From Saururus chinensis (Eukaryota > Streptophyta > Magnoliopsida > Piperales > Saururaceae), in contig CP141146.1 of assembly GCA_035235625.1 (NCBI GenBank), positions 20,764,501 through 20,828,500 on the forward strand: DNA of 64,000 nucleotides. Direction: 5' to 3'. The notes below the pieces were generated by a model. It had not been told where the DNA came from, did no database searches, and worked only from the letters and a program-made list of their open reading frames with translations. Each line of letters begins with the position of its first letter. The stretch's first letter is position 1. The position numbers were made by a program, and so were the translations under genes. Below, piece after piece: positions 1-64,000 of the stretch.

Positions 1-385
1 CTTCTCTGCTCCTGATGTTTTGGTGGGTTGATGATATGCCTCGAAGTGACATGTCACGCATGGCTTCAACCCAGTTGTACCTCCCCACAACTGTTAGGTC
101 ATATATGAAGTCACATAGAGATGGGAAGACGGATTTGTTGCTTTGTGTGAATAAAATGAGAACCCCCATGTGCACGATGGCCAATCGATCTAAGTCCCAG
201 TCAGAGACAACACAACTGTTGTTTGCCACTTCTATCAAAATTTCTTTAGTTAGATTCTTCTCCGGCCACTTCCCTACAAATAACCTTTTGAAAAATTGTC
301 TCTTGCCTTTGGCAGCCTTTCTATTGCCACTGCTTAACTTCAATGGGTTCCTTTTCACACTCAAACCTGTGATCAAGCGACTTCT
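1..385 (-). pseudogene. DUF1985-like fragment of a Ulp1-type MULE gene
   Basis: Read on the minus strand, an open frame enters near 385 and runs off the left edge. It contains ITGLSVKRNP, then a basic stretch, RLFVGKWPEKN, and further on SDWDLDRLAIVHMGVLI and GRYNWVEAM. That order (a 'TGL' segment, a 'LF.GK' segment, a hydrophobic helix around 'L..V..MGVLI', then a 'YxWxEAM' block where the family has 'YPWG') is the layout of the DUF1985 domain found before Ulp1 proteases in plant MULEs, and resembles the gene at 25.65 kb here. No start codon is visible and the left edge cuts it. A further exon may lie at about 600-680 on the same strand after an acceptor-like TTTTACAG. The family call is inference by eye. 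Confidence 0.5.
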
Positions 386-1139
386 TCCACCATAAGCAGT
401 AATATTTTGCTCCTAATGTTGAACACCTCTTGTGAGTTGTCCCATCACTCACCTATTAGAATGTCCAAGAGCAGCCTGAAGATAATTATTGGTTGCAATC
501 GTATACTAAGTAGAACCCAATCTCCTCCAAGATTGCCTTGTATGCCAGCCTTGATTCAAAAATGTCTTTTAATAGTCAAAGTTGAATAGGGAAGTTGTTC
601 TCCTCCTGTGAATAATCCTCTTCTTCTCTTCTGAAGTCTTCACTGATTCCACAATTTGTCTATATTTCTGCAGCTCTTCATCTGTAAAAGATGTAATACA
701 TATCTATATCAACAATGGGCCATGACAAAAATCAACGAGTTGTGTTGATTCACAATATGTAACTAATGTATAAATACACACTATATATATCATGTTATTG
801 GTTAAACGATATGATGTCTTCTCATATACGATAGCACAACAATTGAATGTCATTTGTGGCATATCATGTTATTGATAACACTTTAGGTATGCTACACATA
901 CACAATAAGATGACATCTCCATATCGTATATCGTATAATCTATAACACGACAACGTACTGAGTGAATGAAAGTACTAACTATTGTGTGTTCAATAACACA
1001 ATATATGAACACTCAAGTATACGAGCATACAATTTAGAGGTAGAGAAGGCCATTGCCACGTAAGTCAATGACTGGTTGATGCCGATCCGAGCCGGATTAA
1101 CCCCACCTAATTCTGGGTTTAGTGGATTTTTGTTTAAAA
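386..1139. other. No gene; AT-rich spacer
   Basis: No supported coding region. About 770-980 is AT-rich with repeated and inverted short words (CATATCATGTTATTG twice, CATATCGTATATCGTATAATC). A possible minus-strand exon of the neighbouring DUF1985 remnant lies at about 600-680. Confidence 0.4.
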
Positions 1140-1145
1140 ACTAGC

Positions 1146-1628
1146 GAATACGGAATATTGGCTTCTTCGACAAGGTAATATGGAAAAATCTCTTTTGTGA
1201 ATACATTGTAAGCTTCACCATAAATCAAGGATCACTTCTGGAGGTGGAAGCAGTCATGTGGTTAAAATATGTATTTTTCTCGTTTAGGGGCCTAAGTACT
1301 TCCATCTCATACATTTTTAAGGACTGTACATCGACTATGAACTTTATTATATTAATTGTGGCGTGTGATGATGGGAACCCCTTGCCGAATACAGAATATT
1401 GGCTTCTTCAACCAGGTAATATGGAAAAATCTCTTTTGTGAATACATTGTAACCTTCACCATAAATCAAGGATCACTTCTGGAGGTGGAAGCAGTCATGT
1501 GGTTAGAATATGTATTTTTCTCGTTTAGGGGCCTAAGTACTTCCATCTCGTACATTTTTTAAGGATTGTACATCAACTGTGGACTTTATTATATTAATTG
1601 TGGCGTGTGATGATGGGAACCCCTTGCA
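1146..1628. repeat. Two-copy tandem duplication, 241-bp unit
   Basis: The segment starting GAATACGGAATATTGGC at 1146 recurs as GAATACAGAATATTGGC at 1387, and a third partial start follows near 1628. The two units are nearly identical over about 240 bp, so the duplication is recent. The short open frames inside them are by-products of the duplication. Confidence 0.9.
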
Positions 1629-1639
1629 GAATCTCGAAA

Positions 1640-2800
1640 GCCCATTAACAAAATTGACGAAAAGGCCCTTATCAATTTTGTTTATTCAATTTTTATGGTT
1701 TGATAATTATTTACACTTATCTTGTTATTGTCCATAGCCCCCTTTCTATTGGGCTTTTATATGAGATGGTGATATGCACAAATTAAGTTCACACATCCGT
1801 TGGAATGACTTAGAAGTGGACAAAGCATTCTAAGTCAATTTGAATATGTGAATCATACAAAATGCTACTATAGGGTGTAGAGATTCACATAAATAATCAT
1901 TGTGTTGTCACCAAAATTTTAATTATGTGACAATTATTATCATCCGGCCCCACAAAGAGGTGGTAGCTTTAGTTACATGATTAGGATAGGGCGGAGGGTT
2001 ATATGTTGTAACATGGGTGTATCTCTGGGCCCAAAGGTCTAGGATTTTCCTGTTATGTATCACACTATAACCCACTAGCCTTATCATGAAACAAAATGTC
2101 TATTTTTGTCTATACATTTGATGCACTGAAATAATGTTAAATTAAATGCTTTCAAAACTTCAATTGTAATCCTATTTTGTGTTAATTCATTATTTACTTA
2201 GCTTATTTATATTTTAAATAGGTGAGTTGGACCTCTATTGTGTTTATATGTCCAAATGGGCTTCAAAAGAATCCAAGTGGAAGAGGAAGTGAAGTCAAAT
2301 TCAAGGAACATGAATGTGCTCTTAATGGTCTAATCATACATAAAATGGTCAAACACAACCATGTGCACCCATTAGATTTCAGACTTACATCTAGAGAAAC
2401 AAATTTAGGAAGGAGTTGATTTGGACATATTAACACATCCTTAGTATTTCTATCATATCTTTTTATAAAAATTTCAAATTCATATTATTATAGTAGAATT
2501 GGAAAGAAGTATTATGTAGATACAATCCCTATTTAAGGAAGAATTTCATAATTTTGAATATTTATGGGTCCAATTAGACATTCAATGGGACAACTAATCA
2601 ATCAACTCGAGGCAAACACATGGAGGATTTTTTAAATGGTTGTGATTGATACACATAAGGAAAGATAATGAGGCTAATTAGAAAACTATAAGAAAACTAA
2701 AGGATATTTATTTACTAAATAAATATTTAATTGATTTAGAATCTAATCATTGATAAAGAAGCAACCAATGAAGCAATCAATCAAGAAGCAATCAAATGAT
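1640..2800. other. No gene; AT-rich intergenic or decayed repeat
   Basis: No frame with recognisable protein content on either strand. It is AT-rich with runs of A and T and could be eroded retroelement sequence, but nothing firm can be named. Confidence 0.4.
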
Positions 2801-3580
2801 GTGATTAGACCTTCCCTTTTAAAAAAACCCCCTCTACTCCTATAAAAAAAGGGTGAACATGGGAAAGGCATTATCTCCCCCTTTTTGGAGCTCTCCTCAC
2901 TTATTTTTCTTCTCTTATTTTATAGCTTTTGTATTTAATTTTTATTGTAATATCTTGTTAAGACTTCTAGCTAAGGCTAGAAGTAATTTGGTACAATCTA
3001 ATGGAGTTTTATTCATTTTTTATCTATGCTTTCAAGTAAGTATTAGTTATTTAAAGTTATATTTATTTAATATTATTTTTCTTTTTTATCTTAATACGTA
3101 CGATGCTTGAAGGCTCTCCTTCTTGATCTTTTATGATTTTTATACATGAAACTCTTTAAGAAACAATTCTTTTAATCCTTCATCTTTCCAAAGTATTCCC
3201 ATTCTTTATTTTTTCTTTTAATGTTCATATCTTTCGGTTAGATTGAATCTTCATTCGATTTTAATCGAAATAACATGATACATAAAGAACATCACTAGAT
3301 GTTACAATGATCCTTAATGTCTTTATATTTTATATTATTAAATTTCATCTTAACACTTTCATTGCCTCGGTACTCTTCTACTCTCCCTCTAAATTTTCTT
3401 TATCCTTCAATTTTGTAATCATTATGATAGTCACACAAAGTCAATCCTTGTGGATTCGACCTTGCAAGACTACATCCATTTGTTCTCTTTCAAGTAATAT
3501 AACCCGAAGCTTTGACATAATTTAATTAATTAATAGTTTAGGTGTAACAACAGTTTTAATAATTTTGGTGCATATGCAAC
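2800..3580 (+). mobile_element. LTR-like relic with possible primer site (fossil)
   Basis: A TATA-like CTCCTATAAAAAAAGGG near 2838 is followed by a T-rich leader and then CCTTGTGGATTCGACC near 3447. That phrase is commonly seen near the 3' end of Ty3/gypsy LTRs of the Athila/Tat type. About 100 bp later TTTGGTGCATATGCAACC (about 3565) resembles a decayed primer site plus leader of that group. No matching partner LTR was found in the window, so this is a weak call of an old, broken fragment. Confidence 0.3.
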
Positions 3581-3689
3581 CTTTGCCCAAAGGGAGGTTC
3601 AAAATTTTTACTAGTTGATTTAGCATTCTTGCCCTATTAATTGTATGCATGTATTTGTCTTTTATTGCAGCTAATCCATCTTTTATTTA

Positions 3690-6600
3690 TGACCCTAATC
3701 AACACCTTCGATTATTGTTTGGGGACAATTTTTCCGACTAGAAGGAAAAAATACTTTTTTATTAGGGTGCATGGACTTGGATTTGGCATTTCGTATGGAT
3801 GTACCCACCACCCTTATGGATAAAAGTATGCCAAGTGAGGCAACATTATTTAAAAAGTAAGAGCAGTTTAACTACTTAAGTATGATGCTCATGAAGTCTG
3901 TTATAAATAAAAGCATTAAGGGATCCATCCCAAAATGTGTTATAGTGACAATACTTTTGAAAGTTATTGAAGCTCAATTCAAGACCTCTGACAAAGCCAT
4001 AGCTAGAATCTTAATGTCCAACTTGTCATACATGAGGCTAACAAATGATAAAGGGGTGCAATAGCATATCATGTATATGCATGATATAGCTAATCAGTTA
4101 AATAACATGAAAATTAAGATAGATGACACCTTTTTGGTCCACTTTATAGTAAACTCCCTTCCTGCACAATATGGGTTATTCAAGATTTCTTACAACACAC
4201 ATAACACTCAATGGTCAGCTAATGACCTTCTGAGTATGTGTGTTTAGGAAGAAACGAGACTTAAGCAAGAGAAGTTAGAAAGTACCCATCTCGTTCCTCA
4301 AAAGTGTCAAAAAAAGGGAAATCATGGTGCTCAAAAGAATAAGGCTGGTAAAGGTGTGCCAATTAAGTCTACTAGCATCACTAAGGAAACCAAATGTTTT
4401 TTCTATAAGAAGAAAGGACACATTAAGAAAGAATACCCTAAATATCAAAAGTGGTATGTTAAAGAAGGAGGAAAATTCATGATTTTTGTGTGTTATGAAT
4501 TTGATTTTCATGATTCTCATAATCAAAACACATGGTGGATTGATTCTAGTTCTACAATTCATGTTTCTACTATCATGCATGGGTTTCACAAACTAATGAA
4601 TCCAAATGATGGGGAGCACAACATCTATTCAGGCAATAAGATTTGTTCAAAGGTTGAAGGTGTGGGAACATACTGACTTGTTCTTCATATGGGATACACT
4701 TTAGATTTAGATAGAAATTTTAATATTCCATGTTTTTCAAAGAATTTAGTTTCTTGATAGATGGGCAATTTTCTCTATTCCCATGTTTCCTTTGAACAAT
4801 CTATGATATCTATGCAAGGTAGTGTTATTAAAAAAGATTTCTCTATGTTATGGCACAGGCGGTTAGGGCATATCTCCATTTACCGCTTAAAGAGATTAGT
4901 AAGAGAAGTAATCTTAAAAACACTAGATTTTCTTGATTTTGAGACATGTATAGACTGCATAAAGGGAAAGTAGACTAACAAGTCTTCTAAGGGTGCTAAG
5001 AGGCATGATGAGAAATTATGTATCAACACACTGATATTTGTAGATCGTTTAGTACACCCTATTTAAATGGTCAAAGGTATTTAATTACCTTTATAGATGA
5101 TTATACCCGATACATGTATCTTTATCTCTTGAATGAAAATGCTGAATCATTTGATGCTTTAAAGATTGATAAGATAGATGTAGAAAAATCATTTGGTTAG
5201 ATAGGGGAGGGGAATACTATACCAGGTACACAAGGAGTGTACAAAAACTTGGTCCATTGGCACAATTCTCGAAGGAAAATAGTATTGTTGCACAATACAT
5301 AGTATTGGGCACACCACAATAGAATGGTGTGACCAAAAGAAGGAACCACACTTTGATGTACATTTTAATCGAGTTCCATATAAAGTTGTTCTTAAAACAC
5401 CCTTTGATCTATGGAATTGATAGAAACCAAGTTTAGATTATGTACACATTTGGGGTTGTCCTGTTGAGGTTAGGGTGTACAAACCACTTGAGAAGAAAAA
5501 TGGCCCTAGGACTGTCAATGGTTTTTTCATTGGCTATGTAGAAAGGCCTAAGGGTTATAGGTTTTATTGTCCCTCACACACCCCTACAATGGTCGAAGCT
5601 CTAAATGCACTTTTTCTTTAGAATGGCAACTTCAGTGGGAGTATTTACCCAAAACATATTGTGTTTGATGGAGTGTGGGTTTTAGTTCTTATCTCCACAT
5701 TGAGTGGAGGATCACATGTTGCATCAACTAAAGTGATTCCAAAGCAGCCTATCATTCCACCATCATCCCCTTAGGAATAAGTTGTTGAAGCACCTATTGT
5801 ATAGATACCTCCACCTTTGGATGAAATAGGACTTCAACAATCCTCAAGAATAAGGAAATATGTAGTCCCTTCTAACTACATTGTATACCTATAGGAGTCT
5901 GACAAAAATGTTGGACTCATTCAAGATCATGTTACATTTCCACGGGCCATGAATGGAGATAACTCCAACAAGTGGTACAATGTCATGAAGTCTATGGCTG
6001 ATAATCAAGTATGGGATCTCATAGAGTTACCACCATGTGACAGAAATCTTGGCTGCAAATTGGTCTATAAGACTAAATTAGATCCATCTAGTAACATTAG
6101 TAGAAATAAGGCTCAACTTGTTGCCAATAGTTTTCTTCGGAAGGATGGTGTCAACTACAATTAAACTAGTTTCTACGAAGGATTCATTAAAAGTTATTTT
6201 GGCCCTTGTAGCTCATTATGACCTAGAGTTACATCAAATGGATATGAAGATGACATTCTTCAATGAGGATCTTGTAGAGAAAATGTACATGAATCATTCT
6301 GAAGGTTTCACTTCAAATAAAGGAAGTTATTTAGTTTGTAAACTAAAGAAGTCAATATACGGACTCAAACAAGCCTCTCGATAGTGGTTTTTGAAGGTCA
6401 ACGATATTATTACTTCATTTGGTTTTATGGAGAAATTATCTTATCAATGTATATACCTTAAAGTTAGTGGGAGTCGTTACACATTTTTGGTCTTATATAT
6501 TGATGACAATCTACTTGTAAGTAGTGACATAGGGATGTTGCACGAGTCTAAGCAGTTTGTTTCTTAGAACTTTGACATGAAAGATACAAGAGAGGCATCC

Positions 6601-8285
6601 TGTGTCATAGGGATTGAGATCTATTATGATTGATCTAGAAGAATCGTTAGCTTGTCTCAACAGGCCTATATCAATAAAGTTTTGAAGAGGTTTAACATGG
6701 AAATTCGCCCATCTAGTCTTGCTCCTATGGTGAAGGGTAACAAATTTGGCTTGTTCCAGTGTTTGAAGAATTCTTTAAAGGTTGAAAGAATGATGGAAAT
6801 TCCATATGCATCGGTTGTTGGTAGTATAATGTACTTAGTGGTCTGCACAAGACCAGACATTGCCTTTTTCAGTGGAATGTTTGGTAGATATTAGAAAAAT
6901 ATAGGGTTGGAACATTGGAGAGCTGCAAAGAAGGTTATGAGGTATCTACAAGGAACGAAGGATTACATGCTTACATATAGACATTCTGATCATTTGGACC
7001 TCATTGGGAAGATGTAGACTTTGTTGGTTGTGTTGACTCGAAAATGTCGACATCATGCTACATTTTCCTTCTGGAAAGCGGTGATTTCTCTCGGAAAAGT
7101 ATCAAGAAAACCCTTACAACTTCGTGGATTATGGAGGAAGAGATTGTTGCTTGTTATGAGGGCACATCACATGCTACTTAGTCGATAAACTTTATCACAT
7201 GGCTTACCATTATTGATTCAATTTCTAGGCCGTAAAAGATGTTTTGTGATAGTAGTGTTGCTATATTTTTCACGAAGAACAACAAGAGTGGTAGTCAAAG
7301 TAAGCACATCAACATCAAGTATCTTGTTGCTCAAGATCATATTAAAGAAGGGACAATTGTTATTGAGCATATAGCTACTAAGCTAATGGTTTTTTATCCA
7401 ATGACTAAGGCATACCACCTTCTATGTACAAGAGTCATGTGGATCGTATAGGTCTTATTAGTTTAGCATACATACATTTGGACTTTTTCATTTAACATAG
7501 CATTTATATTTGAATTTTTCGTGATGTCTCATTTTTTGTGCACTTAATATGAGACAATGAGTGGGATAATGTATTAACTCATATTTATATATTTTTGCCA
7601 CATATAGCACTCAAACACAGTTGATTAGTTGCATTGTGATACTTGAAAAGGAACGTTCTCATATGAGGTTATAACCCAGATTCCTGCAATTATAAAATTT
7701 TGTAAGAGTATGAAGTTACCATATGCAGTTCAAAGGGTATTGTTTTCTCCAAAACAGTATGCACATACAAAGGTTATTTCAAATTTTTTCATTACCCACT
7801 TGGTCATTTTTTTAAAAAATATTTTTCTCAAGTTTAGTTTAATTAAGCCAAGTGGGAGATTTTATTTCTATGGCTCAATTGACAAGTTGTGCCAAATAGG
7901 AGAATGTTGGACTTGTTTTTCAATTAAAATAGCAGGTGGCCCAGTTGTCTCTATTGACACATGTTTTGGGCTTTCAAAACTATCTTGGGTAATGGGCCTG
8001 ATTCATGATACCTTTTAAGTTGTGGTTTTAGATAGTCAGGATTTTAGGGTTCTTAATGGTGTCCTAGTTTAGCTATAAATATACCATTAGCCATCCTAAT
8101 ACGGTTCCTTAAGTGATAATTAATCTCAGTCAAGTTATAAACTAGAATACATTATGAGGATTTGTAGAAGATTAGAAAACGAAAAGCTTCATTAAGGGGA
8201 AAAACCTTTGTTCAAGCTCTAATGGCTACATGTAAGCCTAATCCCTTTGTATTTTATTCTATCAAATAAGGCTAGGTTGTATGTA
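3690..8285 (+). mobile_element. Broken Ty1/copia retrotransposon (fossil)
   Basis: Parts in copia order on the plus strand: gag-like sequence from about 3.69 kb with a zinc-knuckle-like block near 4.39 kb; a protease-like segment near 4.53 kb (WWIDSSSTIH); a GAG-pre-integrase-like block near 4.85 kb (LWHRRLGHIS); integrase near 5.0-5.5 kb; reverse transcriptase near 5.95-6.9 kb (a 'YIDD' box near 6.5 kb); an RNase H-like region to about 7.45 kb; then a 3' LTR from 7905. The integrase-before-RT order marks Ty1/copia. The coding region is heavily broken (on the order of ten or more lesions) and no 5' LTR is recognisable, so the element is old and truncated. Confidence 0.85.
7905..8285 (+). repeat. 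3' LTR of the copia element
   Basis: Begins TGTTGGACTTG directly after a purine-rich AAATAGGAGAA tract. The same sequence family recurs at 40036-40430, including the internal words ACATGTTTTGGGCTTTCAAAACTA and AAGCCTAATCC. A TATA-like GCTATAAATATACC lies inside. The right border is uncertain. Confidence 0.65.
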
Positions 8286-8862
8286 GTATTGGGGTGGGGA
8301 AAAGAGTCTCTCCCCTTTTGCATGCAAAGGACAAGACTAAGCGTAAATTATGCCTACATGCTTTCAACTTAGCTAAAATTAGTTATAGATATAGATCTTT
8401 TCACCAATTATAATTTTTACTTTGCATTTTTTATTTTATCAAAATTAGATATAGACTATTTTACCTTTCAAAAACCACACTTATACTCTCACTTTTTTTG
8501 AAGATGAAAATACTCATTTAATTCATAACCATTCTCCCTTACGTTGCTACCTCTGATAAGTCGGGAAGGAGGCTAAGAGAAACAAAGTCTTGCAAGAGGA
8601 AGTTGATAGGAGAGTTGACATCGGTGAGGCAAACCCATGACAATCCTAAAATTAAGGGTGGAAAAAGGAGTTATGAATGTTCTAATATTTTTGTCTTTGG
8701 AAAAAGCCATAAGGTGTATACATAGATTAAGAAAAGTCGTATTTGCATATTTAGTTTTCAAAAAAGGTTAAGAGATATAAATATATTGATGTAAAGGTAA
8801 ATGAGAAAATATGTTTATGTGTAACTTTGACAAAGAATAGGGGTATATTTGTAATTTAATCT
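8286..8862. other. No gene; spacer between copia relics
   Basis: AT-rich sequence with no coding signal on either strand. It may include degenerate retroelement sequence. Confidence 0.35.
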
Positions 8863-10070
8863 TGTTGGACTTAGATATGGGTTTGGCCCATATTGGTCCA
8901 CATGTGAAATCCGATTTGGGTGATTTAGTACCCACGGCCTATCAACCTTTTTCATGTACATTTGATGGGCATAAGTCGCATGCAAACACGCATATGAGTA
9001 TTAGGTATATTGTAGGCGTGCATACATGCATACACCTTGTGGTCCCCTGTGCATGACCTACAGTGGGACCCACATGAACTCTCTAGGGGTCAGCCCACCA
9101 TGGGCTTGGCCATGAGGGGTGAGCTAGGACTCGATATGCTTTTAGTTTTGAGCATATATCCTTGATCAAGACACTACTAAGAAGCTCATGTTGAAGAATC
9201 CTATTTTTTTCCTACTCACCCCTTGTTGGCCATGGCTAAGGTTTCCAAATTTTCATCTCTACGAGCCTATTCCAAAATTTGGTTGAAATGGATTACTCAT
9301 ATTGATTATAGGTATGTCTCCATAATTTTTATGCTATTTGACCTCAAGAATCATGTTTGACATTGTGACAAACTGAGTCCAATATGTACTTGATCAATAA
9401 GTCAACATTTAGATCAATATGAAGGTTGGCAATAACCTGATCGATCTAGCGCTTGACATAGTGATGAATCGAGGGTACTCTAGTGACCCAATTGATCTAT
9501 GCACCTTGGCAATTGATAATTTATACTATTGTCTTTCTTATTTTATGTTGAGATGTGCACTTTTGTCCATGAGTCTATCCCATTTATTTATGATATATTT
9601 GAGTAATTGATGCATGTGAACAATTGTTTTTATGTGAATTTTGGTGAATCCCCAACCTAAGGGTATTTTAGTAAATTCACTATTGTGTACACATACTAAA
9701 GACTATACAAAGATATATCTACAACACTCTTGATTGGATTACTTTTTATCTTTTTATGGCAAGACAAGGGGTGATAGGCTAGTTGTGGGCCCACCCAATT
9801 GGTGCGTCCCACAGCTTGTGCACCTTTTGGGAGTAATGCCCCTTTAGTAGTAAGAGGGAAAATGTCTTATTTTCATTATTAAACAGAAACTTCTTCTTCA
9901 TCATCTCCTTTCTTCTCTCTTTGTCACTTTCTCTACAAAGAAGCTAGATATTGTTTGTTTTTCACATCGAAACATAACATTGGTATCAAAACCTCGTCAT
10001 AATGCATTAGGTTCTACTAGATGGCTTAGCGGATCACTAGATTGTTCTTAAGGCTAATACTTTAACCAGT
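8863..10070 (+). mobile_element. Second copia-type LTR with primer-binding site (fossil)
   Basis: TGTTGGACTTAG at 8863 starts an LTR-like block that ends ...ATAACA at 9979. One base later comes TGGTATCAAAACC (9981-9993), a slightly changed tRNA-iMet primer site (the usual form is TGGTATCAGAGCC). That gives an LTR of about 1117 bp with TG..CA ends, followed by a short piece of leader. No gag or pol follows, so only the left end of an element survives. The pyrimidine-rich stretch just before the primer site (about 9890-9950) fits an LTR R-U5 region. Confidence 0.6.
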
Positions 10071-11272
10071 AAGCAATTAAGAGTTCTATCTCTATGCATA
10101 TTTTTTATTAAACACCAAAATATGCGAAGCACACAAGTAAACGCAACAATTTTTTCGTGAAAAACCCAAACTAGGGCAAAAATCATGACAATCATTTAAC
10201 GAATAAATCAATGCACTAACAAGTACGACATTACATCATCACAAGAAAACCACCAACCCTTATTGAGACTTTAACCCAAATTTCCTTTGTTTAGATATCT
10301 CCAATCTCTATTTGTTACTAGCCTTCAAGTCTTCTCCTCAAGCCTTGAAACTTTTTTTCTACTTGTTTTATCATTTTCTCCTTCTAGCCTCTTCAAACAA
10401 ACTCCTCTTCTTTACGACTTTAGCCTTGAGTTCTTCAATGCTCCATTGTAGTTTGATGCAACTCCTATTTGGTTTATGTGTATGAAAGACTTCTTCTTCA
10501 ATTGTGTGTCACTCAAGGAATCACCATTAACATGAACTTTAAAGCACAATGATGATCGCTTGTGGTAAACTAAGGACAAATTACTTCTCCTCTTTCATCT
10601 CTCAATTTATAGGTGTTCCTCTCTTCAATTTTGTATTTACCTAGCCCTTGTATAGCCATTAAGTAAGTTTATGACTTATACTTTAATTACGAATGAATTC
10701 TTTTCCATAATGTCTTAAACTAGGTAAGTAACATAGACCGTGATCAATTGTTCACTATTCTAATTAGGGTATGACTCTTCAAGCTATCGATCTTTCATGA
10801 GAGAAATCCATCGATAAACTCTTAATCTAATTTTCCATATTCCTATTCAGGTGTCGATTGATCTATTGACTCTAATACATTTTGTTGCGATAGATTGATG
10901 CATAGTAATTTTTCCCAGTTTACCCTAGTTCAATCTAAAACTTCACGATTCGCTTAATTCACTAATTTTAATATATTCTAAGTGAATTGTGCATGTAAGT
11001 GTGTGCAAATAAATCTTTTACCATTGACACTCAACTTAGTCTTTAAACTTGATCGATAAGAACATGTCTACTTATTTTTTTAAGTTAAATCAATTTCAAA
11101 TCTAACTCGACCACAACTAAATCTTGTTAGATCCCTAAGACTAAAATAAACATGAAGTTTAGATATTATTTTGATCATCAAAATTAACCAATTTTTAATA
11201 CATGTCTCATATTTTCTTTCTGCTTGCACCACCGTGCAGGAAGTGGTGTGTCGCGCCAGGATTGAGGAGGAG
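10071..11272. other. No gene; retroelement-like non-coding sequence
   Basis: No coding signal. The stretch near 10.11-10.2 kb (GCGAAGCACACAAG ... CGTGAAAAACCC) resembles the LTR end of another copia-type family, but I cannot define its borders. The rest is AT-rich. Confidence 0.35.
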
Positions 11273-11710
11273 AAGCTCAGTAGGGGTGTAAATAGCGTCC
11301 ACTGGTCTGGTGTCCATCTACGTCTGCATCCCTCCACACTAAAAGGGACAATATTGTTTTTCATCTATCCATGTTGCAGACAGACACAGACAAGGGTTGG
11401 TCGTGTGTGCAGTCGTTTGTGTTCACCAACTATGTATTTTTTTATTTTATTTTTCTTGATGCTAAATTACTAGCCTACGTCACATAGTTAACCTTCATAA
11501 AAAGATTGTAAAAAATACATATTATACTCTCACATGTCTTCTATATCATTATTATTTATTTACTAGATTAGACTATCCCAATATTATAGTTAATTTTTTA
11601 TTAAACACCCTTAATAAGAGAACAAAGTGGTGTATGTTAAACTTCCACCTACTGTTTGGCTATGTCTGTCCGTGTCCGTCATGGACATATGTGGTTAGAC
11701 AAGCACATGG

Positions 11711-13618
11711 TGTAACGACCCGACTCGAGCCGGGCCCACAAAATCATTGATAGGAAATTGAAATTTTCCTTAAGCCAGGAATCATCATCTGAGTGCGAGA
11801 GGTACAACGTTCGCCTACGCACTACGGAGCTTAAGGCTTCCTTGTACGTAGACTTAGGTTGTAATGACCATTTACACACAACGAAGCTTCATAGTTCGTC
11901 ACATGTAAAACAAAATAAAACATATTATTTATAATGATTTGGATCGGGCCAACGTTGCATTGCCGTTGGTTGCCTACGTACGTATTGGATATTATTCCAA
12001 TACGATCGGATCCGAACGTAGTTCTGCCTAATGGCTACTACATACAACAAGCATCACAAAAATCGTATAACATACGTATCTCCGAATATTTAATCGGAAG
12101 TATACAAAAACTCGTTATAAATCGGAGTCAAGCGGAAGTTAACGAAATCGTACATCTCGCTCTACCACAGAGCGGGATCGAAAATAACATACATATCTCG
12201 CTCCATTACTGAATCGAGACTGAGCACATCAACCAGCTCGCTCTATCACTGAGCCGAGACCGGACACACACACACACACACGTCTTGCTCTACCCTAGAG
12301 CAAGACATCACACTTCATAACATATAAGCGTACATCATAGCATATAAGCTCACATCATGGCATAGCACACATCATGGCATATAAACACGTATCATGGCAT
12401 AACACACATCATCGTTCTATAATTAAAACAGAAGATTAGAAAAGCTTACTGCCCACATGTCTCGTAGGGTAGTGTTATGCGGAGTTGCTCATATGAGCAT
12501 CCTCCCCTTCAGATCCGAAGATATTGGACAGAGCTTCCTCTAGCCTCCATACGTTCTTCATCTTGTGTCGAAAGATTACGTATAACGTCTTCCTTGCCGG
12601 AGACTCTTCTCGTTTTCTATGCCGTGAGCGGCGGACAGAACCTCCCATACTCTGGATTACTTCTCTTGATGTAGTCCAACAACTTCAGACAGAACCCCGT
12701 CTTGCTTCGGGCCCATATTTCTCGTTCGGTGCTCGAGGATAACGGGCGGAACCTCTCCTTGTCTTGAGGCATTTCTTCCTTATACGGTTGCTGAATCAAA
12801 GAACGGACCTCTCCATCGCGTAGAACATACTCGATTTAGTCAAGAACGCCTCTTGGATGGACTAAATCGGAGTTAGGATACTTAAGAACGAGGAGAAAGA
12901 AGTTGGTCGACGCTCGAGGATATCGGGCAGAACCTCTCCTTGTCTTGAGGCATTTCTTCTTTATAAGGTCTCCGAATCGAAGAAAGGACCACTCCATCGT
13001 GTAGAGCACGCTCGATTTAGTAGGAAACGGGTCTTGAACGGCCTTAATCGGCCTCAGAACGGTCAGAAACGGGGGAGGAGAAGAACTGGTTCGAAAAGAG
13101 GAGAAATGGGGGTATTTATAACCCCCGAGCCGCGCCGAAACCGCGGCTGCGCCGCTGGTTTCGGGCGGCGGCGCCCGCGGTAATGCGGGCGCGTGTCATG
13201 CCGCGCCAACTCGTGCTGCGGCGCGCGCCAGTCGCACGCCGCGCGCCGGCTCACCCATTTCTTTTTATTTATTTTATTTTTAAGCCTTCAAACGCGCGTA
13301 TCTTCATACCCCAAATTCGGATTCGCGCGTTCTAGGTACCGTTGGACTCGTATCGACGAGCCCTTCAATACAAATACACTTAAGTAATAAAATCACACTA
13401 TTTCTACATGGGTCCTGCCTAATGTCTACGTTTCCCGAGGTCGTCACTTCCGGTCCCGACCTCCGTTTCGCACATTCTTCGAATCGTTACGCTCATTATG
13501 CCAAGCTCTACCTAGCTACAGGTATTTTATCTAATGAAACCTCTTAACATTAATCTCAAATTACCGAATTACCCTTAACCCTCCTGGGTTAAGCGTAATC
13601 GAAAGATGGGTCGTTACA
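11711..13618 (-). repeat. LTR (left-hand copy, 3' LTR of the element)
   Basis: 1908 bp, starts TGTAACGACCCGACTCGAG and ends GGGTCGTTACA. It contains short CATAGCACACATCATGGCATATAA-type iterations (about 12.31-12.41 kb), a (CA)n run near 12.26 kb, and a GC-rich block at 13.12-13.25 kb. The 60-90 codon frames inside are shared with the other LTR and are not supported as genes. Confidence 0.9.
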
Positions 13619-14139
13619 TTCTTCCCCCCTTAAAAGAATTGCGTCCTCGCAATTCACCTAAACTTACTCTTCGAAACACATATAAATTAAAATAAATATC
13701 TAACAAACTCCGATATTTAATCGGATAAGTAATCGTAAACAGAGTGTGATAGATCATAATAAATCATGTATAAAAGGAATCCAATCTTAAAATTGGATAA
13801 CACATTCACAAATATAATCTGATAATTTATGATCAGATAAAATATTTTCACAAGAAATCCGAATATAAAATCGGATAAATCATATCATACAAAAATACGA
13901 TACTTAAATCAGAGTCGAATATGTCATCGTTCAAAAATCAGATATGCCATTCAAAATCAAACATATCATTTTCTTAAAAATTCAACGAATCGATCGTTCA
14001 TCAAAATCTGATAAATCGTTCATAAACGAAATCCGACATTTAATTCAAAATCGGATAAATCCTTGTTCAAAAATTCTGATATGTCACTCAAAATCGAACA
14101 CATCGTTCTTTCGAAATTTGATAAATCAATGAGTAAATC

Positions 14140-15375
14140 AAAATGCCGTGATACCGAACGGCTTACATTTGCACCCATGGTGCTACGGAAAAACAGAAGG
14201 ATAGGAGCATTCCCATAATGCCCCACACCTGTGCACATCAGAGCCAAATTTGGCGGTATCCAGAATTGATAGCTTTTGGGTTTTATACCAAATAACTATC
14301 CAGAGAGTTCGAAGACCCAAATCATCGAAATCTCCATCGTCAAATCAAATTCAGAACCGTCAAATCAAATTCAAAACAAACATTTCTAAAATAACCAGAT
14401 TTGAAATCGAAATTCATTTCAATACACTCGCGGAAACCACCTTGAAGCTATCCACTAACACCTCATGTAGTACACCACGGGTGTTTGATGGTTTCTTCTT
14501 AGCAATTCCACTGGTGATTAAGATAAATTTACTAAATTTCATATCATGGGATTTGAAATTAAATTTTATATCAAATCCATCAGTAGATTCAACCTTAGAG
14601 CAATCCACTAACGCGTCGTGTCCCATACCACGAGCGGTCGGTGGTCACCCCTTGGTAATTCTACTGCCTTTGAAAACAAATCAATTTCAGAAAAATAACA
14701 CAAGTCTGAAAACATACGGTCACAGAATGTCGCGATACCAAACGACTTACACCCGCGCCCATGGGGCGACGTGAGACAGAAAGGAAGGGATTTACCCATG
14801 ACATCCCAATCTCAGGCGCGCCAGATGCCAAATTTGGCGGTATCCAAAATCATAATAATAATTCTTAGTTCCGAGGAACCGAGAACTATCCAGACGGCAC
14901 GATTGCCCAAAACTCGGAGAATATTTTCAAAAAGATGAGATGATTTTGAAGGCAGAGCTTTGTTTTTATAAAATTAGTAGAAAACTTTTAGCAAAACTTT
15001 GGCGAGTCAAAATCTTAGTAATAATTTATACTTAGTAGGTCGAATTAAGTTCTAAGAATATGCTTTGTGCATATAAGAAAATATTGTGTCATTTTTCTTT
15101 TGAAATCATTCAGAAAATCTGAAAACACGATCACAGAATGTCGCGATACCAGAAGACTTACACCCGCGCCCATGGGGCGACGCGAGACAGAAAGGAAGGG
15201 ATTTACCCATGACATCCCAATCCTATCCGCGCCAGATGCCAAATTTGGCGGTATCCAAAATCATAATAATTCTTAGCTCCGAGGAACCAAGAACTATCCA
15301 GACGGCACGATTGCCCAAAACTCGGAGGAATTTTTTGAAAAGAGGAGATGATTTTAAAATCAGAGCTTTTGTTTT
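14140..15375. repeat. Dispersed long repeats inside the LARD
   Basis: A 260-bp segment with CACAGAATGTCGCGATACC, CCCATGGGGCGACG, CCAAATTTGGCGGTATCC and CCCAAAACTCGGAG occurs at about 14.70-14.98 kb and again at 15.11-15.37 kb (offset 411 bp). A more diverged third copy is at about 14.14-14.29 kb. The segments between them share the 'CCACTAACxCC..GTCCCATACC' motif with the 128-bp array downstream, so the interior is built from two interleaved repeat families. Confidence 0.8.
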
Positions 15376-15512
15376 CAGAAAAGTAGCGAAAAACTTTAAA
15401 AAACTTGGGCGAGTAAAAACCTCGGCATACGATTAGAATTTAAAGCTACCTACGCCTTGGAAATTCTATCGTAGTTGAAAGCATATTTGAAATCAAATTT
15501 TATTTCAATATT

Positions 15513-16125
15513 CGAGTAGAATTAACCGTAGGGTTTTCCACTAGCGCTACATATCCCACACCATGAGCGGTTAGCGGTTACCTCGTGGTAATTCTACCGT
15601 CTTTGAAAACATATTTCAAATCATATTTTGTTTAAATACCCGAGTAGAATTAACCGTTGAGTCTTCCACTAGCGCTACATGTCCCACACCATGAGCGGTT
15701 AGCGGTTACCTCTTGGTAATTCTACCGTTTTTGAAAACATATTTCAAATCATATTTTGTTTAAATACCCGAGTAGAATTAACCGTTGAGTCTTCCACTAG
15801 CGCTACATGTTCCACACCATGAGCGGTTAGCGGTTACCTCTTGGCAATTCCACCGTCTTTGAAAACATATTTCAAATCGTATTTTGTTTAAATACCCGAG
15901 TAGAATTAACCGTTGAGTCTTCCACTAGCGCTACATGTCCCACACCATGAGCGGTTAGCGGTTACCTCTTGGTAATTCTACCGTCTTTGAAAACATATTT
16001 CAAATCGTATTTTGTTTAAATACCCGAGTAGAATTAACCGTAGGGTTTCCACTAGCGCTACATGTCCCACACCATGAGCGGTTGGTGGTTACGCTATGGT
16101 AATTCTACCGCGGTTTAAAACACAT
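15513..16125. repeat. 128-bp tandem array, five units
   Basis: CGAGTAGAATTAACCGT recurs at 15513, 15641, 15769, 15897 and 16025, an exact 128-bp spacing. Each unit carries CACTAGCGCTACATG, ACCATGAGCGGTTAG and GGTAATTCTACCGTCTTTG. The units are nearly identical. Degenerate relatives occur upstream at 14.40-14.64 kb. Confidence 0.95.
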
Positions 16126-17236
16126 TAAAATCAAAGTCGTTGAAAAGAATCATGTAACGAATTTAAGACAAAACTTTCGATCAAGTCAAATTCAAAATAA
16201 TAAAAATCAAGGTTTCTGATTAAATCCAAAGCCATACGAGAAAACAAAATTTCAACTCATTCTTGGTGAAAAATCGAAATTTGAATCCGTCTTAATTCCG
16301 ATGCAAAACATGCAGAATGAAATTCTAAATTAAATCTAAATCAACTCATTTAGAAAGAATTTTCATATAACTCACGATTAAAAATAAAATTGGACTTCAT
16401 ACAAGTCACATATACAAAATGAAAAGTTTAAAAGCAAAATTCATATTAAATCCAGTAAAATAAACATGATGCAACAAATTTAAACTTAAGGCTATAAATA
16501 ATTTTTAATTAAAAAAAATCAAAATAATCAAATTGATGCTTGCATCAAAACTCATGCAATACATGGCGATAAAAATCTCAAATAATTATTCGATTAAATC
16601 TCATATTAAATCAGGTGCAACGCATTCAAGCAAAATTTTCAAATTAATCCTAATTTAAAAAAAAATCAATATCTATAAACTATAAGCTTGTCATTAATTA
16701 GATACACATACATAGCATAAAAATAAAGATTACTTCTAATAAAACAAATTAGAATTATCATAATTAGAGTTCGAAGCAATTTTCATATCATATCAGCAGA
16801 ACAAAATTAAGTATTAAAATTTGATACGACTTGTTCATAACAACGTATTCAAAACATGTTCGATTTAAGATCAAAATTAATAAAATTTATGTTCGTAACA
16901 AATCCATTACAAAGCATGTACACAAAAATTAAAATATGCTTAGAAATTGAAGTTCTCAAAATAGTAGTCCATATTAAATTAAAAATTATTGATGTAAAAC
17001 AAAATTTCAAAATTAGAGTTCATTTTAAATTCGATAACACACGGGCATAACCAAAGGATGAAAAATCGAAATTTATTTGAAATCCGCGACAACACGTTCA
17101 GAAGAGAAAATTAAAAAAATCACGATTCATTTCAAAATAATCAGAACATATTCAAAACAACGATTTCTATTTTCAAAATTTAAATCAAAATACTTATTAA
17201 ATTAATAAAATATTATACTCTCGCAGACAGATCAAT
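16126..17236. other. AT-rich leader of the LARD; no gene
   Basis: Very A-rich non-coding sequence with AAAATCAAA-like words and no supported frame. It adjoins the primer site and occupies the position where gag would be in a coding relative. Confidence 0.6.
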
Positions 17237-17250
17237 GCTCTAATACCATT

Positions 17251-19244
17251 TGTAACGACCCGACCCGAGCCGGGCCCACAAAATCATTGATAGGAAATTG
17301 AAATTTTCCTTAAGCCAGGAATCATCATCTGAGTGCGAGAGGTACAACGTTCGCCTACGCACTACGGAGCTTAAGGCTTCCTTGTACGTAGACTTAGGTT
17401 GTAACGACCATTTACACACAACGAAGCTTCATAGTTCGTCGCGTGTAAAACAAAATAAAACATATTATTTATAATGATTTGGATCGGGCCAACGTTGCAT
17501 TGCCGTTGGTTGCCTACGTACGTATTGGATATTATTCCAATACGATCGGATCCAAACGTAGTTCTGCCTAATGGCTACTACATACAACAAGCATCACAAA
17601 AATCGTATAACATACGTATCTCCGAATATTTAATCGGAAGTATACAAAAACTCGTTATAAATCGGAGTCAAGCGGAAGTTAACGAAATCGTACATCTCGC
17701 TCTACCACAGAGCGGGATCGAAAATACCATACATATCTCGCTCCATTACTGAATCGAGACTGAGCACATCAACCAGCTCGCTCTATCACTGAGCCGAGAC
17801 CGGACACACACACACACACACACACGTCTTGCTCTACCCTAGAGCAAGACATCACACTTCATAACATATAAGCTTACATCATAGCATATAAGCTCACATC
17901 ATGGCATATAAACACGTATCATGGCATAGCACACATCATCGTTCTATAATTAAAACAGAAGATTAGGAAAGCTTACTGCCCTCATGTCTCGTAGGGTAGT
18001 GTTATGCGGAGTTGCTCATATGAGCATCCTCCCCTTCAGATCCGAAGATATTGGACAGAGCTTCCTCTAGCCTCCATACGTTCTTCATCTTGTGTCGAAA
18101 GATTACGTATAACGTCTTCCTTGCCGGAGACTCTTCTCGTTTTCTATGCCGTGAGCGGCGGACAGAACCTCCCACACTCTGGATTACTTCTCTTGATGTA
18201 GTCCAACAACTTCGAACAGAACCCCATCTTGCTTCGGGCCCATATTTCTCGTTCGGTGCTCGAGGATAACGGGCGGAACCTCTCCTTGTCTTGAGGCATT
18301 TCTTCCTTATACGGTTGCCGAATCAAAGAACGGACCTCTCCATCGCGTAGAACATACTCGATTTAGTCAAGAACGCCTCTTGGATGGACTAAATCGGAGT
18401 TAGGATGCTTAAGAACGAGGAGAAAGAAGTTGGTCGACGCTCGAGGATAACGGGCAGAACCTCTCCTTGTCTAGAGGCATTTCTTCTTTATAAGGTCTCC
18501 AAATCGAAGAAAGGACCACTCCATCGCGTAGAGCATGCTCGATTTAGTAGGAAACGGGTCTTGAACGGCCTTAATCGGCCTCAGAACGGTCAGAAACGGG
18601 GGAGGAGAAGAACTGGTTCGAAAAGAGGAGAAATGGGGGTATTTATAACCCCCGAGCCGCGCCGAAACCGCGGCTGCGCCGCTGGTTTCGTGCGGCGGCG
18701 CCCGCCGTAACGCGCGCGGCTCGCGCCCGTGCGTTACGCGGGTCGCGACCGCGCGAACCTGGGGCCCGCGCGGAACCGTGCGCGCGCGAAACTGCGGCGC
18801 CCGCGGTAATGCGGGCGCGCGTCGCGCCGCGCCGACTCGCTCTACGGCGCGCGCTAGTCATACGCCGCGCGCCGGCTCACCCATTTCTTTTTATTTATTT
18901 TATTTTTAAGCCTTCAAACGCGCGTATCTTCATACCCCAAATTCGGATTCGCGCGTTCTAGGTACCGTTGGACTCGTATCGACGAGCCCTTCGATACAAA
19001 TACACTTAAGTAATAAAATCACACTATTTCTAGATGGGTCCCGCCTAATGTCTACGTTTCCCGAGGTCGTCACTTCCGGTCCCGACCTCCGTTTCGCACA
19101 TTCTTCGAATCGTTACGCTCATTATGCCAAGCTCTACCTGGCTACGGGTATTTTATCTAATGAAACCTCTTAACATTAATCTCAAATTACCGAATTACCC
19201 TTAACCCTCCTGGGTTAAGCGTAATCGAAAAACGGGTCGTTACA
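17251..19244 (-). repeat. LTR (right-hand copy, 5' LTR of the element)
   Basis: 1994 bp, nearly identical to the left-hand copy. It has a longer (CA)n run, one fewer internal ATCATGG iteration, and about 95 extra bp of very CpG-rich sequence at about 18.70-18.80 kb. Confidence 0.9.
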
Positions 19245-19479
19245 CATGGCCCACATAAAAACGGATAATTGTCGACATGCCTTGTCCATGTCTGCATCCG
19301 TGTTTGTCCCTTTACACCCCTAAAGCATAGTTGACGGAGGTGGGCAAAGTCTACTAGCCAGCCTTAGCAGCCTCTAACTACCCCACAGGAAGGCTTTTCC
19401 AACAACAACCCAGGTTAGAATTTAGTTTCCATTCCTCCTGTACATCACCTAACTTCGTCTCAGATGGAAGGAAGATGCT

Positions 19480-20255
19480 CCAATGGTCAATAATTTATGT
19501 GAGATATCCATCCATACTTTAAGTGAGATGAACCATCCTCTAGCTTATGATGGGGTCTTTCCAGGTATATCAATCCTACTTTTTTGAGTTCCTTAACCCC
19601 CCACACTATGGGGGTTCTAGGGCATCTCAAGCATCAACAAGTGGCTGTTCTCACTGACGGTGGCTCGACCTACAACTTCATCAATGACATGGTCAAACAA
19701 TGCTTGGGTAACCAAGTCATGCATTCCAAACCCTTCGACATTCTCATTGGGGATAAGAAACATTTGCATAGTGCCAACATTTTTTCACAAGTGGCACTCT
19801 CTATTCAGAGCCACACTTTTGTGATAGATCACTATCTACTGCCTACCAAGGGTGCTGACGTCTAGTGGCTTCAAGAATTGGACAATGTTGTATGGAACTT
19901 CAAAGAGATGAATATGGATTTCAATATTAATGGGAAGAGCATTCGGCTACATGGCACAGAGTTAGGTACACTTCATATGGCTCAGGTTGTTCGCTCCTTG
20001 TTCTGATATGAACCCTGGGGGGTTTTTCTTACAACAATGGGCAGCCTTAGAACTTGTACAACTGCCAATGTCATCCGACTTGCTCTCTCTCCTAGATGAG
20101 CATGAGGACATATTTTAGGAGCCCAACACAACGCCACTCCACCGGCATGATCATCAGGTCTCGATTGTTCCAGATGCCCCACTAGCCAACGTGAGGCCTT
20201 ACAAATACCCTCAAATCAAGAAGACGAAGATTGAGATGCTCAATTATGGGTAGGG
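19480..20255 (+). mobile_element. Ty3/gypsy gag-pol fragment (fossil)
   Basis: A frame from about 19.58 kb reads like the aspartic protease region of gypsy pol (VLTDGGSTYNFIN, where the catalytic motif is usually D-S/G-G-S/A-T), followed by YLLPTKGADV and NGKSIRLHG. A later stretch near 20.16 kb (ANVRPYKYPQIKK) matches the start of gypsy reverse transcriptase. The sequence stops being recognisable near 20.25 kb. It is a short, old, broken fragment with no LTRs. Confidence 0.75.
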
Positions 20256-21059
20256 GTATTTATATATTTAAATAAAATATATCAAGTTTGAAGAAGCATA
20301 TTGATTGTATGTATAAATATATTAGAGGAATTTGTCAAAATGGCCTTTGAATACATTGTAATACATAAAATGTCTCACATTTCCCCATAATACACAAAAT
20401 GGTCTATGCACATGTAAACCTCCACACATAAGGAAACAATTGTCCAAAATAACTCTTTCTAATTATCTTCCTTTTACCTTTACCAACTCACTACTTCTCT
20501 TTTTCAACAGCTCCAGCTTCGAGTTTGCCTCCTCTACCACCGGCTCCACCACCTCTACCTTCATATTTGAAATTGAAAGATCATTGAAATTTCACTAAGA
20601 ACATGCAAATCGGAGATCATATGAAGGAGATATGACCGTTCAAAATTGAACATGTCATGCATGGCCTGTTTACCCAAATTAGACACACAAATAGGCCATT
20701 TCAGGCGTGCTGAGGGCCTAGGTAAATATGGTGATAGAAATTATTAAAAAAATTAGCCAAGTGAACAGCTCTAGCCCAACTTCTAAGGGAATTAGGAGCC
20801 CTAATCCCCATGATTATAAAGAAGCTATCTAGAATTTCTAAGGAGGAGCTTGGCCATAGGAGGCTTTTCCCATGAGCGTAGCCAATGACAGAGTCGGGGA
20901 GGAGCATGCTCGAAGATTGGAGATCAGGTAGGATCTCACAAAAACTCCAATGATTTATTGAAGCAAACATTATTTTATGCTAATTGTTAGATTTGGGATT
21001 TTGAGAGATTAAAATTCTAATTTTCATATTTTAGGGAAAAGGGACAATGAGTGGTGGCA

Positions 21060-21720
21060 GTGCTAGCACTGCCCACATGCCTAACTACATGCTGGCTGCT
21101 CTAGGGCTGGCTGCTGGCTAGCTTGCCAGCAATGGGCAGGTTGCACCCATTGGCAACTGGTCGGTGGGTTCGAACCCATCTCCGTTCTCTTGCTGGGCCG
21201 TCATAGAAGGCTAGATAGGATGAGCACCTTGGTTGTGATTGCTTTCTTCCCCTCATCCTAAGATATAGCGGTTCTCGTCCACAAATGAACCACAGCTGGA
21301 GGGGCTTCTTATCTACTTTCAACCAATTGAGATGAACCACATAAAGAACATAGGGGAAAGGGCGGAACTTTTGGGATCACGGCAGAGGCTGGCCGGCGAT
21401 AGATTGGTTTCGGGACCAAGGTGTTCAAAATCGTCGTTGAACGGCAGACCATATAGTCCCAACCCTGTGGCCAGCTAAGGCGACAGTGCTGATGCACCAC
21501 CACCAGTGGAAGTTTTGGCCTAGTAGAAGATACTCCAGTAGCCACTGAATGCCAGCGGGATTGGGCCCAATGGAATCGCCTCTTGGAAGAGATCTCACTT
21601 GCCTTGCCTGTCGGCGAGCAATGGATGCTTGGCAATGCCCACTAGTGACCACAACAACTGGCATTCAAGCATCCACACAAGGAAGAAAATCCTAAGGTAG
21701 GCCAGCAGGTCTGGCCTAGT
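21060..21720. other. GC-rich insert, possible captured sequence
   Basis: Clearly richer in G and C than the AT-rich surroundings. It has overlapping minus-strand frames of 79-108 codons but no protein family I recognise. It could be a captured gene fragment, as in Pack-MULEs, or a divergent LTR. GGGTTCGAACCC at about 21171 matches a tRNA B-box, but I see no matching A-box or tRNA fold. Confidence 0.35.
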
Positions 21721-22067
21721 ACTCGTCGAGTTGCATAAAATGTAAGTTGGTGGAAAATACTTAAGTATTGCTTAGCTGATGCTATGCTCCTTGAGATATT
21801 GTAGTCATTAGGCAGAACTACGTCTAAATCCGATCTTATTGGAATAACATTGGAGATGTTGTCTAATCAGTACTAGTAACTAGCATTTTGGTGATACTGG
21901 CCTGATCTAAAAATATTAATTGATCCTTTTGTGATTTTGGAAACTCTTCTCCTAGGGGTAGAGAGTTTCCGTTGTTATTTGGTGGTTTAGATTGGTTGGT
22001 TGTAGGTATATCAGGCGAGGACTAGTGAGACCATGACAGATGAGCGTGGGATTGTAATTCCTCATTT

Positions 22068-22570
22068 CTACAAGTGTTTTAAAACATGTCCCAGCCGTTG
22101 ACCCGGATGCGTGGTCGGGCCAGGTCAATATGGTCTAACTGTTGGTTAACCCGGGTTGGACCGGTTAATGATGTCAGCAGTGATTCTTAAAAAGTATATC
22201 AAATATATTAATTAATAATGTATCACAACAAAAAAATTGTGAGTAGAGATGGTTAGTGTCCCTCATAAGTCGTTGCTGACGTTCCACTTCGAATCCCTTC
22301 TTTTGCACAAAAATTTGTCATATTCTTAATTAAAATTGTATTAAATATATTAGTTGGTATTACATATGCAAGAAAATCAAAGTGGCAGAGATGGTTAGCA
22401 CCCTTGCATAAGTCGTTGGGTGTGATCTCTTTGAATCCCGACTACTACACAATTATCTTACTCAATCAACACTAACTGGACTGAACCAGCCCAGTGGGAA
22501 GGACCGGGTGTGGTTGAACCCGGTCGAACCGTCCAATCCGATCCGGGTTTTAAAACATGGGTTTCTACAA
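22068..22570. mobile_element. MITE-like unit with GTTTTAAAACATG ends
   Basis: AGTGTTTTAAAACATG at the left and CCGGGTTTTAAAACATGGG at the right bracket about 500 bp. Just inside both ends are CCGG-rich words (GACCCGGATGCG, GGTTAACCCGGGTTGG; GAACCCGGTCGAACCG). Two related tRNA-like stretches lie within (22240-22300 and 22384-22440; AGAGATGGTTAG ... GAATCCC). Non-coding, family uncertain. Confidence 0.45.
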
Positions 22571-22852
22571 TTATAATAAATAATTGTATCTTTGACATGA
22601 GAGCCAACTTGGTTATTTATTTTTAGACTAATGTTTAACTAGTACTTAGATTAATAGCCCGTTGTTAGAGATTTTGAGACGTATAATAATATCATATGAT
22701 TTGATATTCGTATTTGTGAACCCCGATTATCATGACTTGTATATTTAATCAAATAATTTTTTTTGCATTAAGAAAGAAAACAATTTCATGATTTACCGTT
22801 GGTGTTATTTAAAAAGGGTTTAAAAATCTAGGTCTTGACACAAAGTAGTCGA

Positions 22853-23617
22853 TAGAGTTATTAAGAATTTGTTATTTTTTGCTATAAGCTCAAATCTTTA
22901 AAAAATAACTTATAAAAATGTTAAACTACTTAAAACCAAGAGTGAGTTTAATTTTACTTGATTTTGAGCTTTTTCTAAGACTAAACCTTCTAGTAATAGT
23001 TGGATGTTGAGAGGCAATAATAAGATTTATCGTAGAAAAGTGGTATAAGACAACATTATAAGTGACAATATCTCCCTAAGTATTTATAATAAATGATCTT
23101 AATAAAATAAATAGAAAAAATAAAGTAAATCTTAAACTCATGATTGTTAATTATCTCGACTATTGACTGTCACGCATGAGTAAAAAGTTGTCATCGCCAG
23201 AGAAAAAGATTCTCACTACCGGTGTCGTGAAGGTTGTCTCCAACACCATACATTATGACAGTTGACAATCAAAACATTCATATCTAACAATTGGTAGTTG
23301 AGACAGCCGAGAGGTGACAGTCGACAAATGCTTATTTAAAATTTACTTTATTTTTTTATTTTACATATTAGTTTATAAATATAATATATTGTAAATACAT
23401 AGGGTGATATTGTCACTCATAATGTTGTTTTATTTTTCTATTTATTACAATAAATGTAATAGTCATCGATTGATTGTCAATTATTGAATATGTTAGCATT
23501 AAAAAAAGCTCAGAATCAAGGAAAAATAAAACGCACTCTTGGTTAATATATTTATGGGTTTATTTTTTAAGATTTAAGCTTATAGAGAAAAAAATAAATT
23601 CTTAATAACTTCACCAG
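22853..23617. mobile_element. Large foldback element
   Basis: The left arm (22855 to about 23140) and right arm (about 23300-23615) are reverse complements block by block: ATTAAGAATTTGTTATTTTTT against its inverse near 23.6 kb, AACCAAGAGTGAGTTT against AACGCACTCTTGGTT, and ACAACATTATAAGTGACA against TGTCACTCATAATGTTGT. The arms are about 280-300 bp and the loop about 160 bp. No coding content. It sits inside the long-TIR element. Confidence 0.7.
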
Positions 23618-24085
23618 CTAGTTTGTGACTAGTCTTGTCATATTCCGAGGAGGAAGATGAGGCAACTAAGAAGGAAAAGGGAAGGAGGATAAAGAGGAAC
23701 GGAGGAGAGAGTATAGGAGAAAGAGGAGGACGAGGAAAAGAAAATGTGAGGGCACAAGAGGGAAGGAGGAGAAGGAACAGTGGAGGGGGAGGTAAAGGCG
23801 AAGTTAAATGAAGCGGAGTCAGTGATAACAAAGTTGGCTATAGAGGCAGCTGAGTCGATGGCAGAGGTAGTTGTAGAGTCAAAGCCAAAGCTGCTAAAAA
23901 AGAAAAGTTGTGGGTTGGTGAAGTTAAAATGAAGAAAATAGGAAATATATATTTTAGACAATTCCTATTATATGTGTTTAGGTTTATATGTACATCAAGC
24001 AATTTTGTGTATTACGGGGGAAATGTGAGATATTTTGTGTATTATATTGAGGAATTGACCAAAGTAGACTCCTACTTTGGTCAAT

Positions 24086-24564
24086 TAACCAAAATGTGAG
24101 CAAGTTTCTACCTTTTACCAAAGTAGACTTGCTCACATGAGAACTTGTACATGTGGGAGCGTTTTTGATTGAAATACCCTCCCCAAAGTATACTGTCCGC
24201 TTCTTGGTGTCTGCTCCTGCTCGGTCGTGTCTCCTTGCCATCGGTCGCAACTGTTCATCTCCGTCACCAGCATCACCTCTCGGAGAACATCATATTTGCC
24301 ATTTCCGACTTCATCTTTTCGTTCGTTTCTCCCTCGATGAAGAGCTTTTAGTCGTCTTGGCCGCATTCCCCTCCGGAGCCGTCATTCGCCCTCGCCTTTA
24401 GTAACCTTACTGCCCTAATCTCGCAGTCGGCCATCTTGCCGTCACCCTCACCACTCTCACTGCCCTCATCTCGGACTCCGCCATCTTCCCATCACCCTTA
24501 CTGCCCTCGTTTCCGCGTTGCCCACGCCTGCAGTGCGATATCTCGGCCTCGCCCTCATCTGAAG
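24086..24564 (+). promoter_or_regulatory. Promoter and C-rich 5' leader of the Kaonashi gene
   Basis: From about 24.16 kb the sequence turns C-rich, with imperfect repeats of CCGCCATCTT..CC(C/G)TCACC and CTGCCCTC. It ends at a donor-like CTGAAG/GTATGA at 24564. This looks like an untranslated first exon feeding one of the acceptors at 25.10-25.65 kb. The 60-82 codon frames in it have no family resemblance. Confidence 0.45.
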
Positions 24565-25100
24565 GTATGATTTTTCTTATAAATTTGCTAATTTTTCTAA
24601 TTTTAGTCATTGGATTTTGCTTGCATTTCCCATACGTAAGTGGTTAACAAATTTCCTCTAACAAAACTAGTTACAAATTGCTTGTTGTGATTAGTTCGTA
24701 ATGATTAAATTTTGTTTTTTTGTTAGTAAGCATCAATTAGTCTCAAATTGACTGCTGTGAAGAAATTCTATTACATGTTACTATGAAACTGCGAACTGAA
24801 TAACTACAAAACTGGAAAAATATAAATTTACTATAAATATACGTGGTTAAATAAAATTAAATAGAACTGAAATTTAAATAAAATGAAATTAAATTTCATG
24901 GTTATTTGACATAAATATGTGTATAAGTGGAAAAGCATGAAACACAATAATTGGAAAACTATAAATCTGGAAAACTATAAAGCTGGATCATTGAATAATA
25001 AATAAAAAATATTGTCGTTATTTTATTTGAACATTGTCTTTATTATTAAAAGTTTGATTATACAATATTTTTATATTCTATTTTCATCTAACATATTTGT
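24565..25100. other. Probable intron in the 5' UTR
   Basis: AT-rich, non-coding, between the donor at 24564/24565 and the acceptor-like TATAG at 25101-25104. Near its end the ACTGGAAAACTATAAA motif starts to appear. Confidence 0.4.
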
Positions 25101-25665
25101 ATAGGAAATATGTCTAAGTCTGCCGAAAACTATAAAACTGGAAAACTATAATATCAGAAAACTATAAAACTGGATCATTGGATAATAAATAAAAAACATT
25201 CTCTTTATTTTATTTGAACAGTCTCGATTTACAATTTTTTATATTTCCTTTTCATCTAAGTATAGGAAGTATGTCTAAGTCTGCTGAAAACTATAAAACT
25301 TGAAAACGGGAAAACTAGAAAACTATAAAACTGGAACATTGGATAATAAATAAAAAACTATCTCTTTATTTTATTTGAACATTCTTGATTATACAATATT
25401 TTTATATTTCCTTTTCATCTAACAAATATAGGAAGTATGTCTAAGTCTGCTGAAAACTATAAAACTGGAAAACTGGAAAACGGGAAAACTGGAAAATGAG
25501 AAAACTAGAAAACTATAAAACTGGATCATTTATCATAAATAAAAAACATTCTCTTTATTTTATTTGAACATTCTCTTTATTAATATCTTGAGTATACAAT
25601 ATTTTTATATTCCCTTTTCATTGATTTTTAATCTAACATATTTGTATAGGAAATATGTCTAACTC
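25101..25665 (+). repeat. Serial duplication of acceptor plus start codon
   Basis: TATAGGAA(A/G)TATGTCTAA(G/C)TCTGC occurs four times, with the ATG at 25110, 25271, 25437 and 25655 (spacings 161, 166 and 218 bp). The repeats also share CTATAAAACTGGA, CATTCTCTTTATTTTATTTG and ACAATATTTTTATATT. Only the last copy opens into the long frame (MSNSAGK...). The first three read MSKSAENYK and soon stop. ACTGGAAAAC words are amplified within the units. Confidence 0.85.
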
Positions 25666-28600
25666 TGCAGGAAAAATAATGAAAAAGGGGAATCTGCCGA
25701 ATAAGCTTTATGAAGGGGACCCCCAATGCAAGTCAAGTTATTATTATATTGGTAAATTAAAAGACCACTTTGACAGGCACAAAGTGCAGAAGAAGTCGTT
25801 TGATAGGACATGTTTTGGTAAGATTATGGAATGTGAGGTTACACGAAACATGTTCCCTGCCCAAGCCTTCCACCATCTCCTTAAGAGGCATAAGGGGGAT
25901 TACCTATTTCAAGTGAATGAGAAGATGAGCATAAAGCTTTCCCCAAAGGAATTTTGTATGGTTAGTGGCCTGAAATTTGCTGACTCTACCCCTCCTCTCC
26001 CATCAGTGCCGAAATTCTTGAAGAAAGGCAGCCTCTTACTGCGAATATTTGGGAGGTCGAAGTTATTAATAAGGAAGGAGGAGTTGTTCCAAAAGATCAC
26101 AGTATGTGAAAATGACAAGGATGCCATAAAGTTGGATGTAGTTCTTGTATTAGAAAGTTTATTGGTGGGTAGAGGGTGGAACAATAAGGTGGATAGGAGA
26201 TACTTGCAGCTTGTAGATGACCTGGATGGTTTTGATGAGTATCCTTGGGGAAACCTTTGCTACTGGGACACATTGCGAGGTTTAGAGCAAGCTGCGAGGT
26301 CTATGGGCAATGTAAATTACAATGTCTATGATTTTGTGCATGTTGTAACGGTAAGTTTTACTTATTTAATTAATTTCTTAAAACATTTTAGTAATTAACT
26401 GATAGAGAGTTATGTTTTAGGTGTGGGCAATGGAGAGGATTCCGTTGTTGGGGGATTGCTGTGCAAGCAAAATGAGGAGTACTTTTCCTCTTATATGTAG
26501 CTGGGCATCTTACAAGAAGCCCAAATTCGATTATCTTGAGGAGGTGGTTTTACTCGGAAGGTATATACTAACTTTTCATTCGTTCATTTAGAATGACTTA
26601 TGCTATACACATACATAGTACATTTACCTTGCCATATGTATTGATATGTAGGTAAAGGTTTTGAAGGCTATAACTGTACATGAGGAGGACAAAGAGTCAA
26701 AGGCACTTATTCATAAAGCTGCAAGTTTGAAGTCCTTCTTGACAAATGAGAGAGTAACATTTACATCATTTGTCAGTCTTCAAAGAGCTTCTGATGGTGA
26801 GGATGTTGATATCAAGTCTACCTCTGATGATGACTCTACGCGGGAACGGAAATCCCAAGAGGTGGCTCAATCTTTAGATGAAGATGTAGATGAGAATTTT
26901 ATATTGAAATGCAGAGTGGCTAGGGAGACTTCTAATTGGAAGGAGGTTAGAAAGGGGAAACATAGGGTGGGGGATGAGGGTTTGCATGCCACATTGTAAG
27001 ATATATTGTCTTCCTTAAGAAGGATTGAAAATAAAGTAGATAAATTGGAGTCAGAGGTTATGACCAAGGCATCTAAGGAAAAGGAAAAAAGACTATGAGG
27101 TTTATGTTTCAATTACAAATTTGCCAATTTTAATATTTGAATTAAAATGAGCTAGAATGATGTGTTTGTAGGTTCCTGTTGTTGAAGAAAAAGTTTCTAG
27201 TCAAATGGATTGCGATTTGCCGCATGTTGATGAAGTAAGTACAGTGTAAAACTGTAATACTGTAAAACTGTAAAATAGTTCTAATTTTTCTTTGCTATTT
27301 TTATGTAGAATGTGGTTAAAGAGATGGATGGAGAGGCGGAAAAGGTGGTGGATGTGGAGGATGAGGCAGAGGCTGAGGAGGAGGGGGAGGATGATGAAGA
27401 GGAGGCGGAGGCAGAGGAGGAGGATGAAGAGGAGGATGAGGATGAGGATGAGGATGAGAAGGATGAGGAGGATGAGGATGAGGAGGAGGATAAGGAGGAG
27501 GATGAAGTTAAGGAGGAAGAGAAGAAGGAGGAGGAAGCCAAACATGAGGGTATGGAGGTGGATAAGGACGAAGAAGATCAGGAGGATAAGGAGGAGATGG
27601 AGGAGAAGGGTCAGGATGCAAAGGAGGAGGAGAAGGGGGAGGAGGCAAATGAGGATGAGGAGGAGGGTGAGAAGGAGAAGGGGGAGGAGGCTAGGAAGGA
27701 GGAGAATAGGGAGGATGCAAAGGAGGATGAGGAGGAATCTGATAAGGAAAAGGAGGAGGGGAAGGGAGAGGATGTAAAGGAGGAGGAGGAGGAGGGTGTC
27801 GTGGGGACTATTGTTGCCGTTGAGGTACAGATAATTATTGTTAATTAAAAGTAGTTGTATATAACAAGAAGTAATATGTTTTCTTATCTTCTTATGTAGG
27901 ACGAAGAAGATGACAATAAGCCTTTAAGTCAGTGTAAATTGGAAACGGCACCAGCGGGAAGGGTGAGGGCTAAGAGTAAATATCGAAAACCCCCCTACAC
28001 AGACCCACAAAAAAAGGGCAAAAAAAGAAAGGCCACTGAGAAGGATATGGATATGTGGCCTGAACCCCTAAAGGTTGATACCTCTACCATGAAGAAGTGA
28101 AGAGCAATAAATTGCTAATGCTAAGCGAGGCTGCCCGATTGGATTTTACTAACCCAGTTTCATTTGGGGCAACAGAGGAGGACAAGTTAAATAAGTTTTT
28201 AGAGAAGGGTGTTAAGAAGTGAGTTCATTTGTTATTATTCCAAATGGGAATGTTTTATTTTTAATACTATTTACTTAGCATTGTATTTGATTTGAGTGTT
28301 GGTATTTGTAATAATTAGATATGCAGAAATTGGGGGCATTCTTATAACCCCAGCATTATTAAAGGGTTTTACAAACCCTGGGAGATGGCTAGGAGATGAA
28401 GTATGTGTATTGATTTATGTCGTTTTAATAAACGTTTGTAAAGGCTAAGGTATGAATATGTATTAATCTATTGTGTTCTTGTTTCTATATAGCACATTGA
28501 TGCTTATGTGACATTCATGCGCAACAATGGGCCTCGATGGGTGAGGGACCAAGCATTCCACTCAGTTCATTTCCTGGTAAGCCATCATTTTTTTTAATTC

Positions 28601-29425
28601 ACTGAACTCTGAACTGTGAAATGTATAACTATCAATAGGATATTGGATAACTGTCAATAGGATAGTGGATAACTGCCAATCGAATAGTGGATAGTGGATA
28701 ACTGCCAATGGGTGAGGATGAAAGTTAATTTACTATGTGTTTGCAGAGATTGCTTGTGCGTGACTACAAGGATGCACTAGATAAGTGGATGGTATTCAAA
28801 GATGCACATGGCACGCTGCCAGAGTTAGAGGAATGGGCCAACATGTGGACATCAGTCCCAGACTCTTTGAAGAGCTTGTTGAGTGTGAAAGGAAAACCAT
28901 TTTCTGAATTTGCACATCATTACTTCCCACTCCATGTCAACAACAATCATTGGATTTTGGTGGTGCTTCGTATATGGGAAGGTGATATTCAGATTTTTGA
29001 CCCTCTTTACTCAGGACAAGATTTCGAAAAGTATGACACGGAGGTGGGCAAGCTAAAGGTCCTTATACCTCTAATCCTCTATAAGTTTGGATGGCTAGAG
29101 TGAGCCAAATGGTGGACAATGGATATTGTAGAGGTAGTAGGTCACCCCAAACAGGTTAACTGTGATGACTGTGGGGTTCTTGTATGTTTATACATGTGGT
29201 ATTTGTCACACCGATATGCTTTTGACTTCACTAGTGAGGATGTTCCCCTGCTAAGGAAGTTACTTGCGTACCAGTTATGGACAAAAAAAGGGTTACGGTA
29301 TGAACTTAGTGTGGCATGAATTATTTTCATCTCTTAACATTTAATTAAGGGCTTTACTAATGCAGCTGATGAACCCTTTTTCAAAGTATGACAACGGCCT
29401 TCCGGAGACATACAAGCAAGCATAG
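25655..29425 (+). pseudogene. DUF1985-Ulp1 (C48) protease gene, damaged
   Basis: Exon 1 (25655-26350) encodes a DUF1985 domain: LSPKEFCMVSGLKF, then LVLESLLVGRGW, then YLQLVDDLDGFDEYPWGNL. Further exons by GT-AG reading are 26421-26560, 26652-27099, 27172-27234, an acidic exon 27309-27824, 27900 to about 28218, two short exons near 28.32-28.58 kb, the protease exon from about 28.75 kb, and a last exon at about 29365-29425. The protease part keeps His (28948-28950, in NNHWILVVL), Asp (28999-29001, IFDP), Gln (29152-29154) and Cys (29170-29172, DDCGVLVC), the C48 set. Damage: in-frame TAA at 26997, a frame change near 28.09 kb, TGA at 29101, and a frame mismatch at the 26560/26652 junction. C48 enzymes cleave SUMO-type conjugates; the role in MULEs is unknown. 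Confidence 0.8.
27309..27824 (+). repeat. Glu/Asp/Lys low-complexity exon
   Basis: An exon of 172 codons made mostly of GAG, GAT and AAG triplets, coding a highly acidic tract between DUF1985 and the protease. The purine-only repeat makes long shadow frames: an Arg/Met-rich one on plus and Leu- or Ser-rich ones on minus. They are artefacts. Such acidic linkers are common in plant DUF1985 proteins. Confidence 0.8.
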
Positions 29426-30390
29426 CCTCTGCCAAATGTTGAAGCACAAACCCTGCCAAGATATTGTTCTTTTATGGTGTATTTAAATTATTTGCTACAC
29501 ATTTAGTTATTGTTCTTTAATGGTGTATTCAAAATAGATATTGTTGTCACCATATGGTTAGTTTATGGTATATTATAAATACGAACAACACAACACATTC
29601 AGTTATTATTCTTTTATGGTGTGTTCGGGTGGATATTGTCTTAAACATACAAACATTTGGCATTAAGTTCAACTGGATTAGCAATTCGAACTGGAATGCT
29701 TTTCACTGTCAACTGTGAACTGGAAAACGCACATCTACAAACTGGAATACTATCCGTTGTGAACGGGAACACTGTCCGCTGTGAACTGGAAAACTATCAG
29801 CTGTGAACTGGAAAACTTTTCAAGTACACAGTACACATGGAACACCTAGAAAGCCAATTTGGGCTTTGTACACCTTTATCCGAACGTAATGTAGACGTAA
29901 TATAACCCGCTGTAGTTTTTTCACTTATACATGTCATATGATGAAGAAGAGGGTAAGTGCTCTCAAAAATACCATATATATATTTGCGAGTTCCCATATG
30001 AGCGTCTCCATTGTATGACAGCCCGACAGGAAAACGCAACATCGTTCTCTCAGTCCAGGAAAATGACTACATCCTCAGGTGGTTTTATCACCAGAAAGGC
30101 TTCCTACATGGGTTGGTTGATCTTTTGACCTACTTTTGTTTGGGCATTTGTTTCCTTCTTCACGACTTTTCTTTGGCACGTCTGAACGGACAGCTCCGTA
30201 TAGTCATTCCATGCAGAAGATTCATTCATGTGATTTGGGATGATGAGAACTGTGTTAATAGATGAAAAATGGTATTTTGATTTGGTTATATATATGGGTC
30301 ATTACGTATTTTATGATAAAAAGATTTCTGGCCATCTGGAAAACTGAAAAGTTGGAAGACTGGATAACTATGAAACTGGAAAAGTAGACA
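29426..30390. other. Spacer between the two MULE genes
   Basis: No supported gene. It carries repeats of GTGAACTGGAAAACTAT (29.69-29.83 kb) and CTGGAAAACTGAAAAG (30.33-30.40 kb), the same motif amplified upstream of the protease gene. An 84-codon frame at 30.01-30.27 kb has no recognisable family. Confidence 0.4.
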
Positions 30391-30455
30391 ACTGGATTGC
30401 TGATATGATACAAGAAGAGCATTGAAAGGGATACACAAAGTTTGTTGTGTGTTTG

Positions 30456-32862
30456 GGATGTACATTGGGATGCAAGTTGTAGGAAATATAATTACGACAA
30501 TGCAGAATCAAAACTAATTGAAGTCCCATGCATGGTGACTTATGTTGCTCTTTTGGATATGTTGTACGAAGTGTGTTAATGGTCAAAGAAAGATTACTTA
30601 TTAAAGTTATGTTTCATATATCCTATTGCAGTGCCTATTGACCTTCCACCTTCTCAAATAAATGACAATGGAACTCTATATTGCTTCCTTCGAGAGAATA
30701 AACTGAGGTCGAATGGAATACCATTGATGATAACTAAAGAACGCAAAGAGAATATTACTGAAGGGAATATTAGTGTCAATGTGCCGAAATGGCATGAGGA
30801 GATGATAAGCAAAAGTGCAAAGTGGGAGGTGAAAATAAGAAGAAGTGGAGCCATGTGGGAGGAGAAGGGCACATTTTCTAGTGTACCATACAACACAACT
30901 GTCAATCTCAGTTGTGATGAAGATAAACTTCAAGTTGATGAGCTATTTCATTTGGAGGAGGAGAGTAGGATGAAGAAAACTCAAACGTCCTGAATTGATA
31001 TCGATTGAAGCATTAATGAATATGTCCCAAACACGAATATAGATGACTTTCAATTTGGGCAGGATCCTTATTATGTTTCACCATTAGCATATGAAGATGA
31101 TCCTATAGGCGAGAAGAATAATGGTGCAGAAGACCATGATATGAGCGCTCTAACACCCGAAGATCAGCCTTGTAATGATCAAAGGTACAGTCAATATTGT
31201 GAATCGAGATTTGTAAGTTTATATTATGTATATGTATGAGACTATTAATACAAAATATATTGTGTAGATCAAATGGAAGCAACTGTAGTCAGCAACCGCC
31301 TGTTGACGAAGATGTGGAAAACATAGACAGTCCAAAAATATCAGTTCCAGTTCCTGTTAAAAGAAGGTAAGTTTGTTTTTTGTTTTGGAAGTTTATAAGT
31401 TTCGCAGTTTTACAGTGTGGCAGGTTTTCAGCTTGGCAGTTTTTCAATTTGGAAGTTTTTCTTTTGGCAGTGTTTCAATATGTGGCGGTTATTCTTTTTG
31501 GCATGGTTAACTTTTGGTAGTTTCTAGTTGAATAATTTACATTTTTAATTTTCAAGAAGAATAAGAGATTGATACTTGTTGAAGAACCCCTAAGTTTGGT
31601 GTACAAAATGGACATTAGTGGGGAGGATCCCTATGTAAATAATGACTTTGGTGATCAATTAGGGAAGGCCTTCTATGATTGCGAATCGATAGAAATTGGT
31701 CAACAGTTAAAGGACAAAGCCATGCTTCAACTTCACCTTCACAACATGACCATGTACACCAAGTTTCAGTTTAAGGTTATATATTCAAATAAATCAAGGT
31801 ATACAATCAGATGTGTAGTTGAGAACTGCCCATGGAGACTACATGCCTCGAGAATTAGTGGATGTTTCATGTTCAAAGTGAAGGAAATGAATTCAGTACA
31901 GACATGTTCGAAGGCATTACTTAGTGAAGATCATTGTCAAGCAAAAAGATCCAGGCCTCTCCCCCCACTTCTACATTGCAGTAAAGACAAATCGGCCACA
32001 GGTATTTGCTGAACAAATGACCATCATACAATAGATTAATCCAAATGCGCACAAGTGGCCAGTGGATGTAGATGTAGCTAAATAGGCAAATGTACACTTT
32101 CCCGGGAAGAGGTATAATGTTGTGACATCTAATGGGTGCGAGAGTTTTAACTCCATGATTAAAGAGTATTGGGAATATCCAATTTTAGCCATATTAGAGG
32201 GTATACGCTTAAAGATGCAAGATATGTGGTATCAACGTATCATATGTGCAGGGAAGTGGACTAGTGAATTAACCTTGTCGGCAGAAAATGAGATTGAGGT
32301 AATGGCTAAGGAAGCATGTGCACTTGCATGCTATCCAATCAATGCATATGAGTTTTATACAAAGTCGTATCCTTATGATGATAAAGTTGATTTTGAAGGT
32401 AGGACATACACCTGTGGGAAATTTCAGGTTATGGGTCTACCATGTGAACATGCATTGGCTGCATGCTCAAAAAGACACATTGATTATCATGCATATTGTT
32501 CACCATTTTACAGGGCAGATACATATAAGGAGGTTTACAAATGTGGCATATACCCTGTTCTACATAAAGGTCAATGGGAAATACCGGATTCTATCAGTGC
32601 AATTCAATTGAAGCCTCCGCATTCAAGGATTCCCGCCGAACGACCAAAGAAGAAGCAAATACTCTCGCACAGAGAAGAAAAAAGAACAGTGAAGTGTAGT
32701 AAATGTAAGGGGTTTGGCCATAACAGGGCTACTTGTTAGTTCCCAGTTAGGCATCATAAGCGCAAAGACAATGAACACAGTACTAGAATAGATATAGGCG
32801 AACCTCAGGCAGTTAGAAATCATACAGGAAAGAGACAAGTCCTAAGAAAGAAGAAAAAATAA
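30456..32862 (+). pseudogene. MURA-like transposase gene lacking the DDE core
   Basis: The N-terminal part (about 30.46-30.99 kb) fits the PB1-like region of plant MULE transposases. A MuDR-type DNA-binding block follows at 31.6-31.9 kb (GKAFYDCESI ... RYTIRCVVENCPWRLHAS). The end has a SWIM zinc finger (TYTCGKFQVMGLPCEHALAAC region, 32.41-32.47 kb) and a CCHC knuckle (CSKCKGFGHNRATC, 32.69-32.74 kb). The roughly 250-residue catalytic region between them is absent: within about 100 bp (31.98-32.10 kb) the sequence passes from the end of the DNA-binding part to SNGCESFNSM, which lies after the core in relatives. There are several stops and frame changes besides. It cannot code a working transposase. 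Confidence 0.8.
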
Positions 32863-33160
32863 TAACTCCTTGAAATGTGTTACATGTTTATAGCGAAATG
32901 TATTTTTGAATATCTTACTAAATATGGTCAATGCAACTCCAATCTACTTTATTGTAGCCATTCTCTACTCTTCCCGTAAGTTTACTTTTTTTTTGTTGGT
33001 ATCTTTTTCCATCCCAAACCTATTAAACTTTGCCCAGCTGAATAAAATTTTCATATATCAATCATTGACCAAAAGCAAACTTTTTTATTGTTGTCCTACA
33101 TAAGTTTTCAGTCATAACGATGCAACTGATGTCTGATCTCTAGCTACTTTATTTTCACAG

Positions 33161-34117
33161 ATCCCTGGGGATATGGTTGCGAATGCCATGCTTGCTATGA
33201 TACTCACAAATTACAATCAGCCGTCACAATTTGTCTATCACATGGGCTCATCTCTTAGAAATCCTATCAAATACTCCTTCGTTCAGGATTATGCATTCAA
33301 ATACTTCTCCACCTGCCCTTGCATTGCCAAGGATAACACTGCCATTGACATCCGTAGGTGTAGGGCCTTCCGCACAATGTCGAGCTTTCGCCAATTTATG
33401 ACTCTACGTTATAGGATACCACTTGAGGTAATTTTGGCAATGACTAATTGATGCAGAAAGTATGTGCTTTTCATTGACGTGACGAATGCACATGCTTATA
33501 TGAGGAAGCATTTTGGTCCTCCAACCAGAATATCCTCCATGAGGTAGTAGCCATCAATCATGAGGATCAATAATGCACACACTACACATCTTGAAATTCT
33601 CATGATCAAGTTTCTCCTATTCCTAAAGAATATCCTGGCAGAGATTTAAAAAAACGGCCATACAGTTTTGATATGTGTATCTTGCATTTCTATGCCATGT
33701 TTGTCAAGACTGAGTAGATGATGTCCTATGCAGGGATTGCGCATAGCTAGTGCAACAGGTGCCTTTCATCAGAAGACATACAATACCCTGAATAGAATGT
33801 ACCACTCTGTTATGCTTCTCTTTAATCTCTATCGGCCTATATTTTCTTCAAAGGAAGGTAAAATTGTATACAACTTACAACCAATTGTATATGCAAACCT
33901 TTTAATTCAAAGCAAGTGATACATCATGACTTTCATCACCCTAATATTTTCTATCTGCAAATTTGATGATGTCAACATGCAGAAGTTGAGGGTTTCCACA
34001 AAAAATAATGCCAAGGAATTGGAGAAGTTGAATTTTGATCCTAAATGCATTAATTAGGAAGAGTACTTCATGAATGTTCATATTCCGGGTCTAGTCAGGC
34101 ACACATTCAATGTGTAA
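33161..34117 (+). pseudogene. 3' fragment of a fatty acyl-CoA reductase gene
   Basis: Three exon-like blocks match the C-terminal part of alcohol-forming fatty acyl-CoA reductases (FAR/MS2 type, which make primary alcohols for wax and pollen-wall lipids). 33161-33427, after a TTTTCACAG acceptor: IPGDMVANAMLAM ... YHMGSSLRNPIKYS. 33734-33857: YNTLNRMYHSVMLLFNLYRP. About 33960-34117: FDDVNMQKLRV ... LNFDPKCIN ... EEYFMNVHIPG. Intron positions are kept, so it is not a processed copy. Damage: TAG at 34055-34057 where the family has Trp (INWEDYF), and the third acceptor has lost its AG (CTGCAA). No N-terminal Rossmann part is present upstream. It may be a captured fragment at the MULE edge or a genomic relic. 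Confidence 0.75.
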
Positions 34118-34734
34118 AATTACATACTACAAGGTTTATGAGTTCAACAAGCTAGAAAAGGGAAGCTACTATGATCCCACATATTTGTATTCTTTAGCAA
34201 AATTTCTTTATTTTAAAATCTTTTTGGCAAATGTATTGTATTCATGTAGAAATTGTGTAAGTGGATGATCTTAACAAGATAAATCCCTATCAAATTTAGT
34301 AAATCCTTATGTATGAAATGTAGCAGATCATTTTCCTATTGAAAATTAGAATATGCTGGTGTTACACAAAAACCTTTGTCCATGCGCATATGCCTCAATC
34401 CCATTCACCTTGCATAATTTTATAATTAGTTTGGAGTTCGAGGAGTCCCCTCAATCACATACTTGAATTACCACGCATATTGCTAAGCCAGTCACAAGAG
34501 GAAATCACATTAGGTACAAAATAGCTTGCACAAGAGAGCTAGGATTTCCCTACCAAAATTAATGTACAATTAACAAATAATACATCTGTACCTATTAATT
34601 AAAATGTCAAAGATAACACAAGAGACCACATATTCCTTTTCTTGATAAGCTTTAGCTATCATTTCAATGAATATATAATTGAAAAATAAACTAGATACCC
34701 TAATTGTTACGTAGAACGGGAGCTGAAATAAACT
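34118..34734. other. No gene; AT-rich spacer
   Basis: No frame or repeat that I can name. It could be 3' flank of the dead reductase gene. Confidence 0.35.
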
Positions 34735-35222
34735 ACAAAATTAGGGGTATGTGTTCATGAATGTCCATTGTCAGGTTGTCCGTTGGTGTCCGTATTCATA
34801 TTTATATAGGGCAAACATTTTTTTTATGTCCATGTCAGACATGGACCAACAAATTTTGTCTGCCCTATTAGATGGTTAAGGACATGGACAAACAATTGTC
34901 CGTGTCCACGGATGTTTGTGTACGCCCATTTTCAACAAAATAGGGACTACAATAAAAAAAAGGGGGGGGATTAATGGTTATGTATTACGCTAGGAGTTAC
35001 CCTAACATGTTGTAACGTAGTATATAACTTCTAGACAATAGTAAAAGGTAAAAAAATTAGGATCTAATTGCTATATAGCAAGTTAAAACTTAGCCTAACC
35101 TATTACATAGATATTAGACAATAAGAATTGAGTTTTTTAGTGCATGTCCTTATCCGTCCTTGTCCATGGTGGATAGACTTGGACAAAACATAATACAGAC
35201 AGGGTTGATACGGATAGACACG

Positions 35223-35256
<34 letters not shown>

Positions 35257-35310
35257 CATACATATACGGACAACCCCTTGTCCACGTCTATTTTTGTCCA
35301 TATGCAACCC
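34735..35310. mobile_element. Possible hAT-like relic
   Basis: Starts TTAGGGGTATGTG and ends CATATGCAACCCTGC, roughly inverted. The interior is rich in TGTCCGTGTCC and ATGGACA words in both orientations, as in the hAT-like element around 11.64-11.71 and 19.26-19.31 kb. It contains an (AT)n run at 35225-35254. The target duplication is unclear. Confidence 0.4.
35225..35254. repeat. (AT)n microsatellite
   Basis: An uninterrupted AT dinucleotide run of about 30 bp. Confidence 0.95.
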
Positions 35311-35502
35311 TGCAAAAATCTCGTGTGCCAATCAATATTTGAAAAAATGAAGCAATAGATTTTTTTACTTCAGTAGTCATCATAGGCTTGATTTTATTTT
35401 CCATTTCCGATTCTGAATGCCATTTCCCCCATTGACCCAAGTATTGAACATAAAAAATAAGTTACTTCTCGCCTGAAACATGTACAGCAGCTAAACGGCT
35501 TA

Positions 35503-35645
35503 TGAATATTTTATTTCACGTGTTGGTAATGATGATTAAATGTTTTTCCTTTCCTTAGATGTGGAAATGGCTGCTCATGAATATTTTATTTCAAGTGTTG
35601 GTAATGATGATTAAATGTTTTTCCTTTCCTTAGATGTGGAAATGC
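35503..35645. repeat. Tandem duplication, 75-bp unit
   Basis: GAATATTTTATTTCA(C/A)GTGTTGG starts at 35503 and again at 35578, with near identity up to ATGTGGAAATG. Confidence 0.9.
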
Positions 35646-36539
35646 CTACTGTATAGCAAATTTACTTGACCATGAATAGAGATAATTAAAGACAAGAAGT
35701 GGAATGTTATCATTATGTTCTTCAACGACAATAAGCCGAAAGTTAGTTGTGCGTGAGAGCCCTTTTTCCATGAAACCAGTGGCACACACGCTAGTGCTAA
35801 TATGTAATACATGTACTGTCGATCCTAAATATCAAAGGCCCTTATGCGTATGTGGCTTATGTTAGGCTTGTTGTAAATAATGAAAACATGAAAAATGCTT
35901 CCAAAGCATATATATAAATATAGGACAGAGGTACAAAATCATAGTAGCTACTGTTGACATGATATAGATATGTGTATAATATAAAATACTATGTGGACAC
36001 GACACTTGCTTTAGAATATATATAGGTACAGCATAAATACTTTATAGGTACGGCACATGTTTTGGAGTATGTGTGCTTGGAACCAAAAGTTTCAAGGAAA
36101 CATTCAAGCAATTCAGGGTCAAAAGAAGTTAACAAAAAATTAATTTTTAAATAAATAAAAGTCCCACTTTTATTTTCCTCTGGCTGTCCCTAGCAATTTA
36201 TGGTCAAGTTGACCCTGATATGTTTTTTTCACAAACTATAAGATAATTTTACCAACAATTCCATGTCAGGAAACAACAATTCCAACATCAAGACCCTTCC
36301 CTACATCACTGCAAATCAACCTTTGACACTCATAAGCCGAATGTAAGCTAGTACTAACATGCACTAATGTGTACTATTGATCGTAAATATAAAAGCTCTT
36401 AGTGGCTTATGTTTGTCCCATTGTCAGATATGGGAACATGAAAAACGCTTCATATAAATATAAGACAGAGATACGAAATAATACAGGCTACTGTTCACAT
36501 ATATAGATATGGGTACAATATAAAAACTATATGGACACA
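35646..36539. repeat. Imperfect duplications upstream of the CACTA end
   Basis: 35.85-36.00 kb and 36.39-36.54 kb are diverged copies (GAAAACATGAAAAATGCTTCC / GGAACATGAAAAACGCTTC; TATGTGGACACGAC / TATATGGACACAC). 36.20-36.33 kb (CACAAACTATAAGATAATTTTACC ... ACATCAAGACCC) recurs at 39.17-39.30 kb beyond the CACTA gene. Non-coding. Confidence 0.7.
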
Positions 36540-39000
36540 CACTACAAAAAAAAAACTTTTAGTGGGGGGTTTAAAACCCCTACTACAAGTCTCAAAACCG
36601 CTGCTAAAACTTTTAGCGGCAGTTTTGAAGTTGCCGCTAAAACAAGCCCCGCAGAAAGTTTTTGTGGGGAACTTAGCAGGGGTTTTGTGAGTTGCCGCTA
36701 AAAAATAAGCTTTTTAGTGGCGGTTTTGGCAGCCGCTGCTAATAAGTTTCAAAAATCAAACTCCTTTAGCGGAGGCCAGGCTAACCCCCGCTAAAAGCTT
36801 GATTTTTTTTAGGGGGTTTTCCAAAACCATTACTAAAGCATTTTAGTGGGGGGTATATATGAGTGTCAAATGTCGCTGCTAAAGCATTTTAGCGGGGAGG
36901 TCTATATGAGTGTAAAAACCTTTCAACAACTATTTGAAAAACCTCTGCTACAAATAATTTTTTATTTCCCAAAATTTTAATTAATTTTTTTTTCTCACTT
37001 GCACATTTATGTATTTTCAAACACACTCTGCTTCAATTTGCACCTTACATATAACTATAAGTTGACGCTTTAATAATAACATAAAAGAGATTAAAATAAC
37101 AAAATTATTTAAATCAAATAGTAATACAATAAGTATTTGAAAAGAAGCTTGCAAATACAATAGTTCCAAATATTTACAATGTCTAAGTACTAATGACAAC
37201 ATTATTTAATATAAAGAAGAAGGAAAAGTCTTCGATAAGACTTAGATTCGTCAGTGCAACTTGTCCATTTAAAATCATTCACCATTAGCCTACACAAAAA
37301 TGAAATAAAACAAAATTAGCTTATGAAATTGTTAAACTAAAAAAAATATATAATTATACTTTACAACTACTTTGTATGCTTTTACCTGTCTCATTTGAGA
37401 CTGAAAGAAACTCATCATTTGATCCATCTTTGATAATAATTCTGCTTGTTGATCTTTAAGTTGCACTATTTCCACCTTGTACTTCGTGCTCTCGTCTTTC
37501 AATTTTAAATTGTCCTCTTCTATATTTGACAATTTTTTTTTCATAGAATTATATTCAGCTACTGAGGAAGATCTTGTATGCTTAGCTGATGCCCCCCATA
37601 AACTAGTTGGAGTTACTCCGTGACCAAAACCCCGAACACGTTCTGGTTTCTCAGCTCCCATGGCAATAGAAAATATATCATTTGGTGAAGGAAGTGTTGC
37701 CTCCTGAAGACAATCTTTTTCTATGTGAGCCTCAATTTCTCTCTGCAATTCATGAATTATTTTAGTTCGTAATATTATGTTTGAAGGTCTATATATAAAT
37801 AAAATGACACATATATAATGGTTAAAAAAATTAGTCCAAGTGTTGAGAATGTTTAACTTACAATCTTATTTTCTGCATCTTTGTTGACATATTTGCCACC
37901 CTTTTTTGTATGTGTTAAAATAAAAAGATCCCATAGTGGGATTGGGACATCAGTTTTCTGTTTCAGTTGCTTCAAATATAAATAAATAAAATACAAAATT
38001 TTAGACTAATTAATAAAAAGAAAAGTACAAAATAAATAAAGTATACATGTAATAAAAAAATTTACAATTACCTCATTAAACTATATTTTCTTAAAGCTTT
38101 TAGTTCTAGTCATGTGGTGGAATGTTTGTTTTGCACAATTATTTTTATTAGTAGTACTCCTTACTTGTATTAATTCATTTTGGTTTTCTTAACTTATAAC
38201 ACAATAACAAATTTAAATTGAAGATCATTATGATACACTATTATAGAGTTTACCTTTGCTTCTTCTGATTCCCAATAACTCAAAAGAGTTTTCCATTGGT
38301 CTTTATCCACTTCAATAGGTGCCTCAATGTTTGCACGCGTGTCTTCAGGCTTAGTATCATAATATTTAGTTTTCAACCTACTCCTGAAGTCAACCCATTT
38401 CTTATTTAAAGAGGACATAGCATAATTTTTTTACATCAGATACAACGTCCTCATCAAATTTAAAATACTTCTGCATCACACAAGAATTACCAGAATAACA
38501 TTAGACTTGGCCTCATGTTTAAGTTGATTTTATTTATAATATATAGATAAATTTAACATCAATTAGTGAGCGACCTAAAACATTACTAATACCCAAAAAT
38601 CTAAATCTTCATAATTTGTTACATAATAATTTTCTATTTAGATCACAACAAATAAAAAGTAAAAGGATAATGCTTACCAAAACTTCTTCCCACACTTTGT
38701 CTTTGTTGTCTTTAGGCATTAATTTCCATGTAGCAACATCTATAGGAAATTTAGATCGATCCCTTGCCAAAGGACCCAAAAACCAGGTAAACCATCTAGC
38801 ATGCTCTCCATAGGGTTGGCCTTTATCTAACCTCACATGATATTTATCTCCATTTCCTTTTAATAAAAATTTACACATTGCGGGTCCTCTTCCCTTCTTC
38901 CTTGGTGGTGATGAAACATCATTGTCATGAAACATATACTTATCATCCATATGCACCTTCTCAAAATAGGAACAAAAAATAGTAAATGGAATTAGGATCT
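36540..39000 (-). mobile_element. CACTA (En/Spm) transposon, one end and one gene
   Basis: CACTACAAAAAAAAAAC at 36540 is a CACTA terminus. The next 350 bp are packed with short subterminal repeats in both orientations (TTTTAGCGG, GCCGCTAAAA, TTTTAGTGG), typical of En/Spm ends. The minus-strand gene at 37.39-38.96 kb carries a Ptta/En-Spm transposase domain. No opposite end was found before 40 kb, so the element is truncated or its other end is eroded. Confidence 0.75.
37385..38956 (-). CDS. Plant CACTA 'Ptta/En/Spm' transposase-like protein (TnpA class)
   Basis: Minus-strand exons: 38956 to about 38690 (RWFTWFLGPLARDRSKFPI ... VWEEVL); 38418-38250 (KKWVDFRSRLKTKYYD ... QWKTLLSYWESEEAK), possibly preceded by a piece near 38.45 kb; about 38160-38070 (KQTFHHMTRTKSFKK); about 37970-37870 (PIPLWDLFILTHTKKGG); and 37748-37385, ending in a coiled-coil-like stretch (NIEEDNLKLKDEST ... 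QLKDQQAELLSKMDQMM). This is the order in Transposase_24 (PF03004) proteins, thought to bind element ends rather than cleave. Each exon is open, but joins are inferred and the first and last exons may be incomplete, so it could be intact or partial. Confidence 0.6.
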
Positions 39001-40035
39001 CTACTGCAAGAAAAGAAACTGAAAAGCTGGTAGCAGGAAGCTAGGTACACGGTTGTAATTGCTTATTATGGAGATCTCTGCTTGATTAATGATAGGAAAG
39101 CAAAGATAGATTTCAGCAACTTGTGATTGGTCAAAACAAGCCTCTACCATTTATGATTTTCGAGTTGTGGCTGATATGTTTATGTCACAAACTCTAAGAC
39201 AATTTTACCAATGGTTCCATCTTGGCAAACAACAATTCTAACATCAAGCCCCTTCCGTACATCTTTGCAAGTCAAGCTTTGACATTCTCACATATAACGT
39301 GTTTCAAATCTCTGTTGACTTATTTAATAGAAGGATGAATAATTCACCACCCCTTTATTGGCCAGCCTACCCCTTTAGCACAGTTGTTGGGCATCTACTA
39401 TCCATTTATACCTATATTGTCAGTGTATAACAAAAGTGGCCTAGCTAAAATGGGTGGTGATGTCTGTAATCTTTTTTTTAATAGTGTCATAAGCTTATTT
39501 CCCCTTCTCTTATATGTGAGTTTCACTATTTAATAATATCCACTATTTTTTCAAATGTAACTATTAATTTTGAATAAAGGGAGTTAAAAAAGTCCTTGTT
39601 GATACTTTCCTTCGCAAATTTTTAGTGGATCTAACGCAATTCTTTACTAGTTTAATATTGCTACAAATACAATTGGTTGGTACTTGAAAGATCATTTTGG
39701 TGAAGTATATATGCTCAATCATTCAACAAGCCATCGAAAGGTTTGGGTAATTAATTTAATAACTCTCACATCACACACTTTCCACAATTATGCTATTTAC
39801 CTCTCCTTCAAATTTTACCAATTAAAAAACATTATGCACACTGGGACACACCTAATGAACAAATAAGAGTCCACGAGCTGATTCCAAAGACGTTGTCTTC
39901 CCATTTTTGCACCTACATTACTCAAAGATGATTGTGGAAAATGCTTACATTGAGTGAAGCTTGCTAGGGCAAGTAGTGACATACTAGTCATTCTCGTGTT
40001 CCTTACAAGTCTCACGGAAACATTAAAGTGAATAA
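39001..40035. other. No gene; repeat-derived spacer
   Basis: 39.17-39.30 kb repeats 36.20-36.33 kb. CCCCTTTATTGGCCAGCC-type sequence at 39.35-39.40 kb resembles, in inverted orientation, 58.55-58.60 kb (AAAGGGGTAGGCCGGCTAAAA). No coding signal. Confidence 0.45.
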
Positions 40036-40430
40036 TGTTGGGTTTGTTTTTAAACTAAAACAGAAGGTGGCCCAACTATCTTAATTGACACATGTTTTGG
40101 GCTTTCAAAACTACCTGGGTAATGAGTTTGAGTCATTATACCCATTAAGTTGTTGTTTAAGTAGCAAATATGGACCGTTGTGTGACCCTTGGATTCTAGG
40201 ATTCTTAACAATAGTGTCCTAGTTTAGTTATAAATACACTATCATCCATCCTTATACAGTGCCTTAAGCGAGAATTAATCTTATTCAATTTCTAAACCAA
40301 AAATACATTGTGAGGATTTTTAAAAGATTAGCAGAATAAAAGCTTTAGTAAGGGGACAAAGCTTTCTTCAAGTGGTGATGGCTACAGGTAAGCCTAATCC
40401 ATCTCAATTTTATTTTATGAACTAGTATCG
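40036..40430 (+). mobile_element. Solo-type copia LTR, same family as 7905-8285 (fossil)
   Basis: TGTTGGGTTTG at 40036, then ACATGTTTTGGGCTTTCAAAACTA, GTGTCCTAGTTTAG and a TATA-like TATAAATACAC, matching the 3' LTR of the copia element block by block. No internal sequence on either side. The right border is uncertain and the target duplication is not clear. Confidence 0.65.
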
Positions 40431-40505
40431 AGGCTGGGTTGGTGGTGAAAGGGACGGGTGGTGGCATTGTAAATATTTGGAACTATTGTATTTCCAAACC
40501 CTTGG

Positions 40506-41139
40506 ACTAAAAAGAAGGGTTACAATTGTGTAGTGTTTTATATATTTGAATGGATTGGCCTAGTTAGGGAGGATGTCGGGTCTAGTTTTACCAAACCCAA
40601 TCTCGATACCATTTAAGAAATGGTAACATGAACCTAACCCAACGCAAATAGGCCAAACCTGAACTAGCCCCCAATGACTAGTTTAGAATTAAAAAATATT
40701 TTTATTTTTTAATTTACTTACCTATTAAAAAATTATTGAGTTATTATCAAAATACAAATAAAAAAATTATTTTTATAAGTTTAATTGGGTTAGGTTGGCT
40801 CATATAAACCCCAAACCTGATTCGAATAACTATTTAGGTTGAATGTGAAAAACCAAACCCAACCCATTAAAGTTGGTCGGGTTTTACCATATAGCCGAAT
40901 ATGAACCCATTTGGACAACACACAACTTACTTTTTTTATTTTTCTCATTATTTTACAAAAACCATTTAGATGTTATGTAATACGGAATTTTAAATAGTTA
41001 TTTGGTCGGCCTTAACGCTTACACATATGACTCATTTGGGTCAGTATGGTCGAGTCAAGTTTGCCTATATACTTGTTTTGTTCAAGTGTTTTTCATCTTT
41101 GTATCGATCTCCTAAACTTGTTGCTGGTGACTTTTTGAA
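40506..41139 (+). repeat. Left half of a 0.78-kb repeat interrupted by a MULE
   Basis: From ACTAAAAAGAAGGGTTAC it matches 60630-61260 almost base for base (perhaps 94 percent by eye), including GGATGTCGGGTCTAG and CCCATTTGGACAACACAC. The match stops at 41139, where the MULE begins, and resumes at 47872. Function unknown, non-coding. Confidence 0.9.
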
Positions 41140-41283
41140 GGGAAAATTATTTAAATAATAATTAAAAAAATTACCACTTTGGACCACTTTGGGAAATATT
41201 TCCCAAAGTGGCTTTTTTTTTTCAATTTTTAGTTGATTTCGTCGTTTTTTTTTTCAATTTTTTTTCCCAAAGTGGTTTAAGTT

Positions 41284-41472
41284 GATTTTGTCCTTCTAAA
41301 TGACGAAATCGGTTTACCGTTTTAACGGACTTGACCTGATTTCATCATTTAGAAGGATGAAATCAACTTAAAGCGCTTTCGTCCTTCTAAAGGACGAAAT
41401 CACTGCACTTATACATTTTCGGTCGTTCGCTTCAGAACCCAAGCCGATTTTGTCCTTTTAAAGGATGAAATC
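41284..41472. repeat. Left subterminal palindromes of the MULE (four copies)
   Basis: Four 26-27 bp near-palindromes built on GATTTCGTCCTT / AAGGACGAAATC: about 41284-41310, 41338-41364, 41376-41401 and 41446-41472. Spacing is irregular and spacers are unrelated. Possible transposase-binding sites. Confidence 0.8.
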
Positions 41473-41489
41473 ATCTTTTTTTAACAGCG

Positions 41490-42358
41490 ACTCCGCCTCC
41501 CATCATTCTCCGCGCTTTCTCCTTCCAGTCGTCCACCCCCCCGTGATTTCGTCATCCGGCCATTCCTTCTCCTTCCAGTCATCCGCCCCACCGTGATTTC
41601 CTCCGCTAGAGCTCTGACTTGAGTGCCGCCCTGCTGCCGAGTCCGCCAAGCCAGTCCTCTGCCCTAGGTTTCTCCACCGTGTCCGCTGATTTGGGTATTT
41701 CTCTTTGCCCTAATTTTAATTGAGGGAATTGATATGCTTAGATTGGTTAAAAGGAGTATTTTGTTTTATATTGTGAGTCTTTAAAAACGGTTTTGTGTAC
41801 TTGGAGATTCAATTGTTAGGGAATTTTATAGTTATGGGGGCAGTGGAATGATGTATGGCAATGCATGTTGATATAGTTATTGTATGATGATTGTGTCATA
41901 AGCATGTTGGGTATATTATACATTAATAATGTTATGGATTGTGTTATGTTATAGCATATGTGGTAAAGACGCAATGTGGGCGGTACTTACCTTTGTGCAT
42001 TGTTAGAACATATGTTGTATGAAATAATTATAAAGTTTTGTGGCCGAGTTGGATCATAGTAAGTTAGTAATTGATATGTAATTGAGATGGATTCATATAA
42101 TATGATATGATATGAAATTGGGATGGATTCATATAATCTAATATTATTTTAATTTATTGTTTATGAATTAAGTGAATAGAGATGATAGAAGAAATGGTTA
42201 GTTTTTTACTTAACTATGACGGACACACATAAGGATTATTAATTAAGAAACCGTCTACATATGATGAATTTGAGATGCACGTAGCAAGCAAGGTTGGGTG
42301 GGATTGAAGAAGATGAAAAATTACTATAAAATGTAATATTCCATCATATAGATCAAGA
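41490..42358 (+). promoter_or_regulatory. C-rich leader and upstream region of the MULE transposase gene
   Basis: 41.49-41.70 kb is C-rich, with a two-fold repeat of CTCCTTCCAGTC(G/A)TCC ... CCGTGATTTC, then GTGTCCGCTGATTTGGGTATTT. It resembles an untranslated first exon. 41.70-42.36 kb is AT-rich with TATGATATGATATG words and reads like an intron. Confidence 0.4.
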
Positions 42359-42439
42359 ATGACACTAATATGCATAAATGATGATGCATCAATGGGTTTT
42401 ATATTTCACCACTCGCATTACATAATTTCTTTCAAGTTA

Positions 42440-45014
42440 TTTCTCGAAAAAGAGGCCCGAGTGCCTAGTGAAAGGCGAAGTAGTTCACATAGGAGCTCTC
42501 ACAGGAGCTCGGATAGAAATGTGAACAATGAAATGCATATGCAAATGCCAGTGAACGACGAAGAAGAAGGAAATTTATCTATGACAGTAGCTTCAAATGA
42601 ACGTCATAGGTCATCTCCCCCTATTTATGATGGAAGTGGACCTAATTGGAGGTAAAGTTTATTAAGTTGTGAATACGTTTTGAATCTTATAATTATTAAT
42701 GAAATATGTTTAGCTAAATTTTGAATTTTGTGTGTAATATGGAAAGTCCACAACGCATGCACATGAGCCATTTAGCTTTCAAATGTCTCAAGGCGGTGCT
42801 TGGTATGGAACTCAAAGTTCGATGGTCATTCATTACGCCTACACGTATGTTGGTCATACCGATGCTGGACCATCCAATTAAATGTGAAATATATATTCAT
42901 TAATAAATATAACATTTTTAGGCATATGAAATTTAATACATATGCGATGTTCATATGTAGGGGGGCATATGTCGACGATGAAGATATTGATGAAAATGAG
43001 GCTATGAAGGTGAAGACAATATTGGGGAAGAAAGTGGAGAAGATTATGACATCAACGAAGAAGGGGTCAGAGGTGAAGAAAGCGTTGAACAGATGGTTGA
43101 AGGCGAGGGGGATGATGCGGTATACAATGTTATTGCCACAAATGATATGAACGTGGATGATGAAGAGGTGTCATACTATGAAGTGGAGCCACTCTATGCA
43201 CACATCACAGATGAGGAGATAGATGCGGCCGTTAATTCTGCCATGGATATGGACCAACAAAACAAAGATGAGTTATATGTTGGCTGCATCTTTGAGAATA
43301 AAGAAGCATTTGTTACAGCCTTACAGGACTTTTCCATTCAAAATCATGTCGAATACAAGGTTGTACGAACAAATTTGTCATAGTATACAGTGAAGTGCAT
43401 TGATAGTACTTGCCCTTGGAGAGTTCATGGCTCAATAAAAAGGGGTGGAGGGTACTTTAAATTTAAGACGTACAAAGGTGACCACACATGTCGGAATGCC
43501 TAGCTTAGCACAGATCATACGCAGTGCACTGCCTCCTTTATTTTGAAGGTCATAATGCCCGCTATCCAAGCCGAATTAACTCTCACGCCAGGGGATATTA
43601 TTCAAAGAATGAAGGAGAAGTATCATGTTGACATATCTTATAAGAAAGCATGGGCAGCAAGGAATATGGCGATCAAGGTTATTTATGGGGATTGGGTGGA
43701 ATCATATAAATTGTTGCCAATGTACCTAAGTGCGGTGAAAGAAGCAAATCCTGACACCTACTACCGCTTAGAGGATGATGATGTACATTGTGCAAATGGT
43801 GGCACTTGTAGGAGATTTAAGTGGTTGTTTTGGGCATTTGGGCAGTCTATAGCGGGGTTTCGACATTGCATCCCTATGATTGGTATTGATGTCACTCACT
43901 TGTATGGTAAATATTCTGGTGCTCTTATGACTACAACGGCTACAGATGAAAACAATGGGTTATTTCCTCTAGCATTTGGGCTTCTTGGGAAGGAAGATGG
44001 AAACAACTAGAAATGGTTCTTAATGGAATTGAGGGATCATGTACTGATGGGCATGACAGACATCGTCATTATTTCAGATCAACATAAGGGGCTTCAAAAG
44101 GGCGTTCCTGAGGTTCTTCCCGAGCCTCTGTACCACCATCATTATTGCATCCGTCACATAAAGCAAATTTTAAGTAGAAGTTTAAAAATGATACACTAAT
44201 GGACTTTATTGGGACAACAGCTTGTGCACTTATAGTAGAAAAGTTTGATGCTAAAATGGACTTGATTGGTCAGGAGAGTCCTAGGGTAAAACATCTCCTC
44301 TTAGGAGGAGAATTGCATCGTGCACTATGGTCCCTTGCCCATGGTGGTTTTAGGACATTTGGCATGACGACTACAAATATGGCTGAAAGTTTAAATAGCG
44401 TATTGAAGGGGGCACGAGGATTACCTATGTAGGCTTTAGTGTCAGCTATTTTTTATTGGGTCATAAAATTCTTCGTTAAACAATCGTCTGCTACATCTGC
44501 CATGGCCACCCCGTATACTCCCAGAGTGGAAGCGATAATGAGAGAACAAACAAGAAAAATTGGGGAGTATATAGTTAATAGGATTAACAGCGGTCAATAT
44601 GAAGTGACGTCTATTCGTGGCCAGAAGGTTATGGTAAATGCGAGAATGCATACTTGTACATGCAACATCCCTCAGGTTTATGGTTATCCTTACACTCACC
44701 TTATTGCAAAGTGGGCAAAGCGGCGGGAGCCGATACAAGCATCACTGTTTTACACATCGTCCACTTATAAAAATGTGTACTCAACAGAATTTTATTCTCC
44801 TCGTGGTCGAGAGTATTGGGAGAGAGATATACCTTTTGTGTTATACCCTCCGATAGCAACAAGGCAACTTGGTCGCCCACGGTCTGTTCGCATTAGGAAT
44901 ACAATGGACCGTAGAACGATGGAGAGAGATGGTAGAGGAGGAAATAAATGCCGAAGGTGTAAACAAAGTGGGCACAATAGTAGAGCATGTAGAAACCCTC
45001 CTGTTGATTGGTAA
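42440..45014 (+). pseudogene. MuDR-type MULE transposase, broken
   Basis: In order: an N-terminal Ser/acidic part (42.44-43.26 kb); a DNA-binding block (CIFENKEAFVTALQDF ... DSTCPWRVHGS, 43.28-43.48 kb); the DDE core with the first Asp in MIGIDVTHLYGKYSG (43888-43890), then NNGLFPLAFGLL, and a second Asp in VIISDQHKGLQ (44077-44079); a C..H region (HYCIRHIKQ); MTTTNMAESLNSVLKGAR near 44.37 kb; a SWIM finger (CTCNIPQVYGYPYTH) in which the Cys before the last His is Tyr; and a CCHC knuckle (CRRCKQSGHNSRAC, 44.95-44.99 kb). Damage: in-frame TAG near 43381, 43501 and 44008, frame changes near 43.0 and 44.19 kb, and TAG near 44430. Two upstream exons (about 42.44-42.65 and 42.74-42.89 kb) are inferred from splice sites. 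Confidence 0.85.
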
Positions 45015-45103
45015 ACATATAATCAATCTCTTTATTTATTCTCTATTTTAGGTATGAGCATATGTTCCTAACGATTGATGATATTCTCTTAATTCTCTGT
45101 AGA

Positions 45104-47383
45104 TCATATGGATCATCCAGAGCCTTCTTACGGGCCAGGCCCGATTGATGATTCTATACTCTTAGAGCAGGAGTCACATAGGTCGACTGCTATTTGGAGA
45201 GGAGAGGTATGATAACTCTTTTTAAAATTTGTTTCATTTTTTTAGATGATATAGTATGTTGGGTTATAATTTTTAAATTTATTATAGGACCCCGAGTGCC
45301 TTGAGTGCACCAAACATTTTACGTATCTCTGCCATTGGCCAATGGATGATCATATGTTGCCCTATATCGAGTGAGCGGGATTTGGGCATTTCATTCATCT
45401 TAGATATGTACATCTCGATCAGCCTCTATTGACAACTCTTGTTGAGAGATGGAGGAGGGAGACACAGACATTTCATTTGCCCTATGGAGAGATGTCCATC
45501 ACTTTCATGGATGTGGCAATTATGTTAGGATTTCGCATCAATGGACATGTGGTGACAGGCACGATAGGAGGAGCTCATTTGGATATATTAGTTATACTCC
45601 TTGGTAGAGCTCCTCCTACTACAGTGATGCGTGGTAGTCGAGTGAACCTTTGATGACTCTTACAGGAGTTTCGAGAGCTCCCAACCGATGCTACGGAGAT
45701 AGTTATCGAGCTGCATGCATGAGCCTATCGTTTACATTTACTTGGAGCGACAATATTTGCGAATACCACGAGTAGCCATGTACATGTGGCCTATCTCTCC
45801 CTCCTTGCGGATTTCGACATGGCAGGTGCGTATTCATGGGGCAATGCTACTCTTGCATTTTTATACCGAGAGTTAGGGAAAGCATGCTAGGCCATGACCT
45901 CGGGGATTGCAGGCTGTCTGACCCTTCTTTAGGTAAATGAATTCATAACTTAAATATTTTTTTCACGTGTAATTCTTTAATTTTATTTAATATGTTATCA
46001 TATTTTTTGACATAGCATGGTCGTGAGAGCATTTACACGTTGGATGACCAAGTGCTGAGATGGGTCGCTTAGCTGAGGGTACTCCATTAGGACCGAGGTA
46101 AGCTATATTTTTGTTTAACACTTAATTGTTTTAGCAATGTTTTATATACATATGCTGAACTCATTTTTTAAATTTAACTCCTTAAGGAGGAATGTTCGGA
46201 AAAAGAGAATAGAAAATCCACAAGGAGTCATCCGATTGTATAGAGGGGAGTTAGACCACCAGCGGCCATATCAGGTAATTTTATTGCTGTGGAACTTTTT
46301 TATAATGATTATAAAAAAATTTGTCATTATTTAAGCTAAATTATCTTTATATATTGTATAGGTTATTTGGCAGTCGTACTCACCGAAAGTATTGGATGTG
46401 TTACCTCCTCTATGCACTAACGGTCGAGAGGTGTGGCTATCTCGAACTCCATTAATATGTTACGAGATAGTAGAGATGTATGTGCCGGATAGGGTAATGC
46501 TCCAGTTTAACCTAGAGCAAGGGGTCCCACCATCTACCGTCGAGTTTGTCCATTGCATCACTCGACAGGGTCGCCATATTACAGATTGGACTTTACATCA
46601 AGCGTCATATATCGCTTGATGGGAGGATAGGAGAGCCACTGTTATCAGAGGGGAGATGGCTACGACATCGCGAGATGTGCATAGTGCATATATGCAGTGG
46701 TATTTATCGATTACACAATGATATATTTTACCGTGCGATGATATAGAGGAGATGACATATCAGCCTAGGGGAGCGAATGAGGTAGCTTTGGTAAGTATAA
46801 CTTTGTTAATTAAGGCACATATTATTTTTTTATTTCTTATTAATTATTTATCTAATTTTTAATTTATTTTTTATAGCTTCGTGTAGTTCGACATACACGT
46901 GCGCATTTGACTGACGTAATTAACATCTACACTTCGAGCGAGGACTTATTAGCAACATGTCAGTCGGTGATTAGGGAGCATGATGATGTCATTCGTAGCT
47001 TGTCATTGCTTCATTCGGTGATTACGGATGTCCAAAGAGATTATCCTATCTACGAGGCTGCTCAGACACAGCTGATGCACTCTTCATTCCCTGATATTCC
47101 ATCGTCATCAGCAATGCATAGCTCTCCTCCTCGTTCATCATTTCCGGTCACTACACATGTAGCTCAGGCAGAGCCGATTTTATATTATAAACGACATCGG
47201 CCACCTTGTGTTGAACCATCTATTACTTATGCTGAGCCGGAGCCAAAGTTGGAGCCACATCTTGAGCCAGAGCTAGAGCTAGAGCCATATCCCGAGCCGG
47301 AGCCACAACCAGAGCTGGAACAAGCAGATCATGAGGAGGAGCTCGTACAACACTGTCGAGGTCAAGGACATAGGAGATTGTGA
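45104..47383 (+). pseudogene. Plant mobile domain (PMD) gene of the MULE
   Basis: After an intron-like gap behind the transposase: a first exon at 45.10-45.21 kb, then the PMD core at about 45.29-45.93 kb (AGFGHFIHLRYVHLDQPLL; LVERWRRETQTFHLPYGEMS; ITFMDVAIMLGFRINGHVVTG), further PMD pieces at about 46.02-46.09 and 46.18-46.28 kb, and 46.36-46.79 kb (PDRVMLQFNLEQGVPP; ITDWTLHQASYIA). The last exon (46.88-47.38 kb) ends with a Pro-Glu repeat (EPEPKLEPHLEPELE). PMD proteins (PF10536) occur as host proteins of the MAIN family and inside MULEs and other transposons; their element role is unclear. Several in-frame stops (such as TGA near 45653 and in 45.7-45.9 kb) break it. It may have been read as one gene with the transposase. 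Confidence 0.75.
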
Positions 47384-47610
47384 CATTAGCTTTGTTGTAT
47401 GTTTAATTTAAACTAAACATTTTTTCGATTTGTGATGTAATATATTTAATAAATATTTCTATTTTATGTTTGTTTTTATTCGATGATGTCAATAACTTTA
47501 ATGTTATCTTTGGTATGTATGGAATGTGTGGAATGAACAGGGATATGTGTTAAAGTTAGTTTAAAATAAATTTCTAATTTTTTTTAATTTGATGAAGAAA
47601 TCAGTATTAC

Positions 47611-47720
47611 ATAATTTCGTCCTTTAAAAGGACGAAATTGGCTTTGTCGGCTTTGTTTTCTTAGCCAATGGCCGAAATACTCTAAGTATGACGATTTCGT
47701 CTTTTAGAAAGACGAAATCG
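47611..47720. repeat. Right subterminal palindromes of the MULE (two copies)
   Basis: Two more of the same design: about 47611-47638 (AATTTCGTCCTTT / AAAGGACGAAATT) and 47693-47719 (GATTTCGTCTTT / AAGACGAAATC). They lie inside the right inverted end. Confidence 0.8.
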
Positions 47721-47871
47721 ACTTAAACCTGATTTCGCAGCTAAAAAATTTATAAAAAAGCTACGCAAGCGCCAGTTGCTTAGCTAGTGCCTGTGTGGCA
47801 AAAATGAACACCACTTTGGGAAATATTTCCCAAAGTGGTAATTTTTTTAATTATTATTTAAATAATTTTCC

Positions 47872-48027
47872 TTTTTTTTAATAAAAAATTTTCAATTCTT
47901 TCCACCACTTTAAAAAATAGACAGGCCTCAAGGATCAACGTGGTTCAACCAATCCAAGAAGAATTTTTGGGTCGGTCCATCTATTTTCTTGGGACGCTTG
48001 ACCTAGCCGGTTTAAACTCCAAAGTGT
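47872..48027 (+). repeat. Right half of the interrupted 0.78-kb repeat
   Basis: TTTTTTTTAATAAAAAATTTTCAA onward matches 61262-61413 (TTTAAAAAATAGA(C/T)AGGCCT; CAACCAATCCAAGAAG; CTTGACCTAGCCGGT). Similarity stops at ACTCCAAAGTGT. Confidence 0.9.
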
Positions 48028-48535
48028 GTGGATCCATTTGTTTGGTCTATTTCAGACCTGAACTGAATGAGCTACTAAAAAGCCACTTAAAAGTCAACTT
48101 TTCAGTATATTTGCTTACAGGGGGTTAGTCAATCAAAAATTTAAATACTGGATTTAAAATATGAGATTTTAGAATATAATCCAAATTCTAAGATTTAAAT
48201 TGCCAAATTTTAAAATATTTGGATACCCAAATCTTGTATTACTAGAATCCCGAGATTTGCATTTTTTATTTCAAAATAATTAACTCCTAAAATTTTTTTA
48301 TCTACAATTTTAAAATTTGACTAATCCATAATTTGAAAAAATGCGAGAGGTGGTCATGAGCGGAGTAGGCAATAGGGTATACGGAAGAAAAAAATCAAAA
48401 CAAAGAATAGAAGATAGCGGCAGTTGGAGGGTGAGATGAGATGTTACCTAGCCACGATGGTTTCTCTAGTAAGGATGGTGGCCTCCGCCAAGCTCCAGTC
48501 ACCGCATGAAAATGACAACCTCCTCCAAGCCATGG
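48028..48535. other. No gene; AT-rich spacer
   Basis: AT-rich with repeats of AAATCTTAGGATTTAAA-like words in both orientations. No coding signal. Confidence 0.4.
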
Positions 48536-49472
48536 AAGGCAGTATCGATCATGGAAGGCTGTATCGGCCGATACGGGTGCATATCGACTGATACATACCC
48601 GTATCGGCCTATACCGGTATAGTACGGGGGCGATACGCCCCCCACTGTAATTATTGATACGTAACGGCTGTATTGGTCATATCGTATTGATACGACCGAT
48701 ACGTATTGATACCATATTTTAAAATATTTTTTATTTAAAAAATTAATTTTTTTTATAGTCATCGATACTCTCATCCATATCGATATAGCCTTCCATGGTA
48801 TCGATACGGATGATAGTATCGACAATCACAGATACGGGTATGCATTGATGATATGCTTGGTACGCGCCAAAACGGTCGTAAACCTTTTGATATACATAAA
48901 AAAATATTATAACTAATAATATATCATTATAATACTTTATTTTAGAAGGTCGTATAAACTGATACAAGTGCTCTAAAATTATTTCATTTTAGAACCATAC
49001 ACTTTACTCCCTCTGTCTTCTACAAACTATTATTCCCTCTGCCCCATATTAAGTGTTCTAAAATTAATTTATTTTAAAATCAAATAAGATATTTAATGAG
49101 TCATATGAATATTATTGAGAAACTCATACGGTAGATGTTTAAGTAAATGCATAATTGTGGAGCACTATATTTTTAAAAAAATTATGTAAACTATATAGAC
49201 CTACTTATATTGATATCATATAATTTTTTAAAAAATATTTTTAATATAATAAAAACATAGTCATTAGAAGAGGTTGGATTGGAATTATATTTTTGTTTTT
49301 AAGAAAAAAAATTTTAATTTTTTTTAAACTAAAAAAATATTAAAATATTAGAGTATTGATATGTATCAGCCGTATCGATATCATATGCCCGATACAGCCA
49401 GTACATATCGATGATATATGTGGGGGGCGTATTGCCCTCTGTACCATATTTGTATCGACTTATAGTGCATGC
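48536..49472. mobile_element. GTATCG-rich MITE-like element with inverted ends
   Basis: The left 200 bp (48.54-48.72 kb) and right 120 bp (49.35-49.47 kb) are dense in GTATCG/CGATAC words (GTATCGGCCGATACGG, CGATACGCCCCCCAC; and GGGGGGCGTATTGCCC in the opposite sense on the right). The middle is AT-rich. Non-coding. The limits are approximate. Confidence 0.5.
49005..49090. mobile_element. Stowaway-like MITE end(s)
   Basis: TACTCCCTCTGTCTTCTAC at 49009 and TTCCCTCTGCCCCATATTAA at 49033 resemble the CTCCCTCYGTCCCATATTA terminus of Stowaway (Tc1/mariner) MITEs, common in monocots. Two nested left ends appear in tandem. The right end was not found. Confidence 0.4.
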
Positions 49473-49524
49473 TGGCCTTTATTTTCTAGTACATACTGGC
49501 CTCCTTTTTTCGGTGTTTTGGTCA

Positions 49525-49560
49525 TTTTACAATACCACCTCTAGAGGTGGTGTTGTAAAA
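49525..49560. repeat. 36-bp palindrome
   Basis: TTTTACAATACCACCTCT is followed directly by AGAGGTGGTGTTGTAAAA, its reverse complement apart from one base pair. It could form a cruciform or mark a MITE remnant or hairpin. Confidence 0.9.
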
Positions 49561-49900
49561 TCTCACTTTTATGTTATAAGTTTCTAGTAAAATCTTCTTA
49601 AATCACAATCCTAAGATTTTTAACTAACGCTATATTTCAAATACAAGAATCAATTGTTTAACCACTAACACGATATTTAAAATATTATATTTTAAATCTT
49701 AATATAATAATACTAAATTGTAAATACGGCATAGACAATTTTAAATAACTAACCGGAAATTTTAAAATATTAATATTTATTTTCAAATCCTAATTCACTA
49801 AACCCCTGATAGCATTTAATTCAGTTGCTGAATCGGTCCCTAAATAAGATCTACTTTGGTAAATTAAGGTCGACCCTCAGATGTGTTTCGTCCACTGAAT
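49561..49900. other. No gene; AT-rich spacer
   Basis: AT-rich, with AAATATTATATTTTAAAT-type near-palindromic words. Nothing coding. Confidence 0.4.
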
Positions 49901-50092
49901 ATTTCTGATAACCCGACCCCGACTCCTTAGCCTCATCCCAGCTCCTCTCCTCTCGTCCCCTCCCCCGTTCACTCAGCTCCCTTCTCCCGTCCGCCTCCTC
50001 CACTCCTTCCCATTCACTTAACTGCCCCTTTTCCCCCGTCGGCTTCTCTATCCGGCAGCCTCCATCAACAGCAAGTTATCCTGCAGTAAAAA
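49900..50092 (+). promoter_or_regulatory. C-rich leader-like exon of an unidentified transcript
   Basis: A CT/CC-rich stretch (CCAGCTCCTCTCCTCTCG, CCGTCCGCCTCCTCCACTCC) ends in CAGTAAAAAG/GTGATTTTC, a donor-like site. Such segments are typical plant 5' UTR first exons. The downstream 3.5 kb is T-rich and intron-like, but I found no coding exon for it. It could be an upstream 5' UTR exon of the PPR gene 6 kb away or a non-coding transcript. Confidence 0.35.
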
Positions 50093-53000
50093 GGTGATTT
50101 TCTTTTTTCTTTTCTCTTCTCTACTTCATCTCTTCTCCTCTCAACCTTGTTGGTTACAGCAAGGGTCTGGGCACGATAAAGCACCCAGAAAAGAGATCGG
50201 TCTCTGATCTTGCTGGTCACAACAAGGTGTTGGGCATAATTTAATCTCGTAGAATTATCTGTCACTGATCACATTGTAGAATTTGCTCCTTCGGTGATCC
50301 ATGATTTTTGTTAGATGTTGAATACCTCCTGAGGTTCATTTTTGTCCCTTTTTCCTTTTTGTATTTGGGATGTTTTCCATTACTGTTTTTTTTTTAACTG
50401 GACAACGGGTTCTGTAATGTGAAGAGAGACTCAGACGAGTCCAACAAGGGTAATGCACGACAGGGAGCTCTTGGTGGCTGAAAGGTGAAATTTTAGATGA
50501 AGTTCTGATATGGATTTTCTTTGTTATATCTATTTTGAGCTCAAGTATAGGACGTTGTTTGAGAAGAAATAGATCTGGTTGTAGCTGATTTTGGTGGTGA
50601 AAGGTGGGTCGATTGCTGGTTGTGGTGTTGGTTCGTTTTAAACTGAAGTGTTTTTGGTTTGGATTTGTGGTCTTGGCTTAATTTTTGGTCTCTGATTCTT
50701 GGTTTTCCTTGCAACATATCCTTTTTAGGAAATTTTGTTGAATTTGTGGTTAGATTTTGAATTGGTGATTTGGGTTTATTTTAGGGATTTTTACTCTTGG
50801 TGCTATGTTAATGTGTGTCATTCTCATCTGGGAAAGTGTCAATCGATGGTGAATAAATTCAGGTTCTAATCGACCATGTCATTTCGTTTTATGTTTTTTT
50901 CAAATGGCCCGGCAGTGAGTCTGCCTCCGGTCGTTGCTTCCTTGTTGATTTGCTCACTGTAATCATTTCTTTTTATATGCTGAAATTCCGTTTGAATGAA
51001 ATGCCTTTCTTTCTTTTATTATTCTAAGTAGTCCTGTTTCATGTGTATGTATAATACATTGTCAAACAATGCAATATATGGCGTATCTGTCTGACAATAC
51101 CATGTTTTTTACTTTGTGGAAACTTCAATGTTTTATCCTTCTTGAGTTTTTTTTTTTAATCGTTTATCTGCATGATCCAATTGGGAAGGCAGTTTCTTGA
51201 TACTTAATAATATCAAGTAATATGTATGTTCTTCAAAAAATGAAAAAGAGTTCCCTATTATGGACACTTTAGAATTTATATATAGGGGTTTTTGCTATTC
51301 TTAGCGTCTAAGTGCTCAACGCAGTTTGAGTGGACATGCCTCTTTTCACCTCATGTAGATTTACCCCACCAAAGCAATGTTACCCTCCTATTTTTTTTTC
51401 TTATTTCCTCTCATCTTCAAAGAAATATCTTTTTGCTATTTTTATTTTATTCTAATAATTATGATTTCTAAAAGAAAAGGTTATGGCCTATTTGGGTATC
51501 ACTTTAATTTTTAAATAAAAAAATTTAAGTAACATCAATTTGTAAAATGTTATGTTAACTTAAAAGGCCTTTTTATTTTTAACCCTCCTCCTGATCATTT
51601 CCTTTCTTATCCATGAAGGCCCTTAAAGAGTTTATACATTGTTAGACGGAGATCTAACAACATGATTTGGTTCACAGTACATAAAACAGGGAGGACGTAA
51701 ACTGTCATGAAGGCTTTTGTTTATCTTCCCTAGTTCTTTGTTGATAGTTGCTTGCACTAGATTTAGGCCGAGTGTTTGATTTTTTTAATACAGTTACAAT
51801 CTATGGGATTTTTTACTCTGGGGTTATTAAGTGGAGACATGTATCTTGAATTAGCTTAGTTAATGATAGTTGTTGGAGATGCATCTGTGATAGTTTTTTG
51901 GCAAGAATCTTTACATTTTCTATGCAATTTCTGTTCTGCAATGCTATAGTCTGTTTGTCTCGCATATAAATGATGAAAACATAACATTTTTGCAAATAGT
52001 TATGTTATTTGGTTGCTAAATTTTTCATTAAATATAGATAACTTGCATGTTTTAAATATATTAAATAGTGTTTTGCAAGTATAACTCCTCTAGCAAATTG
52101 TTTTTGCATGTGGAAGTGATTCTATCTTGTTCTGTTTTGTTTCTATTTTTTACTATGAGCTAAAGATTACTTTTGATGAGTAACTATAATGTTTTTGTTT
52201 ATGCTGTTGATTGTTACATCTGGACCGTCAATTTCTTTGGTCTCATTGGTAGTATGGAGTTGATTTAGAAATTTATATGGCTCATTATAGTTTGCTTTGC
52301 TTTCTCTACCCCAGAGATGTAGCACTGTAAAACTTTTTAGTTGCTGTAAAATTGGGACGGTGAAGCATTCTTTCCGAATTTTGTACAAGTTACAAATAGC
52401 CATGCTTGGGCCAAGTTTTTCCAGCCTCTAACAGGAAAATTATATAAGTAAATTGTATCAAAAACTTAGAAATAATGTTTTCAGTAAAAATGTTACTAAT
52501 GGGAACAAACAGTTGTGCAGGTTATTTATCTTCTCTCTTTTGGCCTTCAAACCTAGTCAGAATGAGACCCGGAAATGTTTCCACGTGGTTAACTAATATC
52601 CTCGTTTATGTAGCATAGCCAGTGATGGATTGAGGTTAGCTGAGTGCCCTTGGGCAGGATGGCTTGGCCTTATTTATGTTTTAGGTTGGTTTGGAGAGTT
52701 AGTACCGAGATGCGGGACTGACACATGATTAAATTATGGGCAAATATTTGGAACAGTCAGGTGCCTATTAATATTTGTTGGTGGTGTTTTTTTGCCTCAA
52801 TGTGCGTTTCTGATGGCCTTGTGATATTGCCTTCTTAGTTTGAAAATTTTGTGGTTTCTGTACAAGTTTTGGCACTCATATAACTTTTGGTAGGCATTTA
52901 AAGGTATAAATTGATCTGGTACTGTCTCAATCTTGGTGGATGCTTTAGACGATACCGCTACTGCTTGTATATATAGTTTGTCCATAAAACAGGAAGGACG

Positions 53001-53610
53001 TAATTGTCATCAAGGCTTCTGTTTATCATCCCTAGTTCTTTGTTGATAGTTGCTTTAGGCTAAGTGCTTGATTTTTTATGCCAATATGGTGGTGTTGATA
53101 ATGATATCTGAGCTTTCTGTACATGACAATCTTCTTAATGTGGTAGTGCATTTGTCTCTTTTGGCTTGCATTTTTGTAGTGGTTCTACACATTTTAGATT
53201 TTTCAATAGGTGTAGCGATTGTGTTCCTTTTTTATTGTGATTTGAAAGACTTTTTTTTGGATATGTAAATAAGGCCAATGCCTGTTAGTATAAGCAGATT
53301 TTTTTTATAAATAGGTTATGGTTGCAAACTATGGAACATATTTTATGAGTGCATTCTATATGCTCTCTATTTTCCTTTTTTGAATTCCCATTTTCTTTTT
53401 TATGTCTTATGGCTTATAAAAATTGGAAACTTGGTTGCAAATTTTCTCTTCTTCTATTTGTAGTTAAGGTTTATAAAGTATGAGCTTTTGCATGTTGAAT
53501 TATGACTTTATGTTGTGGCTTAACTATAATGATTGAGTTTCTAAAAAATCAACTTAAAAATCTCCTTGTAAATATGTAGGCATCTTTCTAAAAAGTCAAC
53601 TTAAAAATCT
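50093..53610. other. T-rich intron-like region; no coding exon seen
   Basis: Plus-strand T-richness suggests introns of a plus-strand transcript. A 100-bp segment is duplicated: AGGGAGGACGTAAACTGTCAT ... CCCTAGTTCTTTGTTGATAG at about 51.69-51.79 kb and again at 52.99-53.08 kb. A small GC-richer piece at 50.42-50.50 kb (GAGACTCAGACGAGTCC) could be an exon. None of the 60-80 codon frames looks like a known protein. Confidence 0.4.
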
Positions 53611-53611
53611 C

Positions 53612-54145
53612 CTAATGCAGCAATATTGCTCCAACATTGCAGCAATATCGCTCTAATGTTGCAGCAGTATCACTCTAATGTTGTAGTAGTATCGCTCTAA
53701 TGTTGCAGCAATATCGCTCCAACATTGCTCTAACATATTGAGTTTCTAAAAAGTCAACTTAAAAATCTCCTCCTGTAATGTTGGAGCAATATATCGCTCC
53801 AATGCCCCAACATTGAAGCAATATTGCTCTCACATTGAAGCAATATTGCTCTAACCTTGCCGCAATATTCCTCCAACCTTGCCGCAATATTCCTCCAACC
53901 TTGCCGCAATATCGCTCCAACCTTGCTGCAATATCGTTCCAATGTTGCAGTAATATTGCTCCAATAGAGTAATATTGCTCCAATATTACTCCAACATTGG
54001 AGCGATATTACTCTTAACATTTTGCTGCAATGTTGAAGCAATCTTGCTGCAATGTTGTAGCAATATTGCTCCAACATTGGAGCAATATTGCGGCAATGTT
54101 GGAGTAATATTGCTCAAACATTTGAGCAATATTGCTGCAAGGTCT
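53612..54145. repeat. Self-complementary minisatellite (GCAATATTGCTCCAACATT)
   Basis: About twenty-odd copies of a 19-24 bp motif combining GCAATATTGC (itself a palindrome) with TCCAACATT or its inverse AATGTTGGA. The motif direction flips near 54.0 kb. Variants include ATATCGCTCTAATGTTGCAG and CCTTGCCGCAATATTCC. A flanking word AAAAAGTCAACTTAAAAATCTCC precedes it twice. Long frames on both strands are by-products. Confidence 0.9.
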
Positions 54146-54540
54146 TCTATCGGACGAAGAGTTTCTCTGGTCACAATCGGAAGAGCCGAATGCCTCTGGT
54201 CAGAGGAAGCTTTAAGCCGGAGCTTCTAGTCGCAAAGGGGAGGACCTTGAGTCGGGTGGATGCTCCTGTCTCTGGTCACCGGTCGGCAGAAGAGTCGCCG
54301 GTGTTGCCTTGAGAAAGTTGCAGCCTGAGAAATTTTCTTCGGCGTGGACAACCTACCCTTTGGTCACCAAAGAGGAGCGGGAGTTTAGGGCTGGGTTCCG
54401 TGAAGCATTCTCCACCCGATCGGCGCGCACTTCACCCGGGTTGCTAGTTAACCCGGTCTCCTCATATCTAAGCGACGTGTCCTGTTTTCATTGGGCACTC
54501 CCACCCGACCGGGTGGGAGTGCTTCAAAGCCGATCCGAAG
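54146..54540. other. GC-rich segment without a recognised gene
   Basis: GC-richer than its surroundings (CCTCTGGTCAGAGG, GGTCACCGGTCGGC). Contains an 11-bp-arm hairpin, CACTCCCACCC / GGGTGGGAGTG (54496-54521). Plus-strand frames of 74-99 codons show no known family. Possibly a transposon piece. Confidence 0.35.
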
Positions 54541-56005
54541 CGGTGACAACATGCCACTGGTTGACGTGGGGACCACACAATAGGAGCCACGTCTCCCAAT
54601 TGTCCTAGAAAAGCACTACTACCTTCCAGACGAAAACAATCCCTAATTGCCCTAGACGAAACCTCTGTTTGTGCGAGCCTATCAACTCCCTAAATACGCC
54701 TTGCTGCAGGAGTAAACACCGTGATTTCACCTCCGGGAAGTGGAAGAAACTTCCATTATGCTCCTCTGTTGCTGGAAAATTGGTGTTTTGGTAAACTATT
54801 CACTTTTACTTAATTTTTCCATGAATCTTTCAAGAATTTTTTGATTGGGATCAGTTTCACCAAAATATTCCATAAATATCTTTGCTGATTGTTTTCCTCA
54901 TAAAGAAGTTTCTTTAACACCTGGGTGAAGCCGAATTAAGCGTGCCGTGACCTGATCCCAATCCACGTCTGAATCCTGATCTCTTAACACATCATCTCTT
55001 TCATTCGCCAGTTTCTATTTTGGTTTGTATTTTGCTTTTCGTTTTTTTTTCCTGTTTTCAGTCAGTTCTTTGCAAATATACTTCATGCTAGAAGATTGGG
55101 TACTCCTCTCGTATCTGCAAAACCTAGCTCTTTTCTGCCCTGAACTTGGAAGACCGTTGCCCTTTTGCTGTCGTTGCGTTGTATTGTTTTATCTGATTGT
55201 TTAGAGTTGGTGGGGAAGATTTTGGTGCCGGAGATAGCTTTGCTCAAAGGCTAATGAGGAGTTATGCGGGCGCTAAAAGCTCCCTGTTGGATTGGGCTGG
55301 AACTTTTACTTTAAGACACTTTTCTTCTTGTCTACAATCTTGTACTGATCATTTTGGCTTCTATCTCTGAGGCATCACATCAGTACTATTGCTTTTCCCC
55401 CTAGGCTCCAAATTTTTTGCTGGCTTAAGTTGCTCAATCAACTTAGCTTCAACACGATTGCATATATTTGGACTGTAATTTTTTTCCCTAAAGAAAGTTT
55501 ATTCTTTGATTGGATGTTTCCAGTTCATACATTCACATGTTCCATAAAATTGTGTGATGCTAATTAGTCTATATTCCTGCTTTGGAGCTTTGTCACTCAT
55601 ATTGTCTAAGCTTCCTAAAATTGTGTGATGTGCTGGAAGTTTCATGCAATTTCCAATATAATGTTAATTTTCATGTCATAAGTAACTTTGTGCATTTGCG
55701 CCATTTTCACATTAATTTTCTCCTTTTTGTCCACAAATGTTATCATATGTTTGTGCATCCTTGTCCTTTGATAGATCGTTGATCTCAAAGGCAAATGCTA
55801 ATGTTTTGTTTCTTTGCAGTTTTATCACATAGATGGGGTTAGAATGGGTGGGATTGAAAATTAGTAAAGGTACAATTATTAAGATTCATATCTCTAACTA
55901 CAACTTTACTATTTGACAATTTTAGTTGTCTATATTATCAATTTCATTCTCTTGATTTTTGCTGTTTTATTGTGTGTTTATTGTTTAAAAATACACCTCA
56001 CCCAT
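54541..56005 (+). repeat. Direct repeat left of the PPR gene (probable promoter/5' UTR copy)
   Basis: GACAACATGCCACT ... GACGTGGGGACCACACAATAGGAG, CAACTCCCTAAATACGCCTTGC and GATTTCACCTCCGGGAAGTGG, through TTGTTTAAAAATACACCTCAC, all recur at 58962-60048. The second copy lacks about 430 bp (55.23-55.66 kb). The sequence has promoter-like and 5' UTR/intron-like character and ends about 135 bp before the PPR start codon. Confidence 0.85.
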
Positions 56006-56139
56006 GTTTGATTTGGATCGCATGATCAGTCCTCTTCTCTCGTCGAGAAATTTTTTAGTGTGCGTCGCACACCATGATCGTGTGTTGATTAAAGGGAGTG
56101 ACTTTGCCGTAAGCATCGTCAAAAGATGCCTCCGGTGAC

Positions 56140-57804
56140 ATGTCTCTTCATCTGAGTAAAGCTGCAAGACCAAACCTCTATGTTGCCACGGCCCATTCGC
56201 TCTTGTCCCTACTCAGCGCCTGCTCCACCCTCGGCGTGGATCACCTTCGCCTCTTACACGCCCGAATCCTAAAGACGCATTTCCACAAACACGTCTTTCT
56301 CCTCACTCGCCTCGCCCATGCTTACCTCTGCCACCACCGCCTTATCCCTGCCAAGCACATCCTTACAAAGGCCCTCGCCTTCCCGCCGCTGTTCCTATGG
56401 AATGAGACAATCAAATCCTTTTCCAGACATGGGTTTTTCGGGGAGGCCATTGGGCTCTATGACGCCATGTTGGAGAGGGGAGAGACGGGGCCCAACGAGT
56501 TTACTTTCACATTCATCCTCCCAGCTTGCGCTGGCGCGAGGTCGCTTACTCATGGGAGGCGGGTTCATGGCGAGATCCAGAAGAGGGGTTGCGACGAAAA
56601 TCTGTTCGTTGCCACCGCGCTGGTGGATATGTATGGGAAGTGCGGGGAACTTCGCCTTGCGAGGAAGATGTTTGATGAAATGCCCTATAGAAAGACGGCT
56701 GGTTTTAATGCTATGATAGCAGGGTAGGTTGTTTGGTAAGAGCAATCTTCTTTTCTATTAAAGCAATTCCATCATCGGCTTTATGTTGAAGGTGAAATTT
56801 TTTTCTTTATTCTTGCTTTTTTATCTAACAGGTATGTGATGAATGGGGAATGTGATGAAGCTATGTCCATCTTTAACATGATGCAGAGAGATGGAGTCAA
56901 ACCTGACCAGATGACCATGGTGAGCGTACTACAAGCTTGTTCTTCTGTTGGAGCTTTGCAACAGGGGAGGTGGGTCCATGAGCAGATGTTGAGGATTGGC
57001 ATGGAAATTAATGTCTACTTGGGAGCAGCTCTCATTCACATGTACGCCAGGTGTGGAAACATAGATGATTCTTGTAAAATTTTTAATCAGATGCAAAAGA
57101 AAGATTTAATTTGTTGGACTTCTATTATCTCTGCCTGTGGGATGCACGGTCTCGGGGAGACTGGGGAGATGCTCTTTATGCGCATGATAGAGTCCGGAGT
57201 TAGACCTGACTGTGTAACTTTTGTGGGTTTGTTGGCCGGTTTTAGTCATGCAGGAATGGTTGATAAAGGGTTAATGTATTTTAAGAAAATGAAGGAAGAA
57301 TTCTCTTTCAAACCTGGCTTGGAACATTATGGCTGCATAGTAGACATGCTTGGTAGAGCTGGGAAACTTGAAGAGGCTGAAAATCTTGTAAGGACAATGG
57401 GGTTCCCGCCTGATGCTGGCATTTGGGGTGGACTGCTTAATGCATCTGTGATTCATAACAACGTTGCAATGTGTAAGAGGGTCTGTAAAGAGATCCTGAA
57501 ACTAGATCCTACAAATTCAGGGTGGTATGTGCTGATGTCAAATGTTTATGCAACGGCTGGAATGTGGGACGAGATGGCAAGGATCAGATCGATGATGAAG
57601 AACAGTAAGGTAATAAAGCCTCCGGGCTGGAGTTCAATAGAGATCGGTGGGTTAGTTCATAGCTTCCTTTCATCTGATGAGTCTCATCCAAAATTTAAAG
57701 AGATATATGAAGCTTTGAAGAAGTTAGAGGATACCATGAGATTTGAGGGATATGTTGCTAAGACGAGATGTGACTTGGCCTATTTGGAGGAAGAAATAAG
57801 GTAG
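56140..57804 (+). CDS. Pentatricopeptide repeat protein, PLS class, E/E+ type
   Basis: Two exons, 56140-56723 and 56832-57804, with a GG/GTAGGT donor and ACAG/G acceptor splitting a Gly codon (AG-GG-TAT gives ...MIAGYVMNG), 518 aa in all. About ten degenerate 31-36 residue helix pairs are visible (VATALVDMYGKCGELRLARKMFDEMP; YLGAALIHMYARCGNIDDSCKIFNQM; HYGCIVDMLGRAGKLEEAENL). They are followed by an E domain (WGGLLNASVIHNNV ... YVLMSNVYATAGMWDEMARIR) and an E+-like tail (PPGWSSIEI ... FEGYVAKT) ending EEEIR, with no DYW domain. Such proteins bind organellar RNA and often specify C-to-U editing sites with a DYW partner. The basic N-terminus suits mitochondrial or plastid import. Exon 1 is GC-richer than exon 2. 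No breaks seen. The ATG at 56140 is the first in frame after the repeat. Confidence 0.93.
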
Positions 57805-58961
57805 ATTTGATATATGCGCATAGTCAGATGTCAACATTGCCTTTGAAGTACTAATGAGGGAGGCTGATTCAGAAAATTTGAGGTTGCATGCAAATTATAA
57901 TAGTGAATTCATATTTGTGTTTGTGCCTACCAAAACCGGGACTTTTTAGCTAGGGATTCTGAGTCCCCAGGGACCGGCCTAGAACGACTAGAAGGGGCTA
58001 GGCAACCAGCCTTGTTCCGCATCATATCCGGCCCTGTGGATATAAAGAGAGTGGGGATCAAACTCAGCCCCTCTTCGTTCTGAGGTATGCCATCCCATCA
58101 ACACTCTATTCGTTGGTTTTTCAAAATTGAGACTATTAGTGGTAGTTCAAATACTTTTTTTTCCCATTTCGAGAAACATGCATTTTTGTGTTATGATAAT
58201 TTGCTTCGTAGCTATGCAGTTTATTAAATTGATTAGCATTAGAGTTCTTTCTTCAATTTTCTAAATGAAAGCAATTTTGTTTGATGATAACAAGATTTTT
58301 CCTCTCATAATGTCAGCGCATTAGGCATCTGGAAGCAGAGGGCGGTTCATTAAGATATATGGCTTCGGGGTAACAGAGAATGTAAGAAATGCCAAAATTA
58401 CTCTTAGCCATGAACCCTTGGCTTTATGGTTGCTAAAAAGCAAAAAGACCACTTTTGGCCAGCCCACCATGCCTATACATAGTATGTGATCCTTCCAAAT
58501 ATTCCATATTGTGGATATCCTTCTAGGTATTTTAGAAGGTGGATGACTATCAACTCTGTTAAAGGGGTAGGCCGGCTAAAAGAGGGGGTGAGAGACACTA
58601 GATCTATAGCAAAGGGATCATAGAGAGAAAGAAGGTTACATCAAAAAATCAGAACCGGATTCGAACCGAACTGGGTGCAACCTAACCAAAAATGGCTGGT
58701 CTGGTTGGGTTCAATTATTCAAGTTAAACAACCGGCTTACATTCGGTTTTGGTCTATAACACTTGTTAGGGAGGTGTCTAGGCATACGATACTCCCAAGG
58801 AAAATCAACCAAGCAAGTAACATTATGGGCCTTCTTTGTAATGCATCACATATATTATGTAATATTATGAATAACCCAGGAGCACATGCACACCATATGA
58901 AATACATAAGTACGTATGTGCACCTCACCGTGTACGACGAGCACTACACCCCTGCTTTGTG
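57805..58961. other. 3' flank of the PPR gene and intergenic sequence
   Basis: No gene. Contains a possible SINE (57.92-58.11 kb), and 58.55-58.60 kb (AAAGGGGTAGGCCGGC) resembles the inverse of 39.35-39.40 kb. Frames near 58.68-58.96 kb have no family resemblance. Confidence 0.4.
57925..58110 (-). mobile_element. Possible tRNA-derived SINE
   Basis: On the minus strand, GGGATGGCATACCTCAGAACG (near 58.09 kb) is A-box-like and GAGTTTGATCCCCAC (near 58.05 kb) is B-box-like, about 30 bp apart. They are followed by about 120 bp of unrelated body. No poly-A or clear target duplication. A weak call. Confidence 0.3.
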
Positions 58962-60048
58962 ACAACATGCCACTCTGGTCATGGACGAAAACATTTTCCT
59001 AAATATCTACCTTTGACGTGGGGACCACACAATAGGAGTGCCGGTGTCTGCGGCGCTGGTCTCCCAATCGTCCTAGAAAAGCACTTACTAGTTTCCCGAG
59101 ACGAAACCCTCTGTTTGTGTGAACCTATCAACTCCCTAAATACGCCTTGCTCCCGGAGCAAAACACTCTGATTTCACCTCCGGGAAGTGGAAGAAACTTC
59201 CATTGTGCTCCTCTGTTGCGCAGGAAGTTTGGTGTTTCCGTAAACTACTAACTTTTACTTAATTTTTCCATGAATCGTTCAAGAATTTTTAGTTTGGGAT
59301 CAGTTTCACCAAAATATTCCTTAAATATCTTTTCTGATTATTTCCTCATAAAGAAATTTCTTTAACACCTGGGTGAAGCCGAATTAAGCATGCCCTAACC
59401 TGATCCCAACCTGCGGCTGAATCCTGATCTCTTAACACCTCTTCATCTCTTTCATTCGCCAATTTCTATTTCAGTTTGCATTTTTTGTTTTCATTTTTTT
59501 TTCCTGTTTTCAGTCAGTTCTTCTTTGGAAATATGCTTCATGCTAGAAGATTGGGTACTCCTCTCGTATCTGCAAAGCGTAGCGCTTTTCTGTGCTGAAC
59601 TTGGAAGACCGTTGCCTTTTTGCTGTCATTGCGTTGTATTGTTTTCTCTGATTGTTTAGAGTTGGTGGGGAAGATTTTGAATATAAAGGTAATTTTCATT
59701 TATCATAAGTAACTTTGTGCATTTGCGCCATTTTCACATTAATTTTCTCCTTTTTGTTCACAAATGTTATCATACATTCGTGCATCCTTGTTCTTTGATA
59801 GATCATTGATCTCAAAGGCAAATGCTAATGTTTTGTTTCTTTTTTGGTTTTGTTTATCTCGTACTGCAGTTTTATCACATAGATGGAGTTAGAATGGGTG
59901 GGATTGGAAATTAGTAAAGGTACGATTATTAAGATTCATATCTCTAACTACAACTTTACTATTTGACAATTTTTGTTGTCTATATTATCAATTACATTCT
60001 CTTGATTTTTGCTGTTTTATTGTGTGTTTATTGTTTAAAAATACACCT
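58962..60048 (+). repeat. Direct repeat right of the PPR gene, cut by a CACTA end
   Basis: Matches 54541-56005 with an internal gap of about 430 bp. The last shared bases are ACACCTCAC at 60048. In the left copy the sequence then runs on toward the PPR start codon; here CACTATGAGAAAAGG begins instead. Confidence 0.85.
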
Positions 60049-60240
60049 CACTATGAGAAAAGGCTTTTCAGAGACCCTTTTTTAGTGGTTCTTCAACAAA
60101 GCGCCACTAAGGATATTATTATCAGCGCCATTTGAATAAAGCGCCGGTAAAAATATATCATTAGTTAAAGCACTGCTAAAACATACCTTTTAGTGGTGTT
60201 TTTTTTTTCTGACCGCCACTAATTCAATAAATTGCAAAAC
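60047..60240. mobile_element. CACTA transposon end fragment
   Basis: CACTATGAGAAAAGGC at 60047 is a CACTA terminus, followed by subterminal short repeats (AGCGCCACTAA, AGCGCCGGTAAA, TTTTAGTGGTG, GACCGCCACTAA). No opposite end or gene within the next 400 bp, so it is truncated. Confidence 0.6.
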
Positions 60241-60516
60241 AAATGCTGGTGGTTGACATATTTAGCTGCTTTTTGTTTGAAAATATTGGTAATATATATA
60301 ATTTTAAAAAATAATGATAGTTTTATCTTAAATCAGGAAAAAAACATGTAAATTTGTAAAAGTAAATGGTGAAAATTTATTTTCAATTTTACTATAGAAT
60401 TTATGTATTAATTAGATTGTAGACTTAGTCACAACAAACATTTAATTTACATGTGTAGTGAGCTTCTTAATTATAAATATTGAACCGGTCGAAGATGAGG
60501 TACGCTTAATGCATGC

Positions 60517-60590
<74 letters not shown>

Positions 60591-60629
60591 ATGTATGTAT
60601 GTATGTATAGGCCATTCTAGGTGAAGCAA
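60241..60629. other. AT-rich spacer
   Basis: No gene. Ends in the AT microsatellite. Confidence 0.4.
60520..60609. repeat. (AT)n then (GTAT)n microsatellite
   Basis: About 67 bp of AT dinucleotides (60520-60586) pass into GTAT repeats to 60609. Likely highly variable in length. Confidence 0.95.
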
Positions 60630-61413
60630 ACTAAAAAGAAGGGTTACAATTGTGTGGTGTTTTATATATTTGAATGGATTGGCCTAGTTAGGTAGGATGT
60701 CGGGTCTAGTTTTACCAAACCCAATCTCGATACCATTTAAGAAATGGTAACCCGAACCTAACCTGACACAAATAGGCCAAACCTGAAGCAGCCCCCAATG
60801 ACTAGTTTGGAATTAAAAATTATTTTTTATTTTTTTAATTACTTACCTATTAAAAAATCATTGAGTTATTATCAAAATACAAATAAAAAAAATTATATTT
60901 TTAAGTTTAATTGGGTTAGGTTGGCTTATATAAACCCCAAACTCGATTCGAATAACTATTTAGGTTGAATTTGGAAAACCAAACCCAACCCATTAAAGTT
61001 GGACGGGTTTTACCATATAGTCGAACATGAACCCATTTGGACAACACACAACTTACTTTTTTTATTTTTCTCATTATTGTACAAAAACAATTTAGATGTT
61101 ATGTAATACGGAATTTTAAATAGTCATTTGGTCGGTCTTAACGCTTACACATATGACCCATTTGGGTAAGGACGGGTTGAGTCAGGTTTGCCTATATACT
61201 TGTTTTGTTCAAGTGTTTTTCATCTTTGTCTCAATCTCCTAAACTTGTTTCTAGTGATTTTTTTAATAAGAAAATTTCAATTCTTTCAGTCACTTTAAAA
61301 AATAGATAGGCCTGAACCATCAACGAGGTTCAACCAATCCAAGAAGAATTTTTGGGTTGGGCCATCTAGTTTTCTTGGGATGCTTGACCTAGCCGGTCTA
61401 AACTCCATAGTGT
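60630..61413 (+). repeat. Unoccupied copy of the 0.78-kb repeat
   Basis: Continuous counterpart of 40506-41139 plus 47872-48027. Across the point where the MULE sits in the other copy it reads GTGATTTTTTTAATAAGAAA without an insert. It directly precedes the leader of the RPC6 gene. Confidence 0.9.
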
Positions 61414-61429
61414 CTTAAAAGGGTTGATT

Positions 61430-63108
61430 TAGCTCCGACCTCCGCTGCCCGTGAATCAGCTCTGCCTCCCGCACCTGGGTCCTCCTCCAGTTCATTTCAG
61501 ACTGTCTGAGTCCACCTGTGCAGCTCTTCCCGACTGCTCCTCTGATTCCCTTCTCAAGTCTCAAATTCTCTGTAAGCCCCTACCCAACCCAGATTCATTA
61601 TAATTACCAAAATAGAATTCTTATTTTTTTTCTTTTCTATTTGCTTACTAGTTTTGAAATGTTGTGTTTTTTTATGCTGACCTTATTGTTGTTTTTTAGT
61701 TCTTTAGTATTTGCTGATCAGAATTCAGAAGATAGTCAATTTACTCAAATTGTTGAAGGTTTTATTTAGGAACTTTGCTGATTTTTTTTTCATTGAGAAA
61801 TGATGTATTGTAGACTACAATTTTTGTCAGGTTGTTAACATTTTTTATGGGCCTAATGTGGGATTATGTGATTTTTTAGAAATATGGGGCTGTTCAATTT
61901 GATCAATAAGCTATGTTAATGAACTATGTGAATCTGTTAGATGATGTAATTATTTAGCATGTTGTGTATGTTACCCAATGAGTGATCAAATATTTTGATG
62001 AATTGGGTGTCTAGTTTAGGTGTTTTCATGGCTTAATTTTATCAAATCAAGATTTTTTTTTGTAGCATTTTAGTTGTGTGTCAACTGTCAACCATTTTTA
62101 ATTGTTTTTCTTATCTTGAATCTTTTTGAAATTTGTGTGCATGTTAATGTATTTGGTTGTTTTCCATAAAAATTGCAAATGATACATATATTTATCACTG
62201 ATTTCTAAATGTGCCGTTTCTTACCCAAACCGAACCGAAATGACCCCGGCCGAAAAGCCGAATCTCGAATTCGTCACCATGTATAGGACCCACAAAAAAA
62301 GTTGAAAAAACTTGCATTTGTGGGTTTAATTTGATAGATCTTATCTAGAGCTTTCTAATGGTACCACTTCTGCAGCTCATCTAGTGTTTTTGCAATTGTA
62401 GTTATCATGGGCAGGACACCAGCAAATGTACCTTCTAAACGAAGTCATCCAATTGGAAGTTCTTCAAAAGTGTTATCTGAGAATGAGCAGAAGCTATATA
62501 ATTTAATCCAAAGCAAGGAAAGCATGGGTATCTCCGTGGCTGAGCTACGTAATACTTTGGGTCTTTCTGTCAGCGTTGCAAATAAATCCCTGGAAATGCT
62601 TGAACTTAAGAGGCTCATAAAGCCAGTAACACATCATATGGCTAGAAACAGAAAGTACTATATGGCAGTTGAGTTCCGACCTTCAAAGGAAATTACTGGA
62701 GGATCCTGGTGCACAGATGGAAAATTTGACGAGGAGTTTATACTAGTAATGAAAGATCAGTGTGTGCGTCATATTGAGAAGCTTAGGGTTGCTACTATTG
62801 ATGCGCTATCAGATTCAATATGCCGATCAGGATTGCTTAACATTGAATGTGACACATGGCAGATTGCAGATATTGTTCAGGCATTGCTGCTAGATGGATT
62901 GGTTGAAGAGCTGAAAAGTACAGGGATGGGGGAGTTTTCATAGATTCCTTTGGGGAAAACTTGCTATCGGGTTTTAAAAGTGACTGCAATAGAAGGGGCC
63001 TTGGCATCTATTCCTTGTGGGGTTTGTCCCAGGATATATGAATGTACACATGATGGTATTATCTCTCCCACTAATTGTGTTTATTTCCAGAAGTGGCTTG
63101 ATTTTTAG
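61430..63108 (+). CDS. RPC6: RNA polymerase III subunit RPC6 (RPC34/RPC39) gene, one in-frame TAG
   Basis: A C-rich 5' UTR exon ends at 61571 (TTCTCT/GTAAGC). The intron runs to 62375 (TTCTGCAG) and the coding exon starts at ATG 62407. The frame runs 233 codons to TAG 63106-63108, with one TAG inside at 62941-62943 (codon 179, between GEFS and IPLGKTCYRV). Winged-helix parts: LSENEQKLYNLI ... ISVAELRNTLGLS ... ANKSLEMLELKRLIKPV, then GGSWCTDGKFDEEFI. The end PCGVCP ... SPTNCVYFQKWLDF carries Cys 204, 207, 213 and 224, the Fe-S set known in this subunit. RPC6 with its partners in the Pol III initiation subcomplex helps recruit TFIIIB and open the promoter. The 5' UTR intron argues against a processed copy. 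The internal stop means a pseudogene, a sequence error or a truncated 178-aa product. Confidence 0.85.
61572..62375 (+). other. 5' UTR intron of the RPC6 gene
   Basis: T-rich, GTAAGC donor and TTCTGCAG acceptor. An 83-codon frame at 61.52-61.77 kb starts in the leader and has no family resemblance. Confidence 0.5.
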
Positions 63109-63565
63109 ATGTATGAGGAATATTATCAAGGTGATGTTTTAGTGTCAAGCATGGGATGTGCTGGACATCATCCAAGGTGGGGTGCTCGAGTCTGTAGTAA
63201 AGATTCCACGCTTATATGGAATTTCCTTGTTTATTCGTGGCAGAATTTGGTCATAAGGTATTATGGTACTAAACCATTGGAATACCATCTCAAATTTGTA
63301 AACAGGCATGAAAAGCCTGTTAGAAGAGAAAAGTGTTACTAAATAACTCAATGATAGGTTTTTTTCTGCAGCTTATTGGCGAGCTAGTTGTCTTAATTCT
63401 TTTCATGTGGATCAGAAAATCTGAATACTTTCTTAATATTGATAGCTTTTATGTTTAATGGTGGGCACGCTCTGACATTCGAATTTGAAATCTTTTCTTC
63501 AAAAGCAAAGTACACAGTTGTGTATCATTGCAAAAAGGAGTAAATGGTATTTATTCGTCATGATA
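63109..63565. other. 3' flank of the RPC6 gene
   Basis: A 77-codon frame directly after the stop has no recognisable family and is probably 3' UTR. Nothing else seen. Confidence 0.4.
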
Positions 63566-63926
63566 TCTGGCAAAATAGCACTTACACCTGATGTTTCAAA
63601 ATTTGCAAATATATGCTTTCCATTAACAAAATTGTTGGTTTATTTTTAAATTAAAAAAATACCTTTATGCGCTTAGCTATTAATAGGTCACGACCAATAG
63701 GAGCGAGGTTGGGAACAGGTGGAAGAGGGAGTGTGTTTATCACACACCCCATTAATTGCTGCCCTTTATAATCTCCTCAGCGATTAAGTGAATAAGAGTA
63801 CTTTTATTATTTAAAATTAACTTTTAATTATTTTGTTAATATTGAAGGGTATATGTACAATTTTTAAAACAACAAGGGTGTAAGTATTATTTTACCAAAG
63901 GTAAGGGGTATAAATATAATTTACCC
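63566..63926. mobile_element. MITE with about 65-bp imperfect inverted ends
   Basis: GGCAAAATAGCACTTACACC ... CATTAACAAAAT at the left (63.57-63.64 kb) and ATTTTGTTAATATTGAAGG ... GGTGTAAGTATTATTTTACC at the right (63.83-63.90 kb) are inverted copies. A second GGGGTATAAATATAATTTACCC at the extreme right repeats the terminal motif. Non-coding. Confidence 0.6.
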
Positions 63927-64000
63927 TTGTAAAATTCCATGTGTGTTTGGTGCAAGCTAGTTGTATTTGTACTTCGAAGTGAATTAACTCATAATTGCAT

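Follow-up and report, generated by a model that had tools for sequence, protein, structure and literature searches.

Results

The 64,000-bp stretch of Saururus chinensis DNA analysed here (the window) contains two closely related copies of a low-copy repeat, one of which is interrupted by a Mutator-like element (MULE) that carries the remains of a transposase gene and of a plant mobile domain (PMD) gene (Table 1).

Table 1. Features of the interrupted repeat, the inserted element and the uninterrupted repeat copy (positions in the window)
Feature	Position	Strand	Remarks
Left flank, interrupted low-copy repeat	40506..41130	+	93% identical to the 60.6-kb copy
Left 9-bp target site duplication (TSD), CTTTTTGAA	41131..41139	+	7/9 identical to right copy
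MULE	41140..47872	+	6733 bp; defined by terminal inverted repeats (TIRs), TSD, and transposase and PMD homology
Left outer TIR, 43 bp	41140..41182	+	42/43 identical to right end
Left 28-bp perfect palindrome, CCACTTTGGGAAATATTTCCCAAAGTGG	41184..41211	.	541 exact genome copies
Degraded main transposase exon	42884..45011	+	Start approximate; aligned to a relative's open 710-codon exon
Degraded PMD exon 1	45288..46006	+	PF10536, 8.6e-21 for piece 45375-45653
Degraded PMD exon 2	46363..46859	+	86% identical to relative; 2 stops in 150 codons compared
Third downstream exon, acidic Pro/Glu-rich tail	46877..47304	+	Open here; 79% identical to relative
Right 28-bp perfect palindrome	47811..47838	.	
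Right outer TIR, 43 bp	47830..47872	-	Overlaps right palindrome
Right 9-bp TSD, TTTTTTTAA	47873..47881	+	
Right flank, remainder of interrupted repeat	47882..48027	+	Matches the 60.6-kb copy
Uninterrupted (empty) repeat copy	60630..61413	+	784 columns aligned to joined flanks
Empty target site, TTTTTTTAA	61258..61266	+	One copy, inside the uninterrupted repeat copy

BLAST matched 40506-41148 to 60630-61276 with 92.9% identity (E 0.0) and 47873-48027 to 61258-61413 with 89.7% identity (E 1e-53). With the insert removed, the joined flanks (780 nt) aligned to the uninterrupted copy in one piece and from end to end, 780 of the 784 columns being aligned, with 53-55 substitutions, four single-base gaps and a K2P distance of 0.071-0.074, and not as scattered similarity. 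These data agree with the earlier note on this DNA, which described a 6.7-kb MULE dividing a repeat that is continuous at 60.6 kb, except that the right half of the repeat resumes at 47873 rather than at 47872. The breakpoint in the repeat lies, as that note also proposed, exactly at the inverted ends of the element, which is directly adjoined on both sides by copies of an A/T-rich 9-bp target. The two copies mismatch at two of nine bases, and the target is present once in the uninterrupted repeat, allowing the anticipated comparison of the site before and after insertion. The family terminus, GGGAAA..., was defined from the surroundings of seven other end matches (L002-L008), and the length of the duplication was set by three full-length relatives (6.8-6.9 kb, same architecture), all three of which display perfect 9-bp duplications immediately outside this terminus. 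The interval is thus a MULE inserted by transposition with duplication of its target. As the element is present in one repeat copy while its flanks are continuous in the other, the insertion came after the two copies had split, the order that had been proposed earlier. The initial ~390-400 bp of the repeat is part of a dispersed family, the listed matches outside the window being 67-84% identical. The possibility that the 784-bp repeat is itself a transposon was rejected, as inspection by eye revealed no matching target duplications and the inverted matches within it are short and at chance level.

The element displays the features of the MULE superfamily, namely TIRs, a TSD whose 9 bp fall within the 8-11 bp range and a MULE/MuDR transposase domain, while the PF10536 match places it among the PMD-carrying MULEs. 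The TIRs rule out a non-TIR MULE, and the degraded main transposase exon rules out a Pack-MULE, a non-coding carrier of host fragments. According to Dupeyron et al. (2019, PMC6446971), the MuDR, MUDRAVI and VANDAL MULEs of plants have 9-bp TSDs, TIRs that are tens to hundreds of bp long and, in many groups, a PMD. The window element shares TIRs, a 9-bp TSD, a MULE transposase and a PMD with these carriers, but differs from the elements so described in that its PMD lies downstream on the same strand and each end contains a strongly conserved 28-bp palindrome. The MULE transposase-PMD-C fusions described from grasses and Amborella by Ikeda et al. (2017, PMC5418596) are similar in that the PMD travels with a MULE transposase.

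The view that the ends of the element are identical holds, with one mismatch, for the outer 43 bp but not further in, as only 183 of 208 aligned positions match over the first 250 bp. The corresponding values for three relatives whose transposase exon is open are 219/232, 235/242 and 223/230. Chance is ruled out by the E values of the two flanks and by a search for the 43-bp end allowing up to three mismatches, which gave 12 occurrences across 516 Mb, including both ends of this element, and none for the reversed control; the reversed palindrome likewise had 0 exact copies genome-wide. A 10-bp unit present in 18 of 22 aligned ends is missing from the right end, so that its outer TIR overlaps the palindrome. 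TIR identity was discarded as a clock, since the ends are unequal in the relatives whose transposase exon is open as well, and the outer end was discarded as a lineage marker, since one copy (L069) has the window-type end yet its transposase groups with other copies.

Both genes are broken, as stated in the earlier note. The transposase exon contains four premature stops in the aligned frame and two one-base frameshifting deletions, and the window piece matches PF10551 with an E value of 1.6e-4 (22.5 bits, under the curated cut-off of 27.6). The 710-aa exon of a relative, L071, matches PF10551 (6.2e-19) and PF03108 (1.5e-10), both over the cut-off. A candidate zinc-binding motif at the transposase C terminus matched zf-CCHC_2 in the window under the cut-off (E 0.0053); a search of the L071 exon at E 0.01 returned no zinc family, and a CCHC-like pattern is visible there by eye. 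The first two PMD exons display seven premature stops in the ~360 codons compared, of which five are within the first 212 codons compared in exon 1 and five (of the seven) are changes from CGA to TGA. The last ~70 bases of the exon 1 interval are probably intron, as the PMD domain match ends at 45935. Comparison of these two exons with those of three relatives gave omega values of 0.20-0.38 at a dS of 0.32-0.46. The relative's version of the third downstream exon had no match to a Pfam family at E 0.01.

The family of the window element is very abundant in the genome, with the PMD gene downstream of the transposase, as is known for plant MULEs. Coding-competent relatives, the existence of which the earlier note had raised, were sought among 150 scored matches, and in eight the transposase exon is open, the frame running for 700 aa or more without interruption. 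When 150 scored transposase matches were compared with 150 scored PMD matches, 48 were followed on the same strand, 1766-1880 bp downstream, by a PMD match, and no PMD match lay within 4 kb in the upstream direction or on the opposite strand. Facing ends 2.0 kb and 2.7 kb apart (C1:57300761/57302751 and C8:6267100/6269782) suggest, from their spacing, short copies that are too small for both genes.

Changes in the transposase exon were polarised by one outgroup, L075, which is 73% identical and itself degraded. The window branch has 26 synonymous and 47 nonsynonymous changes, two of the latter being stops (omega 0.49), compared with 44 and 37, respectively, on the stem of the relatives (omega 0.23). 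Constraint on the transposase is estimated to have been kept over about two thirds of the window branch. Unconstrained decay of the exon amounts to 0.025 per site, with wide confidence limits (95% bootstrap 0.007-0.042); two stop-making changes common to the window copy and L075 were counted on the stem and are probably parallel, which lowers this estimate slightly. Assuming equal rates in flank and element, this decay fits within the divergence of 0.036 per copy accumulated by the flanks since the repeat split, pointing to breakage of the transposase after landing, in part through changes at CpG sites. The four stops in the exon represent a slight excess over the 1.6-3.1 expected. C>T or G>A changes account for 37 of the 73 on the window branch and affect 13 of 132 CG sites, 8 of 143 CHG sites and 16 of 662 CHH sites, and CpG observed/expected is 0.78 in the window element vs 0.96-1.00 in three relatives.

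Discussion

In plant transposons a paralogous copy that lacks the insert demonstrates mobility and reveals the target. The present case departs from the usual related empty sites in that a single window contains both sites, separated by 20 kb, and in that the inserted element is full-length and of coding type. The insertion itself is a clean but textbook case and the element is of a known kind; the locus offers a before-and-after view of a single MULE insertion, in which flank divergence and the loss of coding constraint serve as two rough clocks that agree in order.

Very probably, the 40.5-48.0 kb repeat copy received, by transposition after the repeat had split, a MuDR-type MULE in which the transposase gene was followed on the same strand by a gene for a PMD protein. 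At that time the transposase probably either retained its coding capacity or had lost it only recently. The landed copy would then have been silenced, and both genes would have decayed in place through ordinary mutation and deamination of methylated CpG, as the substitution pattern and the loss of CpG suggest. The slight excess of transposase stops and the two mismatches between the target copies weigh against this account. The PMD gene may have been broken before the last move of the element, since its stops are more numerous than flank age predicts at average rates. This excess of stops also accords with the proposal, made in the earlier note, that transposase made elsewhere moved a copy whose genes no longer coded; intact relatives would have provided this enzyme in trans. 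The relatives whose transposase exon is open, the putative short copies and the nearly intact outer ends are all in harmony with such movement. We nevertheless regard it as unlikely, because the constraint estimated for most of the window branch, an unconstrained part no longer than the post-split divergence, and a number of stops and a CpG pattern that agree with later decay all argue against it, and the ends on which the proposal drew are nearly identical over 43 bp only.

Two further explanations concern the empty site rather than the genes. Some cut-and-paste elements can leave precisely and restore one target copy, and the 60.6-kb site could therefore be a former element site. However, it contains neither a footprint nor a residual target duplication, and a third copy of the repeat on the same contig, 74% identical, also lacks a MULE at this point. 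Insertion is thereby far more likely than a loss from the 60.6-kb copy, which we consider very improbable. That the two flank halves are unrelated repeats adjoining the element by chance is scarcely credible; the membership of the first part of the repeat in a dispersed family is all that speaks for it, while the joined flanks align as one unit at 93%, and the second half of the repeat, used as a query, identified only these two copies, the 74% copy and one 64-bp match (5/5 candidates).

Ikeda et al. (2017, PMC5418596) speculated on an anti-silencing use of MULE-borne PMDs. It is conceivable, although we hold it to be rather doubtful, that the PMD is not passive cargo but a MULE-coded factor directed against host PMD-dependent (MAIN/MAIL-type) silencing; its first two exons, with the omega values given above, appear to be under purifying selection similar to that on the transposase, the gene would be needed for movement, and its loss would lead to methylation and decay, as in the window copy. 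If true, the MULE-borne PMD would be an anti-silencing gene. A large MULE family in which the PMD gene is apparently kept by selection renders this suggested role testable.

Separately, an rbcL-like insertion in nuclear DNA, which indicates a flowering plant and nothing narrower, matched many plant Rubisco chains, the two best in one search being 4hhh and 1wdd, from pea and rice.

Insertion of the MULE and its empty site

The 6,733-bp MULE interrupts a repeat that is also present unbroken (the empty copy) in the same window, C7:20764501-20828500 of a genome comprising 516 Mb in 11 contigs. Sequence matches within the window showed 92.9% identity for the left flank (40506-41148 against 60630-61276) and 89.7% for the right (47873-48027 against 61258-61413). 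Around seven other end matches (L002-L008) the family terminus reads GGGAAAATT, with L002 as the single exception (GAGAAAATT). This shared terminus places those of the window element at 41140 and 47872, where the terminal base, read inward, is G on the left and A on the right. The 22 distinct ends aligned subsequently do not form an independent set, as their selection relied on a GGGAAA-type pattern (two mismatches allowed). The two target duplications agree at 7 of 9 bases, and the empty copy contains TTTTTTTAA once, at 61258-61266. With the insert omitted, the joined flanks (780 nt) aligned with the empty copy (784 nt) with 53-55 substitutions and four single-base gaps (K2P 0.071-0.074). The pairwise alignment and the single target confirm the view, put forward in the earlier note, that the MULE inserted at a site whose empty counterpart survives; the mechanism is ordinary.

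When the empty copy's second half was searched against the genome, with very common words skipped, five matches came back from five candidates: the empty copy itself, both halves of the interrupted copy, a 74% copy at C7:5916428-5916645 and a 64-bp match of 78% identity. The 74% copy runs across the target, unbroken except for small gaps, which makes an insertion into the interrupted copy much more likely than an excision from the empty copy. Polarised by the 74% copy over its span, the interrupted copy has the derived state at 11 differences and the empty copy at 4, with 7 unclear; these small counts lean towards quicker change next to the element.

Terminal inverted repeats

Genome-wide, the 43-bp end (up to three mismatches) occurs at 10 places beyond the window element, 12 including its own two ends, compared with none for the reversed control; further copies of the ends, which the earlier note had proposed seeking, thus exist. 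The 28-bp palindrome is found exactly at 541 genome places, against none for its reversed control. Its retention at both window-copy ends, and at many ends with differing outer bases, marks it as a candidate binding site for the transposase. A 10-bp unit found in 18 of the 22 aligned ends is missing from the window copy's right end, as it is from L073, L074 and one end in the outgroup, L075. On the left, the module that comes next, an inverted repeat of the form GCCACGC...GCGTGGC, is absent. Aligned across their first 250 bp, the two window-copy ends share 183/208 positions, a lower agreement than in three whole relatives (219/232, 235/242 and 223/230). The short right-end type also occurs at L073:7296-7323 and L074:7316-7343, loci 159 kb apart on C11. 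Their first 25 bases outside the end are near-identical, which suggests a duplicated segment with a MULE end.

Positions of features in the window
Feature	Position	Detail
9-bp target duplications flanking both element ends		CTTTTTGAA and TTTTTTTAA
28-bp perfect palindrome adjoining outer end, inside both ends	41184-41211; 47811-47838	CCACTTTGGGAAATATTTCCCAAAGTGG
LTR-retrotransposon-like structure	11706-19249	LTR-like repeats start TGTAACGACC, end GGTCGTTACA; CATGG at both outer sides
Its direct repeats	11711-13618; 17251-19244	matched pieces 96-97% identical
Tandem array	15456-16133	period ~128 bp (window self-comparison)
ORF with DUF1985	25637-26398	4.6e-12
Second, different MuDR-type transposase, apparently broken	31536-32739	two open pieces; DBD_Tnp_Mut 2.7e-13, SWIM 1.2e-5
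Direct repeats bracketing PPR-coding ORFs (56113-57804)	54643-56001; 59088-60051	89%; left repeat ~425 bases longer
ORF matching RNA polymerase Rpc34 subunit	62359-62943	PF05158 4.4e-29; ~0.9 kb past empty copy

Coding capacity of the family

Three whole relatives, L070, L071 and L072 (6,802, 6,942 and 6,906 bp), share ~87% identity with the window copy over ~5.1 kb, and each is flanked by a perfect 9-bp target duplication. In all three the main transposase exon stays open across 710-712 codons; that of L071 matches PF10551, PF03108 and PF00872, all over curated cut-offs. Downstream on the same strand lie the exons of the plant mobile domain (PMD) gene (PF10536, 4.9e-35 in L071 and 1.1e-20 in L070) and an acidic tail exon. 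Each relative carries one stop within the compared codons of PMD exons 1-2, so full autonomy is not established for any of the three. Coding-competent relatives were also sought with a 168-aa transposase piece (best 150 of 2,680 candidates scored, 150 matches listed). Of these 150 scored matches, 8 keep a frame of 700 aa or more without interruption; two more have such a frame yet a stop inside the match. When a PMD piece was used (best 150 of 1,352 candidates scored), at least 48 of the 150 transposase matches had a PMD match 1,766-1,880 bp downstream on the same strand, and within 4 kb no PMD match lay upstream or on the opposite strand.

Coding state at the time of insertion

Compared with the three relatives, the window copy's transposase exon has diverged at dS 0.26-0.29 and dN 0.075-0.081 (omega 0.26-0.30), with two one-base deletions and four premature stops (five against L070). 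A FastTree phylogeny was built from the window copy, L075 and 30 relatives (32 sequences; three duplicate loci dropped), the relatives being the top-scoring matches of the 168-aa search plus L069 rather than a random sample. It places the window copy, on a branch of 0.052, as sister to all 30 relatives (local support 0.93). Polarised by L075, the window branch carries 26 synonymous and 47 nonsynonymous changes, including two stops; for the relatives' stem the counts are 44 and 37. Two of these 37 are stop-making bases that the window copy has in common with L075 and that probably arose in parallel. With the constrained omega set to the stem's 0.23, an estimated 0.025 per site of the window branch evolved free of constraint (bootstrap 95% 0.007-0.042), or 0.020-0.034 as the assumed omega goes from 0.30 down to 0.05. 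Flank divergence since the repeat split is 0.036 per copy. Free decay therefore fits within the post-split time, as expected for an element landing in coding condition, and the earlier note's suggestion that a broken copy was moved by transposase made elsewhere is unsupported.

Landing in coding condition is nevertheless not free of difficulty: the target duplications are imperfect, and L075 is both distant and degraded. At 0.02-0.0375 per site, 1.6-3.1 transposase stops are expected and four observed, while PMD exons 1-2 of the window copy hold seven stops in ~360 codons, above the average-rate prediction. This excess would also fit a PMD that was possibly lost earlier, before the last move. 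Five of the seven are CGA to TGA, so the stops may reflect deamination at CpG sites. C>T or G>A accounts for 37 of the 73 window-branch changes, affecting 13/132 CG, 8/143 CHG and 16/662 CHH cytosines (site totals cover the whole exon; changes, polarisable codons alone). The CpG observed/expected ratio of the window copy is 0.78, versus 0.96-1.00 in the three relatives. Such CpG loss and C>T change would be expected if the copy had been methylated and silenced.

Apparent constraint on the PMD

Between the window copy and the relatives, omega is 0.20-0.38 for PMD exons 1 and 2 (dS 0.32-0.46) and 0.61-0.67 for the tail exon; among the three young relatives it ranges from 0.2 to above 1, on counts too small to judge. 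An apparently constrained PMD in a large MULE family is a more interesting lead than the insertion. Ikeda et al. 2017 (PMC5418596) describe MULEs of several grasses and Amborella that have captured PMD-C, and speculate that it is used against silencing. According to Dupeyron et al. 2019 (PMC6446971), PMDs are present in many groups of plant MULEs. Nicolau et al. 2020 (PMC7156037) state that what eudicots contain is mainly genic PMD-C, and the idea that transposons may produce their own PMD proteins is repeated in PMC8616336. The main text of a 2026 gene-capture review (PMC13317346) contains neither 'PMD' nor 'mobile domain'.

Other features of the window are tabulated; DUF1985, present in one ORF, is a domain frequent in plant transposons.
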